Positions 1 to 64,000 of a DNA stretch of 64,000 bases are shown piece after piece. The number at the start of each line of letters is the position of its first letter. Position 1 is the stretch's first letter. The position numbers were made by a program, and so were the translations under genes. This stretch comes from Brevundimonas sp. (GTDB lineage: Bacteria; Pseudomonadota; Alphaproteobacteria; Caulobacterales; Caulobacteraceae). The stretch covers positions 1 to 64,000 of the forward strand of contig NZ_JACESB010000010.1 of the NCBI RefSeq assembly GCF_013912005.1. Direction: 5' to 3'. Below the pieces are notes generated by a model. It worked only from the letters and a program-made list of their open reading frames with translations. It was not told the origin of the DNA and ran no database searches.

Positions 1-1026
1 GCCCTGCGCGGGGCCTACGCCGACTTCCTCGCGCGCGATCGCCACCCGGCCGCCGTCCTCTTCCTCGAGCTCGACCCGCTCTACGTCGACGTCAACGTCC
101 ACCCGGCCAAGGCCGAGGTGCGCTTCCGCGATCCCCAGCTGGTGCGCGGCCTGATCGTCGGCGCCCTGCGCCACGCCCTCGCCGCCGCCGGCCACCGCGC
201 CTCGACGACCGTCGCCGCCGACGCGCCGGCGTGGGGGCGGAATCCCGCCAGCGCGCCCGCCTTCAGCCCCTCCGCCCCCTCGGCCCAAGGCTGGTCCGGC
301 TGGCAGGGCTGGGCCGCGCCCGCCGCCGCCGCCGCCCAGGTCCTGCCGGGCCTCAACGAGCGGTCCGCCCGGGTCGAGACGCTGGAGGCCGAGCCTCCCT
401 CATCCCTCATCCCGGATCCCTCATCCCTCCCGGCCGACCTGCTCGACTATCCCCTCGGCGCCGCCCGCGCCCAGCTGCACGGCACCTACATCGTCGCCCA
501 GACCCGCGACGGCCTCGTCGTGGTCGACCAGCACGCGGCCCACGAGCGCCTCGTCTACGAGCGGATGAAGGCGCAGATGGCCGAGGGCGCCGTGACCCGC
601 CAGGCCCTGCTGACCCCCGAGGTGGTCGAGCTCGACCCCGCCGAGGCCGAGCGCGTCGCCGCCCGCGCCGACGAACTGGCCGAACTCGGCCTCGTCGTCG
701 AACAGTTCGGGTCCGGCGCCGTCCTCGTCCGCGAGACCCCCGCCCTGCTCGGCGACACGGACGTCCAGGGCCTGATCCGCGACATCGCCGACGACCTCGC
801 CGAACACGGCGCCGCCCTGTCCCTGAAGGAGCGCATGGCCGAGGTCTGCGGAACCATGGCCTGCCACGGCAGCGTCCGCGCCGGCCGGGTGCTCAGCGCT
901 CCGGAGATGAACGCCCTGCTCAGGCAGATGGAGGCGACCCCGCACTCCGGCCAGTGCAACCACGGCCGCCCGACCTATGTGGAGCTGAAGCTGGCGGATC
1001 TGGAGCGGTTGTTCGGGCGGCGGTGA
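1..1026 (+). CDS. mutL: DNA mismatch repair protein MutL, C-terminal part
   Basis: MutL couples mismatch recognition by MutS to downstream excision; versions with the endonuclease motif nick the strand themselves. The frame is open from base 1, so the start and most of the ATPase domain lie outside the window. Visible parts are the end of the transducer domain with the family motif [14 protein letters not shown] (bases 88-129), a low-complexity Ala/Pro linker to about base 420, and a C-terminal dimerization/endonuclease domain. That domain has the metal-binding motif [12 protein letters not shown], then ACHGSVRAG and CNHGRP. The motif implies a nicking MutL as in most bacteria without MutH. 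It ends in TGA at 1024-1026 and converges on the halogenase gene. Identification is firm; only completeness is limited. Confidence 0.96.
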
Positions 1027-1102
1027 GCAAGGCGCGTTGCGGCGGCTTTGCGCCAAGGGCGGACAGCGGTCCCGGCGCCTGAGGGGAACGTCGGATGCGC
1101 CC

Positions 1103-2614
1103 CTAGGCCGGCACGGGGCCAGCGGGGCAGACCCGGGCGACATAGTCGCCGTGATCCGGCATGACGGCGACGCATTTGCGGATCACCCCCTCGACATTGC
1201 CGAGGAAGGCCTCGATCTCGGCGTCGGTCTTGAGATCGACCAGGGGATCGTAGCCGCGCGGGATCACGCCCTGGCCGAGGAAGACCTGGATCCAGCTTTC
1301 CTCGGCGAACAGCTCGTCGTCCTCGCGAAAGATGCGGCCGTTGGCGGCGAACAGGTCGATCTTGCGCTGCAGGGTGTCGGGGACCTCCATGTCGCGGCAG
1401 TATCGCCAGAAGGCCGTGTCGTCCCGCGCCGTCGCCTTGTAGTGCAGGATGATGAAATCGCGGATCCGTTCGAACTCGAAGTCGGTCTGGCGATTGAACT
1501 CGGCGATGGTGGCCAGGTCGAAACCGGCGTCGGGCAGCAACCGGACCAGGCGGATGACGGCCGACTGGATCAGGTGAATGCTGGTCGACTCCAGGGGTTC
1601 GAGAAAGCCGCTGGAAAGGCCGACGGCGACGCAGTTTCGGTTCCACGTTCGCCGGCGCTTGCCGGTGACGAAGCGGAGGCGGTTCGGTTCGGCCAGTTGC
1701 GCCCCGTCGAGGTTGGCCAGCAGCAGCGCCTCGGCCTCGGCGTCGTCCATGTACCGGCTGGAGTAGACGTGGCCGTTGCCGGTGCGGTGCTGCAGCGGAA
1801 TCCGCCACTGCCAGCCGGCCGGCCGCGCCGTCGACCGGGTGTAGGGCGTGAACGGCTCGACGCGGGCGCAGGGCACGGCCATGGCGCGATCGCACGGCAG
1901 CCAGTGCGTCCAGTCCTCGTAGCCGGTCTTCATCGCCTGTTCGATGATCAGGCCGCGGAAGCCCGAGCAGTCGATGAACAGATCGGCCTCGATGACCTCG
2001 CCGTCCTCCATGGTCACCGACCGGACGAAGCCGTCCTCGCCGCCCAGGGTCACGTCGGCGACCTTGCCCTCGCGGCGCCGCACCCCCCTGCCCTCGGCGA
2101 GGCCGCGCAGGTAGCGGGCGTAGAGGCTGGCGTCGAAATGGAAGGCGTGGGCGATCTGGCCGATCGGCGAGTCGACCATCTTCGGGTCGGCCCGCATGAA
2201 TTTGTTCTCGAGGGCCGCGGCGGTGTTGATCGAGAAATTGGCGAAGTCGGAGGCGCGGCCCAGGCCCTGCATCTTCAGCCAGTACTGGTGACAGCGCAGC
2301 CACCCCAGATCGCGGCCGATCAGGCCGAAGCCGTGGATGTAGCTGCGACCCGGTTTCCACCAGTCGACGAACTGGATGCCCAGCTTGTAGCTGCCCTGGG
2401 TCTTGCGCATGAACTCGGCCTCGTCGAGGCCGAGCAGCTCATTGTATTTCTTGATGGCCGGGATGGTCGCCTCGCCGACCCCGATGATGCCGATGGCCTC
2501 GGACTCGATCAGGGTGATCTCGTAGCGGCCCTCGAAGAGCTTCGAGAACAGGGCGGCGGTCATCCAACCGGCCGTGCCGCCGCCGACGATCAGGATCTTC
2601 TTGATCTGCTGCAT
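1103..2614 (-). CDS. Flavin-dependent tryptophan halogenase family protein
   Basis: This is a 503-aa FADH2-dependent halogenase that would use halide and O2 to halogenate an indole or other aromatic. It has the FAD motif GGGTAGW (residues 11-17), the catalytic lysine in GSYKLGI (K77, aligned by eye with RebH K79), WQWRIP (268-273, the signature separating halogenases from monooxygenases) and the EPLEST segment with the second catalytic acid. All key residues are present, so an active enzyme is plausible. It is the last gene of a minus-strand unit, starting 20 bases after the GH3 stop with a good GGGGAGG ribosome site. There are no NRPS or indole biosynthesis genes nearby; the neighbours are sugar-uptake genes. 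Similar halogenases beside TonB receptors are known in Caulobacterales and Xanthomonas, and their substrates are mostly unknown. The family is certain; substrate and halide preference are not. Confidence 0.93.
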   Translation of the reverse strand: MQQIKKILIVGGGTAGWMTAALFSKLFEGRYEITLIESEAIGIIGVGEATIPAIKKYNELLGLDEAEFMRKTQGSYKLGIQFVDWWKPGRSYIHGFGLIGRDLGWLRCHQYWLKMQGLGRASDFANFSINTAAALENKFMRADPKMVDSPIGQIAHAFHFDASLYARYLRGLAEGRGVRRREGKVADVTLGGEDGFVRSVTMEDGEVIEADLFIDCSGFRGLIIEQAMKTGYEDWTHWLPCDRAMAVPCARVEPFTPYTRSTARPAGWQWRIPLQHRTGNGHVYSSRYMDDAEAEALLLANLDGAQLAEPNRLRFVTGKRRRTWNRNCVAVGLSSGFLEPLESTSIHLIQSAVIRLVRLLPDAGFDLATIAEFNRQTDFEFERIRDFIILHYKATARDDTAFWRYCRDMEVPDTLQRKIDLFAANGRIFREDDELFAEESWIQVFLGQGVIPRGYDPLVDLKTDAEIEAFLGNVEGVIRKCVAVMPDHGDYVARVCPAGPVPA

Positions 2615-2634
2615 GCCTCCCCGCCGTCGGCTCC

Positions 2635-4590
2635 CTAGGTGTCGGGACCTTCGCAGGCCGCGGGCGTCGCCGGCGCAGGCAGGCGGCCGACCGGCGCGGG
2701 CGCGGCGTAGCTGAGGCCATAGCCCCGGGGGAACTGGACCAGGTTCCCCGGACCGTCACCGGTGCTGCAGGCCGAGCCGGGCCAGGCGAAGGACAGCCGG
2801 CCGGTGAAGTCGTGGGCGCCGCCGACCAGGACATCCGCCAGCCCGGCCGCCTCGGTGCCCGGCAGGAAGGCGGCGACGAAGGCGTCCGACAGGTTGATCA
2901 GGTCGTTGGCGTAGGCCGGGCGGCCGGAATAGAGGACCGTGACCACCGGCGCTCCCTTGCCCGAGACCGCCTGCAGGGCGGCCAGGTCGGCCGGGTGCTG
3001 AAGGCTGTGCTGGACCGGCGTCGGGAAGCGGACGTCGCCGTTGTATTCGGCGTAGGGGGTCTCGCCCAGCACCGCCACCACGGCGTCGAAGTCCGACACC
3101 TCGACGCCGGAGCCGTCAGCCGAATAGACGACGTTGTCGGCGCCGAGCGCCTGGCGCAGGGCGGCCAGCAGGGTCTGGCCGGTGGCGAAGTCGGCGTTGA
3201 CGTTCTCTGTCCCCTGCCAGGTCAGCGACCAGCCGCCGGTCTGGTTGGACAGGCTGTCGGCGCTGGCCCCGACGACGAGGACCTTGCGGCCCGCCCGCAG
3301 CGGCAGGGCGGCGTTGTCGTTCTTCAGCAGGACCACCGACTTGCGCACAGCCTCGCGCGCCAGGGCGGCGGCGTTGAGCGCCTCGGCCCGGCCGGTCAGG
3401 GGGCTGGCGTCGGCCGGGCGGTCGAACAGGCCGGACCGCATCTTGACGCGCAGGATGCGGGTCACGGCGTCGTCGATGCGGGCCTCGGGGATGCGGCCCT
3501 CGCGGACGTCGGCGACGGTGTTGGCGATGAAGGCGCGCCAGTCCTCGGGCACCATGAAGACGTCGATGCCGGCGTTGACCGCCTGGGCGCAGCGGTCCTT
3601 GGCGCAACCGGCCACCTGTTCGATGCCGTTCCAGTCCGAGACCACCAGGCCGTCGAAGCCCAGCTGGTCCTTGAGCACGCCCGCGATCAGGTCGCGGTTG
3701 CCGTGCATCTTGCCGTGGTCCCGGCCGGCGGCGGTGTCGTACCAGCTGCTGTAGGAGATCATCACCGTCTGCACGTCGGCGTCGAGCGCGCCGAGATAGC
3801 CGGCGCCGTGGCGTCCCAGCAGCTCCTCGCGCGTGGCGCGGGTCTGGCCCTGGTCGACGCCGTTGAAGGTGCCGCCGTCGCCCAGATAGTGTTTCGCCGT
3901 GGCCAGGACGTCGGCGTCGCCGGTCAGCCCGCCCTGAAGCCCGCGCACCATGGCCTCGCCATAGGCGCGCACCTGGGCGGGATCGCTGGACCAGCTCTCA
4001 TAGGTGCGGCCCCAGCGGCGGTTCTCGCCCACGGCCAGGGTGGGGGCGAAGGCCCAGGTGACGCCGGTGGCGCGCACCTGCCGCGCCGTGGCCCGACCGA
4101 TCCGTTCGATCAGGTCCGGATCATGGGCGGCGCCCAGGCCGATGTTGTGCGGGAAGAGGGTGGCGCCCGAGACGTTGTTGTGCCCGTGCACGGCGTCCGT
4201 GCCCCAGAGCAGCGGGATCTTCACCGTCATGTCCGTGGCGAGGGCCGCCTCGGCATAGGCGTCGGCCCAGGCCGCCCAGTCCGCGACGGTCGAGCGCTTG
4301 TCCATCTCCGGCCAGGCGCCGCCGCCGTTCAGCACCGTGCCGATGTAGTATTGGCGCACCTCGTCCGGGGTGATGTAGCGGACGTCCGGCTGGGTCATCT
4401 GCCCGACCTTCTGCTCCAGCGTCATGCCGGCGACGATGGCGGCGATGCGCCGCTCCATCGCCGGGTCGAGCGCCGGGGACGCCGCCACCGCCGCCGGAGT
4501 TACATGGGCGGACGCCGGAATCAGGGCTGTGGGGGCGCAACCGGCCAGCAGCAGGAGCGAAAGCGAGAGCTTCAGGACGGGGCGCTTCAT
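2635..4590 (-). CDS. Glycoside hydrolase family 3 lipoprotein (beta-glucosidase/exo-glucanase)
   Basis: A 651-aa GH3 enzyme that releases glucose from beta-glucans or oligosaccharides, probably anchored to a membrane facing the periplasm or outside. The start chosen at 4590 gives a lipoprotein signal ending in LLLAGC (C18); a longer reading to 4659 adds a basic tail with no signal character. The (beta/alpha)8 domain carries LLWGTDAVHG, KHYLGDGGT and the nucleophile in VVSDWNGI (D319), followed by the alpha/beta sandwich domain (KSVVLLKNDNAALPL). The length fits ExoP/Cellvibrio-type GH3 exo-enzymes. It lies 108 bases downstream of the TonB receptor and 20 bases upstream of the halogenase. Substrate linkage cannot be read from sequence; with the GH30 gene nearby, a beta-1,3/1,6-glucan is the best guess. 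Confidence 0.92.
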   Translation of the reverse strand: MKRPVLKLSLSLLLLAGCAPTALIPASAHVTPAAVAASPALDPAMERRIAAIVAGMTLEQKVGQMTQPDVRYITPDEVRQYYIGTVLNGGGAWPEMDKRSTVADWAAWADAYAEAALATDMTVKIPLLWGTDAVHGHNNVSGATLFPHNIGLGAAHDPDLIERIGRATARQVRATGVTWAFAPTLAVGENRRWGRTYESWSSDPAQVRAYGEAMVRGLQGGLTGDADVLATAKHYLGDGGTFNGVDQGQTRATREELLGRHGAGYLGALDADVQTVMISYSSWYDTAAGRDHGKMHGNRDLIAGVLKDQLGFDGLVVSDWNGIEQVAGCAKDRCAQAVNAGIDVFMVPEDWRAFIANTVADVREGRIPEARIDDAVTRILRVKMRSGLFDRPADASPLTGRAEALNAAALAREAVRKSVVLLKNDNAALPLRAGRKVLVVGASADSLSNQTGGWSLTWQGTENVNADFATGQTLLAALRQALGADNVVYSADGSGVEVSDFDAVVAVLGETPYAEYNGDVRFPTPVQHSLQHPADLAALQAVSGKGAPVVTVLYSGRPAYANDLINLSDAFVAAFLPGTEAAGLADVLVGGAHDFTGRLSFAWPGSACSTGDGPGNLVQFPRGYGLSYAAPAPVGRLPAPATPAACEGPDT

Positions 4591-4623
4591 ACGTCTACTC
4601 GACTGCACACGGGGGGAGGAAGG

Positions 4624-4664
4624 CCGCCGTGGCGCGGGGCGACGAGGCGCCCCGTCCACGGCGG
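4624..4664 (-). promoter_or_regulatory. Long hairpin between receptor and GH3 genes
   Basis: The receptor-GH3 gap holds a nested inverted repeat: outer arms CCGCCGTGG (4624-4632) and CCACGGCGG (4656-4664), inner arms GGGGCG (4636-4641) and CGCCCC (4648-4653) around a 6-base loop. No T-run follows, so it is not a standard intrinsic terminator. In an operon this position suits a structure that protects the 3' end of the receptor mRNA, or partly stops transcription, so that receptor exceeds enzyme. That role is inferred. Confidence 0.5.
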
Positions 4665-4698
4665 GTCAGGTTCGGCGCGTCGGAAGGCGCGCCGGCGG

Positions 4699-7575
4699 TC
4701 AGAACCGGTAGTTGACGCCGAACAGGAACTGGCGGCCGTACTCCTCGTAGGTTTCCGGCAGGAAGCTTCCGTCCGCGGTGGTGGTGCCGCCGCCGTCGAT
4801 GCCGAGGCGCGTCCGGTACGGCGAGTTGGTCAGGTTGTTGACCTGGAACAGCACGCCCAGGCCTTCCAGCCGACCGTCTTCGAAGGTGTAGCCGATCTGG
4901 GCGTCGATCTGCTCGTCGTCCATGATCTCGGTCTGGCCGCGGGTGGCGAACAGCTGCACCACCTCGCCCTTGAAGGCTTCGCGGAAGCGTTTGCTGATGC
5001 GCGCCTGGAAGCCGCCGCGCTCATAGTAGGCGGTCATGTTGTAGACCATGCCGGACAGGCCCGGGATGCGGACCGGGGACCCGTCCGGACTGGGGTTCAG
5101 GTCGGATTCCGTGAACGAGACGCTGCCCAGTACGCCGAAGCCGTCCAGGGGCTCCCAGACCGTGCCGAAGTTCAGGGCGCCGCTGATCTCGATCCCCTGG
5201 ATCGTGCCGCCGTCGCCGTTCGCCGGCAGGGTGATCTGACCGATCGGGCTGATCGTCACGCCCGGCGGGATCTGGCTGGCTCCCGAAGGCAGGGGAATGC
5301 CCGTGAAGTCAAAGGTGCCGGACTGCTGGTAGATGTAGCTGTCCAGCTCCTTGTAGAAGCCGGCGATCGACAGATAGGTCGTCGGGTCGACGTACCATTC
5401 ATAGGCCAGGTCGAAGGCGGTGGCGCGCCATGGCTCGAGGTTCGGATTGCCGCCGCTGGCCGACCACGGGTTGACTGTGGCCCCGGGCGGGCAGGGCTGG
5501 GCCCCGCTGCAGACCAGCGCATTGAAGCCGGGCGTGACGTTGGCGCGCATCTCGTCCATGCGCGGCCGGGCCATGGTCTTGGACGCCGCGAAACGGATGC
5601 GGTGACCGCCGCCCAGATCATAGATCATGTTCAGGCTGGGCAGGATGTCCGTATAGTCCTCGCCGTCGGTGATGGAGATCGGCACGATCGGCTGGCCCTG
5701 CTCGGTGCCGTTGATGATCACGCCGGTCGATTCCTGCGACTGCTGGACGATCTGCAGGCCGAAATTGCCCCGGACGGCGCCCTTCTCGAACTCGGCCCGC
5801 GCGAACCAGGTGATGACCTCTTCCTCGATGTCCCAGTTCTTGTCGAAGAAGTTGGCGTCGAGGATCGGGGCGCGGTCGTAATAGACGTCCAGCGCCCGGG
5901 TCAGATCGACGCTCAGTACCTCCCCGAATCCGGCGAAGTCCAGCGACGTGGGCTCCACCAGGTACTGCGCATCGACCAGCACCTGCTGACGCCCGTTCTT
6001 GAGGAACAGATCGAAGTCGTCGACGCGCTTGGTCTTGTTGCGGTTGGCCAGGTTCACGCCGGCGCTGACGGTGTGAATGATCCCGGAGAGGTCGCGTTCG
6101 AACTTCAGGTCGGCGGAATAGATCCGCTCCTCCACGTCGGGGAAGCGGATGGCGCCGTCGTGACCCCAGCCGCCCCAGGGCGCGCGGTCGCCCAGCGAGA
6201 CCTGGGAGGCGTCGGCGTAGTTCAGGCCTTCGCTGTAGGTCGGATAGCCGTCGTCATTGACCTCGAAGGTGATGGTGTCGAGCGTCCGCCCCCCGCCCTG
6301 CGGTCCCAGGCCGTAGCCGGCGTAGGTCTCGAGGATCTGCTCGCGCCGCTGGTTGGTCGAGTACGACAGGTCAGCCTCGAACCGGGTCCGCTCGTCGATC
6401 TCGTATTCGGTGTTCAGCCCGGCCGAGAACAGCTCGTCCTCGCGGGTGTTGTAGTCGTTGCGGATGATCGGGACGCCGCCGTTCAGCGTGCCGCTGCGGG
6501 CGAACAGCGAACCGCCGCGATCCTCGGTCTCGACATTGGTGAAATAGGCGCTGTCGGCCCAGGCGTTGGAGAACCACTGCGCGCCGCGCATGGTCTCTTC
6601 CTGGTCGAATTTCGAATAGTAGAGGTCGAGGGTCGAATGCAGGCGGTCGTTCGGCCGCCATTCGAGGATGCCGATCACCGCATCGCGCTTGTTGAGGCGC
6701 GAGGTCGCGAACAGCTCCTGGCCGTTCAGGATCAGGGCGTCGTCGGCGCTGTCCGGGGTCACCGATTCCGGCGAGCAGGGATTGGCCGGGGTCGGCTCGC
6801 ACACGCCGCCGAAGGCTTCGTAGCCGTAGGCCTTGTAGTGCCGGTTCTGGGACGGGGAATTGAGGTGGGCGTAGCCAAGCGCCAGGCCCAGGGTGTCATC
6901 CGCGAACTGGTTGATATAGCTGATCGAGAAACGGCCGCCGAAATTGTCGACGTCGTCATTCAGGCTGCTCCCCTCGACCGTCTCGCCGCGCAGGTTCACC
7001 GCGGTGGCCCGGCGGCCGAATTCGAGCGGGCGAACCGTGCGCAGGTCGGCGGTGCCCGACAGGCCCATGCCGGAAATCTCGGCGTCCGGCGTCTTGTAGA
7101 TGACCACGCCGGACAGCAGCTCGGACGGATACTGGTCGAACTCGACCGCCCGGTTGTCGCCTGAACTGGCCTGCTGGCGGCCGTTCAGCAGGGTGGTGGT
7201 GAAGTCGGGCGCGAGACCGCGAATGGAGATCACCTGGGCGCGGCCGTTGACGCGCTGGGCGGCGAGGCCGGGCAGGCGGGCGATCGACTCGGCGATCGAG
7301 ACGTCCGGCAGCTTGCCGATATCCTCGGCCGAGACGGCCTCGACGATCGAGGTCTCGTTGCGCTTGATGCTGATCGAGTCCGCCAGACCGCGACGCAGGC
7401 CGGTGACGATGACCTCGTCAATCTCCGTGACCGGCTCATCCTGACCGCCGGTCGGATCCTGTGCGACCGCGACGCCCGGCGCAGCCAGCGCCAGGGCGAG
7501 AGCGGACACTGTCAGACAAAGCCGTGACGGCGAGACGGCGCCGAATCCCCGAGCGGCTGCGAACTGGCTCCGCAT
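4699..7575 (-). CDS. TonB-dependent outer-membrane receptor (carbohydrate type)
   Basis: A 958-aa TonB-dependent transporter for energized import across the outer membrane. The start at 7575 follows an AGGGGG ribosome site and gives a Sec signal (ALALALAAPGVAVAQ, mature from about residue 41). A TonB-box-like segment, IDEVIVTG, comes next, followed by the plug domain (SIKRNETSIVEAVSAEDIGKLPD, in full family style, then VNGRAQVISIRGL) and a long beta-barrel ending in FGVNYRF with the terminal Phe needed for barrel assembly. The plug type is that of the large Caulobacter/Xanthomonas receptors linked to plant sugars. A LacI-type palindrome lies 84 bases upstream, so expression is probably induced by the imported sugar. 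The ligand is unknown; flanking GH30 and GH3 genes suggest beta-glucan oligosaccharides. Confidence 0.94.
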   Translation of the reverse strand: MRSQFAAARGFGAVSPSRLCLTVSALALALAAPGVAVAQDPTGGQDEPVTEIDEVIVTGLRRGLADSISIKRNETSIVEAVSAEDIGKLPDVSIAESIARLPGLAAQRVNGRAQVISIRGLAPDFTTTLLNGRQQASSGDNRAVEFDQYPSELLSGVVIYKTPDAEISGMGLSGTADLRTVRPLEFGRRATAVNLRGETVEGSSLNDDVDNFGGRFSISYINQFADDTLGLALGYAHLNSPSQNRHYKAYGYEAFGGVCEPTPANPCSPESVTPDSADDALILNGQELFATSRLNKRDAVIGILEWRPNDRLHSTLDLYYSKFDQEETMRGAQWFSNAWADSAYFTNVETEDRGGSLFARSGTLNGGVPIIRNDYNTREDELFSAGLNTEYEIDERTRFEADLSYSTNQRREQILETYAGYGLGPQGGGRTLDTITFEVNDDGYPTYSEGLNYADASQVSLGDRAPWGGWGHDGAIRFPDVEERIYSADLKFERDLSGIIHTVSAGVNLANRNKTKRVDDFDLFLKNGRQQVLVDAQYLVEPTSLDFAGFGEVLSVDLTRALDVYYDRAPILDANFFDKNWDIEEEVITWFARAEFEKGAVRGNFGLQIVQQSQESTGVIINGTEQGQPIVPISITDGEDYTDILPSLNMIYDLGGGHRIRFAASKTMARPRMDEMRANVTPGFNALVCSGAQPCPPGATVNPWSASGGNPNLEPWRATAFDLAYEWYVDPTTYLSIAGFYKELDSYIYQQSGTFDFTGIPLPSGASQIPPGVTISPIGQITLPANGDGGTIQGIEISGALNFGTVWEPLDGFGVLGSVSFTESDLNPSPDGSPVRIPGLSGMVYNMTAYYERGGFQARISKRFREAFKGEVVQLFATRGQTEIMDDEQIDAQIGYTFEDGRLEGLGVLFQVNNLTNSPYRTRLGIDGGGTTTADGSFLPETYEEYGRQFLFGVNYRF

Positions 7576-7658
7576 GAATACCCCCTGTTGTTTCCCCGGC
7601 GTGGACCCTTGAGCCGCACGTCCCTTTTTGTTTCGCCGCCGATCCGCCAAGGACGGAG

Positions 7659-7674
7659 TTGGAAGCGCTTCCAA
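7659..7674. promoter_or_regulatory. LacI-type operator upstream of the TonB receptor
   Basis: A perfect 16-bp palindrome, TTGGAAGCGCTTCCAA, with a central CG as usual for LacI/GalR operators, lies 84 bases before the receptor start. The identical 16-mer occurs only once more in the window by eye (9273-9288), upstream of the GH30 gene and beside the lacI-type gene. Confidence 0.85.
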
Positions 7675-7767
7675 CGGGTAACCGAATTGACTGTGCGGCG
7701 CAATCCGAATCCCGGTTCTGCAGATCACGCCCTGCAACAACCGGCGGGGCGAGACGCGCCGGGCCCG

Positions 7768-9204
7768 TCAGTCGAGCGCTTTCCAGACGTAGGTAGCGGC
7801 GGTCTGCGGCGGCAGTTCGGCGGCGGCGCCCTGATCGCCCTCGCGGATTTCGAACGCGACCCGCTCGGTCCCTTCGTTGAGGACGATCAGCGCCCGCTCG
7901 CCGTCAGGATTGACGAAGGCCACAGCCTGCAGGCCCCCGGTCACGGCCGAGGCCACGCGCCGTGCGCCGGGGCGAACGAAGCGGCTGGCGTGGCCGAAGG
8001 CGTAGTATTCCTGGTTCCGCCTGACCTCGCCGGTGCGGCTGTCGATGGTGACCACGCCCCGGCAGTCGCCGCAGCCGCCCGCATGGGGCCCGTAGTTCTC
8101 GTCAAGGGCCAGATTCCACATCAGCACGCCGCGCGCCCAGTGTCCGGTCGACCCGATGATCAGGGTCTTCATCGTCCAGGTGAAGCTGTCGGCGAAGGCG
8201 GGAGTCCATTCGCCGCCCGAGCATTCGGTGAAGAAGACGTCCTTGTCCGGCCAGGCGTCGCGGACATGGCTCTGGGCCGCGACGTCGCCGGCGTAGCAGT
8301 GCCAGGCGACGCCGGCGACGAACTCGCGGGCCCGCCCGTCGGCCAGCACGGTCAGGGGCTGTTGCGGCTGATCCCAGTTGTGGTCCCAGTCGAGAATCCG
8401 GGTTTCGACGCCGGCGCTCCGCAGCAGGGGCCCGAGGTGTCCGCCCACGAACTCGGCCCGACCCTCCGGTCCCCAGCGCATGCCGGGGTAGCTGTCCGGC
8501 TCGAAGTCGGGCTCGTTCTGGATGCTGAGATAGTCCGTGGGCACGCCGTGCGCCGCCGCCGAGTCGATATAGCGGCGGAAATACTGGGCGTAGACCGGAT
8601 AGAATTCCTTCTTCAGCTGGCCCTGGATCATCGATCCGGTCGTCTTCATCCAGCCCGGCGCGCTCCACGGCGAAGCCATCACCTTGAGGTCGGGATTGAT
8701 CGCGATCGCGGCGCGAACCGTCGGGAAGACGTACTCTTCCATTCGCGCCGTCGAGAAGGTCGCCAGGGTCGGGTCCGGCGTGTCGGCGAGGCTGTAATGG
8801 TCCAGCGAGAAGTCCGAGGCGCCGATGGTCACTCGGGTGAAGCTGAACCCGAGTCCGCCCTCCTCCCGGCCGAACAGTTCGTGCAGCAGGGCGTCGCGCC
8901 GGTCGGGGTCCAGCCGCGTCTGGATCAGCCAGGCCGAGGCGTCGGTGATCGCCGCGCCGAAGCCGACCATCTCCTGAAACGGACGGCGCGGATCCACGAC
9001 GACGGCGGCGCCTTCCGCACCCGGAGACGCCGCGAAGCGCAGCGGGGCCTGTTCCGACAACAACCGGCTGCGATCGCCGGAGGTCATCCAGACCCGGGCG
9101 GACGGCTCCGCCGCAGCGCTGGCGCAGGCCGTCATCCCCAGGGTCGCGACAACCGCGCCTGCAACCAGCGTCCGGCGCGCGAGCGATGCCATGCGCTTCG
9201 TCAT
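7768..9204 (-). CDS. Glycoside hydrolase family 30 protein (beta-glucanase/glucosylceramidase type)
   Basis: A 478-aa clan GH-A retaining hydrolase. The start at 9204 follows GGAGGAGGC; the N-terminus is a signal with a Cys at residue 27 (LGMTAC), so a lipoprotein is likely although the lipobox is imperfect. GH30 marks are GFGAAITDASAWL near residue 82, the acid/base in SIQNEPD (E231) and the nucleophile in FFTECSGG (E327), with a C-terminal beta-domain closing the protein. GH30 enzymes act on glucosylceramide, beta-1,6-glucan or xylan; subfamily cannot be fixed by eye, and beta-1,6-glucanase fits the GH3 partner best. It is followed by 192 bases containing the receptor's operator, and preceded by its own copy of that operator. 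Confidence 0.92.
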   Translation of the reverse strand: MTKRMASLARRTLVAGAVVATLGMTACASAAAEPSARVWMTSGDRSRLLSEQAPLRFAASPGAEGAAVVVDPRRPFQEMVGFGAAITDASAWLIQTRLDPDRRDALLHELFGREEGGLGFSFTRVTIGASDFSLDHYSLADTPDPTLATFSTARMEEYVFPTVRAAIAINPDLKVMASPWSAPGWMKTTGSMIQGQLKKEFYPVYAQYFRRYIDSAAAHGVPTDYLSIQNEPDFEPDSYPGMRWGPEGRAEFVGGHLGPLLRSAGVETRILDWDHNWDQPQQPLTVLADGRAREFVAGVAWHCYAGDVAAQSHVRDAWPDKDVFFTECSGGEWTPAFADSFTWTMKTLIIGSTGHWARGVLMWNLALDENYGPHAGGCGDCRGVVTIDSRTGEVRRNQEYYAFGHASRFVRPGARRVASAVTGGLQAVAFVNPDGERALIVLNEGTERVAFEIREGDQGAAAELPPQTAATYVWKALD

Positions 9205-9265
9205 GGGCCTGCCTCCTCCGTTGATCGGTCGCTCCGGCCTTGCGGCGGCGACCGTTGATCCGTCG

Positions 9266-9295
9266 CTTCCTGTTGGAAGCGCTTCCAATAGGAAG
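9266..9295. promoter_or_regulatory. LacI-type operator upstream of the GH30 gene
   Basis: The same 16-bp palindrome as at 7659-7674 sits at 9273-9288. Here it is extended by CTTCCT on the left (9266-9271) and AGGAAG on the right (9290-9295), making a 30-bp inverted repeat broken by one unpaired position (9272/9289). It lies 69 bases before the GH30 start and 17 bases past the end of the regulator gene. Confidence 0.85.
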
Positions 9296-9311
9296 CCGCC
9301 TGAACGCCGCG

Positions 9312-10397
9312 TCAAGCGTTGGCGTTGGCATTGGCGGTGGCGGTGGCGAGCCGCGGCGCCGCCCGGCCTGCGGAGGCGCGGTCGACCACCGCGTGGGGCA
9401 GGACCGTGAATCGCCAGTCTGAGCCTCGTCGCGCCCCTGCGAGCCGCGCGGCGATGAGCCGGACCGCCTCGCCGCCCATGTCCTTCAGCGGTTGGTGCAC
9501 GGTGGTCAGAGGCGGCCACACGATCTCCGACACCGGGGTGTCGTCGAAGCCGGTGATCGACAGATGCCCCGGCACGTCGAGGCCGCGTCCATGGGCGGCC
9601 GACAGGGCTCCTGCCGCCATGTCGTCGTTGGCGCAGACGAGGGCGGTGGGCGGATCGGGCTGATCGAACAGCCGGGCGGCGAGCACGCTGCCGGACCGGA
9701 AGGTGAAATCCCCCCCCACCACGGTCACGGCGTCGTCGTCCAGGCCGCGCTCGGCGAGGGCCCGTTTCAACCCGTCCAGACGCTGCTCCGCCGACAGGTG
9801 GCCCTCGATGCCGCTGATGAAGGCGAACCGCCGGTGTCCGAGATCCAGCAGGCGCCGCGCGATGTCGTAGCCGCCGGCCTCGTCATCGATGCCGACGCCA
9901 TCGGCGACCGACCGGCCGGGCCCTCCGGGAGAGATCGCTGCAACCTCGCAACCCTGTCGGCGGATGTCCTCGATCAGGGTCGCGTCGTCCGCGAACGGCG
10001 GCGTCAGGATCACGCCCTGGCAACGCTGGGTGGTCACCAGCTCGAGCACCTGTGCGCGCCGGTCCGGGCTCTGTTGCGCCACGTGGCGGGTCATCAGCTG
10101 AAAGCCGAGCGCCAGGCACTCGCGCAGCGCGCCCAGCTCCAGCGCCGAGGCGTAGAAGGAATTGGGCTCCGCCTCCAGGTCCGAGGCCAGGATCAGGGCC
10201 AGCATGCGGCTGCGTCCGCCGGCGAGGGACCGGGCCTGCGGGTTGACCCGGTAGTTCAGCGCCGCCACCGCCGCCAGCACCCGGTCGCGCACCTCGGGCC
10301 GGACATTGGGGCCCCCGTTGAGCACGCGCGAGACGGTGGTGCGGCCGACCCCGGACTGTCGCGCCACGTCGTCGATGGTCGGCTTCCTGGACGTCAA
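9312..10397 (-). CDS. LacI/GalR-family transcriptional repressor
   Basis: A 361-aa repressor. The N-terminal helix-turn-helix and hinge are classic (TIDDVARQSGVGRTTVSRVL), followed by a periplasmic-binding-protein-like effector domain (ALVCANDDMAAGALSAA, ITGFDDTPVSEIVWPPLTTV). No ATG fits: the sequence before the HTH starts with TTG at 10397, six residues ahead of TIDDVA, placed just after a strong AGGAGGG site. A longer form from an upstream ATG would add an unlikely Cys/Arg-rich tail. The C-terminus ends in a short Ala-Asn-Ala repeat from a GGC-TTG-type simple repeat. It is divergent from the MFS gene and probably binds the two identical palindromes at 7659 and 9273, released by a sugar. 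Confidence 0.93.
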   Translation of the reverse strand: MTSRKPTIDDVARQSGVGRTTVSRVLNGGPNVRPEVRDRVLAAVAALNYRVNPQARSLAGGRSRMLALILASDLEAEPNSFYASALELGALRECLALGFQLMTRHVAQQSPDRRAQVLELVTTQRCQGVILTPPFADDATLIEDIRRQGCEVAAISPGGPGRSVADGVGIDDEAGGYDIARRLLDLGHRRFAFISGIEGHLSAEQRLDGLKRALAERGLDDDAVTVVGGDFTFRSGSVLAARLFDQPDPPTALVCANDDMAAGALSAAHGRGLDVPGHLSITGFDDTPVSEIVWPPLTTVHQPLKDMGGEAVRLIAARLAGARRGSDWRFTVLPHAVVDRASAGRAAPRLATATANANANA

Positions 10398-10488
10398 GCT
10401 CCCTCCTGAAGACAGGGGCGCGCGCCTCCGCGCCGCGCAGGCTCTACAATAGGTCGACGCGACGCGCAGGGCGACCTCATATGTCGGC

Positions 10489-11715
10489 ATGATCGCCCCC
10501 GCCGCCGAGTCGACGCCATCCCATCGGTCCCGCTGGTTCATCCTCGGTTACGGTGCGGCCCAGGCCGGGGCCTTCATCTCTTTCATTCCGGTGCTGACGC
10601 TGCTGCTGCCGGGCAAGGCCGAGATGATCGGCGGCGCGGACAAGGCCCTGCTGCTCAGTCAGATGGCCATTCTGGGCGGGCTGACCGCCGCCGGGGCCAA
10701 TCTGTTGTTCGGCAGCCTGAGCGATCGCACGCGGAGCCCTCTCGGCCGGCGGCGGCCATGGATCCTGGCCGGCCTGTCGCTGGTCGCCGCGGCCCTGGCC
10801 CTGATCGGCGGAGCGACCGGTCCGCTGCAGCTGGCCCTGGGCGTGGTGGCCTTTCAGCTGGCCGTCAACGCCGTGTACGCGCCGCTCACCGCCCTCGTCC
10901 CGGACATGGTGGCCGACGACCAGAAAGGCCTGGTCTCGGCCTGGGCCGGGGCCGCCCTGCCCGTCGCCAACCTGTTCACGGCGGTGGTCGTGACCCGGCT
11001 GGCGGGCTCGCCCGCCCTGCAGTTCGGGGTCGTGATCGCCGTGGCCGCGATGATGATCCTGCCCTTCGCCCTCACCCTGCGCGAACCCGCGGCGCCGCGC
11101 GTCGCCGCCGCGGCGCCGCGGCTGTCTTTCGAGGCCCTGGGGGACAGACGGTTCTTCTGGACCTTCGTCTCGCGCCTGCTGATTGAGAGCGCGGTGGCGA
11201 TCAACACCCTCTTCCTGCTGTTCCTGCTGCAGGAGCTGCCCGGCGGACGGCCGCAGGGATGGTCCGCCCTCGAACTGTTCGGCGCGCTCCTCGTCGCCTC
11301 CACCGGGGCGGCGGCGCTCGGCGGCTTCGTCGGCGGCGTGGGCTCCGACCGGCTGCGGAGACGCCGGATCTTCGTCGTCGCCGGCGGCCTCGGCATGGCC
11401 GCGGCGCTGGCCCTGATGGTGATCTGGCCGGCCTGGCCGGGGCCGCTGGCGGGCCAGCTGCTGTTCGGCGCGGCGCACGGCCTGCACGCCACCACGGTCG
11501 CGGCCATGACGGCCGAAATCCTGCCCGACCGGACGGCGGCCGGGCGCGATCTGGGGGTGATGAACATGGCGATCGCCCTGCCGCAGAGCCTGGCCCCGGC
11601 CTCGGCCGCCGTCCTGCTGGGTCTGGGCCTGCCGCTGACCGCGGTCTTCCTTGCGGCCGCCGTCGCCGCCCTGGTCTCCGCAGGCGTCCTTGCGCCCCTC
11701 AGGCGTCTGGCCTGA
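10489..11715 (+). CDS. MFS sugar transporter
   Basis: A 408-aa major facilitator protein with about 12 hydrophobic segments. The loop 2-3 signature LSDRTRSPLGRRRPWI (about residues 78-93) is typical of the glycoside/oligosaccharide-type MFS members of Caulobacter and Xanthomonas sugar loci. It would move the sugar from periplasm to cytoplasm. It starts 91 bases from the divergent repressor, with no strong ribosome site and no copy of the palindrome in the gap, so its control by the adjacent LacI is unproven. Substrate specificity is inferred from the locus only. Confidence 0.88.
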   Translation: MIAPAAESTPSHRSRWFILGYGAAQAGAFISFIPVLTLLLPGKAEMIGGADKALLLSQMAILGGLTAAGANLLFGSLSDRTRSPLGRRRPWILAGLSLVAAALALIGGATGPLQLALGVVAFQLAVNAVYAPLTALVPDMVADDQKGLVSAWAGAALPVANLFTAVVVTRLAGSPALQFGVVIAVAAMMILPFALTLREPAAPRVAAAAPRLSFEALGDRRFFWTFVSRLLIESAVAINTLFLLFLLQELPGGRPQGWSALELFGALLVASTGAAALGGFVGGVGSDRLRRRRIFVVAGGLGMAAALALMVIWPAWPGPLAGQLLFGAAHGLHATTVAAMTAEILPDRTAAGRDLGVMNMAIALPQSLAPASAAVLLGLGLPLTAVFLAAAVAALVSAGVLAPLRRLA

Positions 11716-11916
11716 CCGACCGCGAAGTCGCCGGAACCCACGACCTCAACGCCGCACCGGCGACGGCGAAATCAGCGATTCCCGCCGTCAGCTTCGGGTC
11801 ATGTCCGGCCTGTCGGGCGGCGCCGACACCGGGTATCGAGAGCGGACGATCTGAACCGCCGCAATGAGTCAGAAGCGCGCCTGACCGAATCGCCAACGCC
11901 CTCTCGCCCCTCACCC

Positions 11917-12372
11917 ATGCCCTCCATCCTCTTCGTCTGCCTCGGCAACATCTGTCGCTCGCCCCTGGCCGAGGGCGCGCTGCGGGCCGAGGCGCGGCGC
12001 CTGAACCTCGACCTCCACATCGACTCCGCCGGCACGGGGAACTGGCACGCCGGCGAGCCGCCGGACGCGCGGGCGATCGCCGTGGCGGCGCGGCATGGGG
12101 TCGACATCTCGGGCCTGCGGGCGCGGCAGGTGCGGCGCGCCGATTTCCGCCGCTTCACCCATGTGATCGCGCTGGACCACGACAACCTCGCCGACCTGCG
12201 CCGCCTGGCGCCCTCCGACGCGACCGCCGGGCTCAGCCTGCTGCTCGACCACGTCCCCGGCCGCGAGGGCCAGGCCGTGGCCGACCCGTGGTTCGGCGAC
12301 GCCGCCGGCTTCGACGCGACCTGGGCCGAGGTCACGGCGGCGGCGCGGGCGCTGGCGCGGCTGGCGGGCTGA
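11917..12372 (+). CDS. Low-molecular-weight protein tyrosine phosphatase
   Basis: A 151-aa cytoplasmic phosphatase. The P-loop CLGNICRS (nucleophile C8, R14; CX5R) is at the very N-terminus and the general acid is in VADPWFGD near residue 122, both as the family requires. Length is normal. Bacterial members often act on tyrosine kinases of polysaccharide export or on arginine phosphate. No kinase is adjacent; the polysaccharide locus is about 30 kb away. The gene stands alone, 201 bases after the MFS gene and converging on the S41 protease. Confidence 0.93.
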   Translation: MPSILFVCLGNICRSPLAEGALRAEARRLNLDLHIDSAGTGNWHAGEPPDARAIAVAARHGVDISGLRARQVRRADFRRFTHVIALDHDNLADLRRLAPSDATAGLSLLLDHVPGREGQAVADPWFGDAAGFDATWAEVTAAARALARLAG

Positions 12373-12390
12373 GCGGGCGCGCGGCGCCGA

Positions 12391-13461
12391 TCAGCCGGCC
12401 GGCGCCTCCAGGGCGGCCAACCCCTCCTCCGCGAGGGCCCGGCGTACGCCCTCGGCGTCCGCCAGTATGGCGTCCAGCGCCAGACGGTGCGCCCGCGCCA
12501 GCGCCTGTTCGGCCGGCGTCTCCACGTCGGGCCTGACGCCGACGCCCTCCCAGTTCGCCCCGGTGGCCGTGTGGGTGACGACCTGCATCGGGATGAAGGC
12601 CGCGAAGCCCTCCGCCAGCGGCCGGAACCCGCCCGGAGTCGCCGCGCCGTAGGTGGTCTGCCCGACCAGGGTCGCCCGGCCCATGGCCTGAAGGTCGTAG
12701 GCGAACTCCTCCGCGCCCGAGCCGGTGTTTCCGTCGATCAGCACATAGACGGGCTTGCCGACGTAGGCCGGCGTCCTCGGCTCGGCGTGATAGATGCGGG
12801 CCTCCGCCGGCGCGAAACGCTCTTCCGCCCTGACCGTCGGCGTGCGCTCCGCCACCAGATGGCCGATCGCGTTCGCCACCCCGGCGGGCTCGCCGCCCGG
12901 AGCCCCGCGGACGTCGATGATCAGCGCCTCCGTGTCGGCCAGCAGGCCGATCGCCGCCGCCAGCTTCTCCGCGGCGGGCGGAGCGTCGAGGAACATGTTG
13001 ATGCGCAGGTACCCCACGTTGCCGGCCAGCCAGCGGACCTCCGGGACCTCCCCGCCGCGCAGGCGCACTTCCTCATGGAAGGCCGCCACCTCTTCCGGCG
13101 GAGGCGGCCCTTCGCGGAATCCGGCGGTGACATCCGGCCCCAGGTAGCGGACGGCGAAGTGCCGGTCGTTGACGAGGGGTGCGACCTTGCCCTCGATCAG
13201 CGCCAGGAGGGCCGCGGCGTCGGCGGCGCTGCGGAACTCGCCGCGCGCCTCCATCGCCTCGATCTCCCGCGCGGCGGCGGCCCCGCGCTCGGGAAAGGCG
13301 AAGCGCTCGCGCAACACCTGCGCCAGCGACAGGACCACGGCGCTGTTGCGCTCCGGACTCATCGTCACGCCTTGCGGGTCGGCGGACTGGGCCCCGGCCG
13401 CGGCCGGCGCCAGCACCAGGGCGATGACGGCCGCGCAGACGGCCGGAATTCGTCGAATCAT
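12391..13461 (-). CDS. Secreted S41-family (tail-specific-type) peptidase
   Basis: A 356-aa protein with a Sec signal (cleavage about AAAGAQS, residue 25). An N-terminal helical region resembling the interphotoreceptor-retinoid-binding-protein type is followed by the S41 core: VGYLRINMF, then LIIDVRGAPGGE, the serine motif IDGNTGSGAEEFAYDL, and GVGVRPD near the end. No PDZ domain is evident, as in the short IRBP-like subgroup. It probably cleaves unfolded periplasmic proteins or peptides. GGGAGGG precedes the ATG. It is monocistronic and convergent with the phosphatase gene. Confidence 0.88.
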   Translation of the reverse strand: MIRRIPAVCAAVIALVLAPAAAGAQSADPQGVTMSPERNSAVVLSLAQVLRERFAFPERGAAAAREIEAMEARGEFRSAADAAALLALIEGKVAPLVNDRHFAVRYLGPDVTAGFREGPPPPEEVAAFHEEVRLRGGEVPEVRWLAGNVGYLRINMFLDAPPAAEKLAAAIGLLADTEALIIDVRGAPGGEPAGVANAIGHLVAERTPTVRAEERFAPAEARIYHAEPRTPAYVGKPVYVLIDGNTGSGAEEFAYDLQAMGRATLVGQTTYGAATPGGFRPLAEGFAAFIPMQVVTHTATGANWEGVGVRPDVETPAEQALARAHRLALDAILADAEGVRRALAEEGLAALEAPAG

Positions 13462-13581
13462 GATCCCTCCCGAAATCTCGCCATCGAGAGGCGTCCGGAG
13501 CGGCCAGCGGATGCAGCCCGCCGCGAAATTTCGCTGGTCCGCGCCTCGTCCTCCGGCGGGCCGGCGCCGGGGGGCTGACGA

Positions 13582-14619
13582 TCAGGCGTGGTCCCGGAGC
13601 CGCAGCGCCTCGACCACCCCGGTCGCCCGGCCGCCCGAAACCACGGCCCCGCCGGCGAGGGCGTAGACCACCCCGTCCACCGCCGCCGCCGCCAGCCCGT
13701 GCCGGGGCGTGGCCATGTCCGGGCCGGCCTCCCAGCGGTCGGCCGCCGGGTCGTAGATCCAGGTCTCGGGGAACACCCCGCCGCCGCCGGGCGCGAACCA
13801 CTCCCCGCCGAAGGCGACCAGCCGCCCCCCGACCGCCGCCACGGCCAGACCGCCGCCGACCTGCTGTCCGGTCGCCGGCGAGGCGGGGATCGGCGCCCGC
13901 GTCTCCCACCGGTCGGCCTGCGGGTCGTAGCGGTCCAGCCGCCCCGTGCCGCCGCCGCTCACCGTGCGCCCACCGGCCACCCACAGGGCCCCGTCCAGCA
14001 CCGCCCCGGCGGCGCTGTTGCGGGCCATCGGACAGGGCGCCGCCGTCTCCCAGCGGCCCTCCGCCGGGCGGAAGACCCGGTGCGTCGCCACGTCGACCTG
14101 GTGGTTCCACTGGCCGTTGGCGGCCCCCGGCGAGCGGCCGGTGGCCAGGTGGATGCGCCCGTCCAGTTCGGCCCCGACGGTCTCGGCCAGCGGCGCCGGC
14201 AGCCGCCCCGCCTCGACCCAGCGGTCGCCGTCCAGGGCCCAGACCTCGGTCATCGAGGTCCACTCGCCGGCCTCCGACCGGCCATAGCCGCCGAGCGCAT
14301 AGACCCGGCCCGCGGCCTCGGCCGCGATCATCGGATGGTGCCGCGGCGCCGGCAGGCGCGGGCCCTCGCTCCAGCGGTCGGCGGCCGGGTCATAGACGCC
14401 CGTGCGGTCCTCGATCTCCGTCACGCCCCCGGCCCGGCGCAGCCCGCCGGCGACCACGATCCGCCCGCCCGAGACGGCGCAGTAGACCTCCTGCATCGCC
14501 CACGGCAGCGTCGCCCGGGCCGTCCAGGCGGGGGTCGGCTCCTGCGCGCAGGCGGCGAACGGAACGGCCGCCGAGGCTCCGGCGGCGGCGAGGAAGGCGC
14601 GGCGATCGAGCTGGGTCAT
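13582..14619 (-). CDS. Kelch-repeat protein with Tat signal
   Basis: A 345-aa protein built of about six kelch repeats, expected to form a beta-propeller. Repeats show the paired-Gly and spaced Tyr/Trp pattern (VYALGGYGRSEAGEW, LWVAGGRTVSGGGTGRLDRYDP, RLVAFGGEW). The N-terminus LDRRAFLAAAG followed by Ala-rich sequence and ACAQ is a twin-arginine signal, so it is exported folded to the periplasm. No catalytic motif of a galactose oxidase or N-acetylneuraminate epimerase is certain by eye. It lies 42 bases downstream of rsmD on the same strand and may be co-transcribed. Function unknown beyond a likely binding role. Confidence 0.85.
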   Translation of the reverse strand: MTQLDRRAFLAAAGASAAVPFAACAQEPTPAWTARATLPWAMQEVYCAVSGGRIVVAGGLRRAGGVTEIEDRTGVYDPAADRWSEGPRLPAPRHHPMIAAEAAGRVYALGGYGRSEAGEWTSMTEVWALDGDRWVEAGRLPAPLAETVGAELDGRIHLATGRSPGAANGQWNHQVDVATHRVFRPAEGRWETAAPCPMARNSAAGAVLDGALWVAGGRTVSGGGTGRLDRYDPQADRWETRAPIPASPATGQQVGGGLAVAAVGGRLVAFGGEWFAPGGGGVFPETWIYDPAADRWEAGPDMATPRHGLAAAAVDGVVYALAGGAVVSGGRATGVVEALRLRDHA

Positions 14620-14661
14620 GCGCCCAGCCTGCCCCGGAACCGCCCCCCGCGCCAGACGGCT

Positions 14662-15234
14662 TCAGGCCGCCGCGGCGGCCCTCAGGAACAGCACCCGCGC
14701 CGCGCCGTAGTCGCGCGCGTCCAGCCGGTCATAGCCCGGCGTGTCGATCTCCGGCTCGTCCGAGCCGCGCTCGAACACCACGATCGCCCCCGGCTTCAGC
14801 CAGCTCCCCTCCAGCAGCCGCGCCAGCGCCTGCTCCCCCAGCCCCTTGCCGTAGGGCGGGTCGAGGAAGGCCAGGTCGAAGGCCTCGCCGGCCGAGCCCG
14901 GCCGCACGCCCAGATCGGTCGCGCTGCGCCGGTGCACCCGCGTGCGGCCCATCAGGCCCCAGGCGTCGGCGTTCTCGCGGATCGCCCCGCGCGCCGCGTC
15001 GTCGGTCTCGACGAACAGGGCGAAGGCCGCGCCCCGGCTGATCGCCTCGAAGCCCAGCGCCCCCGAGCCGGCGAACAGGTCGACGACGCGCGCCCCCTCC
15101 AGCGGCTCGGCCCAGGCGGCGTGCTCCAGCACGTTGAACACGGCCTGCCGCGCCCGGTCAGAGGTCGGGCGCGTGCCCTGCCCCTCCGGCGCCACGATGG
15201 TCCGGCCCTTCAGGCTTCCGGCGACGATGCGCAT
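14662..15234 (-). CDS. rsmD: 16S rRNA (guanine(966)-N(2))-methyltransferase RsmD
   Basis: A 190-aa SAM-dependent methyltransferase modifying G966 in 16S rRNA. N-terminus MRIVAGSLKGR and the following RPTSDRARQAVFNVL are typical of RsmD; motif I is VDLFAGSGALGFEA and the catalytic motif IV is FLDPPYGKG. Length is normal. It starts 3 bases after the rluB stop, so the two RNA-modification genes form a tight pair. The assignment rests on these family-specific motifs. Confidence 0.95.
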   Translation of the reverse strand: MRIVAGSLKGRTIVAPEGQGTRPTSDRARQAVFNVLEHAAWAEPLEGARVVDLFAGSGALGFEAISRGAAFALFVETDDAARGAIRENADAWGLMGRTRVHRRSATDLGVRPGSAGEAFDLAFLDPPYGKGLGEQALARLLEGSWLKPGAIVVFERGSDEPEIDTPGYDRLDARDYGAARVLFLRAAAAA

Positions 15235-15237
15235 GGA

Positions 15238-16653
15238 TCAGCCGCCCGTGCGTGGTCTGCGCGAACCGCCGGGACGCGATCCTCCCGGCCGCGGCCCCGC
15301 CGGCTTGCCGAAGCCGCGACCGGCCGGCTTGCCGCCCGCCGCCGGGCGTCCGCCCGGGCGCGCCCCGAAGGCCGGCTTGCCGCCGCCCCCGCTCTTGCGC
15401 GGGCCGCCGGCGCCGCGCGGCGTGTCGATGAACTGGTCCTCGCGCGGCTTGAAGGTCCGCTTCGGCCGCTCCGGGCGCGCGGCCGCCTCGCCCTCGGTCG
15501 CCTCCGGGCGGGCGCGGGGCCTGAAGCCCTTCTTCGGGTGCTCGAACTTCGGCTTCGCCTTCGCCCAGCCGTCCTTCTTCGGCGCCCGCCGGCCCGTGTC
15601 GCCGCCCTCGGCGACCGCGGCCTCGGCGGCGCGGACCCGGCTCGGCTTGCGCGACGGGTCGGACATGGCCGAACCCGAGCGGCCCTTGACGATCGGCGCC
15701 GAGGTGCGGCGGCCGGGGATCGGCGCCGGCGTCTCGACCGTGTTGCCGGTCGGCAGGTTCTCGGGGCGGATGTACTGGCCCAGCATCTCGCGGATCACCC
15801 GCGGCCCGACCTCCTCGACCGCCCCGACCGGCAGCGTCCCCAGCTGGAACGGGCCGTAGGCGAGGCGGATCAGCCGGTTCACGGTCAGGCCGAGGTGCTC
15901 CAGCACCTTGCGGACCTCGCGGTTCTTGCCTTCGGTGATCGAGACGCTGATCCACAGGTTGGCCGAGGCCTTCTCGCCCTCCGCGGCCGGCTTCGCCTTG
16001 TCCAGCGTCGCCTCGACCGGGCCGTAGCGGACGCCGTCGACCGTCACCCCGTCCTTCAGCGTGTCCAGCTGGGCCTGGGTCACCCGGCCGCGGGCGCGGG
16101 CCCGGTACTGGCGCACCAGCTCGGTCGAGGGCAGCTCCAGCGCCCGGCTCAGCTCGCCGTCGTTGGTCAGGATCAGCAGGCCCTCGGTGTTGAGGTCCAG
16201 CCGGCCGACCGAGATCACCCGCGGCAGGCTGCTCGGCAGGGCGTCGAACACCGTCGGCCGCCCCTGCGGGTCGCCGTGCGAGGTCACCAGGCCCGACGGT
16301 TTGTGGTAGCGCCACACCCGCGTCGCCTGGGCCGCGCCGATCGGCTTGCCGTCGACGGTGATGACGTCCTCGCGGGTCACCAGGGTCGCCGGGGTGTCGA
16401 GGATCTTGCCGTTCACCGCCACCCGGCCGAGGCCGATCAGCCGCTCGACCTCGCGGCGCGAGGCGATGCCCGCCCGGGCCATGGCCTTGGCGATGCGCTC
16501 GGTGCGCTTCGGCTCGGCCGGCGCGGCGCCGGGCTTGCCGCCCTTCGGCGGCCCCTTGGCGGCGCCCTCGGCGTAGGGTTTGCGGTGCCCGGGCTTCCGG
16601 TCGTCTTGACGCGGGCGGGGCTTCTTGTCGTTGTCATTCGGATGGCGGACCAT
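15238..16653 (-). CDS. rluB: 23S rRNA pseudouridine synthase, RluB/RsuA family
   Basis: A 471-aa enzyme converting a specific 23S rRNA uridine to pseudouridine. A basic N-terminal tail is followed by an S4 RNA-binding domain (IAKAMARAGIASRREVERLI, about residues 50-100) and the synthase domain with catalytic Asp in SVGRLDLNTEGLLILT. After about residue 300 there is a long low-complexity tail rich in Arg, Pro, Gly and Lys with RPAAGGKPAGRGFGKP-type repeats, common in alphaproteobacterial RluB. The start at 16653 (MVRHPNDND) is preferred; the frame stays open further upstream, but that part is antisense to tadA. The first 12 bases overlap the start of divergent tadA. RluB versus RluE/RsuA is decided only by length and overall likeness. 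Confidence 0.9.
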   Translation of the reverse strand: MVRHPNDNDKKPRPRQDDRKPGHRKPYAEGAAKGPPKGGKPGAAPAEPKRTERIAKAMARAGIASRREVERLIGLGRVAVNGKILDTPATLVTREDVITVDGKPIGAAQATRVWRYHKPSGLVTSHGDPQGRPTVFDALPSSLPRVISVGRLDLNTEGLLILTNDGELSRALELPSTELVRQYRARARGRVTQAQLDTLKDGVTVDGVRYGPVEATLDKAKPAAEGEKASANLWISVSITEGKNREVRKVLEHLGLTVNRLIRLAYGPFQLGTLPVGAVEEVGPRVIREMLGQYIRPENLPTGNTVETPAPIPGRRTSAPIVKGRSGSAMSDPSRKPSRVRAAEAAVAEGGDTGRRAPKKDGWAKAKPKFEHPKKGFRPRARPEATEGEAAARPERPKRTFKPREDQFIDTPRGAGGPRKSGGGGKPAFGARPGGRPAAGGKPAGRGFGKPAGPRPGGSRPGGSRRPRTGG

Positions 16654-17127
16654 GATGAGCGGTTCATGCGCATGGCGCTGGACCAAGCGCAAGCGGCGGC
16701 GGACGAGGGCGAGACGCCGGTCGGCTGCGTGATCGTCGACGAGAGCGACGGAAGCGTCGTCGCCACGGGCCGCAACCACCCGATCGGCGCCCATGATCCG
16801 ACCGCCCACGCCGAGATCGCCGCCCTCCGCGCCGCGGCGGCGCAGCGGGGCAACTACCGGCTGACCGGCCTGACCCTCTATGTGACGCTGGAGCCCTGCG
16901 CCATGTGCGCCGGCGCGATCAGCCACGCCCGCATCGGCCGCGTCGTCTGGGGCGCCGACGACCCCAAGGGCGGCGCGGTCGCGCACGGCCCGCGGTTCTT
17001 CGAACAACCCACCTGCCACTGGCGCCCGGCGGCGGAGGGCGGCGTGCTGGCGCCCGAGGCCGCGACCCTGCTGCGCGACTTCTTCCGCGCCCGGCGAGGG
17101 CAGTCTCGTCAGAAGTTCTCCTCATAA
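16642..17127 (+). CDS. tadA: tRNA(Ala/Arg-type) adenosine-34 deaminase TadA
   Basis: A 161-aa zinc deaminase making inosine at tRNA wobble position 34. The zinc/catalytic motif PTAHAEIA (H56, E58) and PCAMCAGA (C86, C89) are intact. The start at 16642 (MADHDERFMRMA) matches the usual TadA N-terminal length but overlaps the divergent rluB start by 12 bases; an in-frame ATG at 16666 would avoid overlap and still leave the core. Neither has a clear ribosome site. Its end overlaps the end of the convergent small gene by 19 bases. Confidence 0.93.
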   Translation: MADHDERFMRMALDQAQAAADEGETPVGCVIVDESDGSVVATGRNHPIGAHDPTAHAEIAALRAAAAQRGNYRLTGLTLYVTLEPCAMCAGAISHARIGRVVWGADDPKGGAVAHGPRFFEQPTCHWRPAAEGGVLAPEAATLLRDFFRARRGQSRQKFSS

Positions 17128-17393
17128 TCGAGGTCAATAGGCTGGCCGTCGCGGTACCGGAGGGTCCAGCCGGGGAACCGGTGGATGAGCTTCACCCGCA
17201 TTTCGAGGATCGCCCATCTCACAGTCCTGAGAGGGTCGTGACCGACGACTGCCCCCTTCAAACCGATCGGCTGAACCTCATAGGCGCATCGGAACTCCCC
17301 CATGCGTCCCGCAAGCTCAACGGGAGCTCCTATGCGGAAGTCCAGTGCAGTCCAGTCCCCGGACGGCGATGTGGCCGAGACGGCAAATCGCAT
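17109..17393 (-). CDS. Small hypothetical protein, possibly DUF6968-like
   Basis: A 94-aa protein starting at ATG 17393, only 4 bases after the stop of the upstream secreted-protein gene, so the two are almost certainly co-expressed. It has no signal peptide or membrane segment. Short beta-strand-like stretches (GEFRCAYEVQPIGL, WTLRYRDGQPIDLDYEENF) around one amphipathic helix (LRTVRWAILEMRVKLI) resemble small DUF6968-type proteins, but I cannot confirm that. The gene belongs to an AT-richer stretch than its neighbours and its 3' end overlaps tadA. A cytoplasmic partner or immunity role for the secreted neighbour is possible but speculative. Confidence 0.6.
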   Translation of the reverse strand: MRFAVSATSPSGDWTALDFRIGAPVELAGRMGEFRCAYEVQPIGLKGAVVGHDPLRTVRWAILEMRVKLIHRFPGWTLRYRDGQPIDLDYEENF

Positions 17394-17397
17394 CAGC

Positions 17398-17682
17398 TCA
17401 TTGGCGGCATCGTCTATAGCAGTTTCCCCAACGTTCCCGCGCGACCGCCTTGCATACCACCTTGGATGCGTAGTCCGGGGCCACAATGTCGCAGAAGATA
17501 TACTCGCCTTCCAACGTCCAATCACATGCGTCGTAGCATTCACTGATCGTCTGATGGTCCGCCGGGGGACACTGGGCTCCGAGGCAGGTTTGAGCAACCG
17601 CCTCCCCCGAACAGGCGCCTGATCCGGGTGAGTTCGGAACCAGAGCTAAACCAAGCACGGCCGTAAGGAGTTTCAACTTCAT
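17398..17682 (-). CDS. Small secreted cysteine-rich protein with twin CX3C motifs
   Basis: A 94-aa protein with a Sec signal (MKLKLLTAVLGLALV, likely cleavage after EAVA at residue 30). The mature part of about 64 residues then has eight cysteines (33, 38, 49, 53, 64, 77, 88, 92), including CYDAC and CYRRC, two CX3C units as in disulfide-locked helical hairpins. It starts after a strong GGGAGGT site. I recognise no family. The AT-richer base composition and coupling to the following small cytoplasmic gene suggest a small acquired unit. It is divergent from the MliC-like lipoprotein gene with 29 bases between starts. Confidence 0.72.
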   Translation of the reverse strand: MKLKLLTAVLGLALVPNSPGSGACSGEAVAQTCLGAQCPPADHQTISECYDACDWTLEGEYIFCDIVAPDYASKVVCKAVARERWGNCYRRCRQ

Positions 17683-17711
17683 CGCGGAGCACCTCCCAGG
17701 AGAATACCATC

Positions 17712-18131
17712 ATGCGTACGTCCGGATTGCAAGTTAAAGTTGCGACACTCCTGATTGGCGCGCTTTCCGCCGGATGCGGCTCCAACTCCGGCGAGGCGCC
17801 GACCGACGGGGACGCCGTCCGGGAGCGGGCGGAGCAGGCGCAGACCGCCCGGCGGCGGACCGGCGCCGAGCTGCGCGAGCGCGCCCTCAACCGGGTGATC
17901 CGGGCCGTCTACCTCTGCAACGACAGCGAGCGGCTGTCGGTCGACTTCGACAACCCCCGCCAGATGGCGACGGTGCGCACCTCCAACGGCCAGGCCGTCG
18001 ACCTGCACCAGGAACGCGCCGCCGACGGCATCTGGTACCGCGCCTCGGGCTACGAGCTGCGCGGCCGCGGGGTGATGGCGACGTGGAGCGCCGACGGTCG
18101 CCCGCCGACCGAGTGCCGCGCCGTCGACTGA
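17712..18131 (+). CDS. MliC-family lipoprotein (C-type lysozyme inhibitor-like)
   Basis: A 139-aa protein with a lipoprotein signal ending LSAGC (C22). The C-terminal part has the MliC/PliC pattern: YLCNDSERLSVDFDN, a strand pair with DGIWYRASGYELRG, GVMATWSADG, and a final TECRA cysteine that would pair with the first. Members sit in the periplasm or outer membrane and block C-type lysozymes. A charged Arg/Ala linker separates anchor and domain. It stands alone between a divergent small gene and the convergent acetyltransferase gene. Confidence 0.82.
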   Translation: MRTSGLQVKVATLLIGALSAGCGSNSGEAPTDGDAVRERAEQAQTARRRTGAELRERALNRVIRAVYLCNDSERLSVDFDNPRQMATVRTSNGQAVDLHQERAADGIWYRASGYELRGRGVMATWSADGRPPTECRAVD

Positions 18132-18134
18132 GGC

Positions 18135-18734
18135 TCAGCCGCCGAACGCCTGCAGCCGGGCGTCCAGCCGGGCGCGCACCTCCGGCCAGTCCTCGTCGAG
18201 GATAGCGAACTGCGCCGTGTCGCGGATCCGCCCGGTCCAGGTGATCTTGTGCTTCCGGAGCACCCCCTCGTCGCGGGCCCCCAGCTTGCGGATCGCGGCC
18301 TGGCTGCCGGGGTTGATCGCGTCGGTGATGATCTCCACCCGCACCGCCCCGGCGGCGAAGGCGTGCTCCAGCAGCAGGCGCTTGCACGCCGGATTGACCG
18401 GACCGCCCCGCGCCTCGGGCCGGTAGAAGGTCGAGCCGATCTCGCAGCGGCGGTGCTCGGGCCGGATCTCGTAGAGGCTGGTCGTGCCCACCACCCGGCC
18501 GTCCGTCTTGCGCCGCACCGCCCACGCGATCCGGCTGCCGGACGCCATGGCGGCCAGGGCCGAGGCCCACCAGCCGTCGAAGTGCGGCCCCCAGGCGGCG
18601 CCGACCATGATCTCCCAGGCGGCGGGATCGCAGTCCAGCGCCGCGCGGACCTCCGGCTTCAGCGCCTCCGCGAACGGCTCCAGCCGGACGAAGGCGTCCT
18701 CGAGGGGGATGGCGGCCAGGCGCATCGCCGTCAT
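18135..18734 (-). CDS. GNAT-family N-acetyltransferase (RimJ/RimL type)
   Basis: A 199-aa acetyl-CoA-dependent acetyltransferase. It has the RimJ/RimL layout: RLEPFAEAL early, [21 protein letters not shown] in the middle, [43 protein letters not shown] at the CoA-binding end (given here as the order LLLEHAF, then [13 protein letters not shown]). The target is unknown; relatives act on ribosomal protein N-termini or amino acids. Start at 18734 overlaps the aroB stop in an ATGA, so it is translationally coupled to aroB although no role in shikimate synthesis is evident. Confidence 0.88.
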
Positions 18735-19837
18735 GCCGCCCCCTCTGCTTGCAGGAACCGCGACAGCGCCGCCCGGTCGACATCCTTCGCCACGACGGCC
18801 TCCCCGATCGCCCGCGCGAGGATCAGGGTCAGCCGGCCGCCTTCCGCCTTCTTGTCCCCCTCCATTCGCCGGAGCAGACGGTCGGCCGCGAACCGCCCCG
18901 CCGCATCGAGGCGCGTGGGCAGCCCGGCGGCGGCGACCGTCTCCGTCACCCGGCGGGCCTCGCCGGCGTCGCACAGGCCCTGCGCCGCCGAGAAGCGGAA
19001 CGCCAGGGCGCAGCCCAGCGCCACCGCCTCGCCATGGGTCAGCCGGGTCTCGTCGAAGTCCAGCTCCGCCTCAAGGGCATGGCCGAAGGTGTGGCCGAGG
19101 TTCAGCAGCGCCCGGCGCCCCGCCTCCCGCTCGTCCTCGCCGACCACGGCGCTCTTGATCTCGACCGAGCGGATCACCGCCCGCTCGAGCGCCGCCGGAT
19201 CTCCGGCCGCGCCGGCCGCCCCGGCCCCCGCCAGCCAGTCGAAGAAGGCCGCATCGCAGATCAGGCCGTGCTTCAGCACCTCGGCCCACCCGGAACGCAG
19301 CTGGCGGGCGGGCAGCGTCGCCAGGGCGTCGATGTCGGCCAGCACCAGACGCGGCTGGTGGAAGGCGCCGACGAGGTTCTTGCCGCGCGGCGTGTCGATG
19401 GCGGTCTTGCCGCCGACCGAGGAGTCCACCTGGGCCAGCAGGGTGGTCGGGACCTGCACGAAGTCGACGCCGCGCATGTAAAGGGCCGCCGCCAGGCCGG
19501 CGAGGTCGCCGACCACGCCGCCGCCGAGGGCGACGATCACGTCCGTCCGGTCCAGGCCGAAGGCCGCGAGCCGGTCCAGCACCCGCTCCAGCTCGGCGAA
19601 CGACTTGGAGCCCTCGCCGGGCGGGACGGTCAGCAGGCGCGCCCGCACCCCGGCCGCCTCCAGCCCCGCCAGCACGGCCGGGCCGTAGAGGGCCGCGACC
19701 GTCTCGTCGGTGACCACCGCCGTCCGGCCCCGCGCCAGCGGCGCGAGCCGGCTCCCAAGCGACGCCAGCACGCCGCGGCCCACCACCACCTCGTAGGGAC
19801 GGAAGCCCGATCCGGACACGGGAATGCAGGTGCTCAC
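18731..19837 (-). CDS. aroB: 3-dehydroquinate synthase
   Basis: A 368-aa NAD- and metal-dependent enzyme, the second step of the shikimate pathway. Characteristic stretches are [38 protein letters not shown] and the zinc-site region [12 protein letters not shown]. Length is normal. Its ATG overlaps the aroK stop by four bases and its stop overlaps the next start likewise, so aroK-aroB-acetyltransferase is one transcript read in step. The aroK-aroB pairing is the common bacterial arrangement. Confidence 0.97.
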
Positions 19838-20397
19838 GGGCGATCCTTGACGACGCCGTGCGCGGCGAGCGCCCGGACGATGGCTTCAACGGCCTGCTGG
19901 TGCGCGCCTCCGGTCACGTCCACCACCAGGTCGGCCGAGGCGTACAGCGGATAGCGCGCCTCGGCGAGTTCGCGCAGCGTCGCCAGCGGATCCCGCCCGC
20001 GCAGCAGCGGCCGGGTGTCGCGCCGCTGCACCCGCTGGGCGACGATCTCCAGCTCCGCCCGCATCCAAACCGTCACCGCCCGCGCCTTCATCAGCGCCCG
20101 GGTCTCGGGATTGAGCATCGCCCCGCCGCCGGTGGCCACCACCCGCCGCGGCCCCTCCAGCAGGCGGCGCATGACCCGCGCCTCGCCGGCCCGGAACTCG
20201 CCCTCGCCGTAGCGGGCGAAGATGTCGGAGACGGTCATCGCCGCGGCGGCCTCGATCTCGACGTCGCCGTCCGCGAACGGCAGCCCCAGACGCCGCGCCA
20301 GCCGTCGGCCCACGGTCGATTTGCCCACGCCCATCAGCCCGACCAGGGCTATGGTGCGCTCCTGGACGGGAATCGGTTCGAGGTCGGTCACAGGCAT
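19834..20397 (-). CDS. aroK: Shikimate kinase
   Basis: A 187-aa enzyme phosphorylating shikimate with ATP. Walker [10 protein letters not shown] (about residues 20-28), shikimate-binding DGDVEIE and [12 protein letters not shown], the [10 protein letters not shown] motif and RPLLRGRDP lid region are all present. The start at 20397 is the usual family length; the frame remains open upstream but that is antisense to xerD. First gene of the aroK-aroB-acetyltransferase unit, with 51 bases to the divergent xerD start. Confidence 0.96.
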
Positions 20398-20448
20398 GGC
20401 TCCGCCACCCTCTACACGAAGCCGCGCGGCCGCAAAGCGCGCCGCGCC

Positions 20449-21348
20449 ATGACTACGCCCCAGATCGAGGCCTTTCTCGAGATGATGGCGGTCGAGCGCG
20501 CCGCCTCCCCCCACACCCTCGCCGCCTATGGCCGCGACCTCGCCGATGCGGAAGCCGGGGTCGCCGGCGGACTCATGGCCGCGGACGAGTCGGTGATCGA
20601 GGCCTGGTACGCCGGTCTCGGCGCCCGCGGCCTGTCGCCCGCCACCCAGGCCCGGCGGCGCGCCGCGGTGCGCCAGTTCTACCGCTTCGTCCTCGGCGAG
20701 GGCTGGCGCAGCGACGATCCTTCGCGCCGGCTCGACGCCCCGAAGCAGGGCCGGTCGCTGCCGAAGTCCCTCTCGCGGGAGGAGATCGAACGGCTGCTCG
20801 CCGCCGCCGCGGCCCGGGACGGCGCCGCCGGGCTCCGTCTGGTCGCGCTCGTCGAACTGGCCTACGCCTCGGGCCTGCGCGTGTCCGAACTGCTGGCCCT
20901 GAAGGTCGAGGCGGTGCGGCGCGACCCGGCGTACCTGATCGTGCGCGGCAAGGGCGGCAAGGAGCGGCTTGCGCCCCTCAACGCCTCGGCCCGGGCGGCG
21001 ACGAAGGCGTGGCTGGCGGCCCGGGACGCCGCCCGCCGGCCGGAGGCCCCGGACAGCCCCTGGCTGTTCCCCTCCCCGGCCGGCCGCGCCCATCTGACGC
21101 CGCGTCGCTTCGCCCAGCTGCTCGACCAGGCGGCGATCGACGCCGGCGTCGACCCGGCCCGCGTCAGTCCGCACGTGTTGCGCCACGCCTTCGCCACCCA
21201 CCTGCTGGAGGGCGGCGCCGACCTGCGCGTGGTCCAGACCCTGCTCGGCCACGCCGACATCGGCACCACCCAGATCTACACCCATGTGGCTGTAGACCGG
21301 CTCACGCAGACGGTGCGGGAGAAGCATCCGCTCGCCCGCGACGGCTGA
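20449..21348 (+). CDS. xerD: Site-specific tyrosine recombinase XerD
   Basis: A 299-aa recombinase that with XerC resolves chromosome dimers at dif. It has the N-terminal SAM-like core-binding domain and a complete catalytic set: R144 (ASGLRVSELL), K168 (VRGKGGKE), H242 and R245 (HVLRHAFATH), H268 (LLGHADI) and Y277 (TTQIYTHV). The position between aroK and accA is the Caulobacter/Brevundimonas chromosomal order, which argues for XerD rather than a mobile-element integrase. The start at 20449 gives normal Xer length. Confidence 0.93.
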   Translation: MTTPQIEAFLEMMAVERAASPHTLAAYGRDLADAEAGVAGGLMAADESVIEAWYAGLGARGLSPATQARRRAAVRQFYRFVLGEGWRSDDPSRRLDAPKQGRSLPKSLSREEIERLLAAAAARDGAAGLRLVALVELAYASGLRVSELLALKVEAVRRDPAYLIVRGKGGKERLAPLNASARAATKAWLAARDAARRPEAPDSPWLFPSPAGRAHLTPRRFAQLLDQAAIDAGVDPARVSPHVLRHAFATHLLEGGADLRVVQTLLGHADIGTTQIYTHVAVDRLTQTVREKHPLARDG

Positions 21349-21433
21349 ACCGCCGCTTGCTCCCCGGCGTTGACCTGACTAGGTTCCGCCGCCTTCCGAT
21401 GCGCCTCGCGGCGCGACCTGACCGGACGCCTCG

Positions 21434-22384
21434 ATGGCCACGCACTACCTCGACTTCGAAAAGCCCATCGCCGAGCTCGAAGCCAAGATCGAGGAGCTGT
21501 CCCTGCTCTCCTCGTCCGCCGGCTCGTTCGACGCCGAGATCGAGGGCCTGCGCCGCAAGGCCGAACAGCTGCGTCGCAAGACCTATTCCGCCCTCGACCC
21601 GTGGATGAAGACCCAGGTCGCCCGCCACCCGCAGCGGCCGCACTTCGTGGATTACGTCGGCGGCCTGTTCACCGACTTCGTCGAGCTGAAGGGCGACCGC
21701 CAGTTCGGCGACGACCAGGCCATCCTCGGCGGCCTCGCCCGCTTCCGCGGCCGGCCGGTGGTGATCATGGGCCACGAGAAGGGGCACGACACCCAGACCC
21801 GCCTGACCCACAACTTCGGCATGGCCCGCCCCGAGGGCTATCGCAAGGCGGTGCGCCTGATGGATCTGGCCGAGCAGTACGGCCTGCCGGTGCTCAGCTT
21901 CGTCGACACCGCCGGCGCCTATCCGGGGCTCGGCGCCGAGGAGCGCGGCCAGGCCGAGGCCATCGCCCGCTCGACCGAGCGCTGCCTGACCCTCGGCGTC
22001 CCCTCGATCGCCACCATCACCGGCGAGGGCGGCTCCGGCGGCGCCATCGCCATCGCCGCGGCCAGCCGCGTGCTGATGCTCGAACACTCGATCTACTCGG
22101 TCATCTCGCCGGAGGGCGCGGCCGGCATCCTGTGGCGAGACGGCGCGCGGGCGCGGGACGCCGCCATGGCCATGAAGATCACCGCTCCGGATCTCGTCGA
22201 GCTCGGCGTCGTCGACCGCATCATTCCCGAGCCGGTCGGGGGCGCCCACGCGGATCCCGCCGCGGCCGTGGAACAGGTCGGCGACGTGCTGGCCGAGGAG
22301 CTCGAGGCGCTGTCGCGCCTGTCGGCCGACGAGATCCGCAAGGCCCGCGCCGACCGCTTCTACGCCATCGGTCGCGCCGCCTGA
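21434..22384 (+). CDS. accA: Acetyl-CoA carboxylase carboxyltransferase subunit alpha
   Basis: A 316-aa subunit that with AccD transfers carboxyl from biotin to acetyl-CoA, the committed step of fatty-acid synthesis. The N-terminal coiled region (DFEKPIAELEAKIEEL) and the crotonase-like core (FVDTAGAYPGLGAEERGQAE, TGEGGSGGAIAI, YSVISPEGAA) are typical. Length fits. It follows xerD by 85 bases and converges with only 9 bases on the ABC transporter gene. Confidence 0.97.
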   Translation: MATHYLDFEKPIAELEAKIEELSLLSSSAGSFDAEIEGLRRKAEQLRRKTYSALDPWMKTQVARHPQRPHFVDYVGGLFTDFVELKGDRQFGDDQAILGGLARFRGRPVVIMGHEKGHDTQTRLTHNFGMARPEGYRKAVRLMDLAEQYGLPVLSFVDTAGAYPGLGAEERGQAEAIARSTERCLTLGVPSIATITGEGGSGGAIAIAAASRVLMLEHSIYSVISPEGAAGILWRDGARARDAAMAMKITAPDLVELGVVDRIIPEPVGGAHADPAAAVEQVGDVLAEELEALSRLSADEIRKARADRFYAIGRAA

Positions 22385-22393
22385 TCCGACGGC

Positions 22394-24292
22394 TCAGGCG
22401 GGCTGGGCCAGCCCCCGCGCGCCCCGGGTCTGCTTGCGCCACAGCGCCGCGTACTCCCCGCCCTGGCGCGCCACCAGCTCATGGTGGGCGCCGCGCTCGA
22501 CGATGCGGCCGGCCTTGAGCACCAGGATCTGGTCGGCGTCGGCGATGGTCGACAGCCGGTGGGCCACGACCAGGGTGGTGCGGCCGGCCCGCACCTTGCG
22601 CAGGGTCTTCTGGATCGCCGCCTCGGTGCGGCTGTCGAGCGCGCTGGTCGCCTCGTCGAGGATCAGGATGCACGGATCGGCCAGCAGGGCCCGGGCGATG
22701 CCGACGCGCTGGCGCTCGCCGCCGGACAGCTTCAGACCGCGCTCGCCGACGACGGTGTCGAGGCCCTGCGGCAGGCCGCCGATGAAACCGGCCAGTTCGG
22801 CCGCCTCGGCGGCGGCCCAGATCGCCGCCTCGTCCGCCTCCGGACGGGCGAAGCCGATGTTGGCGCGCAGGGTGTCGTTGAACAGGGCCACGTCCTGCGG
22901 CACCAGGGCGACCGCGGTGCGCAGCGACTCCTGGGTCACCGAGCGAACGTCCTGCCCGTCGATCAGCACCCGCCCTTCCTGGGGATCGAGCAGGCGCAGG
23001 GCCAGCTTGACGATCGTCGACTTGCCCGAGCCCGAGGGGCCGACCAGCGCCGTGGTGGTGCCGGCCGGGGCGACGAAGCTGACGTCCTCCAGACCGTTGG
23101 CGCGGGCGTCGTGGCGGAAGCCGACGTCCTCGAAGGCCAGCGAGGCGCCCTGCACCCCCGCCGGCCGGGCCAGCGCCGCCGCGCCGGGCGCGTCGGCTAC
23201 CTGCGGCGTCTGTCGCGTGACCTTCAGCATCTCCTCCATGTCGATGAAGGACTGACGGATCTCCCGGTAGGCGAAGCCGAGGATGTTCAGCGGGGCGTAG
23301 AGGGAGATCATGATCAGCACCGCGGCCGTCACGTCGCCGGGTCCCATCCGGCCGGCCGCCGCCTCGAACCCGGCCATCACCGCCATGGCCCCGAGGCCGA
23401 CGTTCATGATCACCGCCTGCACGGTGTTCAGCAGCGCCAGCGAGCTGTTGGCCTTCAGGGCGGCCCGCGTGTAGTCGCCCAGCGCCGCGTCATAGGCCCG
23501 CGCCGCCCGCGCCTCGGCGCCGAACGACTTGACCGTCTCGTAGTTCAGCAGGGCGTCGACCGACACGCCGGCGGCCTGGGTGTCGGCGGTGTTCATCTCC
23601 CGCCGGTGCTCGATGCGCCAGTTGGAGAGGGCGAAGGTCGAGACCGCGTAGATGGCCACCACCGCCACCGCCAGCGCGCCGAAGCGCCAGTCGTACTTGC
23701 CGGCCAGCACCCCGGCGGCGAGGACCAGCTCGACCCCCGTCGGCACCAGGTTGAAGGCGAGGATGCGCAGCAGGAAGTCCACGGCGCGGGAGCCCCGGTC
23801 CATGGTCCGCGAGAGCGCCCCGGACCGCTTGGTCTGATGGAAGTCGAGCGACAGGCTGAGGGCGTGGGCGAAGGTCTCGGCCGCCGCCGTGCGCTGGGCC
23901 GCCGCCCGCACCGGCGCGAACACCACGTCCGACGCGTTCGGCGCCACCGCGGCCAGCAGGCGCACGAAGGCCCAGCCGAGGGCGAAGGCGGCGAAGCCGA
24001 GGCCGAAGGCGACTCCCGCCCCCTGCCCCGCCGCCAGATGATTGACCGCCGCGCCCAGCACCAGCGGCGCCAGCACGTTCAGCGCCTTGCCGCCCAGCGT
24101 CATCGCCACCGCCGCGGCGAGCCGGATTCGCAGTTGCGGCGCTCCGGACCGGCCGACCAGCCGCGCCAGATCCAGCAACGCCGGAAGCGTGCCGGGTCCT
24201 CCGGATCGTTCGGGCGTCCCCGCGCCCGCCGCCTTCGCCACCGGGTCGGACCTGCGTCCCGACCGCTCACCTCGCATCGCCATGGCCCGCAT
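22394..24292 (-). CDS. ATM1-type ABC transporter (membrane and ATPase domains fused)
   Basis: A 632-aa half transporter. A Gly/Arg-rich N-terminal tail of about 50 residues precedes a six-helix membrane domain with LLNYETVKSFGAE, characteristic of the ATM1/heavy-metal-tolerance group that exports glutathione-linked sulfur or metal compounds. The ATPase domain has Walker A GPSGSGKST, signature LSGGERQR, Walker B ILILDEATS and the H-loop AHRLS. The first of three near-by in-frame ATGs is used. It lies 36 bases after the acyl-CoA dehydrogenase stop, so it may be the last gene of that transcript. Confidence 0.9.
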   Translation of the reverse strand: MRAMAMRGERSGRRSDPVAKAAGAGTPERSGGPGTLPALLDLARLVGRSGAPQLRIRLAAAVAMTLGGKALNVLAPLVLGAAVNHLAAGQGAGVAFGLGFAAFALGWAFVRLLAAVAPNASDVVFAPVRAAAQRTAAAETFAHALSLSLDFHQTKRSGALSRTMDRGSRAVDFLLRILAFNLVPTGVELVLAAGVLAGKYDWRFGALAVAVVAIYAVSTFALSNWRIEHRREMNTADTQAAGVSVDALLNYETVKSFGAEARAARAYDAALGDYTRAALKANSSLALLNTVQAVIMNVGLGAMAVMAGFEAAAGRMGPGDVTAAVLIMISLYAPLNILGFAYREIRQSFIDMEEMLKVTRQTPQVADAPGAAALARPAGVQGASLAFEDVGFRHDARANGLEDVSFVAPAGTTTALVGPSGSGKSTIVKLALRLLDPQEGRVLIDGQDVRSVTQESLRTAVALVPQDVALFNDTLRANIGFARPEADEAAIWAAAEAAELAGFIGGLPQGLDTVVGERGLKLSGGERQRVGIARALLADPCILILDEATSALDSRTEAAIQKTLRKVRAGRTTLVVAHRLSTIADADQILVLKAGRIVERGAHHELVARQGGEYAALWRKQTRGARGLAQPA

Positions 24293-24328
24293 ATGGCCCG
24301 GCTTCCGGGCGAAGCAATGGCGTCGGGA

Positions 24329-25534
24329 TCAGCCGCGTCCGCTGCGCGCCGCGTACTCCAGCCGGGCGATGGTCCGGTTGTGCACCTCGTCCGGCCCGTC
24401 GGCGATGCGCAGGGTGCGGACCATGGCGTACATCTCGGCCAGCGGCGTGTCCGCCGACACCCCGGCGCCGCCGAAGGCCTGGATGGCGTCGTCGATCACC
24501 TTCAGCGCCATGCGCGGGGCCGCGACCTTGATCTGGGCGATCTCGGACTTGGCGTTCTTCGCCCCGACCTCGTCCATCATCCACGCCGCCTTCAGCACCA
24601 GCAGCCGGCACATCTCGATGTTGGTGCGCGCCTCGGCGACCCGCTGCTCCCACACCGAGTGCTCGGCGATGGTCTTGCGGAAGGCCGTGCGCGACAGCAG
24701 CCGGTCCACCATCAGCTCCAGCGCCCGCTCGGCCGCCCCGATGGTGCGCATGCAGTGGTGGATCCGGCCGGGCCCGAGCCGGCCCTGGGCGATCTCGAAA
24801 CCGCGCCCTTCGCCGGCGATCAGATTCTCCGCCGGCACGCGGACATTCTCCAGCACCACCTCGGCGTGGCCGATCGGCCGCTCGTCGTAGCCGAACACCG
24901 ACAGCATGCGCTCGACGCGGAAGCCGGGCGCATCCACGGGCACGATGATCATCGACTGCTGGGCGTGGATCGCCGCATCCGGATCGGTCTTGCCCATGAC
25001 GATGGTCACCGCGACGTTCGGGTGGGCCATGTTGGTGGACCACCACTTGCGGCCGTTGATCACATAGTGGTCGCCGTCGCGCTCGATGCGGGTGCGGATG
25101 TTGGTGGCGTCGGACGAGGCCACTTCCGGCTCGGTCATAAGGAAGGCCGAGCGGATTTCGCCGGCCATCAGCGGCTCCAGCCAGCGCCGCTTCTGCGGTT
25201 CGTCCCCGTAGAGGTGCAGGACCTCCATGTTGCCGGTGTCCGGCGCGTTGCAGTTGAACACCTCCGCCGACCACAGGGCGCGGCCCATGATCTCCGCCAG
25301 CGGCGCATACTCGAGGTTCGTCAGGCCCGCGCCGTGCTCGCCCGGCAGGAACATGTTCCACAGTCCCGCCTCGCGGGCCTGGGCCTTCATCTCCTCCATG
25401 ACCGGCGGCTGCCGCGTGTGATCCTCACGCACCTGGGCCCAGTATTCGGCCGAGCGCGGCAGCACCCGCTCGTCCATGAAGCGGCGCAGGCGGTCCTGCC
25501 ACTCGAGGGCGCGGTCGGTGTGACGGAAGTCCAT
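24329..25534 (-). CDS. Acyl-CoA dehydrogenase, ACAD10/11-like
   Basis: A 401-aa FAD-dependent acyl-CoA dehydrogenase. It has the all-helical N-terminal half, the substrate/FAD segment [17 protein letters not shown], the strand domain ([12 protein letters not shown]) and the C-terminal half with [16 protein letters not shown] and [15 protein letters not shown], where the Asp before EVH takes the catalytic-base place as in ACAD10/11. These act on long or branched/hydroxy acyl chains. A terminator-like hairpin ends 17 bases before its ATG, which leaves little room for an independent promoter downstream of the hairpin. Confidence 0.92.
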
Positions 25535-25551
25535 GGCGTCAGTCCTGTCCC

Positions 25552-25590
25552 GAAAAAGAAACGGCGCGGCATCCGTGGGACGCCGCGCCG
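25552..25590 (-). terminator. Intrinsic terminator after the SCP2 gene
   Basis: On the minus strand, a 9-bp perfect GC stem (arms 25582-25590 and 25562-25570) with an 11-base loop is followed directly by TTTCTTTTT. It ends the SCP2 message but lies inside what would be the 5' leader of the acyl-CoA dehydrogenase gene, so it could also act as an attenuator. Confidence 0.85.
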
Positions 25591-25615
25591 CGAACTTCGT
25601 TGCGTCGAAGCAAAC

Positions 25616-25921
25616 TCAGCGCTTCAGCAGCGGCGCGAGCTTCTGGGCGATCATCATGTCGCCGGCGATCTTCAGCTTGCCCTGCATGAAGGCCATCATC
25701 GGGTCCAGCCGGCCTTCCGACAGGGCGATGAAGTCGTCCCACGACATCGAGACGGTGGCGTCGGCCGGCTTGTCCTCGTTGGTGACGGTGTTCGGAACCG
25801 AGGCGCCGTCGATGAAGATCTTCCCGGTGTCGCCCAGGTCGAGCTTCACGGTCTTGCCCAGACCGGAGTTGTCGCCGACGGCGCCGCGGATGTGTTCGGT
25901 GACAGAGGCCAGATCGGCCAT
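25616..25921 (-). CDS. SCP2 sterol-binding domain protein
   Basis: A 101-aa single-domain lipid-carrier protein. The family pattern is complete: GKTVKLDLGDTGKIFIDG, then VSMSWDDFIALSEGRLDPMMAFMQGKLKIAGDM and LAPLLKR at the end (motif order rather than full text). Such proteins bind fatty acyl-CoA or similar lipids in the cytoplasm. It sits directly before an acyl-CoA dehydrogenase, suggesting a linked role in fatty-acid handling. A strong terminator follows it. Confidence 0.9.
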   Translation of the reverse strand: MADLASVTEHIRGAVGDNSGLGKTVKLDLGDTGKIFIDGASVPNTVTNEDKPADATVSMSWDDFIALSEGRLDPMMAFMQGKLKIAGDMMIAQKLAPLLKR

Positions 25922-26020
25922 GAGCGTCTCTCCCTGGGGACGATGAAGGCTTCGACCTAGACCGCAGCGGCCCGCCTGCCAAGATCACGCCGGGTCAAGT
26001 TCGCGTGGCGCGCCCGCGCC

Positions 26021-26641
26021 TCAGTAGAAGACCGACTCGCGCGGCAGCTCCGCGACCGGCCGCCAGTCCGGGTCGGGGCGCGACGGGGCCCGTCGCCACG
26101 GCGCTTCCCGGCGGTAGGCGAACCGCTCCCGCTCGCGCTCGATCCGCTCGAGGCGCTCCCGCCGGGCCGCGCGGGCGGCCGCATAGTCCGGTCGCGGCGC
26201 GTCGAAGCCATAGGGATCGCCGCGCCGGTCCTGATACGCGGGCTCCGCCGGTCCGGAAGCGATCATCGCCGTCTCCACGGGGCGCGCCCTCTCCCGTTCC
26301 GGCGGCTCGGGACGCGGCGGCGGCGCGAGCGGCTCCAGCCAGGCGAAGAGTTCGTCGGCGGCGGAGTCGTGTCGGCGCTGCGCCGCCGGAATGTGCCGGT
26401 AGCCGTCGACCAGTTCGCCGACGCCCATCCTCGGGCCTTCCTGGATGCGGGGCGCCGGGGGTTGCACCACCTCGATCCGGAGCGTCCCGCCGCCGGTCGC
26501 CGGCGCGGCCGGCGCCGGGAGCCGGGCCATCGCGGCCGCGCCGAGCCCCACCGCCAGCACGCCGGCGACAGGAAGGGCGACGAGCCAGCGACGCCGGGCC
26601 GGCCCGGCGTTAGACTCGAACCATCGCGGTGGCAGGGACAT
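26021..26641 (-). CDS. Hypothetical anchored Pro/Arg-rich protein
   Basis: A 206-aa protein of no family I recognise. It has a short N-terminus, one membrane segment (WLVALPVAGVLAVGLGAAAMA, residues 19-38), then a periplasmic part rich in Pro, Arg and Glu, with a charged helix (RRERLERIERERERF) and an aromatic end VFY. A GAGGAG site lies 10 bases before the ATG. It follows the NdvA-like exporter on the same strand with a 116-base gap, so a link to export is possible but not shown. Confidence 0.7.
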   Translation of the reverse strand: MSLPPRWFESNAGPARRRWLVALPVAGVLAVGLGAAAMARLPAPAAPATGGGTLRIEVVQPPAPRIQEGPRMGVGELVDGYRHIPAAQRRHDSAADELFAWLEPLAPPPRPEPPERERARPVETAMIASGPAEPAYQDRRGDPYGFDAPRPDYAAARAARRERLERIERERERFAYRREAPWRRAPSRPDPDWRPVAELPRESVFY

Positions 26642-26757
26642 GGGGCGACTCCTCGAACTTTCCGGTGTGGGAATCCCTCGGCGCGGCTTTGGTTCGATCC
26701 GGACCCGGAGTCATGATCCTGCGCCCGGCGTGAAGGGGGCGCCCCGGCGGAGGACGG

Positions 26758-28536
26758 TCAGCTCGCCGACGCGAGCGGTTCGCCGCCCGTCCGTTCGGCG
26801 ACGGCGACCTCGGCGCCCGTCGGCAGGCCGCCTTTGCGGGCGAGGGCGGCGAAGGCTCCGTCCCGTGAGATCAGCTCACGGAACGTTCCGCTTTCGGCGA
26901 TGCGCCCCTTGTCCATCACCACGATCAGGTCGGCGTCGATGATGGTCGAAAGCCGGTGGGCGATCAGGAAGGTGGTCCGGCCGGCGGCCGCCGCGTCCAG
27001 CGCCTGCTTGACCTTCATCTCCGTCACCGTGTCGAGGGCGCTCGTCGCCTCGTCAAGGATGAGGATCGGGGCGTTCTTGAGGATGGCCCGGGCGATGGCG
27101 AGCCGCTGGCGTTCGCCGCCGGAGAGCAGACGACCGCCTTCGCCGATGACAAAGGCGTAGCCGCCGGGTTTGGCGACGATGAAGTCGTGGGCCTCGGCGG
27201 CCCGCGCCGCCGCCTCGAGTTCCGCGTCCGTCGCGTCCGGCCGCGCCAGCCTCAGGTTGTCGGCGATCGAGCGGTTGAACAGGCCGGCGTCCTGGAACAC
27301 CACCCCGATCGCCTCCCGCAGCGAGGCGATGGTCACCCGGCGGATGTCCTGGCCGTCGATGAGGATGCGGCCGGTGGCCGGTTCACGCTGGCGCTGAAGC
27401 AGGTTCATCAGGGTCGTCTTGCCCGCCCCGCTCGATCCGACCAGCGCCACCTTCGAGCCGGCGGGCACGCGCAGGTCGATGTCGAACACGCCCATGTGGG
27501 TGTCCATGAACCAGTGGCTGACGCGCTCGAAGACGATCTCACCCCGGACGTCGACGAGGGGAACGGCGTCCGGGGCGTCCGCGAACTCCTGGCGGGTGTC
27601 CATCAGATCGAACAGGCCCTGCAGCGTCGGCGCCTGCACGAAGACGCGGGCGAACGACGCCGAGAGCTGGTCCAGACGGCCGATGAGCAGTCCCGCGAAG
27701 CCGATGAAGCTGACGATCTCCCCGACCGTGACGCGCCCCGCCGCCAGCAGGAGGGCCCCGGTCGCGAACAGGCTGACCATCGCCAGGGTGGAGGCCCCGC
27801 GGGTCATCACCATCAGCACCGCCCACCAGCTGAGCACCGGATACTGGGCCCCCAGCAGGCGGGCGGTCATGCTGCGCAGATCGGCCCCCTCCGTCGGGGC
27901 GCGCATGTACGCCTGGATCACGCCGACGTTGGCGATCACGTCTCCGATGCGGCTGGAGACGGCCTGGTGGTGCTGTTCGACCTGCGCCTGCCCGGCCTCC
28001 GTCTTGCCGACCACCAGCCAGCTGACGGCGACGTAGACGACGGCCAGGGCCACGAGCACCGAAGCGAGGATCGGATCGATCCAGAAGGCCAGCGGCAGGA
28101 GGAGCACCAGGCTGACGAGGGCGGGCTGCTGCTCCCTGAAGAAGGACAGGATCAGGGCGAACAGGGCGTCGCCGCCCGTGAGCATGGCCCGGATGATGCG
28201 GCCGGTGCCCTTTTCGGACACGAAGGGGGCCGGCAGGGTGACGGCCCGGTCGAAGGCCTCGTTCATCGCCGCGAGCCGCCGACGGTGCGACATCCGGTCG
28301 GCGAGAAGCGAGACCAGGGCCGACCCGGCGATGCTCACCATGCCGAGCGCCGCCCACAGGCCGATGAGCCGCCACGGCCCGGCGCCACGCGTCAGGGCGT
28401 CGACCACCCGCCCGAACAGCACCGGCTCCACCACGGCGAGGCCGCCGAGGACGAGATTGCCGACGGCGAGCGCCGTCGCCCGGCGCAGATCGGGGCGCAG
28501 CAGGCGGAGCGCGCGAAGGTAGAGGCGGAGGATCAT
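26758..28536 (-). CDS. NdvA/ChvA-like ABC exporter (beta-glucan exporter family)
   Basis: A 592-aa fused ABC exporter, almost the same length as rhizobial NdvA (about 588). The start at 28536 (MILRLYLRALRLLRPDLR) mirrors the NdvA N-terminus, and the membrane domain shares its distinctive pieces: VEPVLFGRVVDALT, GQAQVEQHHQAVSSRI, AQYPVLSWWAV and VGEIVSFIGFAGLLI. The ATPase part has GSSGAGKTTL, LSGGERQR, ILILDEATS and AHRLS. NdvA moves cyclic beta-1,2-glucan to the periplasm; no glucan synthase gene is nearby, so the cargo here may be another glycan. It is divergent from galE with 133 bases between starts. Confidence 0.86.
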   Translation of the reverse strand: MILRLYLRALRLLRPDLRRATALAVGNLVLGGLAVVEPVLFGRVVDALTRGAGPWRLIGLWAALGMVSIAGSALVSLLADRMSHRRRLAAMNEAFDRAVTLPAPFVSEKGTGRIIRAMLTGGDALFALILSFFREQQPALVSLVLLLPLAFWIDPILASVLVALAVVYVAVSWLVVGKTEAGQAQVEQHHQAVSSRIGDVIANVGVIQAYMRAPTEGADLRSMTARLLGAQYPVLSWWAVLMVMTRGASTLAMVSLFATGALLLAAGRVTVGEIVSFIGFAGLLIGRLDQLSASFARVFVQAPTLQGLFDLMDTRQEFADAPDAVPLVDVRGEIVFERVSHWFMDTHMGVFDIDLRVPAGSKVALVGSSGAGKTTLMNLLQRQREPATGRILIDGQDIRRVTIASLREAIGVVFQDAGLFNRSIADNLRLARPDATDAELEAAARAAEAHDFIVAKPGGYAFVIGEGGRLLSGGERQRLAIARAILKNAPILILDEATSALDTVTEMKVKQALDAAAAGRTTFLIAHRLSTIIDADLIVVMDKGRIAESGTFRELISRDGAFAALARKGGLPTGAEVAVAERTGGEPLASAS

Positions 28537-28669
28537 GCAGGCTCCGGTGTCCCGCCCGCCAACCGTCCGCCGGGCGAATGGTTGCTCCGACGCGCGTCTG
28601 CGTCGGGCCGCCGACACAGGAACCACCGCCGGGGCCGGGGGTTGGCCCAGCCTTCGACGGGAGTAAGGC

Positions 28670-29701
28670 ATGAGCGACGGACGGCGGGTTCTCGTGACAG
28701 GCGGCGCGGGATACATCGGCTCGCACACGGCCAAGGCGCTTGCGCGGGCGGGGCACACGCCCGTCGTCTTCGACGACCTCAGCAACGGCCACCGGGAGGC
28801 GGTCCGCTGGGGACCTCTGGTCGTCGGCGACATCCGCGACCGGGCGGCCGTGGAGGCCTGCCTGCGCGAACACCGCATCGACAGCGTCATCAATTTCGCC
28901 GGTCTGATCGAGGTCGGACGCTCGGTCCACGACCCGGCGGTCTTCTGGGACGTCAACCTCGGCGGGGTCGCCGTCGTGCTCGAGGCGATGCGGGCCTGCG
29001 GCGTCGAGCGGCTGGTGTTCTCGTCGACGGCGGCCGTCTACGGCCAGCCCGACGCGGCGTCGCTGGCGCCTCTGCGGGAGACGCTGCCGACCCAGCCGAT
29101 CAATCCCTACGGCGACAGCAAGCTCGCCGCCGAGCGCCTCATCGCCGCCTCGGCCCGGGCCTACGGCGTCCGCGGCGTGGCCCTTCGCTACTTCAACGCA
29201 TGCGGGGCGGACGCCGAGGGCGAGATCGGCGAGGCGCACGCGCCCGAGAGCCATCTCATTCCGCTGGCGATCGAGGCGGCGCTGGGATTCGGCCCGGCGC
29301 TGACCGTCTTCGGACAGGACTTCCCCACCCCCGACGGCGCCTGCATCCGGGACTACATCCACGTGTCCGATCTGGCGCGGGCGCATGTGCTGGCGCTGGA
29401 CGTCGACCCCGGCCCCGACGGCTTCGTGGCGATGAATCTCGGCACGGGCCGGGGCTTCTCGGTTCTCGAGGTGGTCGAGGCGGTGGCGCGGGCGGTGGGC
29501 CGGCCGACGCCGTTCTCCGTCGGCGCCCGCCGACCGGGGGATCCGGCCTGCCTCGTCGCCGACGCCGGCCGCGCCCGCGAGCGGCTCGACTGGCGGCCGT
29601 CCTTCACCAGTCTCGACGAAATCGTGGCCACGGCCGTGGCGTGGCGGCGCCGTCCGGCGTTCGGCGACCGGCTGCTGGCGACGACGCGGGAGGTTGCGTG
29701 A
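28670..29701 (+). CDS. galE: UDP-glucose 4-epimerase
   Basis: A 343-aa short-chain dehydrogenase-fold enzyme interconverting UDP-glucose and UDP-galactose. N-terminal NAD motif TGGAGYIGSH, FSSTAAVYG, the catalytic NPYGDSK (Y-x3-K), RYFNACGAD and RDYIHVSDLARAH are all GalE hallmarks. It is the first gene of a plus-strand cluster; its stop overlaps the GTG start of the next gene. With the mutase domain downstream it would feed UDP-galactose to UDP-galactofuranose. Confidence 0.95.
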   Translation: MSDGRRVLVTGGAGYIGSHTAKALARAGHTPVVFDDLSNGHREAVRWGPLVVGDIRDRAAVEACLREHRIDSVINFAGLIEVGRSVHDPAVFWDVNLGGVAVVLEAMRACGVERLVFSSTAAVYGQPDAASLAPLRETLPTQPINPYGDSKLAAERLIAASARAYGVRGVALRYFNACGADAEGEIGEAHAPESHLIPLAIEAALGFGPALTVFGQDFPTPDGACIRDYIHVSDLARAHVLALDVDPGPDGFVAMNLGTGRGFSVLEVVEAVARAVGRPTPFSVGARRPGDPACLVADAGRARERLDWRPSFTSLDEIVATAVAWRRRPAFGDRLLATTREVA

Positions 29702-30999
29702 GCGGTCTGGAGCTCTGGGGCGGGCATGAATGCACCGTCAACCGCGTGGGCGACGCCTGGCTCGACCAGACCCGCCTGTCGGGCCACCAGGAGCGGCCGG
29801 GCGATCTCGACCGCTTCGCCCGGCTCGGCCTGAAGGCCCTCCGCTATCCCCTTCTGTGGGAACGCACCGAGGTGGAGCCCGGCCGCTTCGACTGGAGCTG
29901 GGCCGACGAGCGACTCGGGCGGATGCGCGCGCTGGACCTGCGCCCGGTCGCCGGTCTGGTGCACCATGGCTCGGGGCCGGCGTGGACGGACCTGCTGGAC
30001 CCCGGCTTCGCGCCCGGACTGGCGCGATACGCAGCCGCCGCGGCGCGCCGGTATCCATGGGTGGAGGACTGGACGCCGGTGAACGAGCCGCTGACCACCG
30101 CCCGGTTCAGCGCCCTGTACGGCCACTGGCACCCGCACGCCCGGGACGAGGCGTCCTTCTGGCTGGCGCTGCTGAACCAGATCGACGGCGTCCGTCTGGC
30201 GATGCAGGCGATCCGCGAGGTGAACCCGGCGGCGCGGCTGGTGCAGACCGAGGATTTCGGCTGGACCTGGGGCACTGACCCGTGTGCGGCCCAGGTGCGG
30301 CACGACAACGCGCGACGGCTGATGACATGGGATCTTCTGACCGGACGGGTGGTCCCGGAGCATCCTCTGTGGCTGCGGCTGGAGCGGCTGGGCTTCGGAC
30401 GCCGGCTCGACGCGATCGCCGAGGCGCCCTGCCCCCCGGACCTGCTGGGGCTCAATCACTACGTGACCAGCGACCGCTTCCTCGATCACCGCCTCGAGCG
30501 CTATCCGGAGCGCTCGCACGGCGGAAACGGCGAGATCGCCTTCGCCGACGTCGAGGCCGTGCGGGTGCTGGCCGACTATCCCTGCGGCTGGCGGCGCAGC
30601 CTCGAGGCCGTGTGGGGCCGGTACGGCCTGCCGGTCGCCGTCACGGAGTGCCACCTCGGCTGCACCCCGGACCAGCAGCAGCGGTGGCTCTCCGCCTGCT
30701 GGCGCGCCGCCCTCGAGGCGCGGCGGGAAGGGATCGACGTGCGGGCGGTCACCGTCTGGGCGCTGCTCGGAAGCCATGACTGGGACAGCCTCCTGACCCG
30801 CTGGGTCGGCAGCTATGAAGCCGGGGTGTTCGACGTCTCGACGGGGACCCCGGAGGCGACGCCGCTGGCGGCGCTGGTGCGCCGGCTCGCCGCCGGCGAA
30901 ACCCCGCCGGTCGGCGCCGCCGGCTGGTGGGAGCAGGCGGAACGGCTGCTCTACCCCCCGTGCGAGGCTCCGCCGGAAATGTCGGTGGGCCGACATTGA
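29698..30999 (+). CDS. GH1-like (family 1 glycosidase-fold) protein
   Basis: A 433-aa cytoplasmic protein starting at GTG 29698, which overlaps the galE stop in a GTGA. It has a (beta/alpha)8 glycosidase layout: LWERTEVEPGRFDWSWAD, the acid/base motif WTPVNEPLTTARFS, LLGLNHYVTSDRFLD, and the nucleophile candidate in AVTECHLGC (TEC instead of the usual TENG). Relatives occur next to, or fused with, sugar-nucleotide enzymes in glycan clusters rather than in catabolic loci. No signal peptide. Its job, editing or transferring sugars in the galactofuranose pathway, is inferred from position only. Confidence 0.82.
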   Translation: MSGLELWGGHECTVNRVGDAWLDQTRLSGHQERPGDLDRFARLGLKALRYPLLWERTEVEPGRFDWSWADERLGRMRALDLRPVAGLVHHGSGPAWTDLLDPGFAPGLARYAAAAARRYPWVEDWTPVNEPLTTARFSALYGHWHPHARDEASFWLALLNQIDGVRLAMQAIREVNPAARLVQTEDFGWTWGTDPCAAQVRHDNARRLMTWDLLTGRVVPEHPLWLRLERLGFGRRLDAIAEAPCPPDLLGLNHYVTSDRFLDHRLERYPERSHGGNGEIAFADVEAVRVLADYPCGWRRSLEAVWGRYGLPVAVTECHLGCTPDQQQRWLSACWRAALEARREGIDVRAVTVWALLGSHDWDSLLTRWVGSYEAGVFDVSTGTPEATPLAALVRRLAAGETPPVGAAGWWEQAERLLYPPCEAPPEMSVGRH

Positions 31000-31090
31000 C
31001 GTCTGCAAAAGACAAGCTTTTTCAATAGCGTGCAACCAATGTGCGTGTCAGCGGTTGGGGGAGTCCATTCCCTCCCGCGAAAGAGCCCCC

Positions 31091-33460
31091 ATGGACCGCA
31101 CATCGAGCCCGACGCAGAGCGCAGTCGTTATCGAACTGGGCAAGCCGCACGAGCGGGCCGATCCGATTGTCTGCCTTTCGCACCTGCGTTGGGACTTCGT
31201 GTTCCAGCGGCCGCAGCACCTGATGTCCCGCTTCGCCGCCAACCGGACCGTGCTGGTGTTCGAGGAGCCGCTGCCGGCGGAACCCGGGGCCGCCATGGGG
31301 ATCGATCTCCGGACCTGCGCCGAAAGCGGCGTGATCGTCGCCACCCCGCGGCTGCCGGACGGCCTCGAGGGCGCCTGCCGCAACGCCGTGCTGCGCCAGC
31401 TCCTCGACGAGGCCCTCGCCGCCCACCGGATCGAGCGGCCGGTCCTGTGGTACTACACGCCGATGATGCTGCCGCTGGCGCGGCACATCGAAGCTGCGGC
31501 GGTCGTGTACGACTGCATGGACGAGCTCGCGAACTTCAGGTTCGCCCCGCCGGAGCTGACCACCCTGGAAGGTGAGCTGTTCGCCACGGCCGACGTGGTG
31601 TTCACCGGCGGCCACAGCCTGTTCGAGGCCAAGCAGCACCTCCACGGCAACATCCACCCGTTCCCCTCCAGCGTGGATCGCGCCCACTTCGCCACGGCGC
31701 GCGAGCTCAACCGCGCCGGCGGCGACCGGCGGCCCCGGTTCGGCTTCTACGGGGTCATCGACGAGCGGATGGATCTCGAGCTGATCGCCGGAGTCGCCGA
31801 CGCCCGCCCCGACTGGGATCTGGAGATGGTCGGTCCCGTGGTGAAGATCGCCCCGGAGAGCCTCCCCCGGCGGGCGAACATCGCCTGGACGGGCCAGAAG
31901 ACCTACGACGACCTGCCCGACTGCCTCGCGGACTGGGACGTGGCCCTGATGCCGTTCGCGATCAACGAGTCGACCCGCTTCATCAGCCCCACCAAGACGC
32001 CGGAATACCTCTCCGCCGGCCGGCCGGTGGTGTCGACGCCTGTCCGGGACGTCGTGCGCCACTACGGCGACCTGGAGGCGGTGCGGATCGCCGCCGACGT
32101 CGAGAGTTTCGTCGAGAGCTGCGAGACGGCGCTGGCTCTCGCTCGCGGCGAAGAGGCGGGCTGGCTTGAGGACGTCGATGCCGTGCTCGCCAGCCTGTCG
32201 TGGGACCAGACCCAGCTTCGCATGTCGGCGCTGATCGACTCCGCGGCCGAGCGGCGGTCGTTCGCCATCCAGCGGCCGGCGGTCGCCGCTCCCTCGGTCT
32301 GGCCGGCGTTGCGCCGCTCCCACTACGACGCCCTCGTGGTCGGCGCCGGCTTCGCCGGTTCCGTGATGGCCGAGCGACTCGCGTCCCAGGGCCAGAAGGT
32401 GCTGCTCATCGACCGTCGGCCGCACATCGCCGGCAACGCGTTCGACCGGCTCGACGCCGCCGGCGTGCTGATCCACCAGTACGGGCCGCACATCTTCCAC
32501 ACGAACTCGGCCGAGATCTTCGACTATCTGTCCCGCTTCACCGAGTGGCGGCCGTACGAGCACCGGGTGCTGGCGCAGGTTGGCGAGCAGCTCGTGCCGA
32601 TGCCGATCAACCGCACCACGCTGAACGCCCTCTACGAGCTGGACCTGCGGTCGGACGAGCAGGCCGAGGCCTTCCTCGCCTCCCGCGCCGAGCCGGTCGA
32701 GCGCATCCGCACCTCGGAGGACGTGGTCGTCAACGCCATTGGCCGCGAGCTCTACGAGACCTTCTTCCGCGGCTACACCCGCAAGCAGTGGGGCCTGGAT
32801 CCGTCGGAGCTGGACAGGTCGGTGACGGCGCGGGTGCCCACGCGGACCAACACCGACGACCGCTACTTCACGGACGCCTTCCAGGCCATGCCGCTGCACG
32901 GCTACACCCGCATGTTCGAGAACATGCTCGATCACGACGGGATCGATATCGAGACCGGGGTGGAGTACCGCGACGTCGTGGACGAGGTCCTGCACGACCG
33001 CCTGATCTTCACCGGCCCGATCGACGAGTTCTTCGACCACCGCTACGGCGAGCTGCCCTACCGCTCGCTGAGGTTCCGCCACGAGACGCTCGATCAGGAG
33101 TGGTTCCAGCCGGTCGCGACCGTGAACTACCCGGCCGAGACCACCCCCTACACCCGGGTCACCGAGTACAAGCACCTGACGGGCCAGACCCACGACCGCA
33201 CGAGCGTCACCTACGAGTATCCGGCGGCGGAAGGGGATCCCTACTATCCGATCCCCCGGCCCGAGAACCAGGCGCTCTTCAAGAAGTACGAGGCTCTCGC
33301 GGCCACCCGGCCCGAGGTGGCGTTCGTGGGCCGGCTGGCGACCTACCGCTACTACAACATGGACCAGGTCACCGGGCAGGCGCTGGCCGCCTGGCGCCGT
33401 CTCCCCCCGCTCGGCCAGTCGGCCGCGGCGTCCGGAGAGGCGGCGATCGCGGGAGGCTGA
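31091..33460 (+). CDS. Glycosyltransferase-UDP-galactopyranose mutase fusion
   Basis: A 789-aa two-domain protein. Residues about 25-385 form a GT-B glycosyltransferase (SHLRWDFVFQRPQHLMSRF, DCMDELANF, PTKTPEYLSAGRPVVST as donor-site region). Residues about 411-775 are a full UDP-galactopyranose mutase: FAD motif VGAGFAGSVMAERLA (G418, G420, G423), YGPHIFHTNS, FFRGYTRKQWGLD and RLATYRYYNMDQ. The mutase makes UDP-Galf from UDP-Gal, the attached transferase would then use it. Usually these are separate proteins; the join by a short Ala/Pro linker leaves no internal start required. Start at 31091 is the first ATG that gives the family N-terminus. A terminator follows at once. Confidence 0.9.
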   Translation: MDRTSSPTQSAVVIELGKPHERADPIVCLSHLRWDFVFQRPQHLMSRFAANRTVLVFEEPLPAEPGAAMGIDLRTCAESGVIVATPRLPDGLEGACRNAVLRQLLDEALAAHRIERPVLWYYTPMMLPLARHIEAAAVVYDCMDELANFRFAPPELTTLEGELFATADVVFTGGHSLFEAKQHLHGNIHPFPSSVDRAHFATARELNRAGGDRRPRFGFYGVIDERMDLELIAGVADARPDWDLEMVGPVVKIAPESLPRRANIAWTGQKTYDDLPDCLADWDVALMPFAINESTRFISPTKTPEYLSAGRPVVSTPVRDVVRHYGDLEAVRIAADVESFVESCETALALARGEEAGWLEDVDAVLASLSWDQTQLRMSALIDSAAERRSFAIQRPAVAAPSVWPALRRSHYDALVVGAGFAGSVMAERLASQGQKVLLIDRRPHIAGNAFDRLDAAGVLIHQYGPHIFHTNSAEIFDYLSRFTEWRPYEHRVLAQVGEQLVPMPINRTTLNALYELDLRSDEQAEAFLASRAEPVERIRTSEDVVVNAIGRELYETFFRGYTRKQWGLDPSELDRSVTARVPTRTNTDDRYFTDAFQAMPLHGYTRMFENMLDHDGIDIETGVEYRDVVDEVLHDRLIFTGPIDEFFDHRYGELPYRSLRFRHETLDQEWFQPVATVNYPAETTPYTRVTEYKHLTGQTHDRTSVTYEYPAAEGDPYYPIPRPENQALFKKYEALAATRPEVAFVGRLATYRYYNMDQVTGQALAAWRRLPPLGQSAAASGEAAIAGG

Positions 33461-33461
33461 G

Positions 33462-33494
33462 CGGGGCCGGGGCCGCCGCGCGGCCCCGTTTGTT
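33462..33494 (+). terminator. Intrinsic terminator after the GT-mutase gene
   Basis: Perfect 8-bp stem CGGGGCCG (33462-33469) and CGGCCCCG (33481-33488) followed by TTTGTT, beginning two bases after the stop codon. It closes the galE-GH1-GT/mutase transcript and marks the left edge of the AT-richer block. Confidence 0.85.
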
Positions 33495-33555
33495 CCCGGG
33501 AAGCGGCGGCCTGCCGGTCCGACGCGGCGTCGCCCGCGTCGGGTCACCGGGGGCA

Positions 33556-33780
33556 TATGAGGCGGGTTCCTACTTCTTCGAGTGGGAACGGGAATGGCGG
33601 GTGCTGGGAGACTTCAGATTCAATCCGGAGAACGTCGCGTTCCTGATTATCCCTGAAGAACTCCACGAAGCGGCACGCTCGTTCTTTGAGTCGGTGCGCG
33701 ATGACAACACCGGCCCGGTTTACGAATGCCCCTACATCGATCCCTATTGGACGGAGTTACCAGCGGACCTTCCCTTCTAA
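33556..33780 (+). pseudogene. C-terminal remnant of a larger protein
   Basis: About 75 codons read as a well-formed protein end (EWEREWRVLGDF, FLIIPEELHEAARSFFESV, CPYIDPYWTEL, stop at 33778-33780), but no start codon or upstream coding fits; the frame before it is GC-rich antisense-like sequence. The EWEREWRV box and the strand-helix after it recall the C-termini of small hypothetical proteins found in defence or mobile islands; I cannot name the family. Base composition matches the following island genes, so this looks like the broken left edge of the acquired block. The rest of 33461-33806 holds only the terminator and a short spacer. Confidence 0.6.
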
Positions 33781-33806
33781 CGGGAGTCAGCTCCCGCCAT
33801 CACCAT

Positions 33807-34370
33807 CTAGTCCTCGACCTCGTTAGCCCCGGAAGGGATCGGGTCATCGGCGAACATCACATAGTGGATGTGTTGCACCGCTCGGCTAAACCGAGCGGCT
33901 CGGACCGCGACCGCTTCAAGTTGTCCGGGCCAGTAGTTGCTGATCCGGTGGGTGATCCGGCCTCCATCGATCACGATCTCGTCGAACGTCGTCGGCCCAC
34001 GCGGGAGAACTTTCATGTCAGAGTGAGCCATCCGATTCCGGATGGCTCGGCTCGCCTCGTAGCGGTCCAGAATGGCTGTTCCCAGCCGTTGAAAGCGCGA
34101 CAGCGGTCCGTCGGTGGCTAGCACCTTCCGGAGATAGCTGATCCGGGCTGCGCTGCTGAAGGGCGGTGTCTCCCGAAGATCACGATACTCTGGGACCATT
34201 GAGCATCGGATCGCCACGTCCGTTAGCTTCTGCTCAACGTGGCTGTAGCTCCAGAGGATCGAAGAACGGAGGATGAGGACACGGGCGAGATCGGCGTCCT
34301 GAACCCACGGATTGATGACGGCTCGCCATTCGTAGGGCACCAACTGACTCGGCTTCAATCTACGCCCCAT
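33807..34370 (-). CDS. HEPN-like protein of the tRNA-Ser island
   Basis: A 187-aa soluble, mostly helical protein; the start is ATG 34370, with a GTG one codon earlier as alternative. The stretch IRNRMAHSD (R111-x4-H116) is the R-x4-6-H motif of HEPN domains, many of which are RNases in toxin-antitoxin and abortive-infection systems, and it sits after two predicted helices as expected. The rest (LRSSILWSYSHVEQKLTDVA, then the tail with MFADDPIPSG) I do not recognise. It is the last gene of a three-gene minus-strand operon, 30 bases after the small coiled-coil gene. A nuclease role is inference from one motif. Confidence 0.7.
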   Translation of the reverse strand: MGRRLKPSQLVPYEWRAVINPWVQDADLARVLILRSSILWSYSHVEQKLTDVAIRCSMVPEYRDLRETPPFSSAARISYLRKVLATDGPLSRFQRLGTAILDRYEASRAIRNRMAHSDMKVLPRGPTTFDEIVIDGGRITHRISNYWPGQLEAVAVRAARFSRAVQHIHYVMFADDPIPSGANEVED

Positions 34371-34400
34371 CACAACCCCAACTGCTCGCGCGCGACGGGG

Positions 34401-34622
34401 TTAAAGCCCGCCGTTCTCGATATCGGCGATGAGCTTCACATATTCCGCCTCGCTGGCCTTGAGACTCGCGAGGTGCTGCGGGGTGTAGTCTCGGAACGCC
34501 TCGCCGGGCCTCTGCGAACCGATCTTCGCGTTAGGCTGGGACCAGAACCAGATGCTTTGACGGATCGAGGCAAGCTCATCGCGAAGTTGCTGAAGTTCGT
34601 TGTCCAAATCGTCCCCCTTCAT
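34401..34622 (-). CDS. Small coiled-coil protein of the tRNA-Ser island
   Basis: A 73-aa acidic protein with a heptad-like N-terminal helix (DLDNELQQLRDELASIRQSI) and a second helix at the end (LASLKASEAEYVKLIADIE). No family recognised. Its ATG overlaps the stop of the membrane-protein gene in an ATGA, so it is made in step with it. Size and position between a membrane sensor-like and a HEPN-like protein would fit an adaptor or antitoxin, but nothing in the sequence proves it. Confidence 0.68.
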   Translation of the reverse strand: MKGDDLDNELQQLRDELASIRQSIWFWSQPNAKIGSQRPGEAFRDYTPQHLASLKASEAEYVKLIADIENGGL

Positions 34623-35416
34623 CTGACTGGATCGGGTGGCAGACCGAATGCGCGCTCATCCCAATCCCCTGCCGCCCGGACGAGAGCTTTTCGCCCTTCG
34701 CTGAGATTGTGGAAGAGAGCGTAGCGTTCATACAACCGCTTCGCACCCTCCCCTTCGCGCGTCAGCACGTTCAGTGCGATAAGGAATAACTCACTGTCTG
34801 ACAGCTGTGATCGGAGCAGGCGCACATACTGATACGACAAGTCGTCTCGAACGATGATGCGGTCATCACCGGTCTTCCCATCGAAGTGCCTCTCGGCATA
34901 ACGGACTATGTGATAGATGAAGCGGAAGAGGTTCGAGTGGTTCTTTACGTGGGCCATTACGCGCCCATACGCCTCCATCACCGTGAGCTGAGGGTCGGAG
35001 CGGGGCGCACTTTCGATGAACCCGGCTATCCTATCGACCCCGAACTGACCCTCGTGGTGATGACTTCCGTAAGTGTAAGCGACCTTCTCCAGTAGGTCAT
35101 ACCGACGTTCCAAGAGGTCTAAAAAGGAGGGCTCCGCACGAAGTCGGGCGGCCTCCGCTCGCTCCCGCCGTAGCAACTGCGTCTCTTCCGACTGAGCTTG
35201 GTAGGTCCGGTAGGCGAAGTAGGCGGCAAGCGCGGCCATCATCGCGCCAATGAAACCAAAACTGTCGCCGAACTGGCCAGTGACCGCGAAGTTTGGGGCG
35301 CCGCCATTCCGCATAGGCAGAAGTCCCGTCACCACGACGAAATAGAACCAGAGCGCGGCGGCCCCGATTGCAGCCCGGACGATCTTCGCGAACTTCTTGT
35401 TGTCGGTGCCCGTCAA
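34619..35416 (-). CDS. Two-helix membrane protein, putative phage abortive-infection family (putAbiC-like)
   Basis: A 265-aa protein starting at TTG 35416 behind a strong GGGAGGAG site. Two membrane helices (residues about 14-34 and 51-72) are followed by a charged coil (EETQLLRRERAEAARLRAE) and a cytoplasmic helical domain with FLDLLERRYDLLEKV, LFRFIYHIVRYAERHF and YVRLLRSQLSDSELFLIALN. This order, with the GDSFGFIGA motif at the second helix, matches my knowledge of the putative phage abortive-infection family putAbiC. The match is from memory of the pattern, not a search. It heads the island operon and lies 135 bases from tRNA-Ser. Confidence 0.75.
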   Translation of the reverse strand: MTGTDNKKFAKIVRAAIGAAALWFYFVVVTGLLPMRNGGAPNFAVTGQFGDSFGFIGAMMAALAAYFAYRTYQAQSEETQLLRRERAEAARLRAEPSFLDLLERRYDLLEKVAYTYGSHHHEGQFGVDRIAGFIESAPRSDPQLTVMEAYGRVMAHVKNHSNLFRFIYHIVRYAERHFDGKTGDDRIIVRDDLSYQYVRLLRSQLSDSELFLIALNVLTREGEGAKRLYERYALFHNLSEGRKALVRAAGDWDERAFGLPPDPVR

Positions 35417-35476
35417 AGCCGCTCCTCCCGAGCGCCATCCTGACGAGATTCGACGGCCCGGAAACGGCGATCCTGC

Positions 35477-35514
35477 GCGTCACACAAAGCGTCACACAGG
35501 CTCACTCTGTGACG
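35477..35514. repeat. Short direct and inverted repeats near the tRNA-Ser 3' end
   Basis: GCGTCACACA occurs twice, at 35477-35486 and 35489-35498, a 12-base period; an inverted copy of its core, TGTGACG, follows at 35508-35514. The cluster lies between the island operon and the tRNA, where arm-type recombinase sites or the tail of a lost integrase gene would be expected. Function unproven. Confidence 0.5.
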
Positions 35515-35550
35515 AGCCAACTTGCTGTTTTCAAGGCGTTTATGAAGAAA

Positions 35551-35642
35551 TGGCGGAGACGGAGGGATTCGAACCCTCGGTACCCCTTACAGGGTACGAC
35601 GATTTAGCAAACCGTTGCCTTCAGCCACTCGGCCACGTCTCC
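35551..35642 (-). tRNA. tRNA-Ser (anticodon GCU)
   Basis: The minus strand begins GGAGACGTGGCCGAGTGG, has the anticodon loop TTGCTAA (GCU, reading AGC/AGU), a long class II variable arm (GTACCCTGT...GGGTAC), the T-loop GGTTCGAATCC and ends CGTCTCC-G-CCA with encoded CCA. The 92-nt length is right for serine. Its 3' end faces the AT-richer block, the usual side for island integration. A reading frame running through it gives the well-known false EGFEPS peptide. Confidence 0.97.
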
Positions 35643-35763
35643 GGCAGGCGGCGTGCTTACCGGAGCGCGCGGGCGGGCGCAACGGGTCTGGCGACGCCGC
35701 CGCCCGTTAACGCGACAGTGAGGCGGACGCGGCAAGCTCGGGCCAAACCTTCCGCCCGGACGC

Positions 35764-37290
35764 ATGACCCACGCCGCCAGCCCTCTGACCGTTGACGACG
35801 CTGCGCCGGCGCGGCCGCCCGCGCGGACGGCCGGCGACGGCGCCGCGCGACGGGGACCGTTCCGGCCCGAGGTCTGGCTCAACGCCCGTCAGCGGCACGC
35901 CTCCCGCCTCGCCGCCCACTATTTCCGCGCCTTCGACGTGCTGGCGGTGCTCGGTCTCACCCTGGTCTGCGCCTGGGCCGCCGCCTCCGGTCCGCTCGTC
36001 CGCGCGCAGGTCGCGGACGTGGCGCCCTATGCGGTCGGGGCCGCGACGATCCTCGGCCTGATGCGCGCCACCGGGCGCTACCGCTTCGCCCGCGGCGAAC
36101 GACAGGGCCCGCGTCTGCTCGCGGTTTTCGCCATCGTCGCCGCCGGCGCGGCGGCCGCCTTCGCGACCGGTCTCCTCGTGGACGGCGAAGGCGCGTCGAC
36201 GCGCGCGCTCGCCCTGTGGGCCGTGTTGACGCTCGGCCTCCTCGGGACCATGCACCTGGGCTGGAGCCGCCTCGTCGACCGCTGGCGGACTTCGGGCGCC
36301 CTCACCCCCAACATCGTCCTTGTCGGCGCGACCCGTCACGCCGAGAGTCTGATCCGCGAAGCCCTCAAGCGCCGCGACCTGAACGTGCTGGGAATCTTCG
36401 ACGACCGGCTGGCCCGGGCCCCGCGGGCCGTGGCCGGAGTGCCGGTGCTGGGCGCCGCCGACGACCTGCTCGCCCACCGCATGACGCCGTATGTCGATCG
36501 CGTGGTTCTGGCCATCGATCCGCGGGCGGAGGCGCGGGTGCGGGAGCTGACCGCCCGCCTCGGGACGCTGCCGAACGAGGTCACCCTGCTGGTCGAACCG
36601 GACGGCCCGGCCGAGACCGCCTCCGCCCTCGACCGTCTGGCCGCCGCCCCGCTCGCCGACGTCAGCGGGCCGGCCGATCCCGATCGCCGGGCGTTCAACA
36701 AGCGCCTGCAGGATCTGATCCTCGGCCTCCTCGCCCTCGTCCTGCTCGCCCCGGTCATGGCCCTGATCGCCCTGGCCATCCGCCTCGACAGTCCCGGCCC
36801 GGTGCTGTTCCGCCAGCGGCGGCACGGCTTCAACCAGGAAGAGATCGTCGTCTGGAAGTTCCGCTCCATGCGCCACGAGGCGGCCGACGCGACCGCCAGC
36901 CGCCAGGTGACCCACGACGACGACCGGGTCACCCGCATCGGGCGCTTCATCCGCAAGACCAGCCTCGACGAGCTGCCGCAACTGATCAACGTGCTGCGCG
37001 GCGAGATGTCCCTGGTCGGCCCGCGGCCGCACGCGATCGGCATGAAGACCGGCCACGTGGAGTCCGCCCGACTGGTCGGCGAGTACGCCCACCGCCACCG
37101 GATCAAGCCCGGCATGACCGGATGGGCGGCGGTGAACGGCTCGCGCGGGCCCCTGCACACGGCCCAGGACGTCCGCCGCCGCGTCCGCCTCGACATCGAG
37201 TACGTCGAGCGCCAGAGCCTGTGGATGGATCTGTGGATCATGGCGATCACGGTTCCGGTCCTGCTCGGCGACCGCGCGGCCGTCCGGTGA
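35764..37290 (+). CDS. hfsE: Undecaprenyl-phosphate sugar phosphotransferase (HfsE/PssY type)
   Basis: A 508-aa initiating enzyme that puts the first sugar phosphate on undecaprenyl phosphate in the inner membrane. Several N-terminal membrane helices, a central CoA-binding-like domain (NIVLVGATRHAESLIREALKRR region) and the C-terminal catalytic domain are present, with VLFRQRRHGFNQEEIVVWKFRSM, RKTSLDELPQLINVLRGEMS, VGPRPHA and the final IKPGMTGWAAVNGSRG. The position at the head of an HfsF-GT-GT run facing hfsB-hfsA-hfsD copies the Caulobacter holdfast locus, hence the symbol; PssY/PssZ paralogues are alternatives. Confidence 0.86.
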   Translation: MTHAASPLTVDDAAPARPPARTAGDGAARRGPFRPEVWLNARQRHASRLAAHYFRAFDVLAVLGLTLVCAWAAASGPLVRAQVADVAPYAVGAATILGLMRATGRYRFARGERQGPRLLAVFAIVAAGAAAAFATGLLVDGEGASTRALALWAVLTLGLLGTMHLGWSRLVDRWRTSGALTPNIVLVGATRHAESLIREALKRRDLNVLGIFDDRLARAPRAVAGVPVLGAADDLLAHRMTPYVDRVVLAIDPRAEARVRELTARLGTLPNEVTLLVEPDGPAETASALDRLAAAPLADVSGPADPDRRAFNKRLQDLILGLLALVLLAPVMALIALAIRLDSPGPVLFRQRRHGFNQEEIVVWKFRSMRHEAADATASRQVTHDDDRVTRIGRFIRKTSLDELPQLINVLRGEMSLVGPRPHAIGMKTGHVESARLVGEYAHRHRIKPGMTGWAAVNGSRGPLHTAQDVRRRVRLDIEYVERQSLWMDLWIMAITVPVLLGDRAAVR

Positions 37291-37303
37291 CCCGGAGCGG
37301 CTG

Positions 37304-38755
37304 ATGTTCTGGAAGGGCGTCTGGGGCTACCTGCCCGCCAACATCGTCCAGGGCGTGGTCGGCTTCCTGACCATCGTCCTGTTCACCCGCCTGCTCGACG
37401 CCGAGGCGTTCGGCCGCTACGCCCTCGCCTTCTCGGTGGTGACCCTCGCCCATGTGGCGGTGTTCAGCTGGCTCGAGGCGGCCATGGCCCGCTTCTGGGC
37501 CGCGGAGACCGCGGGCGCCGGGCTGGCGAGCCATTTCGCCAGCCTCTACCGCATCGCCTTCGTCCTCTCCGCCGGCTTCCTCGTCCTCGTGGGGGCGGTT
37601 CTGTGGCTGTCGCCGGTCGAGCCGCTGTTCCGCCTCGCCCTCGCCGCCGGCCTCGCCGGCGTGCCGGCCCGCTGCCTGGTCAAGCTCGCCCAGGAACGCT
37701 ACCGCGCCGCGGGCGAGGTCGGTCGGGCGGCGGGGCTGGACATCGCCACCACCATCGGCGGTCTCGTCATCGGCGTCGGCTTCGCCCTCGCCGGCGCCGG
37801 CGGGGCCGCGCCCCTGCTGGGCCTCGGTCTCGCGCCCCTGCTCGCCCTGCCCTTCGTGCTCCCCGCCGAACTGCGCGAGGCGCGCGGCGGCCGGCTGGAG
37901 CCCGCGCGGCTGCGCGGCTACGCCGTCTACGGCTATCCGATCGCCGCCTCCCTGGCGCTCACCGTGGTGCTCGCCTCCACCGACCGCTTCCTGCTCGCGG
38001 CCTTCCTCGACGAGGCGGCGGTCGGCGCCTATCACGCCGGCTATTCGATCGCGAACCGGACGCTGGACGTGCTGTTCCTGTGGCTCGGGGCGGCCGGGCA
38101 GCCGGCTTTGGTCATGGCGCTGGAGCGCGGCGGCGCCGCCCGGCTGCAGGCCGCGGCCCGGGAGCAGCTGTCCACCTTCCTGCTGATCGGCCTGCCGGCG
38201 GCCGCGGGCGTGGCCCTGGTGGCCCGGCCGCTGGCGGAGGTGCTGATCGGCGAGGAGCTGCGCACGGCGGCGGCGGCCATCACCCCGTGGATCGCCCTCT
38301 CCGCCCTGCTCTACGGCCTCACCGCCTACTACTTCGGCCAGGCCTTCACCCTCGGCCGGCGCACCGGTCGGCTGCTGGCGGCCATGAGCCTGCCCGCGCT
38401 CGTCAACGTGGCCCTGAACCTCGTCCTCGTGCCGCGCTTCGGCGTCATGGGGGCGGCGTGGGCGACGGCGGCGAGTTTCGCCCTCGGGCTCGCCGCCACC
38501 CTGACGCTCGGCCGCGCCGTGCTGCCCCTGCCCGTGGCCTGGGACAGCCTGCTGCGCTGCGCCGCCGCCACGGCCCTGATGGCCCTCGTCGTCCGCGCCC
38601 TGCCCCCGCTCGGCGGCGCGGCCGAACTGGTCCTCGACGCCGGCGTCGGCGCCCTCGTCTACGCCGCCGCGGCCCTGACGCTGAACGCCGCCGGCGTGCG
38701 CGACGTGGCGGCCCGTCTCGTCCGGCGGTTCCGGGCCCGGAAGGCCGCCGCATGA
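37304..38755 (+). CDS. hfsF: Polysaccharide flippase, Wzx/MOP superfamily (HfsF-like)
   Basis: A 483-aa integral membrane protein with about 12-14 hydrophobic helices of the MOP exporter type. N-terminus FWKGVWGYLPANIVQGVVGF and LFTRLLDAEAFGRYALAF is typical of Wzx proteins, and it ends with a short basic cytoplasmic tail. It would flip the lipid-linked repeat unit to the periplasm. It starts 13 bases after hfsE with a GGAG-type site, and its stop overlaps the next start (ATGA). Assigned HfsF from family plus order. Confidence 0.85.
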   Translation: MFWKGVWGYLPANIVQGVVGFLTIVLFTRLLDAEAFGRYALAFSVVTLAHVAVFSWLEAAMARFWAAETAGAGLASHFASLYRIAFVLSAGFLVLVGAVLWLSPVEPLFRLALAAGLAGVPARCLVKLAQERYRAAGEVGRAAGLDIATTIGGLVIGVGFALAGAGGAAPLLGLGLAPLLALPFVLPAELREARGGRLEPARLRGYAVYGYPIAASLALTVVLASTDRFLLAAFLDEAAVGAYHAGYSIANRTLDVLFLWLGAAGQPALVMALERGGAARLQAAAREQLSTFLLIGLPAAAGVALVARPLAEVLIGEELRTAAAAITPWIALSALLYGLTAYYFGQAFTLGRRTGRLLAAMSLPALVNVALNLVLVPRFGVMGAAWATAASFALGLAATLTLGRAVLPLPVAWDSLLRCAAATALMALVVRALPPLGGAAELVLDAGVGALVYAAAALTLNAAGVRDVAARLVRRFRARKAAA

Positions 38756-39684
38756 GCGCCGCCGTCGTCGAGAACGCCGCCTGGGCCGGAGCCGCCCCCT
38801 CGCTGTCGGTGCTGACGCCCTTCCTGCGCGACGACCCGTCCGACCTGCTGGAGCGGCTGGAGACGGAGGCGCCGGCGCTGGGGGACGGCGTGGAGGTGGT
38901 CCTGCTGGACGACGGCACCGCCGACGCCGAACTCACCGCGCGGCTGACGGCTCTCATCCGCCGGATGACCCTGCCGGCGCGCCTGATCACCCTCGCCGCC
39001 AACGAGGGCCGGGCGCCGGGCCGCAACCGCCTCGCCGCCGCCGCCCGGGGCGAGGCGCTGCTGTTCCTCGACAGCGACATGCGGCCCGACAGTCCCCACT
39101 TCCTGCAGGACTGGGCGGCGCTGGTGCGGCGCGAGCGGCCGGCGGTCGCCTTCGGCGGCTTCTCCCTGCTGCAGGCGCCGGACGCGCCTCGCTTCGCCGT
39201 CCACCGCGCCCTGGCGGCGAAGTCGGAGTGCGTTCCCTCGCCGGAGCGGGCGAAGCAGCCGGCCAAATACGTCTACACCTCAAACCTCCTCGTCCGCCGC
39301 GACGTGTTCGAGGCCGAGGCCTTCGATCCCGGCTTCACCGGCTGGGGCTGGGAGGACGTGGAGTGGGCCATCCGCGTCGCCCGCCGTTTCCCGGTGGTCC
39401 ACGTCGACAACCCGGCGACGCACATGGGCCTCGACACCGTCCCGGCCCTCGCCGCCAAGTACGAACAGTCGGCGCCCAACTTCGGCCGGATGGCCGCGCG
39501 CCACCCGGAGATCGTCGCCGCCTACCCCAGCTATCGCGCCGCGCGCCTGCTGCGCCGGCTGCCGGCCCTGCGGCCGCTCCGTAGCCTGCTGAAGCGGGCC
39601 GCGACCGCGGAGTGGCTGCCGACCGCCGCCCGGGCCTTCTCGCTGCGCCTGTACCGGGCCGCCCTCTATGCGGAGGCGGTGTGA
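38752..39684 (+). CDS. Family 2 glycosyltransferase (HfsG position)
   Basis: A 310-aa GT-A glycosyltransferase: LSVLTPFLRDD at the N-terminus, EVVLLDDGT, NEGRAPGRNRLAAAARGEALLFLDSDM (motif order with the DSD metal site), and GWGWEDVEWAIR as acceptor/catalytic base region. It adds a sugar to the lipid-linked unit at the cytoplasmic face. It lies where hfsG is found in Caulobacter, and its length agrees, but sequence identity to HfsG was not checked. Coupled to hfsF by a 4-base overlap and to the next gene by a 1-base overlap (TGATG). Confidence 0.85.
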   Translation: MSAAVVENAAWAGAAPSLSVLTPFLRDDPSDLLERLETEAPALGDGVEVVLLDDGTADAELTARLTALIRRMTLPARLITLAANEGRAPGRNRLAAAARGEALLFLDSDMRPDSPHFLQDWAALVRRERPAVAFGGFSLLQAPDAPRFAVHRALAAKSECVPSPERAKQPAKYVYTSNLLVRRDVFEAEAFDPGFTGWGWEDVEWAIRVARRFPVVHVDNPATHMGLDTVPALAAKYEQSAPNFGRMAARHPEIVAAYPSYRAARLLRRLPALRPLRSLLKRAATAEWLPTAARAFSLRLYRAALYAEAV

Positions 39685-40634
39685 TGGGCGACGTCGCCGT
39701 CCTCGTGCCCACCCTGCGGCGGCCGGACAGCCTCGCGCGCGCCCTCCGCTCCCTGTTCGCCCAGCAGGGGGTGGACGACCGGATCGCGGCGATCGTGGTG
39801 GTGGACAACGATCCGGCCGGCTCGGCCGCGTCGATGGTGGAGTCGCTGCGCTCCGCGGCGCCCTGGCCCCTGGTGTACCGGCATGCGCCGACCCCCGGGG
39901 TGGCCACCGCCCGCAACGCCGGCCTGGCCGCGACCGACGCCCCCCTGATCGCCTTTCTGGACGACGACGAGGCCGCCTCGCGGGGCTGGCTCGCCGCCCT
40001 GCTCGACGCACAGGCGGCCACGGGCGCCGATGTGGTGTTCGGGCCCATCACCGGCCGCGCGCCGGAGGCGGCGCCGTGGCTCCAGCCCTATCTGGAGCGC
40101 TTCTTCGGCCGGGCGGGCCCCGCGGAGACCGGTCTGATCGACCGGCCCTACGGCTGCGGCAACTCCCTGATGCTGCGGCGCACGGCCCTGCCCGGCGCCG
40201 CCCCCTTCAGCACCGCCGCCGACGACATGGGCGGCGAGGACGACATCCTGTTCGCCGGACTGCAGCGCCGGGGCGGCCGGTTCGGCTGGGCGGCCGACGC
40301 CCGGGTGGAGGAGTTCGCGCCGGCGCACCGCGCCACCCTCCGCTACACCCTCGCCCGCGCCTTCGCCTACGGCCAGGGCCCGAGCCAGACGGCCGCCGCG
40401 GCGCGCGACTGGCCGGGCGTGCTGCGCTGGATGGTGATCGGCGCGGGCCAGACCGCCATCTGGGGTTCAGTCGCCGCCGGCCTGTCTGTCCTGGGCCATC
40501 CCCGCCGGGCCGAGGCGCTGGACCGCGCCGCCCGCGGTCTCGGAAAGCTTTTCTGGATGAAGGGTCTGGAGCCGCGTTTCTACGGCGCCCACGAAGTGGC
40601 CCGGCTGGATCGTCAGCGATCGCTCAGCCGGTGA
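39684..40634 (+). CDS. Family 2 glycosyltransferase
   Basis: A 316-aa GT-A enzyme. VAVLVPTLRRPDSLARAL, VVVDNDPAGSA, GVATARNAGLAAT, FLDDDEAA (metal site) and GGEDDILFAGLQRRG carry the family signature. It uses a start one base before the previous stop ends, so translation is coupled. It takes the place where Caulobacter has hfsH and hfsC, and is no relative of either. Its end overlaps the end of the convergent hfsB-like gene by 11 bases. Sugar donor unknown. Confidence 0.85.
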   Translation: MGDVAVLVPTLRRPDSLARALRSLFAQQGVDDRIAAIVVVDNDPAGSAASMVESLRSAAPWPLVYRHAPTPGVATARNAGLAATDAPLIAFLDDDEAASRGWLAALLDAQAATGADVVFGPITGRAPEAAPWLQPYLERFFGRAGPAETGLIDRPYGCGNSLMLRRTALPGAAPFSTAADDMGGEDDILFAGLQRRGGRFGWAADARVEEFAPAHRATLRYTLARAFAYGQGPSQTAAAARDWPGVLRWMVIGAGQTAIWGSVAAGLSVLGHPRRAEALDRAARGLGKLFWMKGLEPRFYGAHEVARLDRQRSLSR

Positions 40635-41325
40635 GCCGGCGCAGGAAGGCGGGCGGCTGGTAGGTCGACCGGTTGACCACCACCCCGGCGATCCGTCCGC
40701 CCACCGCCTCGATCTCGTCGCGCAGGATCATCGGCTCGCCCGGGGAGGCGCCGCCGGCGGCGACCACCAGCACCGTCGCGTCGACGAACGGCGCCAGGGT
40801 GATGGCCGTGTCGCTGCGGTCGGCGGCCGGAGAATCGATCACCACCGTATCCGCGTGCCGGCGCAGGGCGTCCCAGTAGCGCGCGTCGCCCAGGACCTCC
40901 GCCCGCTGGCCGGAACGCAGGTTCTCGCCCGCGAAACGGGTGGCCCACAGACGGCCGCCGAGGAAGGGCCGCGCCGTCACCAGCCGGGCCGGATGGACGG
41001 GCTTGCCGTCCCGGTCCGTCACCCGCGGCGTCACGGCGAAGAAGATGGATCCGTCCGGCGTCGCCGCCGCCGCCTTGCCCATCCGCCCGAAGCGGTCCGG
41101 CTGGGCGGCGATCGCCTCCACCTGCCCCTGCTGGGACAGGTCCGCATCGATGAGCCAGACGGGCTTGCGGGCCCGGACGGCGGCGAGGCGGGCGTACTCC
41201 CGCGCCACGGTGGAGACGCCCTCGCCGGTCGTGGCGGCAGCGATCTGGATCACGCGGCCGCGGTGACCCGGCGCGGGCCCCAGCGCGGCCCAGAGGGCGG
41301 CCATCTCGGATGTCAGATCGACCAT
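40624..41325 (-). CDS. hfsB: HfsB-like polysaccharide biosynthesis protein (BY-kinase fold)
   Basis: A 233-aa P-loop protein resembling the cytoplasmic half of Wzc. Walker A' VWLIDADL (about residues 57-64) and VVIDSPAA are clear, but the P-loop reads ATTGEGVST (residues 31-39): the invariant Lys of GEGKST is Val37, and no C-terminal tyrosine cluster exists. It is therefore unlikely to be a working tyrosine kinase; a structural partner of HfsA is more likely. It lies 47 bases downstream of hfsA, as in the Caulobacter hfsA-hfsB pair. Confidence 0.83.
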   Translation of the reverse strand: MVDLTSEMAALWAALGPAPGHRGRVIQIAAATTGEGVSTVAREYARLAAVRARKPVWLIDADLSQQGQVEAIAAQPDRFGRMGKAAAATPDGSIFFAVTPRVTDRDGKPVHPARLVTARPFLGGRLWATRFAGENLRSGQRAEVLGDARYWDALRRHADTVVIDSPAADRSDTAITLAPFVDATVLVVAAGGASPGEPMILRDEIEAVGGRIAGVVVNRSTYQPPAFLRRLTG

Positions 41326-41372
41326 CGAATCGCTACGCGCCGTTCACCACACCCTACGGTAACACGGGCGGG

Positions 41373-42824
41373 TCAGCGGGCCTTCACCGGAGCGACGGCG
41401 AGCACCGGAAGATCGAGCGTCCGCCCCGTTGAGGCCGGCGTGGCGTAGCCCCGGCGCGTGAACACCCGCAGCAGGCCGACGCACAGGGCGGTGAAGGCGG
41501 CGAACAGGAACACCACCGCCAGCAGGGGCGCCTTCAGGCTGCTGCCCCGCGTCGGGGCCTGGGCGCGCTCCAGAACGGTGACGTTGTCCGCGCCGGCGGC
41601 GACGAGGGCGCGATCCGCGCGGGACTGGCTCTCGCGCTGCTGGAAGTCGCGGATGGCGGCCGTCAGCGTCTCGCGGTTGCCGGCGAGGGTGGCGTGGGTC
41701 GACTCCAGCCGCGTCAGCTCGGCCAGCCGCCCGCGCAGGGTCGTCAGCTGCCCTTCGAGCACCCGCAGGCGGGCCGCCAGCGCGTCGCGGTCGGCGGCGG
41801 CGTTGATCCGCGCCGTCTCGATTTCGGTGAAGATCGCGCTGGGGCCGGTGCGGACCTCCTTGGCGCCCACCGCGGTCCCGGTCGCCACGAAGGCCTGGAG
41901 CTGGGCGATCTGCTCGTCGATGTCGCGCACCGGCTGGGCGTCCTCGGTGTAGCGGGCGAGCAGGTTCTCCCGCTGGGTCCGCAGCTGCAGGATCTGGTCC
42001 TGGGCCGAGATGTTCAGGTCCTGCTGCAGCACGACCTCCGCCGGCTGCTGCGCCAGCTGCGCCTCCAGGGTGGCGAGACGCTGGCTGGCCTGCTGCAGCT
42101 GGGCGCGCACCGACAGCGTCTCGGCCGAGACCGTCTGGAAATTGGCCGCGAGCGTCGCCTTGGCCGTGGCGAAGTCGCCGATGTCGTTGGACTGCAGGAA
42201 GGCTTCGTAGGCGGCGTCGGCCGAGGCGAGGTCGTCCTCGAAGGCCTCCCGCTGCGCCGCATAGGGCGCGGGGTCGGCGCGGTCGCGGAACACTTCGCGG
42301 CGCCGCACGAGGTACTGGTCGACGAGGGCGTTGAGCACCCTCGCCGCCCGCTGCGGATCGCCGGAGCGATAGGAGACCGAGATGATGGCGCTGCCGGGCG
42401 TGACCCCCACCCCGAGGTTGTTGTCGAGCACCTTGAGCGCCGCGGTCTCCTTCTCGGCCGCGGTTCCGGCCGCGTCGTCCCCGAGGATCGCCGCCGGGCC
42501 CACCGCGCGCACCGTGCGGCGCTTGACCTCAAGGCTGCCGAGGATGGCGGCTTCCGACTGCGCCACCGCGTCCGCCTCCAGCGGCTGGCCGCCGCGGTCC
42601 TGCTGGGCCCCGACGCGGGGCTGGTAGACGTACTCCTGCCCGACCCCGGCGTAGACGCTGGCGCTGGCCGTGTAGGACTTCTTGAGCGTCAGCACGGCGG
42701 CCGCCCCCAGCGCGAAGATGGCCAGGAACACCACGATCATCAGCAGCAGTTCGCGGAACAGCAGGCCGACGACGTCAGCGAAGCCGTAGCGCGGGCGGAC
42801 TGTGGTGTAGGCCGTCGTGCGCAT
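41373..42824 (-). CDS. hfsA: HfsA-like polysaccharide co-polymerase (Wzz/GumC family)
   Basis: A 483-aa inner-membrane protein with helices near residues 26-48 and 445-465 and a large periplasmic region between. It contains a Wzz domain (LKKSYTASASVYAGVG), VSYRSGDPQRAARVLNALVDQY, long coiled coils (LSVRAQLQQASQRLATLEAQL) and a Pro-containing exit (LERAQAPTRGSSLKAP). Such proteins set chain length and bridge to the outer-membrane Wza channel. Divergent from the hfsD-like gene across a 124-base gap that holds a CtrA-like site. Confidence 0.87.
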   Translation of the reverse strand: MRTTAYTTVRPRYGFADVVGLLFRELLLMIVVFLAIFALGAAAVLTLKKSYTASASVYAGVGQEYVYQPRVGAQQDRGGQPLEADAVAQSEAAILGSLEVKRRTVRAVGPAAILGDDAAGTAAEKETAALKVLDNNLGVGVTPGSAIISVSYRSGDPQRAARVLNALVDQYLVRRREVFRDRADPAPYAAQREAFEDDLASADAAYEAFLQSNDIGDFATAKATLAANFQTVSAETLSVRAQLQQASQRLATLEAQLAQQPAEVVLQQDLNISAQDQILQLRTQRENLLARYTEDAQPVRDIDEQIAQLQAFVATGTAVGAKEVRTGPSAIFTEIETARINAAADRDALAARLRVLEGQLTTLRGRLAELTRLESTHATLAGNRETLTAAIRDFQQRESQSRADRALVAAGADNVTVLERAQAPTRGSSLKAPLLAVVFLFAAFTALCVGLLRVFTRRGYATPASTGRTLDLPVLAVAPVKAR

Positions 42825-42881
42825 GCGGGCGGACTGATTCCATCGAACGGGACTGACCGGCGCAGCCTTCGCCCACCGGCG

Positions 42882-42896
42882 TTAACCATGGGTTAC
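42882..42896. promoter_or_regulatory. CtrA-like box in the hfsA-hfsD divergent promoter region
   Basis: TTAA (42882-42885), seven bases, TTAC (42893-42896). The Caulobacter CtrA consensus is TTAA-N7-TTAA(C), so this is one base off. It lies 53 bases before the hfsD start and 58 bases before the hfsA start. Cell-cycle control of holdfast genes would make sense, but the match is short. Confidence 0.45.
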
Positions 42897-42948
42897 CCAT
42901 AGCCGGACCACCCTGCCCTCGACGCCGCTGCACCGGAGCGATTCCGCC

Positions 42949-43719
42949 ATGTCCATCCATCGCCGCACCCTTCTCCTCGGCCTCGCCGGGGTCGGCGGCG
43001 CGATGACCGCAGGATGCGGTGGCGTGGGCGATCCCTGGGGCGGGGAGCCGGCCTGGGCCTCGTCGCCGGCGCCGGGCGCCGCCCGGGTGCGACAGACCGG
43101 GCCGCACGCCTTCCCCGAAGTCGCCTTCGCCGACTGGACCGACGCCGAGCCCGAGTACGTGCTCTATCCCGGCGACGAGATCGAGATCGCCACCCCGACC
43201 GCCCCGGAGTTGACCCGCACCCTGCGCGTCGGCCCGGACGGGCGGGTCTCCCTGCCGCTGGTCGGACAGATCATGGCCGCGGACCGCACCCTGGCGGAGC
43301 TGGAGGCGGATGCGTCCGACGCTTTCGCGGGGCAGCTGCGCCGACCAGTGGTCGAGATCACCCTGAAGACGGCCGGGCCGATCCGCGTCTGGGTGGGCGG
43401 CGAGGTGCGCACGCCGGGCATGATCGAGATGACGGGGGACCTCGACGCCTACCAGGCGATCATCCAGGCGGGGGACTTCCTGCCCTCGGCCCGGCCGCAG
43501 GAAGTGGCGCTGATCCGTCGCGGGCCGGGCGGGGTGCGCATGATGCGCCCGCTCGACCTGCGGCCCCGCCGCGGCGAGGTGGCGGCCCTGCGGCGCGGCG
43601 ACATCCTCTACGTCCCCCGCTCCACGCTCGGCGAGGTCGCCAACTTCGTCACCCAGTTCCGCAACGCCCTGCCGATCGGCTTCAGCTACGCGATCGGCGG
43701 GCAGTACCAGTCGTTCTGA
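42949..43719 (+). CDS. hfsD: HfsD/Wza-like polysaccharide export lipoprotein
   Basis: A 256-aa outer-membrane export protein. The N-terminus has RRTLLLGLAG and a lipobox ending MTAGC (C23), so a lipoprotein signal, perhaps by the Tat route. The poly-export domain follows (YVLYPGDEIEIATP, LRVGPDGRVSLPLVG, MAADRTLAELE), then an SLBB-like domain (RVWVGGEVRTPGMIEM) and RGDILYVPRS. It lacks the long C-terminal barrel helix extension of E. coli Wza, as HfsD does. It completes the export set with the divergent hfsA-hfsB. Confidence 0.88.
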   Translation: MSIHRRTLLLGLAGVGGAMTAGCGGVGDPWGGEPAWASSPAPGAARVRQTGPHAFPEVAFADWTDAEPEYVLYPGDEIEIATPTAPELTRTLRVGPDGRVSLPLVGQIMAADRTLAELEADASDAFAGQLRRPVVEITLKTAGPIRVWVGGEVRTPGMIEMTGDLDAYQAIIQAGDFLPSARPQEVALIRRGPGGVRMMRPLDLRPRRGEVAALRRGDILYVPRSTLGEVANFVTQFRNALPIGFSYAIGGQYQSF

Positions 43720-43740
43720 GCGGCTGGCGGCGGGCGGCCC

Positions 43741-44043
43741 TCAGGCCGCCAGGGTCACCACGCCGGCGTCGATCCAGCGGCGCGCGGCCTTCTGGGCTTC
43801 GCTGATCTCCTCGCGATCCATCTCCTGGCTCATCTCGCGGCGGTAGACGCGCGCCTCGATGGAGCCCTTCATGGCCGCCAGGTTGAAGATCATGTGGGCC
43901 GAGACCCGGTCCATCGGGCAGCCGCCCTGGCCGGTCGAGTACATCATGCCCAGACGGAACAGGTCGTCGCCGCTCATGTCCGCGGTCGGCAGGGGCAGGC
44001 CCTGCTCCTCGCTGATCGCCGGCGCGTGTTCTTGCGCGTTCAT
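43741..44043 (-). CDS. Sel1-like repeat small protein
   Basis: A 100-aa cytoplasmic protein with a Sel1/TPR-like repeat: LFRLGMMYSTGQGG followed by DRVSAHMIFNLAAMKGS is the classic L-x2-GxxY-x3-GxG...D-x2-A-x2-W/FxxAAxxG spacing. A last helical stretch (REEISEAQKAARRWID) follows. The start is ATG 44043 with GGGAG 8 bases before; a GTG lies one codon upstream. Single-repeat proteins of this kind are common in Caulobacterales and have no known role. It converges with hfsD. The 214 bases before its start (44044-44257) are AT-richer; I see no gene in them. Confidence 0.8.
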   Translation of the reverse strand: MNAQEHAPAISEEQGLPLPTADMSGDDLFRLGMMYSTGQGGCPMDRVSAHMIFNLAAMKGSIEARVYRREMSQEMDREEISEAQKAARRWIDAGVVTLAA

Positions 44044-44257
44044 CACCGTATCTCCCGAACCGGAGCCCTTCTGGCCCCGCCCTCTGACACGGATGAAATG
44101 CCCCGCGGATTGAAGTTAAAGTTAACAACGAAGGCCGGATGGTACGAATTCAGACCCACGGGAGCGAATACTTCGCCGCTGTAAACACCTCTGAAATGCT
44201 TCGGTAATCTCCGCTTCACGCGGCCTAACAAGGAGTCAGCGAGAGCTTGCGGACTGG

Positions 44258-44977
44258 TTACCGGCCTCTCTGGCCGAACAGCACCTTCCGCGCCTGCTCC
44301 GCCTCCTTGCCGGCGGCCGCCAGGTTGCGGCGGAGGTCGTCGCCGAGCGCCCGGCCCGCCCTGACCGCCGGCCGCGCGCCGACCCGTTCGCGCCACGCCT
44401 TCAGGTGGGGAAACTCCGCGAGATCCTGCCCCTGCAACGCCGGCAGGATCCACGGCCAGATCGTCATGTCGGCGATCGAATAGTCGCCGGCGACGAAGTC
44501 GCGGTCGCCGAGCCGGCGGTCCAGCACCCCGTAGAGCCGGTGCGCCTCATCGGTGTAGCGACGGACGCCGTAGGCCAGATGCCGCTGGTCGAGGGTCAGG
44601 GCCGGCGCATACTGGCGGAAGTGGTGCGTCTGGCCCGCCATGGGCCCCAGACCTCCGACCTGCCAGAACAGCCATTGATCAACCTCCGCCCGGCGCCGCG
44701 GCTCCTGCGGATAGTAGCGGCCCGACTTGAGGCCGAGGTACTGCAGGATCGCCCCCGACTCGAAGATCGACAGCGGCGCGCCGTCAGGTCCCTCCGGATC
44801 GACGATGGCGGGCATGCGGCCGTTCGGGCTGATGGCCTGGAAGTCCGGCGCGAACTGCTCGCCCGCGCCGATGTTCACAGGGCGCATCTCGTAGGGCAGG
44901 CCCATTTCCTCGAGCGCGATCGAGATCTTCCAGCCGTTCGGCGTGGGCCAGTACCAGAGCTGGATGGGGCGGGTCAT
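44258..44977 (-). CDS. Glutathione transferase family protein (YfcG/Ure2p-like)
   Basis: A 239-aa protein with a thioredoxin-fold N-terminal domain and helical C-terminal domain. PTPNGWKISIALEEMGLPYEM, FQAISPNGRMPAIVD and LSIFESGAILQYLG are close in pattern to the nu-class YfcG group, which works as glutathione-dependent disulfide reductase rather than classical transferase. FVAGDYSIADMTIWPWI is the C-terminal N-capping box. The start at 44977 follows AAGGAG at 5 bases. It stands alone. Confidence 0.9.
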   Translation of the reverse strand: MTRPIQLWYWPTPNGWKISIALEEMGLPYEMRPVNIGAGEQFAPDFQAISPNGRMPAIVDPEGPDGAPLSIFESGAILQYLGLKSGRYYPQEPRRRAEVDQWLFWQVGGLGPMAGQTHHFRQYAPALTLDQRHLAYGVRRYTDEAHRLYGVLDRRLGDRDFVAGDYSIADMTIWPWILPALQGQDLAEFPHLKAWRERVGARPAVRAGRALGDDLRRNLAAAGKEAEQARKVLFGQRGR

Positions 44978-45132
44978 GGCGGCTCCTTTCGACCGGAAGT
45001 GGCCCTGCCGCCCCTCGCGCGCAACCGTAGCGGCCGGCGCCCCGTTCAGGGGCAGTTCATCCGCGGGCGGACATCGTTCGGCAGGCAAACCGGTCGGCCG
45101 CCTGTCGGGCTCCGGCCCGGAAGGAGAGTGAC

Positions 45133-45756
45133 ATGAACCGCTTCACGAGGGCCGCCGTCGTTGCACTGGCGCTGGCCACCACCGCCGCCCCGCTCGCCGC
45201 CGAGGCGCAGAGCCGCGGCGATCGCCGCGAATGGCGCCAGGACCGCCGCGAGGATCGGCGCGAGTACCGGCAGGACCGCCGCGAGGATCGGCGCGACTTC
45301 CGCCGCGAGCGCCGCGACGATCGCCGTGACTGGCGCCGCGGCGAGTACGACAACCGGCGTGACTACCGTCAGGATCGTCGCGAGGACCGGCGGGACTTCC
45401 GGCGCGAGCGTCGCGACGACCGGCGCGACTTCCGCCAGGAGCGCCGCTGGGACCGCAACAACAGGGACTGGTGGCGCGGCCGCAGCGACTTCCGCGACTA
45501 CCGCGGCGCCCGTCACGGCTACTGGTACGCGCCGAGCTACGGCTACTACCGGGTGGAGCCGCGCTATTACGGCTATCGCTGGCAGCGGGGCGGCTACCTC
45601 CCGCCGGCCTACCGCGGCTATTACGTCCGCGACCCGTACGTCTACGGCCTGCGCCCGGCGCCCCGCGGCTACCGCTATGTGCACGCCGGCGACGACATCG
45701 TGCTGATCGCCATCGCCACCGGGCTGATCGCCAGCGTTCTGTACGACGTCTTCTAG
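45133..45756 (+). CDS. RcnB-family periplasmic protein with Arg/Asp repeats (first copy)
   Basis: A 207-aa exported protein: Sec signal to about residue 26 (AAPLAAEAQ), then an Arg/Asp-rich stretch (about 27-113) built of units such as [15 protein letters not shown], then a Tyr/Gly-rich part ([21 protein letters not shown]) and the RcnB domain end ([30 protein letters not shown]). RcnB in E. coli tunes nickel/cobalt efflux from the periplasm; there is no metal pump here, and the charged repeat is an addition found in Caulobacterales. A strong terminator follows, so it is its own transcript. Confidence 0.85.
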
Positions 45757-45781
45757 GCGAGACCCGCTCGCGCCGACCCGA

Positions 45782-45812
45782 ACGCCCCGCGGTTCCGCCG
45801 CGGGGCGTTTCT
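45782..45812 (+). terminator. Intrinsic terminator after the first RcnB-like gene
   Basis: Perfect 11-bp stem (arms 45782-45792 and 45798-45808), 5-base loop TTCCG, then TTTCT. Confidence 0.88.
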
Positions 45813-45909
45813 GCATGCATATCCATGCCGCCGTTCAGTCCCGGTTCAGCCTGCGCCGACGAGGCTTTCCACAAGCCGTCTGACAGGGGCGTGCGGAGAA
45901 CATACGAGA

Positions 45910-46821
45910 ATGAAACGCTCATTGATGGTTGCAGCGGCGATCGCGTCCTTCGTCGTCCCCGCCGCCGCGCCGTTGACCGTCCTCGCCCAGGACGGGGAAC
46001 ACCGGGGCGGGCGCCGCGGCGCCGCCCTGCAGAACGGGGCGGAGGAAAGGGTCCAGCGGCAGGCGGAAGCCCGCCCGGAACGCCCCCGCCCCCCGCGCGC
46101 GGAACCGCCGCGTCAGGAACGTCGGGAGGACCGGCAGGAACGCCGCGAGGAACGGCGGGACGATCGCCAGGAGCGGCGCGAGGACCGGCGGGGGCAGCGG
46201 GCCGATCGTCCGACCCCGCCGCCCCAGTGGCGACAGGACCGGCAGGAGCGTCGCGAAGACCGTCGGGACGACCGCCAGGAGCGCCGCGAGGACCGGCGCG
46301 ACGACCGGCAGGACCGCCGCGAGGGCAGGCCCGAAGACCGGCAGGAGCGCCGCGAGTGGCGTCAGGATCGCCGCGAGGATCGCCGCGACTGGCGTCAGGA
46401 CCGGCGTGAGGACCGGCGTGAGGACCGGCGCGAGCGACGGGAAGACCGGCGTGAGTACCGGGAATTCCGCAACCGCTTCAACGCCGATCACTGGCGTCGG
46501 GACTGGAACCGCCGGCACGGACGCGACTGGTGGCGGCACGACCGTCGCTGGCGGGGCTTCTCCGGGGTCCGGATCGGCTTCTATTTCGCGCCGGGCCACG
46601 GCTACTACAGCGTTCCCCGCAGCTACTGGGGCCAGCGCTGGCATGCCGGCCAGTACCTGCCCTCGATCTTCTGGCGCTACCGCCTCGACGACTGGCGGAC
46701 CTACGGCCTCGGCTATCCGCCGGTCGGGACGCGCTGGGTGCTCGTCGACAACCACATCTATCTGATCGACGAGTTCGACGGCTACATCATCGAGGTCGTG
46801 TACGACGCCTGGAGCTGGTAG
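45910..46821 (+). CDS. RcnB-family periplasmic protein with long Arg/Asp/Glu repeats (second copy)
   Basis: A 303-aa exported protein with a Sec signal (about 26 residues, ending TVLAQ). A very long charged region (about residues 55-190) is made of DRQERREDRRD-type units, probably an extended or helical charged rod. An RcnB-like C-terminal domain (YFAPGHGYYSVPRSYWG, LPSIFWRYRLDDW, GTRWVLVDNHIYLIDEFDGYIIEVV in order) follows. It is a paralogue of the previous gene with a longer repeat, likely by tandem duplication then repeat growth. Terminators on both sides isolate it. Confidence 0.85.
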   Translation: MKRSLMVAAAIASFVVPAAAPLTVLAQDGEHRGGRRGAALQNGAEERVQRQAEARPERPRPPRAEPPRQERREDRQERREERRDDRQERREDRRGQRADRPTPPPQWRQDRQERREDRRDDRQERREDRRDDRQDRREGRPEDRQERREWRQDRREDRRDWRQDRREDRREDRRERREDRREYREFRNRFNADHWRRDWNRRHGRDWWRHDRRWRGFSGVRIGFYFAPGHGYYSVPRSYWGQRWHAGQYLPSIFWRYRLDDWRTYGLGYPPVGTRWVLVDNHIYLIDEFDGYIIEVVYDAWSW

Positions 46822-46841
46822 TCCGTCAGGACACGGAGTGA

Positions 46842-46879
46842 ACGCCGGCCGGGCAGGCGCCCGGCCGGCGTTCTTCTTT
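46842..46879 (+). terminator. Intrinsic terminator after the second RcnB-like gene
   Basis: 13-bp perfect stem (arms 46842-46854 and 46859-46871), 4-base loop AGGC, followed by a T-rich run (TTCTTCTTT). Confidence 0.9.
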
Positions 46880-46925
46880 CCGACGCAAGGTTGCGGACGC
46901 CCGCGCGCCGCGTCAGAACCGCTGC

Positions 46926-49151
46926 ATGAGCGATGCGGCGATCGGCGACACCACCTCGGGTGCGGAGGTCCCCTCCTCCCGCGCCCCCCAGTTGCAGCTG
47001 TCGGAAGAGCTGATGGCTTCGCCGACGCGGTTCTTCAATCGCGAGATCTCGTGGCTGGCGTTCAATGGCCGGGTGCTGGAGGAGGTCGCCAACGCGGCTC
47101 ACCCGCTGCTGGAGCGCCTGCGCTTCCTGTCCATCTCGGCGAACAACCTCGACGAATTCTTCATGACCCGCGTCGCCGGCCTCAAGGGCCAGGTGCGGGA
47201 GCGGGTGCGCGTCGTCTCGGCCGACGGCCTGACCCCGAGCGAGACCCTGGATCGCGTCAACCGCGCCGCGGGCGGCCTGATGACGGAACAGCAGCGGCAC
47301 TGGCGCCGGCTGCGCAAGGAGCTGGCGGCCGCCGGCATCGAGGTGGTGGACGCGAGCCGCATCACCCGGACGGAACGGGAACGGCTGGAGCCCGAGTTCC
47401 TGACCCAGCTCTTCGCCGTGCTGACGCCCATGGCCATCGACCCGGCGCACCCGTTCCCCTTCCTGCCCAACCTCGGCTTCTCGCTCGCGCTCAAGGTCAA
47501 GCGACGGTCGGATCGCCGGATCCTGTACGCCCTGGTGCCGGTGCCGACGCAGGTGAAGCGCTTCTGGCCGTTGCCCACGGACGGGCGATCCAAGCCTGGG
47601 CGCAAGCGGTTTGTGACCCTCGAGAGCCTGCTGACCCTGTTCATCGACCACCTGTTCCCCGGCTGCGACGTGCTGGAGCGGGGCGTGTTCCGGCTGATCC
47701 GGGACAGCGACATCGAGATCGAGGAGGAGGCGGAGGACCTCGTCATGGAGTTCGAGGAGGCCCTCAAGCAGCGCCGCCTCGGCTCGGTCGTGCGCATCAA
47801 GATCGAGGCCTCCATGCCCGACGATCTGCGCACCTTCATCACCGACCAGCTGATGGCGGCGCCGGAGGACATCGTCCTCGTCGACGGCATGCTCGGCCTG
47901 GCCCAGCTGTCCGAATTGATCCCCGGCGGCCATCCCGACCTGAAGTTCCCCGGCTACGAGCCGCGCTACCCGGAGCGGGTCCGCGACCACGGCGGCGACA
48001 TCTTCGCCGCTGTCCGCGAGAAGGACATGCTGATCCACCACCCGTTCGAGAGCTTCGACGTGGTGGTCCAGTTTCTCCGCCAGGCGGCGCGCGATCCGAA
48101 CGTCATCGCCATCAAGCAGACCCTCTACCGGACCTCCCGCGACAGCCCGATCGTGGCCGCGCTGATCGAGGCGGCGGAGAACGGCAAGAACGTCACGGCG
48201 CTCGTGGAGCTCAAGGCGCGGTTCGACGAGGAGGCCAACCTGCGCTGGGCCCGGGCCATGGAGCGCGCCGGGGTCCATGTCGTCTTCGGCTTCGTCGAGT
48301 ACAAGACCCACGCCAAGCTCAGCGTCGTGGTCCGGCGCGAGGGCGACGGGCTGAAGACCTACTGCCACTTCGGCACCGGCAACTATCACCCGATCACCGC
48401 GCGCATCTACACGGACCTCAGCCTGTTCAGCAGCGATCCGGTGCTGGCCCGCGACGCCGCCCGGGTGTTCAACTACATCACCGGCTACGCCCAGCCCGAC
48501 GAGCTGGAGGCCCTGGTCGTCTCGCCCCTGAACATGAAGCAGACGCTGATCGACCTGATCGGCCGGGAGATGACCGCCGCCGCCCAGGGCAAGCCGGCGG
48601 CGATCTGGGCCAAGATGAACGCCCTCGTCGACCCGGAGATCATCGACGCCCTGTATCGCGCCAGCCAGTGGGGCGTGCGCATCGAGCTGGTGGTGCGCGG
48701 CATCTGCTGCCTGCGCCCGGGCGTCGAGGGCCTCAGCGAGAACATCCGGGTCAAGTCGATCGTCGGCCGCTTCCTCGAGCACAGCCGCATCGTCGCCTTC
48801 GCCAACGGGCGCGACCTGCCCAACGACCGGGCGAAGCTGTTCATCTCGTCCGCCGACTGGATGCCCCGCAACCTGGATCGCCGGGTCGAACTGATGACCC
48901 CGGTGCGCAACGCCACCGTCCACGACCAGGTGCTGGACCAGATCATGGTCGCCAATCTCAAGGACGACGCCCAGAGCTGGCTCCTCGAGCCTGACGGGAC
49001 CTACCGCCGGGTGGCTCCGCTGGATCCGGAGCGGCCGTTCTCCGCCCACCGCTACTTCATGACCAACCCCAGCCTCTCGGGCCGGGGCCGCAAGGTGAAG
49101 ACCCTGCCCGGACAGCTGCGCTACGAACGGCCCGAGCGGAAGCCGGCCTGA
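46926..49151 (+). CDS. ppk1: Polyphosphate kinase 1
   Basis: A 741-aa enzyme building polyphosphate from ATP. N-terminal [18 protein letters not shown] and [22 protein letters not shown], the phosphorylated-His region [23 protein letters not shown] (order THAKLS then [11 protein letters not shown]), and [19 protein letters not shown] with the second active-site His in FLEHSRI mark PPK1. Length is normal with a short non-conserved head. Its stop and the ppx start share a base (TGATG), so kinase and phosphatase are co-translated. Confidence 0.97.
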
Positions 49152-50653
49152 TGCCCGAGCTCGCCCCGGCGGTCGCCCCGCCGCACGACATCGCGGCCAT
49201 CGACATCGGCTCGAACTCGGTCCGGCTGGTGCTGTACCGGCTGGAGGGCCGGGCGATCTGGACGGTCTTCAACGAGAAGGTGCTGGCCGGCCTGGGCCGC
49301 GACCTGCCGCGGACGGGATGCCTCTCCGCCGACGGCGTCGAACAGGCCGTCGTGGCGCTCAAGCGCTTCGCCGCCGTCATCGAGGGGGTCCGGCCCGCCC
49401 ACGCCTTCGTCGCCGCCACCGCGGCCGTGCGGGAGGCCGAGGACGGCACGGCCTTCTGCGAGCGGATCGCCGCCGAGACCGGGCTCGTCATCCGCGTCCT
49501 GTCGGGCGAGGCCGAGGCCCGCTACGCCGGGCTCGGCGTCGTCGCCGGCATTCCCGACGCGCATGGCGTGGCGGGCGACCTCGGCGGCTCCAGCCTGGAG
49601 CTGGTCCGCGTCGAGGAGGGGCGGATCAGCCCCGGGGTGACCCTGCCGCTCGGGCCGTTCGCCATGGGCGACCTGCGCCACCTCGATCTCCCCGCCCGGC
49701 AGGCCGAGGTCGCGCGCCGCCTGAAGCCGGCGGAGGCGTTCGCCACGGACACCCTCTATGCGGTCGGCGGCGCCTGGCGCACCCTCGCCCAGGCGCACAT
49801 GAGCCTGAGCGGCTATCCCCTCCACGTGGTGCACCAGTTCCGGCTCGGCGCCGCCGAAGCCCGCGAGACGGCGCGCCTGATCGCCCGCCAGTCGAAAGGC
49901 TCGCTGGAGAAGTGGCCCGGGCTGACGAAGAAGCGGGCCGAGACCCTCCCCCACGCGGCCTTGGTGCTGGAGGCGCTGATCGAGCGCCTCGGGCTGAAGC
50001 AGATCGTGCTCTCCGCCTGGGGCGTGCGCGAGGGCCTGCTGTTCGAATCGCTCGACGCCGACACCGCCGCCGCCGACCCCCTGCTCGCGGGGTGCTCCGC
50101 GCTCGGCGCGCGGCAGGGGATCTCCCCCACCCTGCCCGGGGCCCTCCACGCCTGGGTGGAGCCGGTGCTCGGCGGCCTGGCGCCGTCGTTCGACCGCGCC
50201 CGCGACTCGGTTCTGATCGACGCCGCCTGCCGGCTCGCCGACGTCGGGGCCCGGCTGCACCCGGACCACCGGGTGGAGCTGGCCTTCGACCAGGTGCTCC
50301 GCGCCCCGGTGCCGGGCCAGACCCACGCCGAGCGGGCCTGGCTGGCGACGGCGGTCAACGCCCGCTACGGCGGTCCCTCGGCCACGCCCGAGCCGGCGAC
50401 CGTGGAACGTCTGCTGACGGACGAGCAACGGCAGGGGGCGCGCGCCGCCGGGCTCGCCATCCGGCTGGCCTGCGATCTCTCCGGTCGCTCGCCGCAGCTC
50501 CTGGTCAACGCCCGCGCCGGCGTGCGGGACGGACGGCTGGTGCTGTCCGCCGCCGAGGGCTACGCCGACGTGCTGCTGGGCGAGCAGACGCGGCGGCGCG
50601 GCAAGGCCCTGGCCGAGGCCATGGGGCTGAAGCTGGACATCGAGGCGGGCTGA
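49151..50653 (+). CDS. ppx: Exopolyphosphatase, Ppx/GppA family
   Basis: A 500-aa phosphatase that degrades polyphosphate or pppGpp. The actin-like ATPase fold shows AAIDIGSNSVRLVLYR at the N-terminus, FVAATAAVREAEDG, VLSGEAEARYAGLGV and GDLGGSSLELVRVE, then a helical C-terminal domain. Pairing with ppk points to polyphosphate turnover. Overlaps the ppk stop by one base; converges on the small lipoprotein gene. Confidence 0.94.
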   Translation: MPELAPAVAPPHDIAAIDIGSNSVRLVLYRLEGRAIWTVFNEKVLAGLGRDLPRTGCLSADGVEQAVVALKRFAAVIEGVRPAHAFVAATAAVREAEDGTAFCERIAAETGLVIRVLSGEAEARYAGLGVVAGIPDAHGVAGDLGGSSLELVRVEEGRISPGVTLPLGPFAMGDLRHLDLPARQAEVARRLKPAEAFATDTLYAVGGAWRTLAQAHMSLSGYPLHVVHQFRLGAAEARETARLIARQSKGSLEKWPGLTKKRAETLPHAALVLEALIERLGLKQIVLSAWGVREGLLFESLDADTAAADPLLAGCSALGARQGISPTLPGALHAWVEPVLGGLAPSFDRARDSVLIDAACRLADVGARLHPDHRVELAFDQVLRAPVPGQTHAERAWLATAVNARYGGPSATPEPATVERLLTDEQRQGARAAGLAIRLACDLSGRSPQLLVNARAGVRDGRLVLSAAEGYADVLLGEQTRRRGKALAEAMGLKLDIEAG

Positions 50654-50657
50654 GCCC

Positions 50658-51206
50658 TCAGTCGCCCATCCACCAGCGCAGGCGCACCGCCTGCGGGCGT
50701 GCGTCGCCGATCTTCAGCGAACCGGTCAGGACCGCGCTCTCGTCGCCGAGATTGCGCCGCGCCGTCGCCAGAGCGCCCTGGTCCAGACGGCCGTCGAACC
50801 GGACGAGGCCCAGTTTCGCAGAGCGGCCCTCGAAGCGCACCTGCACATCGCTGACCTCGTAGGAGGTCGGCAGCACCCGGGCGACATCGGCCGCGGCCTC
50901 GCCCGGCGCCGATCCGGCGGCGGAAGAGCCGGCCTTGTGGAACTGGAGCATGACCGGCGCGAAGCTCGCGCTGCGCTCGCCGGCCGCCCACGCCTGGAAT
51001 TCCGGGGCCTGGCCGACGAAGACGTGGTCCAGCTTCCACGGGCCGGCGCGGACCTCGCCCATCGGCATGAAGTAGCCCGACAGGTCCCCGGCCGCGGCGT
51101 AGGTGAAGGCCGGCGCCGCGCCCGGGGCGCGGCCTTCCGACGGAGTCTCGCCGCACCCCGAGAGGGCGAGGGCGGCGACGGTGGCGATCAGGGCTGTGCG
51201 GTGCAT
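50658..51206 (-). CDS. Hypothetical lipoprotein
   Basis: A 182-aa protein with a lipoprotein signal (ALIATVAALALSGC, C18). The mature part is predicted beta-rich with FTYAAAGDLSGYFMP early, an internal helix around AAADVARVLP and a last strand pair (AVLTGSLKIGDARPQAVRLRWWMGD). It has no motif I recognise. It may share a transcript with the following-upstream methyltransferase gene (34 bases apart). Function unknown. Confidence 0.78.
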   Translation of the reverse strand: MHRTALIATVAALALSGCGETPSEGRAPGAAPAFTYAAAGDLSGYFMPMGEVRAGPWKLDHVFVGQAPEFQAWAAGERSASFAPVMLQFHKAGSSAAGSAPGEAAADVARVLPTSYEVSDVQVRFEGRSAKLGLVRFDGRLDQGALATARRNLGDESAVLTGSLKIGDARPQAVRLRWWMGD

Positions 51207-51240
51207 CGTCTGTCCGGAACGGCCGGGGGGCCGGCGTGAT

Positions 51241-51873
51241 CTAGGGAAGGTGCGCCAGCACCTTGAGCCAGTGGGCGGACTGACCGGCGTCGATGAGTTC
51301 GAACAGCGGGATGGCCAGCAGGAAGACGAGGCCGTCGCGGATCGTCAGCAGGAACAGGGACGGCCGGATGGTCAGCTCATCGGCATCGCGCCACAGGTCG
51401 AAGCGCGGCCAGAAGCGCGGGGTGCGACGGGCGTAGGCGGCGTAGGCGGCGCCGAACTCGCGCTGCAGCCAGGCCTCTTCGCGCCGGACGGTGAAGTGGA
51501 ACACCAGCATCGCCGCGAGCACGAAGGCGACGGCGATCGTCAGACTGCCGCTCTGCGCCCCGATGCCGAACGCGCCGAAGAAGCTGAAGACGTAAAGCGG
51601 GTTGCGGGTGATCGAATAGGGCCCGCGATCCACCACCACGGCCTTCTTTCGCCCGCCGATGTAGAGGGTGCACCAGGCGCGGCCAACGATGGAGAACACG
51701 ATGGCCGCCAGGCCCGCCGCCTCCACCGATTCGTGCCAGGCGCCGTCCACGCCGCCGATCGACTGGCTCACCAGCGACAGGCCCAGCAACAGCAGCAGGG
51801 CCATGGCGACGGCGACCTTGCGCATCTTCTGGATGACGCCGAGGTCCAGGGCTTCGAATGGGGTCGGGTTCAT
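51241..51873 (-). CDS. Isoprenylcysteine carboxyl methyltransferase-family membrane protein
   Basis: A 210-aa membrane protein with about five helices. The SAM-binding end is of ICMT/PEMT type: VVDRGPYSITRNPLYVFSFF, then RREEAWLQREFGAAYAAYARRTPRFWP. Start at 51873 follows AGGAGG. Bacterial members methylate lipids or small molecules; no prenylated protein is expected. Substrate unknown. It may be transcribed together with the lipoprotein gene downstream. Confidence 0.87.
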   Translation of the reverse strand: MNPTPFEALDLGVIQKMRKVAVAMALLLLLGLSLVSQSIGGVDGAWHESVEAAGLAAIVFSIVGRAWCTLYIGGRKKAVVVDRGPYSITRNPLYVFSFFGAFGIGAQSGSLTIAVAFVLAAMLVFHFTVRREEAWLQREFGAAYAAYARRTPRFWPRFDLWRDADELTIRPSLFLLTIRDGLVFLLAIPLFELIDAGQSAHWLKVLAHLP

Positions 51874-51950
51874 CGGCGCCTCCTGCGGCCAGCGAACGCT
51901 CAAACCTTGACCATTTCAAGCCTGTATCCGCCGGCTGCCGGCGTCGTCGC

Positions 51951-52907
51951 CTAGCGGTCGAGGCTCCGGTCCAGCGCCCGGAAGGCGTCGATCGACAGGC
52001 GCGTGGCGCTGACGAACACCTCCGGCGTGATCCGCTCGAAATCGTCCGACGGCCGATGGTAGTCCGGGTGGTAGTTCACGCCCAGATAGAGGAACGGCAC
52101 GCCCGCCCGGTGGAAGGCCGCGTGGTCGGAGGCCTCGACCCAGTTGTCCTCGCCGGTGTCCTGCGGCGTGTCCTTGCCGAAAGCGAGGGCCACCGCCCCG
52201 TCGGTGGGGAGCGGCTCGAGGATCGGCCGGAGATCGGGATGCTGGTAGGTGCCGGTGACCCAGAGCTTGCCGTCCGTCTCCGCCCGCGCCGTCATGTCGA
52301 AGTTCAGGTTCAGGGCGATCGAAGCCAGCGGGACCGGCGGAGCCTCGACGAAATGCTTCGCCCCCAGCAGCCCGCGCTCCTCGCCATCCAGGGCGACCAG
52401 GATGACGCTGTGGTCCGGCGCCTGCCGCTTCAGCTCCGCGGCGAGGGCCAGCATGGTCGCCACGCCCGAGGCGTTGTCGTCGGCGCCGTTGTAGATCTGG
52501 CCGCCGGAGACGCCGACGTGGTCATAGTGGGCCGTGACCACGATGTAGCGGTCCGCCGCCCGCGTGCCCGGGATCACGCCGAGAATGTTGACGCCGTTGA
52601 AGGTGCGCGGCCCCTCGCGGGTGCGGCCGGTCATCTCCCAGGGCTGCAGCCGCCCCATCATCGGCGGCTGGACGCCGAGCGCCTCCAGCCGGCCGACGAT
52701 GTAGTTCCGCGCCGCCTCGCCGCCGGCGGAGCCGGTGTCACGCCCCTGCATCTCGTCCGAGGCGAGGATCCGCACGTCCTCCAGCAGCTGGGCCTGGAAG
52801 GCGGGCGCGGTGGCCGACGGCGCCGGCGGGGCCCCGGCCGGAGCGGCGCAGGCCGCCAGCAGCAGGGCGACGGCGGCGGCGACGGGGGACGAACGGAACA
52901 CGCGCAT
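51951..52907 (-). CDS. M28-family zinc aminopeptidase, lipoprotein
   Basis: A 318-aa exported peptidase: lipobox LLLAAC (C20), then the M28 core with metal ligands in VTAHYDHVG (H126, D128), NGADDNASG (D142), DGEERGLLG (E175 base, E176), LNFDM (D203) and YHRPSDDF near the end. All metal and catalytic positions are present. It would trim peptides in the periplasm or at the cell surface. Divergent from ligA with a 129-base gap. Confidence 0.93.
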   Translation of the reverse strand: MRVFRSSPVAAAVALLLAACAAPAGAPPAPSATAPAFQAQLLEDVRILASDEMQGRDTGSAGGEAARNYIVGRLEALGVQPPMMGRLQPWEMTGRTREGPRTFNGVNILGVIPGTRAADRYIVVTAHYDHVGVSGGQIYNGADDNASGVATMLALAAELKRQAPDHSVILVALDGEERGLLGAKHFVEAPPVPLASIALNLNFDMTARAETDGKLWVTGTYQHPDLRPILEPLPTDGAVALAFGKDTPQDTGEDNWVEASDHAAFHRAGVPFLYLGVNYHPDYHRPSDDFERITPEVFVSATRLSIDAFRALDRSLDR

Positions 52908-53009
52908 GGGGACTCCTCGGCAGGCGGCGACGCTAGCCGCCCGCGCCCCGCCCGTCAGATTAACTCTCTGTCATGACGGCGGGCGCCGCGACGCGGCGGC
53001 CGATGCTAG

Positions 53010-55376
<2,367 letters not shown>

Positions 55377-57194
55377 TCAGTAGAAGTCGCGGCTCTGCAG
55401 GGTGCGGGTCTGGCCGCCCTCCAGCGTCAGGGACACGATCCGGCCGGCGGGACCGGTGACGACCGCCCTCAGCGCCGCCGCGTCGAGGCCCGCCGCCGGC
55501 GCGCCGTCGATGGCCGTGATCCGCTCGCCGCCGCTCCACCCGGCCTCGGCGGCGGGGGAGTTGGGCGACACCCGCTGAACCACCACCGCGTCGGCCTCCT
55601 TGCGCAGGCTGAGGCCGAGCCGGTCCTTGGCGAACGGCCGGGCCAGCGCCGCCGGATCGGCGCCGATCCACAGCCGGTCGCCGGCGAAGTCGGTGACCAG
55701 GCGGAAGCGTCCGAGCACCCCCATGCCGACGTTGCCGACCGTGCGGTCGCTGTCCACAGCGGACAGGCCCGGGGGCGGGAAGACGGCGGGCACGTCGTGC
55801 AGCTCGAAGCCGGCCAATGACACGCTGGCGATGCTGGCGATGGCGCTCTCCCGCAGTCCGCCGACGGCGCCGGACATCACCGTCGACTGCGGCCGCCCCT
55901 CCAGCAACCCCTCCGCCGCGGCGTAGGCCGGGTACACCAGCAGCGCCCCGCCGTTGCCGGTGTCGAAGTCGAACAGCGCCGGCGCCCTCCCCTCCACCGA
56001 CAGCGGCACGGCGCGGATCGAACCGGTCGACACCAGCGGGATCTCCACCAGCCCCTCCGGGGCGGAGAAGCCGGCGCGTTCGTGGAAGGCCAGTCGCCGG
56101 CCGGGGAAGTCGATGTCGATGATCAGGTCGTTGAAGGCGTCCTTGCCGAGCACCACCGGCAGGGGGCGCCCCACCGCCTGGCCGATCTGCGCGAGGTCGA
56201 TCACCGCCACGGTGCGGTCGGCGAAGGCGATCCCGTCCAGCGCGATATCCACCCCGCCCGCGAACCGGGCCGACCCGGTCCCGCCTGTGCCGACGGCCGT
56301 CACATCGCCCCGCATCTCGAGGCCGAGCCGCTGCGCCAGGGCGGCGTCGATCACGGTCATCTCGGCCCCGCTGTCGAGGAGGACCTCCGTCTCGACGCCG
56401 TTGATCCGGGCCGGGATGAAGATGCGCACCCCGCCGAAGAGGTTGAAGGGCATCCAGCCGGTGGAGGCGGCGCCGCCCGCGATCTCATGCGCCGGGCCGG
56501 GCCGCGGCCGGGCGAACGCCTCGTCGGACAGGTCGGGATTGGCGTCGATCGTCGTCCAGCGGATGCTGCCGTCCTCGCCGGTTCCGCCGGCGGTCGTCTC
56601 GGTGAAGGGCAGGCGCACGCCCTCGACCATGCGCCAGTCATCAAGGCGCACGAAGGCCTCGCGCCGGTCCCGCACCCGTCGCAGGCCGTAGAGGGCGCCG
56701 GTGTCCGGCTCGAGATAGAGCTCGTGCACGTCGGCGTCGCCGAAATCCACCGCGACGACGGCGAAGGTCCGTCCGTCCCGCTCCACGTCGGGACGTCGGT
56801 CCAGCCGCGCCGGGTCGTCGAGGATCGCCTCGAACATCAGCAGGGCGTCGCGGCGGAGATCCTCGGCGGCGCTGGCGGCGATGTCCTCGACCTGACCGGC
56901 GGGCGTCAGCACCCAGCCGGCCTCGCCGCGCCGGGCGCTGGCGGTGCGCACGACCCCCAGGTCGATGTCCCGGCGCAAGTCGCCCCGGGCGGTGGCGATC
57001 CCCTCCACCACGCCCTGCAGCCCGGACGCGTCGATCGCGCCGCGCGCGCGGACCGCCGTGAGCTGCTCGAAGGCCGGCCCGCCCCGCCACTGCCGATAGC
57101 GCTCCAGCAGCGGCCCCGGGTCTTCGGCCGAGGCGCCGGAGGGCAGGCCGGCGAGAACGATGGCGGCCGCGGCCGCGAGAAATGCACGGTTCAT
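55377..57194 (-). CDS. Secreted retropepsin-like aspartyl protease with PDZ domain
   Basis: A 605-aa exported protein (Sec signal to about residue 23, ending GASA). Residues 25-230 resemble a LolA-like lipid-binding beta-sheet found before such domains. Two aspartyl-protease-type motifs follow, LLDSGAEMTVID (D274) and FDFDTGNGGALL (D411), each with a retropepsin-like lobe, so a single chain could form the usual two-Asp active site. A PDZ domain (about 525-600: VVQRVSPNSPAAEAGW, GERITAIDG) ends it. Its ATG overlaps the stop of the TrmB-type regulator. Substrate unknown; protease activity is likely, not shown. Confidence 0.84.
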   Translation of the reverse strand: MNRAFLAAAAAIVLAGLPSGASAEDPGPLLERYRQWRGGPAFEQLTAVRARGAIDASGLQGVVEGIATARGDLRRDIDLGVVRTASARRGEAGWVLTPAGQVEDIAASAAEDLRRDALLMFEAILDDPARLDRRPDVERDGRTFAVVAVDFGDADVHELYLEPDTGALYGLRRVRDRREAFVRLDDWRMVEGVRLPFTETTAGGTGEDGSIRWTTIDANPDLSDEAFARPRPGPAHEIAGGAASTGWMPFNLFGGVRIFIPARINGVETEVLLDSGAEMTVIDAALAQRLGLEMRGDVTAVGTGGTGSARFAGGVDIALDGIAFADRTVAVIDLAQIGQAVGRPLPVVLGKDAFNDLIIDIDFPGRRLAFHERAGFSAPEGLVEIPLVSTGSIRAVPLSVEGRAPALFDFDTGNGGALLVYPAYAAAEGLLEGRPQSTVMSGAVGGLRESAIASIASVSLAGFELHDVPAVFPPPGLSAVDSDRTVGNVGMGVLGRFRLVTDFAGDRLWIGADPAALARPFAKDRLGLSLRKEADAVVVQRVSPNSPAAEAGWSGGERITAIDGAPAAGLDAAALRAVVTGPAGRIVSLTLEGGQTRTLQSRDFY

Positions 57195-58051
57195 CGGGAT
57201 GTCTCCTCGGAGGCAGGGGCGGGTTCCGCGGGCGCGGGATCGACCAGGGCGCGCAGGCCGCGGGGGGCGGAGCGAAGCAGCGACAGGTCGGCCAGCGGAT
57301 CACGCCCCGCCGCGGCCAGATCCGCCAGCCGGATCTCCGCCGACAGGCCGCTGTGCTGGAGACAGCTGAGGTAGGCGCTGTCGCTCCAGATCGCCCGGCG
57401 CACGCCGTCCATCGCCGGCGTCATCAGCGCCACCAGATGTTCGGCGGCGTCGACGACGAGGCTCAGCTGGACGCCGGGCCAGCGGTCGGCCGGCGCCTCC
57501 GCCGCGCGGCGGGCGGTGACGCCCGCGGGAGCCGGGGCGTCCTCGTAGACGAGGCCGGCGACCCGGACGCCGCGGCCCGCGGCCGCCTCCAGCGATGCGC
57601 GCAGGGCGCGCAGGGGCGCCGGGAACAGGTCGAACAGCACGATGTCCTGCGCCGCCGCCAGCATGGCGCGGGCCCGCTCGATCACCTGGTCAGGGTCGGC
57701 GATCTGGTAGATGCGGTCGTCGACCGGCGCCCGGGCGAGGCTGGCGAGCCGGCGTTCGGCCTCGGCCTGACGCGTGGCGAAGGCCCCGCCCAGCACCGCC
57801 AGCAGCTCTTCCGGCCGCGCCGCGCGCCAGGTCCGGGCCTCCGTCTCGTCGACCATGACCGCCGCCTTGCGGCCAAGGGAGGCGAGCGCCTGGTAGACGT
57901 TCGGCGGAGCCTTCCCGACGAGCTTGGCGAGCCGATACCCCGTCGCCGGGCCGCTCGACAGCAGGGCGCAATAGAGCCGCGCCTCGAGTTCCGTAAACCC
58001 GAGGCCGGCCAGGGCCTGCTCCGCCTCCAACTGGTCCGATGTTATTTGCAT
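57191..58051 (-). CDS. TrmB-family transcriptional regulator
   Basis: A 286-aa regulator. An N-terminal winged helix (ALAGLGFTELEARLYCALL, PPNVYQALASLGRK) is followed by a coiled linker and a PLD-like effector domain (IERARAMLAAAQDIVLFDLFPAPL) typical of TrmB proteins that sense sugars or other small molecules. The start is ATG 58051; a TTG two codons earlier is an alternative. The ATG lies inside an 18-bp inverted repeat, so the protein probably represses itself. It is coupled by ATGA to the retropepsin gene, its likely co-regulated partner. Confidence 0.87.
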   Translation of the reverse strand: MQITSDQLEAEQALAGLGFTELEARLYCALLSSGPATGYRLAKLVGKAPPNVYQALASLGRKAAVMVDETEARTWRAARPEELLAVLGGAFATRQAEAERRLASLARAPVDDRIYQIADPDQVIERARAMLAAAQDIVLFDLFPAPLRALRASLEAAAGRGVRVAGLVYEDAPAPAGVTARRAAEAPADRWPGVQLSLVVDAAEHLVALMTPAMDGVRRAIWSDSAYLSCLQHSGLSAEIRLADLAAAGRDPLADLSLLRSAPRGLRALVDPAPAEPAPASEETSR

Positions 58052-58060
58052 ACGCAAATA
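58043..58060. promoter_or_regulatory. Inverted repeat over the TrmB-type gene start
   Basis: TATTTGC (58043-58049), 4 bases, GCAAATA (58054-58060): a perfect inverted repeat, conspicuous for its AT content, covering the start codon at 58051. It is a likely autoregulatory operator. Confidence 0.65.
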
Positions 58061-58104
58061 CTATCGGCCGGCGGCGTCGCGGCCAGTTAAATCGCCGTAA
58101 GGCG

Positions 58105-59094
58105 TCAGCGGTTCAGGGCCGCCCGCGCCGCCTCGGCGTAGCGGTGGCCCGACGCGGCCCCCTTGGGGAAGACGGCGTCGATCCGCGCCAGATCGTCCGG
58201 CGTCAGCTCGACCTCCGTCGCGGCCACATTCTCCTCCAGGGTCTGCACGCGGCGCGTGCCGGGGATCGGGACCAGATGCTCCCCCTGCGCCAGCACCCAG
58301 GCCAGCGCCAGCTGGGCGGCGGTGATGCCCTTCTCCGCAGCGATCGCCTTCACCGCCTCCACGAGCTCGAGGTTCTTGCGGAAGTTCTCGCCGGAGAAGC
58401 GCGGATTGGAGCGCCGGAAGTCGTCGGGCGCGAGGTCGTCGATGGACCGGATGGCGCCGGACAGGAAGCCCCGGCCGAGCGGGCTGTAGGGCACGAAGCC
58501 GACGCCCAGCGCCTCGCAGAGGTCCAGCAGGCCGTCCTCGGGATTCCGGCTCCACAGGGAGTATTCAGTCTGGAGGGCCGTGATCGGATGGGTGGCGTGC
58601 CCGCGCCGCAGGGTGTCGGGCGCCGCCTCGGACAGGCCGAGGAAGCGGACCTTGCCCTCCGTCACCAGCTCGGCCATCGCGCCGACGGTCTCCTCGATCG
58701 GCGTGTTCGGGTCGACGCGGTGCAGGTAGTAGAGGTCGACGTGGTCCATCCCCAGCCGCTTCAGGCTGCCTTCGATGGCCCGGCGGACGTTGGCGGGGGA
58801 TCCGTCGACGGTGAGCTGCGTCCGGTCGGCGTTGTAGCCGATGCCGAACTTGGTGGCGACGAAGGCCCGGTCCCGCCGGCCCGCCAGCGCCTTGCCCAGC
58901 TGGATTTCGTTGGTGTGCGGCCCGTACATCTCGGCCGTGTCGAACAGGGTGACGCCGAGGTCGAGCGCCCGGTGGATCACCGCCGTCGCCTGCGCCTCGT
59001 CCGAAGGCTGTCCATAGAAGGCGGCCATGCCCATGCAGCCGAGGCCGATGGCCGAGACCTCGGGACCGGAACGGCCCAGCTTGCGCGTCTTCAT
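58105..59094 (-). CDS. Aldo/keto reductase
   Basis: A 329-aa NADPH-dependent oxidoreductase of the YajO/AKR13-like group. Motifs are [26 protein letters not shown] (catalytic Asp and Tyr), ATKFGIGYN (Lys), [11 protein letters not shown] and the coenzyme site [18 protein letters not shown]. Length normal. It lies 53 bases before the TrmB-type gene on the same strand, with the inverted repeat between them, so they may be separately controlled. Substrate unknown. Confidence 0.93.
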
Positions 59095-59171
59095 CAGCGC
59101 TTCTCCTGAAATGTGAGGGGGCGGCGGCGCGTCCGCCGGCCTCCGGGAGATGGGCGCCGTATCGCCTCAAT

Positions 59172-60179
59172 TCAAGGACGCAAGCCCTCGTGCAGGACCG
59201 GCGATCGGTCCATGGCGTCGGGCCCGACCGGATCGGCGCGCAGCTTCAGGTGGGCGAAGATGGTGCGGGCGCCGGCGATGTCGGCCTCCGCCACGGGCCG
59301 CGGATGCGCCGTCCCCTCCCGGGTCAGGGGCAGGATGGTCAGGCTGACCCCCTGCATCACATTGCCGCCGATGACGTTGATCCGGTCGTCCGCCACCCGC
59401 ACGACGATGTCGCAGTGGGCGGGGGCGTAGTCGCCCAGGTCGGGCCGGCGGTCCGCCAGGCGGCGATAGTCGACGCCGCCGCGGCTGTTGCACAGCAGGT
59501 CGCCGGGCTCGAGCGGCTGCTCGCCCGCGTCCCAGGCCTCGTAGGCCGCGCCCGGGGCGGCGCCGTCGCGGGCGCGGATCGCCTGGTCGATGTAGACCCG
59601 ATGCGAGATGTCGCGCGCGAACTGCTCCGGGGCCCCGAGGCCGGCCTCGCACATCACCCAGCTGACGAAGGCCGCCGACCAGGGCTGCACCCAGTCCACC
59701 GGCCCGTCGGAGCCGCCGCGCCACTGGCGGTTCTGGCGCGCCACCACGGCCGGGCCGTCCGGCGTGGCGCTCCAGTAGCCGGCGATGGTCGCGTCCGCGT
59801 CCGGATCGGTCTCCCAGGTTCCCACCCGCAGCAGATGGCGGACGTTGCGAGGGGTCGGCCGCACCGGATTGGCGGCGTCGGCGACCACCCCGTCCGGCAG
59901 GCGGCGCCTCTCCACCGGCCGGGCGTCGATGGTCTGGAAGCCCAGGGCCGCCCACTCCTGCACGGCCAGATCCACGATCCGCCGCCGCACCTGCCGCGTC
60001 GGCTCGATGCGGCACTGCCGCTGCACCACCCGCATGCGCCCGCGCTCGCCCGCCACCCGCCAGGGCGGCGGCGTGAACTCGAACGCCGCCTCCGGCTCCG
60101 CCGGCCGGGCGGCCGCCGGAGTCGCCAGCGCCGCCGCCAGCAGGAGGGCTAGAGCGGCGCGCAAACCCGCTCCAGCCAT
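59172..60179 (-). CDS. Secreted DUF2272-domain protein
   Basis: A 335-aa exported protein. The start at 60179 gives a clean Sec signal (ALALLLAAALATPAAARP) and overlaps the aminopeptidase P end by 31 bases; a longer frame upstream is only antisense-like coding. The body matches the DUF2272 pattern: WAALGFQTIDARPVERRRLPDGVV, then WSAAFVSWVMCEAG with a Cys, ISHRVYIDQAIRARD, LEPGDLLCNSRGG, YAPAHCDIVVRV. The spaced Cys and His resemble a papain-like/NlpC amidase fold, which would suggest peptidoglycan work, but this is inference. Confidence 0.83.
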   Translation of the reverse strand: MAGAGLRAALALLLAAALATPAAARPAEPEAAFEFTPPPWRVAGERGRMRVVQRQCRIEPTRQVRRRIVDLAVQEWAALGFQTIDARPVERRRLPDGVVADAANPVRPTPRNVRHLLRVGTWETDPDADATIAGYWSATPDGPAVVARQNRQWRGGSDGPVDWVQPWSAAFVSWVMCEAGLGAPEQFARDISHRVYIDQAIRARDGAAPGAAYEAWDAGEQPLEPGDLLCNSRGGVDYRRLADRRPDLGDYAPAHCDIVVRVADDRINVIGGNVMQGVSLTILPLTREGTAHPRPVAEADIAGARTIFAHLKLRADPVGPDAMDRSPVLHEGLRP

Positions 60180-61960
60180 GCGCGCACCTCGTCGTCCAGC
60201 AGCGGCCCGACCTTCGCCAGCGTCTCCGCGTGGTAGGCGTCGACGTAGGCCCGCTCGCCCGGCGTCAGGAGATCGACGTCGATCAGCCGACGGTCGAGGG
60301 GGGCGAGGGTCAGTTGCTCGAAGCCGTGCATCGGGCGCTCGCCGCCCGGAACCGGCTCCGGGGGCGTCACCACCTGCAACGTCTCGATGCGGATGCCCCA
60401 GTGGCCCTCGCGGTAGTAGCCGGGCTCGTTGGACAGGATCATGCCGGTCAGCAGCGGCTGGCTGTTGACCGCCTTGGCGATCCGCTGCGGCCCCTCGTGC
60501 ACCCCGAGGTAGCTGCCGACCCCGTGCCCGGTGCCGTGGTCGTAGTCGAAGCCCTGCATCCACATGGGCAGACGCGCCAGGGCGTCGAGCTGGTGGCCGG
60601 TCGTGCCGGCCGGGAAGCGCACCGTCGCCATGGCGATGTGCCCCTTGAGCACGAGGGTGAACATCCGGCGCTGGTCGGCCGAGGGCTCGCCCACGGCCAT
60701 GGTGCGGGTGACGTCGGTGGTGCCGTCCAGATACTGGCCGCCGCCGTCGACGAGCAGCAGCGAGCCTTTCTCGATGCGGCGGATGGTGCGGGTCACCGGC
60801 TTGTAGTGCGGCAGGGCGCCGTTGGGTCCGGCGCCGGCGATGGTGTCGAAGGACAGGTCCTTGAGGGCGCCCGTCTCCTCCCGGAACCGCTCAAGGGTTT
60901 CGGCGATCTCCCGCTCGTCCGGCAGGGTTTCCTGCGCCGTCGTGTCCACCCAGTGCAGGAAACGGCTCAGCGCCGCGCCGTCGCGGATGTGCGCCTGTCG
61001 CGCGCCCTCGATCTCGACCGGGTTCTTGCACGCCCGCGGCAGGGTGCAGGGATCCATCCCGCGCACCACGTCCGCGCCCGCGTCCTCGAGGCGGTCGAAA
61101 TACCAGGCCGAGGACTGGGCGGGGTCGACCAGCACCCTCCGCCCCTTCAGATCGCCAAGCGCGCCCTCCAGCGCCTCCGGCGCCTCCAGCGAAACGGCGT
61201 CGCCGAGCCAGCCCGGCAGCTCGTTCGTCACCTTGCGCGGATCGAGGAACAGGCGGGCGGAGCCGTCCGCCTCCACCACCGCCTGCGCCAGCGGAAGCGG
61301 GGTGCGGATGACGTCGCCGCCGCGAATGTTGAACAGCCAGGCGATCGAGGACGGCGCGGTCAGCACGGCGGCGTCCGCGCCCTTGTCGGCGATCGACCGG
61401 CCGATGCGCGCCCGTTTGTCGGCGCTCGACTCGCCGCTGTAGCGGTCCTCGTGCGGAACCACCGGCGCGGCGGGCTGGGCGGGACGCTCGTCGCCCCAGG
61501 CGAGATCGACCGGGTTGGTCTCCACCGGCCGGAGGGCGGCTCCCGCCTTCGCGACCGCGCGCCGCAGGGCCGTCAGCGAATCCGGGCTGTGGAGGCGGGG
61601 GTCGTAGCCGATCACGGCCCCGGCGGGGACGGTCTCGAGCCAGCGCGCCAGCCCTTCGTCCTCAAGACCGTGGATCTCGAACTGCGCCGGATCCACCTGG
61701 GCGCGCACCTGCACCGTGTAGCGGCCGTCGGCGAACACCGCCGCCCGGTCCGTCAGGACCACGCCGGCCCCGGCCGAACCGGTGAAGCCTGTCACCCAAG
61801 CGAGCCGGTCGTTGGCCGCCGGGAGGTACTCGTTCTGGTGTTCGTCCTCGTGGGGCACGAGCAGGCCGTCGAGGCCCTGCTCGGCCATCTTCGCCCGCAC
61901 GCGCGGCAGGTGCCTGGCCCCGAAGGACGGATCGGTGACTTCGTCGAATGTCTGGCGCAT
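60149..61960 (-). CDS. Xaa-Pro aminopeptidase P family (M24B)
   Basis: A 603-aa three-domain metallopeptidase removing N-terminal residues before proline. Two creatinase-like N-terminal domains (FGARHLPRVRAKMAEQGLDGLLVP; VTGFTGSAGAGVVL; FADGRYTVQV) precede the pita-bread domain with metal ligands in LLVDGGGQYLDGTTDVTRT, GHGVGSYLGVHEGP and ILSNEPGYY, and WGIRIE. This long form is the eukaryote-like aminopeptidase P1 type usual in alphaproteobacteria. It is 64 bases downstream of the terminator-bearing pepA end, so it has its own transcript. Confidence 0.94.
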   Translation of the reverse strand: MRQTFDEVTDPSFGARHLPRVRAKMAEQGLDGLLVPHEDEHQNEYLPAANDRLAWVTGFTGSAGAGVVLTDRAAVFADGRYTVQVRAQVDPAQFEIHGLEDEGLARWLETVPAGAVIGYDPRLHSPDSLTALRRAVAKAGAALRPVETNPVDLAWGDERPAQPAAPVVPHEDRYSGESSADKRARIGRSIADKGADAAVLTAPSSIAWLFNIRGGDVIRTPLPLAQAVVEADGSARLFLDPRKVTNELPGWLGDAVSLEAPEALEGALGDLKGRRVLVDPAQSSAWYFDRLEDAGADVVRGMDPCTLPRACKNPVEIEGARQAHIRDGAALSRFLHWVDTTAQETLPDEREIAETLERFREETGALKDLSFDTIAGAGPNGALPHYKPVTRTIRRIEKGSLLLVDGGGQYLDGTTDVTRTMAVGEPSADQRRMFTLVLKGHIAMATVRFPAGTTGHQLDALARLPMWMQGFDYDHGTGHGVGSYLGVHEGPQRIAKAVNSQPLLTGMILSNEPGYYREGHWGIRIETLQVVTPPEPVPGGERPMHGFEQLTLAPLDRRLIDVDLLTPGERAYVDAYHAETLAKVGPLLDDEVRAWLERVCAPL

Positions 61961-61985
61961 GGCCGAGCCATAGCACCGGGACCAC

Positions 61986-62016
61986 GAAAAAGGGGAGAGG
62001 CGACCGCCCCTCCCCT
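61986..62016 (-). terminator. Intrinsic terminator after pepA
   Basis: On the minus strand an 11-bp stem with one G-T pair (arms 62006-62016 and 61991-62001), 4-base loop, then a run of five T (61990-61986). Confidence 0.85.
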
Positions 62017-62024
62017 CGTGTTCG

Positions 62025-63500
62025 TCAGGCCTCGTACCGGTCCGCGACCATGCGATCGAGGGTCCGCACGCCCCAGCCCACGGCCCCGTCCGGCACGGTC
62101 GGGTTGCGGCTGTCCTTGACCCAGGCGGTCGGCGCGATGTCGATGTGCGCCCACGGCAGGCCGTTGGTGAAGCGCTGCAGGAACAGGGCGGCGGTGATCG
62201 AACCGCCGGCGCGGCCGTTGCCGGTGTTCTTCACGTCGGCGATCGGGCTGTCGATGTGACGCTCGTAAGCGGCCGGGATCGGCATGCGCCAGACGTTCTC
62301 GCCCACCTTCGGCGCCGCCTCGAGGATGGCGCCCGCCACCTCGTCCGAGTTCGAGAAGACGCCGGCGTACTCCAGCCCCAGGGAGACGATCATGGCCCCG
62401 GTCAGGGTCGCCAGGTCGATCATGAACTTCGGCTTGAAGCGCTCCTGGGTGTACCAGAGGCAGTCGGCCAGCACGAGCCGGCCCTCGGCGTCCGTATTGA
62501 GCACCTCGACCGACTGGCCGGACAGGGACATGACCACGTCGCCGGGCCGCTGAGCCTTGCCGTCGGGCATGTTCTCGACGAGGCCGAGCACGCCGATGGC
62601 GTTGACCTTCGCCTTGCGGCCGGCGAGCGCATGCATGACGCCGGCCACGGCGGCGGCGCCGCCCATGTCCCACTTCATCTCCTCCATGCCGTCGGCCGGC
62701 TTGATGGAGATGCCGCCGGTGTCGAAGCAGACGCCCTTGCCGACGAAGGCGATCGGCTGGTCGCCGGCCTTGCCGCCGTTCCACTTCATGATCGCGACCT
62801 GGCTCTCGCGCTCGCTGCCCTGGCCGACGGCCAGCAGGGTGCGGAAGCCCAGCTTCTCCAGCTCCGCTTCGCCCAGCACCTCGACCTCGAGGCCGAGGCG
62901 CTCGAGTTCCTTGACCCGGCGGGCGAACTCGGCCGGGTAGAGGACGTTGGCCGGCTCGGCGACGAGGTCGCGGGCGAACTCGACGGCCTCCGCCACCGCC
63001 GAGAAGGTCTCCCAGGCGGCGCGGGCGGCGTCCACATCGGCGGCGACCACGCGGATCGTCTCGATCGAGGGCGTCTTCTCCGGCTTCAGGGTCGTGCGGT
63101 ACTTGAGGAAGCGGTAGCTCGCCAGCCGGGCGGCGAAGGCGGCGCGGGCGGCCTGGTCCGCCGACAGGTGCGAGGCGTCCAGCGTCAGGGACTTCGCCCC
63201 GGAAAGCTTGACCGCCTGGTAGGCCGCGCCCGCGGCCGCCTCGAGCGCGAGATCGTCGAACTTGTCCGCCTCGCCCGCGCCGCTCAGCACGATCGTCTGC
63301 GCCTCGACCCCTGCGGGCGCGGCCACGATCAGGGTGCTGTTGACGCCGCCGGTGAAGCGGCTGGCGTTCATCGCCCGGCCCAAGGCCCCGGAGGTCGCCT
63401 CTTCCAGCCGGACGCCCGCCCCGGCGAGCGCGCGGCCCTCGTGAACCAGAACGGCGAGGACTTCCGCAGCGCCTGCGTCGGCAACGAACTCGATCTTCAT
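62025..63500 (-). CDS. pepA: Leucyl aminopeptidase (M17)
   Basis: A 491-aa cytosolic zinc/manganese aminopeptidase. The C-terminal catalytic domain has FVGKGVCFDTGGISIKP (metal and Lys), KWDMGGAAAVAGVM and the family signature NTDAEGRLVLADCLWY. The N-terminal domain is the usual macro-like fold. Length normal. It is divergent from lptF across 136 bases, the same pepA-lptF neighbourhood as in many proteobacteria. A strong terminator follows. Confidence 0.96.
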   Translation of the reverse strand: MKIEFVADAGAAEVLAVLVHEGRALAGAGVRLEEATSGALGRAMNASRFTGGVNSTLIVAAPAGVEAQTIVLSGAGEADKFDDLALEAAAGAAYQAVKLSGAKSLTLDASHLSADQAARAAFAARLASYRFLKYRTTLKPEKTPSIETIRVVAADVDAARAAWETFSAVAEAVEFARDLVAEPANVLYPAEFARRVKELERLGLEVEVLGEAELEKLGFRTLLAVGQGSERESQVAIMKWNGGKAGDQPIAFVGKGVCFDTGGISIKPADGMEEMKWDMGGAAAVAGVMHALAGRKAKVNAIGVLGLVENMPDGKAQRPGDVVMSLSGQSVEVLNTDAEGRLVLADCLWYTQERFKPKFMIDLATLTGAMIVSLGLEYAGVFSNSDEVAGAILEAAPKVGENVWRMPIPAAYERHIDSPIADVKNTGNGRAGGSITAALFLQRFTNGLPWAHIDIAPTAWVKDSRNPTVPDGAVGWGVRTLDRMVADRYEA

Positions 63501-63636
63501 CTACTACTGCTCCCGCCGGGATGACGGTCCCGGTCTTGTGCGAAGGGGATGGCCGCGTGGTTTCACCGGCGCAGCGCCGTGTGTATTAGATGCGCTCCCG
63601 CACCGCCACCTGCAACCGGGCGATTTCCTTCCGCGC

Positions 63637-64000
63637 ATGACGCTGATTCAAGGCTATCTGTTTCGCGAAATCGCGCGTCCCGTCGTGGCCGCGTGCGCCG
63701 CGCTGGCCGGGATCGGCATCCTCAGCCAGAGCCTCGACCAGCTCGAGGTGATCGTCGAGCGCGGCCAGAGCGTGTGGGTCATGGTCAAGCTGACCCTGCT
63801 GGCGGTTCCCCAGCTGCTGGCGGTGATCGTGCCGATCGGCCTGTTCGTCGGCGCCCTCGTCGCCCTCACCCGTCTGCAGCGCGAGCAGGAGCTGACCGCG
63901 GTGTTCGCCTCCGGGGTGACGCGGTGGGCCGCGATCAAGCCGGCGGTGACCATCGCCGTCATCGCGGCGGTCCTGACCCTGGTCATCACCACCGTCCTGC
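63637..64000 (+). CDS. lptF: LPS export permease LptF/LptG family, N-terminal part
   Basis: The first 121 codons of a permease of the LptBFG complex that pulls lipopolysaccharide from the inner membrane; the window ends inside it. MTLIQGYLFREIARPV, then a membrane helix (VAACAALAGIGILSQS), a loop, a second helix region (LTLLAVPQLLAVIVPIGLFVGAL) and LQREQELTAVFASGV are standard for the YjgP/YjgQ family. LptF is preferred over LptG because it faces pepA as in other proteobacteria. Confidence 0.92.
   Translation, partial: MTLIQGYLFREIARPVVAACAALAGIGILSQSLDQLEVIVERGQSVWVMVKLTLLAVPQLLAVIVPIGLFVGALVALTRLQREQELTAVFASGVTRWAAIKPAVTIAVIAAVLTLVITTVL

Follow-up and report, generated by a model that had tools for sequence, protein, structure and literature searches.

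An AT-rich patch beside tRNA-Ser(GCU) in Brevundimonas sp. as a probable relic of a capsid-encoding element with putative abortive-infection genes

Against the 3' end of a tRNA-Ser(GCU) gene of Brevundimonas sp. lies a patch of AT-rich DNA whose genes resemble abortive-infection genes, which raises the questions of where the patch came from and whether its genes work as one system. The window, that is the whole 64,000 nucleotide stretch analysed here (NZ_JACESB010000010.1, positions 1 to 64,000), carries this patch at 33.5-35.55 kb, with 59% GC versus 72%. We consider it probable that the patch is the cargo-end relic of a capsid-encoding element inserted into tRNA-Ser, and that its putative abortive-infection genes represent two independent modules.

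The AT-rich patch and its proteins

GC content is 0.592 at 33550-35550, versus 0.719 for the window, 0.713 at 28000-33460 and 0.751 at 35643-40000. When 2-kb stretches were sampled at a step of 100, only eight had a GC of 0.62 or less; they start at 33201-33901 and all overlap the patch. This profile, together with a recount of the line 34681-34740 (32 GC of 60), bears out the preliminary description, which had placed about 2 kb of AT-rich DNA next to the 3' end of the tRNA gene (35551..35642, minus strand).

Three genes occupy the minus strand: P0001 (34619..35416), with a TTG start behind GGGAGGAG, encodes a 265 amino acid membrane protein with a C-terminal putAbiC domain; P0002 (34401..34622), whose start overlaps the P0001 stop (ATGA), a 73 amino acid protein; and P0003 (33807..34373) a HEPN-like protein of 188 amino acids from its GTG start or 187 from the ATG at 34370. 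Of the coupled operon of three described earlier, the common strand stands, but tight coupling is confined to the first junction, since P0003 begins 27 bases past the P0002 stop. Codon GC at the third and second position is 0.70 and 0.42 in P0001, 0.76 and 0.38 in P0002 (0.61 at position 1) and 0.72 and 0.46 in P0003, so that all three look coding. The truncated gene reported at the left edge was recovered and refined to 33550..33780 on the plus strand (P0004). It is 56% identical over 64 amino acids to a protein in G101 matching AbiGi (PF10899; E 5.1e-6, 27.1 bits, cut-off 22.4) and has itself no family match; by way of this relative, it is probably the C-terminal part of an AbiGi-like protein. 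No match to P0004 was found in viral_contigs.

P0001 matches PF16872 (E 1.2e-12, 48.6 bits, cut-off 22), which confirms the putAbiC family proposed for it. Among the PADLOC models for AbiC and AbiP its only match was to AbiC, a weak one (E 0.0087), while in a PADLOC scan of six putAbiC relatives the AbiP model was matched by five and the AbiC model by three; the relative in L007 matches AbiC and the one in L062 neither. Hydrophobicity has a clear peak near residue 15 (19-residue mean 2.07) and a second, lower one near residue 49 (1.34), and a low confidence structure model has two long N-terminal helices; support for the two membrane helices claimed is thus weak. No P0001 match was found in genome_contigs and viral_contigs, by scans reaching close relatives only, or in INPHARED phages, and plasmids gave one weak match. 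The putAbiC set leaves out G703 (below the cut-off) and the partial N-terminal plasmid matches H10-H12. No paper naming putAbiC or PF16872 was found in the literature searched.

For P0002, a putative coiled coil in the preliminary description, no credible relative was found, and none in viral_contigs. Three weak matches were dropped, of which two have internal stop codons and the third spans 27 residues inside a different gene, as were matches in L007 and L009 obtained without composition correction (E 0.006 and 0.10), which after correction left one 13-residue match in L007 (E 0.25).

The motif R-N-R-M-A-H of P0003 (codons 34023..34040, minus strand; residues 112-117 from the GTG, R111/H116 from the ATG) is the proposed RNase active site. 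HEPN proteins are described as carrying, towards the C-terminal end of helix 3, Rx4-6H with a polar residue following the R (PMC3710099). In the P0003 family the Rx4H is present in nine of nine members, P0003 included, and the next residue is polar (N, D, H or T) in all seven aligned members. An AlphaFold2 model predicted from four sequences (pLDDT 78.4) has helices at 27-58, 74-86, 92-117 and 151-174, with a hairpin before the last; the motif closes helix 3, in line with that description. The acidic motif, typically Ex3[KR], which the same survey describes in helix 2 of many though not all HEPN families, is absent: an acid stands at column 47 in 7/7 members, in the model's first helix, with K or R four residues on in 0/7. 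P0003 matched no HEPN profile in Pfam, NCBIfam, PADLOC or PHROGs, and no match in the first three of these gave it a family name; seven members likewise matched no HEPN profile in Pfam. Profiles of the P0003 family (A1) and of A3 found no match among PDB sequences, and comparison of the predicted four-sequence model with the listed solved HEPN folds, which is uninformative, gave none either. The HEPN identity claimed earlier therefore keeps its invariant motif and predicted four-helix order but no profile; since neither profile nor listed solved fold matched, P0003 is called an RNase from its motif, the order of its helices and its context. A profile miss is also what would be expected of a family lying outside these libraries. 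The family is a probable RNase family and, with no counterpart in the searched versions of Pfam and PADLOC, appears undescribed.

Elements at tRNA-Ser and the origin of the patch

The same tRNA-Ser gene is the attachment site of four complete elements in related genomes, each flanked by duplicated tRNA 3' ends (L065, 13.8 kb; L066, 7.0 kb; L067, 5.0 kb; L068, 6.8 kb), with different integrases sharing the tRNA. Three of the four carry defence-like cargo, namely genes for AbiV, for Metallophos+nSTAND (PADLOC PDC-S60) and for TIR. L065 encodes an integrase, a terminase, a major capsid protein, a head morphogenesis protein and a head-tail adaptor; no tail gene was recognised among the ten proteins scanned, and no ORF exceeds 599 amino acids. 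Its tRNA-proximal slot holds AbiV, without P0001-P0003.

A pair of GTGTGAC motifs (35479..35497, minus strand) links the patch to L065. The two copies, 12 bases apart, stand 53 and 65 bases past the tRNA 3' end at identical offsets in the window and in L065, which has a second pair at its integrase end. In this register the pair occurs at only 2 of 29 sites (the window and L065); of the 28 other same-genus sites, 27 lack it within their first 300 bases. The motifs may be arm-type sites of an integrase, remaining from the element that was lost.

The closest P0003 relatives (67% and 63% identity) are encoded beside tRNA genes on two IMG/VR contigs. The contigs are L052 and L061, and the L065 major capsid protein shares 72% identity with that of L052 and 82% with that of L061. 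Their P0003-type genes lie near tRNA-Glu, 90 bases away in L052 and 597 in L061, where an XRE-type regulator intervenes; no second tRNA end was seen in either contig, both read in part. A further P0003-type gene lies 109 bases from tRNA-Gly in L047, and another in L048, in an element of 7.1 kb that sits at tRNA-Arg and encodes its own integrase; for the other four of the eight relatives (L009, L049, L050, L064) no tRNA was found within the stretches scanned. P0003 had no match in plasmids and phages. G365 (L051), one of the 7 positives out of 299, was left out because it matches weakly and in part (E 9.4e-4), within a frame of 808 amino acids; L008 and L071 (same prophage) were counted once, as were L010, L052 and L060 (one contig), and L047 and L059 were taken as one contig. 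The genes have no fixed place in relatives, which supports the mobile defence-gene island at a tRNA that had been proposed.

Among the frames of the patch neither an integrase nor a phage gene was found, and a second tRNA end is missing, also from the junction (33461..33549, no strand) with the host glycan cluster, which ends at 33460. For lack of a second tRNA end the whole glycan cluster was rejected as part of one insert, and for lack of that end and of an integrase we call the patch a relic. A 14-base inverted repeat (33468-33481 and 35353-35366) was set aside, since it looks like a GC-rich terminator stem recurring by chance. In the absence of these features, the origin is read from a single pair of motifs, from the tRNA and from the relatedness of the genes. 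Because of the shared motif register and of the P0003 kin in elements with L065-like capsids, the patch would be the integrase-less cargo end of an L065-like element. A small integrative capsid-encoding element, prophage or phage satellite, probably used a tyrosine integrase to enter tRNA-Ser(GCU) and afterwards lost the integrase and its distal part. The tRNA-proximal end would have stayed, with an AbiC/AbiP-like membrane protein and its coupled 73 amino acid partner, a HEPN-like RNase and an AbiGi-like stump as remaining cargo.

One system or stacked modules

The preliminary description had taken the three genes for a single system, in which P0001 would sense infection at the membrane, P0002 relay the signal and P0003 be the RNase effector. 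Their same-strand run with the ATGA overlap and the 27-base gap speaks for it, as does the mention of a PICI-encoded 'HEPN-TM' system in PMC11087260 and PMC12948488. The trio, however, is kept together at none of the sampled loci: tblastn (E up to 1) found P0003 or P0002 at 0 of 12 other putAbiC loci, and P0001 or P0002 at 0 of 8 other P0003-family loci, besides one 13-residue chance match. P0002 is without credible relative, and on a Vibrio plasmid putAbiC stands among DUF3265 genes, a context resembling an integron cassette array. For want of such conservation, the genes are better explained as two abortive-infection modules stacked together, and a three-part system appears unlikely.

A joint reading stays in play through a putAbiC gene next to a DUF4145 protein (PADLOC PD-T7-4 model, E 4.1e-64), DUF4145 being a HEPN-clan family (PMC3710099); the two lie at tRNA-Gln, in an island of 2.2 kb that lacks an integrase. 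On a Cupriavidus plasmid a protein with a HEPN annotation lies 1.1 kb from putAbiC. A HEPN-type gene is near putAbiC in at least 2 of the 12 loci (L062, L082), a lower bound because most neighbours were not profile-scanned, those on plasmids and phages being judged from annotation (with incomplete plasmid gene tables) and, in four, from ORF reading.

Decay of the patch into relics under no selection, which the truncated AbiGi-like gene and the missing integrase would suit, is improbable in view of three intact frames with coding bias and the complete active-site motif of P0003. A toxin-antitoxin pair in which P0002 neutralises P0003, with P0001 unrelated, is suggested by the short gene immediately upstream of the HEPN-like gene and by the XRE-type regulator in L061, but is quite improbable, P0002 being coupled to P0001 rather than to P0003 and its homologue missing from all eight other P0003-family loci.

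We therefore favour two independent modules, P0001-P0002 and P0003, stacked in one cargo slot. P0001 would be held in the inner membrane and act there upon infection. P0003 would be a dimeric, metal-independent RNase; infection would trigger RNA cutting by its Arg/His pair, and this cutting would halt growth before phage release. The intact genes of the patch would probably shut down the cell upon phage attack.

More tentatively, and with rather less than even confidence, Caulobacterales may carry an undescribed family of capsid-encoding, tail-less, satellite-like elements integrating at tRNAs, with abortive-infection modules of HEPN type exchanged in the slot nearest the tRNA. The modules would be AbiV in L065, putAbiC-P0002-HEPN in the relic of the window and, in L052 and L061, a HEPN family new to the libraries searched, which has Rx4H and, joining helices 3 and 4, a beta hairpin. 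PutAbiC would then pair recurrently with HEPN RNases.

Comparison with known systems

Defence-gene cargo beside a tRNA is of a known kind, while the P0003 RNase family and the element family appear undescribed. The locus adds a probable RNase family, gives the named family putAbiC a testable genomic context and suggests how decaying elements can leave their defence genes behind; one tRNA-Ser gene of the genus, which gathers small elements with differing defence-like cargo, is a place to find more.

Membrane-anchored abortive-infection proteins are described in PMC10127798, namely lactococcal AbiP and AbiC and PdpSau of S. aureus; P0001 resembles them in this, but itself matched AbiC only, and weakly. 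As described in PMC11087260, the prophage HEPN defence Tha shares the R-N-x3-H motif (RNSIMH versus RNRMAH in P0003) but has 301 amino acids, with the HEPN part C-terminal. AbiV of L065 (HEPN_AbiV, PF18728) is likewise HEPN-type cargo in the tRNA-proximal slot, although hhalign with a single AbiV sequence detected no resemblance between it and the P0003 family (probability 0.1).

P2-like phages and P4-like satellites are reported as defence hotspots (Rousset 2022, PMC9122126). There, as here, small integrating elements related to phages have one set cargo slot in which the defence genes vary; the hosts there are others, whereas here different integrases use one tRNA and the element has been lost from the window copy. 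Capsid-forming PICIs encode a capsid but no tail and need a helper phage. As presented in PMC10803314 they have a mean size of 14 kb, and L065, a candidate satellite, resembles them in its 13.8 kb, its capsid genes and the lack of a tail gene among the ten proteins scanned. It differs in its host, since the main hosts named there are Enterobacteriaceae, Pasteurella, Morganellaceae and several Firmicutes, and Caulobacterales are not among them.

The AT-rich patch and its genes

In its own genome (2.89 Mb, 42 contigs) the patch beside tRNA-Ser(GCU) (35551-35642, minus strand) is AT-richer than its surroundings, as had been noted: the GC content of positions 33550-35550 is 59.2%, versus 71.9% for the window, and every sampled 2-kb stretch of the 64-kb window with a GC content of 62% or less overlaps it. 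Three minus-strand frames, of 265 (P0001), 73 (P0002) and 187/188 (P0003) amino acids, point away from the 3' end of the tRNA. P0001 starts with TTG, preceded by GGGAGGAG, P0002 and P0001 overlap in ATGA, and P0003 starts 27 bases further on after P0002. The truncated gene reported at the left edge is indeed present, as a plus-strand frame (P0004, 33550-33780) adjoining the glycan cluster and cut on its N-terminal side. At 30815-33460 there is also an 881-aa frame which, judged from its translation, is an apparent fusion of a glycosyltransferase and a UDP-galactopyranose mutase-like protein.

P0001 belongs to the putative abortive-infection family proposed for it, with a profile match to putAbiC (PF16872, E 1.2e-12). 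Searches of Pfam, NCBIfam, PADLOC and PHROGs gave no meaningful family score for P0002 or P0003, and six relatives of the latter likewise had none in Pfam. P0004 itself has no family match; its relative in genome G101 (56% identical) matches AbiGi and is separated from a TIR gene by two ORFs.

For the last protein the preliminary description had claimed an R-x4-H HEPN motif, of which the motif stood, being kept in 9/9 family members (seven aligned, plus those of loci L061 and L064), but no family profile matched. P0003 and six relatives, with 16-66% identity to it, have eleven invariant columns, including R112 and H117, and in all seven the R is followed by N, D, H or T. Excerpts of the HEPN survey PMC3710099 give this residue as typically polar, assign the motif to helix 3, in its C-terminal part, and list an Ex3[KR] acidic motif for many HEPN families. 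The predicted model of P0003 (built from four sequences; pLDDT 78.4, pTM 0.71) has helices at 27-58, 74-86, 92-117 and 151-174, the last preceded by a beta hairpin, and R-x4-H at the end of the third. Against a HEPN protein speaks the absence of Ex3[KR] from the seven aligned members; the acid of column 47 is kept in 7/7, yet it lies in the first helix without a basic partner. Since, in addition, the fold comparison gave no HEPN name, P0003 is to be called HEPN-like on the basis of motif and predicted topology.

The tRNA-Ser site and the proposed descent of the patch

The genus search matched DNA of the tRNA-Ser region in 61/61 genomes, own included, and of the 30 loci taken from it 29 could be read past the tRNA. 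Up to 1.5 kb was read at the 28 sites other than the window, which hold the host SCP2 gene (8), an AmtB gene (4), an integrase (2), an AbiV gene (1), a lasso-peptide-like gene (1) or unclassified content (12). Six of these 28, selected as apparently occupied, were extended, and the tRNA end was duplicated in four (L065, 13.8 kb; L066, 7.0 kb; L067, 5.0 kb; L068, 6.8 kb), with no second copy found within the 20 kb read of L069 and L070. By sequence comparison, the site is an integration hotspot. In L065 a HEPN_AbiV gene adjoins the tRNA. The small elements L066:219-7204 and L067:196-5203 each carry an integrase, a serine-resolvase-like gene and one large defence-like gene, encoding a phosphoesterase-STAND protein (PADLOC PDC-S60, E 2e-71) and a TIR protein, respectively. 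The complete element in L068 carries two low-GC cargo genes (1004-1549, 43% GC; 4738-5493, 39% GC) whose products have no Pfam or PADLOC family match. Beside the site, L066:8159-10788 and L029 hold what we take to be a lasso-peptide-like cluster, presumably of a small binding protein, a short precursor-like ORF and an asparagine-synthase-like gene. The window has its SCP2 gene at 25921-25622, so that the glycan cluster and the AT-rich patch, a proposed element relic, both separate the tRNA from this host gene.

The 64 kb contains GTGTGAC, or its complement, at three positions; two of these are 53 and 65 bases past the tRNA end, 12 bases from each other. A pair of this kind within the first 300 bases is shared, at equal offsets, by the window and L065 alone of the 29 sites, and a second pair is found at the integrase end of L065. 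This complete 13.8-kb element (L065:456-14289) encodes a terminase, major capsid, head morphogenesis and head-tail adaptor proteins and an integrase, with AbiV as cargo; no tail gene was recognised among the 10 proteins scanned, and the element looks satellite-like. The IMG/VR contigs L052 and L061, whose major capsid proteins share 72% and 82% identity with that of L065, carry the closest relatives of P0003 (67% and 63% identical), located 90 and 597 bases, respectively, from a tRNA-Glu; neither a second tRNA end nor an integrase was seen in the 10,946/17,331 and 11,100/17,262 bases read, respectively. A further relative lies 109 bases from tRNA-Gly (L047, second end not found) and another within an element of 7.1 kb (L048) that has an integrase and a duplicated end of tRNA-Arg; the stretches scanned around those of L049, L050, L009 and L064 contained no tRNA. 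The relic fits the L065 element family, and since the window has no second tRNA end, the distal part of its element, integrase included, seems lost.

The relative at L050:3626-4841 lies in a 41-42% GC patch, possibly a separate island, adjoining a gene matching MUG113, which we assume to be GIY-YIG-like.

Distribution and association of the genes

The patch had been called an island, as opposed to orthologues at fixed positions in all relatives, and the distribution agrees with this: P0001 is matched in 3/199 and P0003 in 2/199 genomes of the family (own included in both), neither in other sampled genomes of the genus. P0003 is matched in 7/299 genomes of the order (own included, one of the seven being a dropped row) and by profile in 2/385 of the class (own included), putAbiC in 4/289 of the class, three exceeding the cut-off, and in 0/14 controls. 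From these counts, P0001 and P0003 do not form a fixed locus.

The idea of one three-gene system fared worse. Thirteen putAbiC loci were compared, window included, and tblastn found P0003 or P0002 in 0/12 of the others, and P0001 or P0002 in 0/8 other P0003-family loci, except for one 13-residue chance match; the three genes are thus not conserved together. With neighbours at the plasmid loci judged largely by annotation, a HEPN-type gene is near putAbiC in at least 2/12 other loci, one being L062, which has a gene for a DUF4145 protein (PD-T7-4 model, E 4.1e-64) ahead of putAbiC; the pair forms an integrase-less island at tRNA-Gln (L062:5066-7273, 2.2 kb, 37% GC), bounded by the tRNA end and an imperfect copy of it (16/18 bases alike, 2 mismatches). 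The other is a Cupriavidus plasmid, where SbcC-like, DUF4194 and DUF3375 genes, presumably resembling Wadjet, adjoin putAbiC. Among the further settings are a prophage (L008/L071), an NgoMIV restriction island (L063), the vicinity of a weakly matching methylase and a GHKL-type ATPase (L007) and, in Vibrio, a cassette-like plasmid array (L087:4872-5726) and an inovirus (L089:7321-8169). Given these counts and varied settings, the exact trio is unique among the loci read, and putAbiC can apparently function by itself.

Proposed action and known systems

Satellites and prophages are well known to carry defence genes, as stated in excerpts of PMC9122126. Within the libraries and searches used, three things are new: P0003 as a family, the family of elements in this order, and the relic; among the literature matches listed on Caulobacter phage satellites and on Brevundimonas prophages at tRNA-Ser, no title concerned them.

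Abortive infection is, by analogy, the most likely action of P0001 and P0003, the former of which would act from the membrane and the latter by RNA cleavage. The parts consulted of PMC11087260 describe Tha as a HEPN RNase triggered by phage tail proteins, and AbiP is membrane-anchored and nucleic-acid binding, according to a title cited by PMC10127798. Among six putAbiC relatives scanned, the PADLOC AbiP model matches five and the AbiC model three, which fits the abortive-infection reading; P0001 itself reached the AbiC model only weakly.
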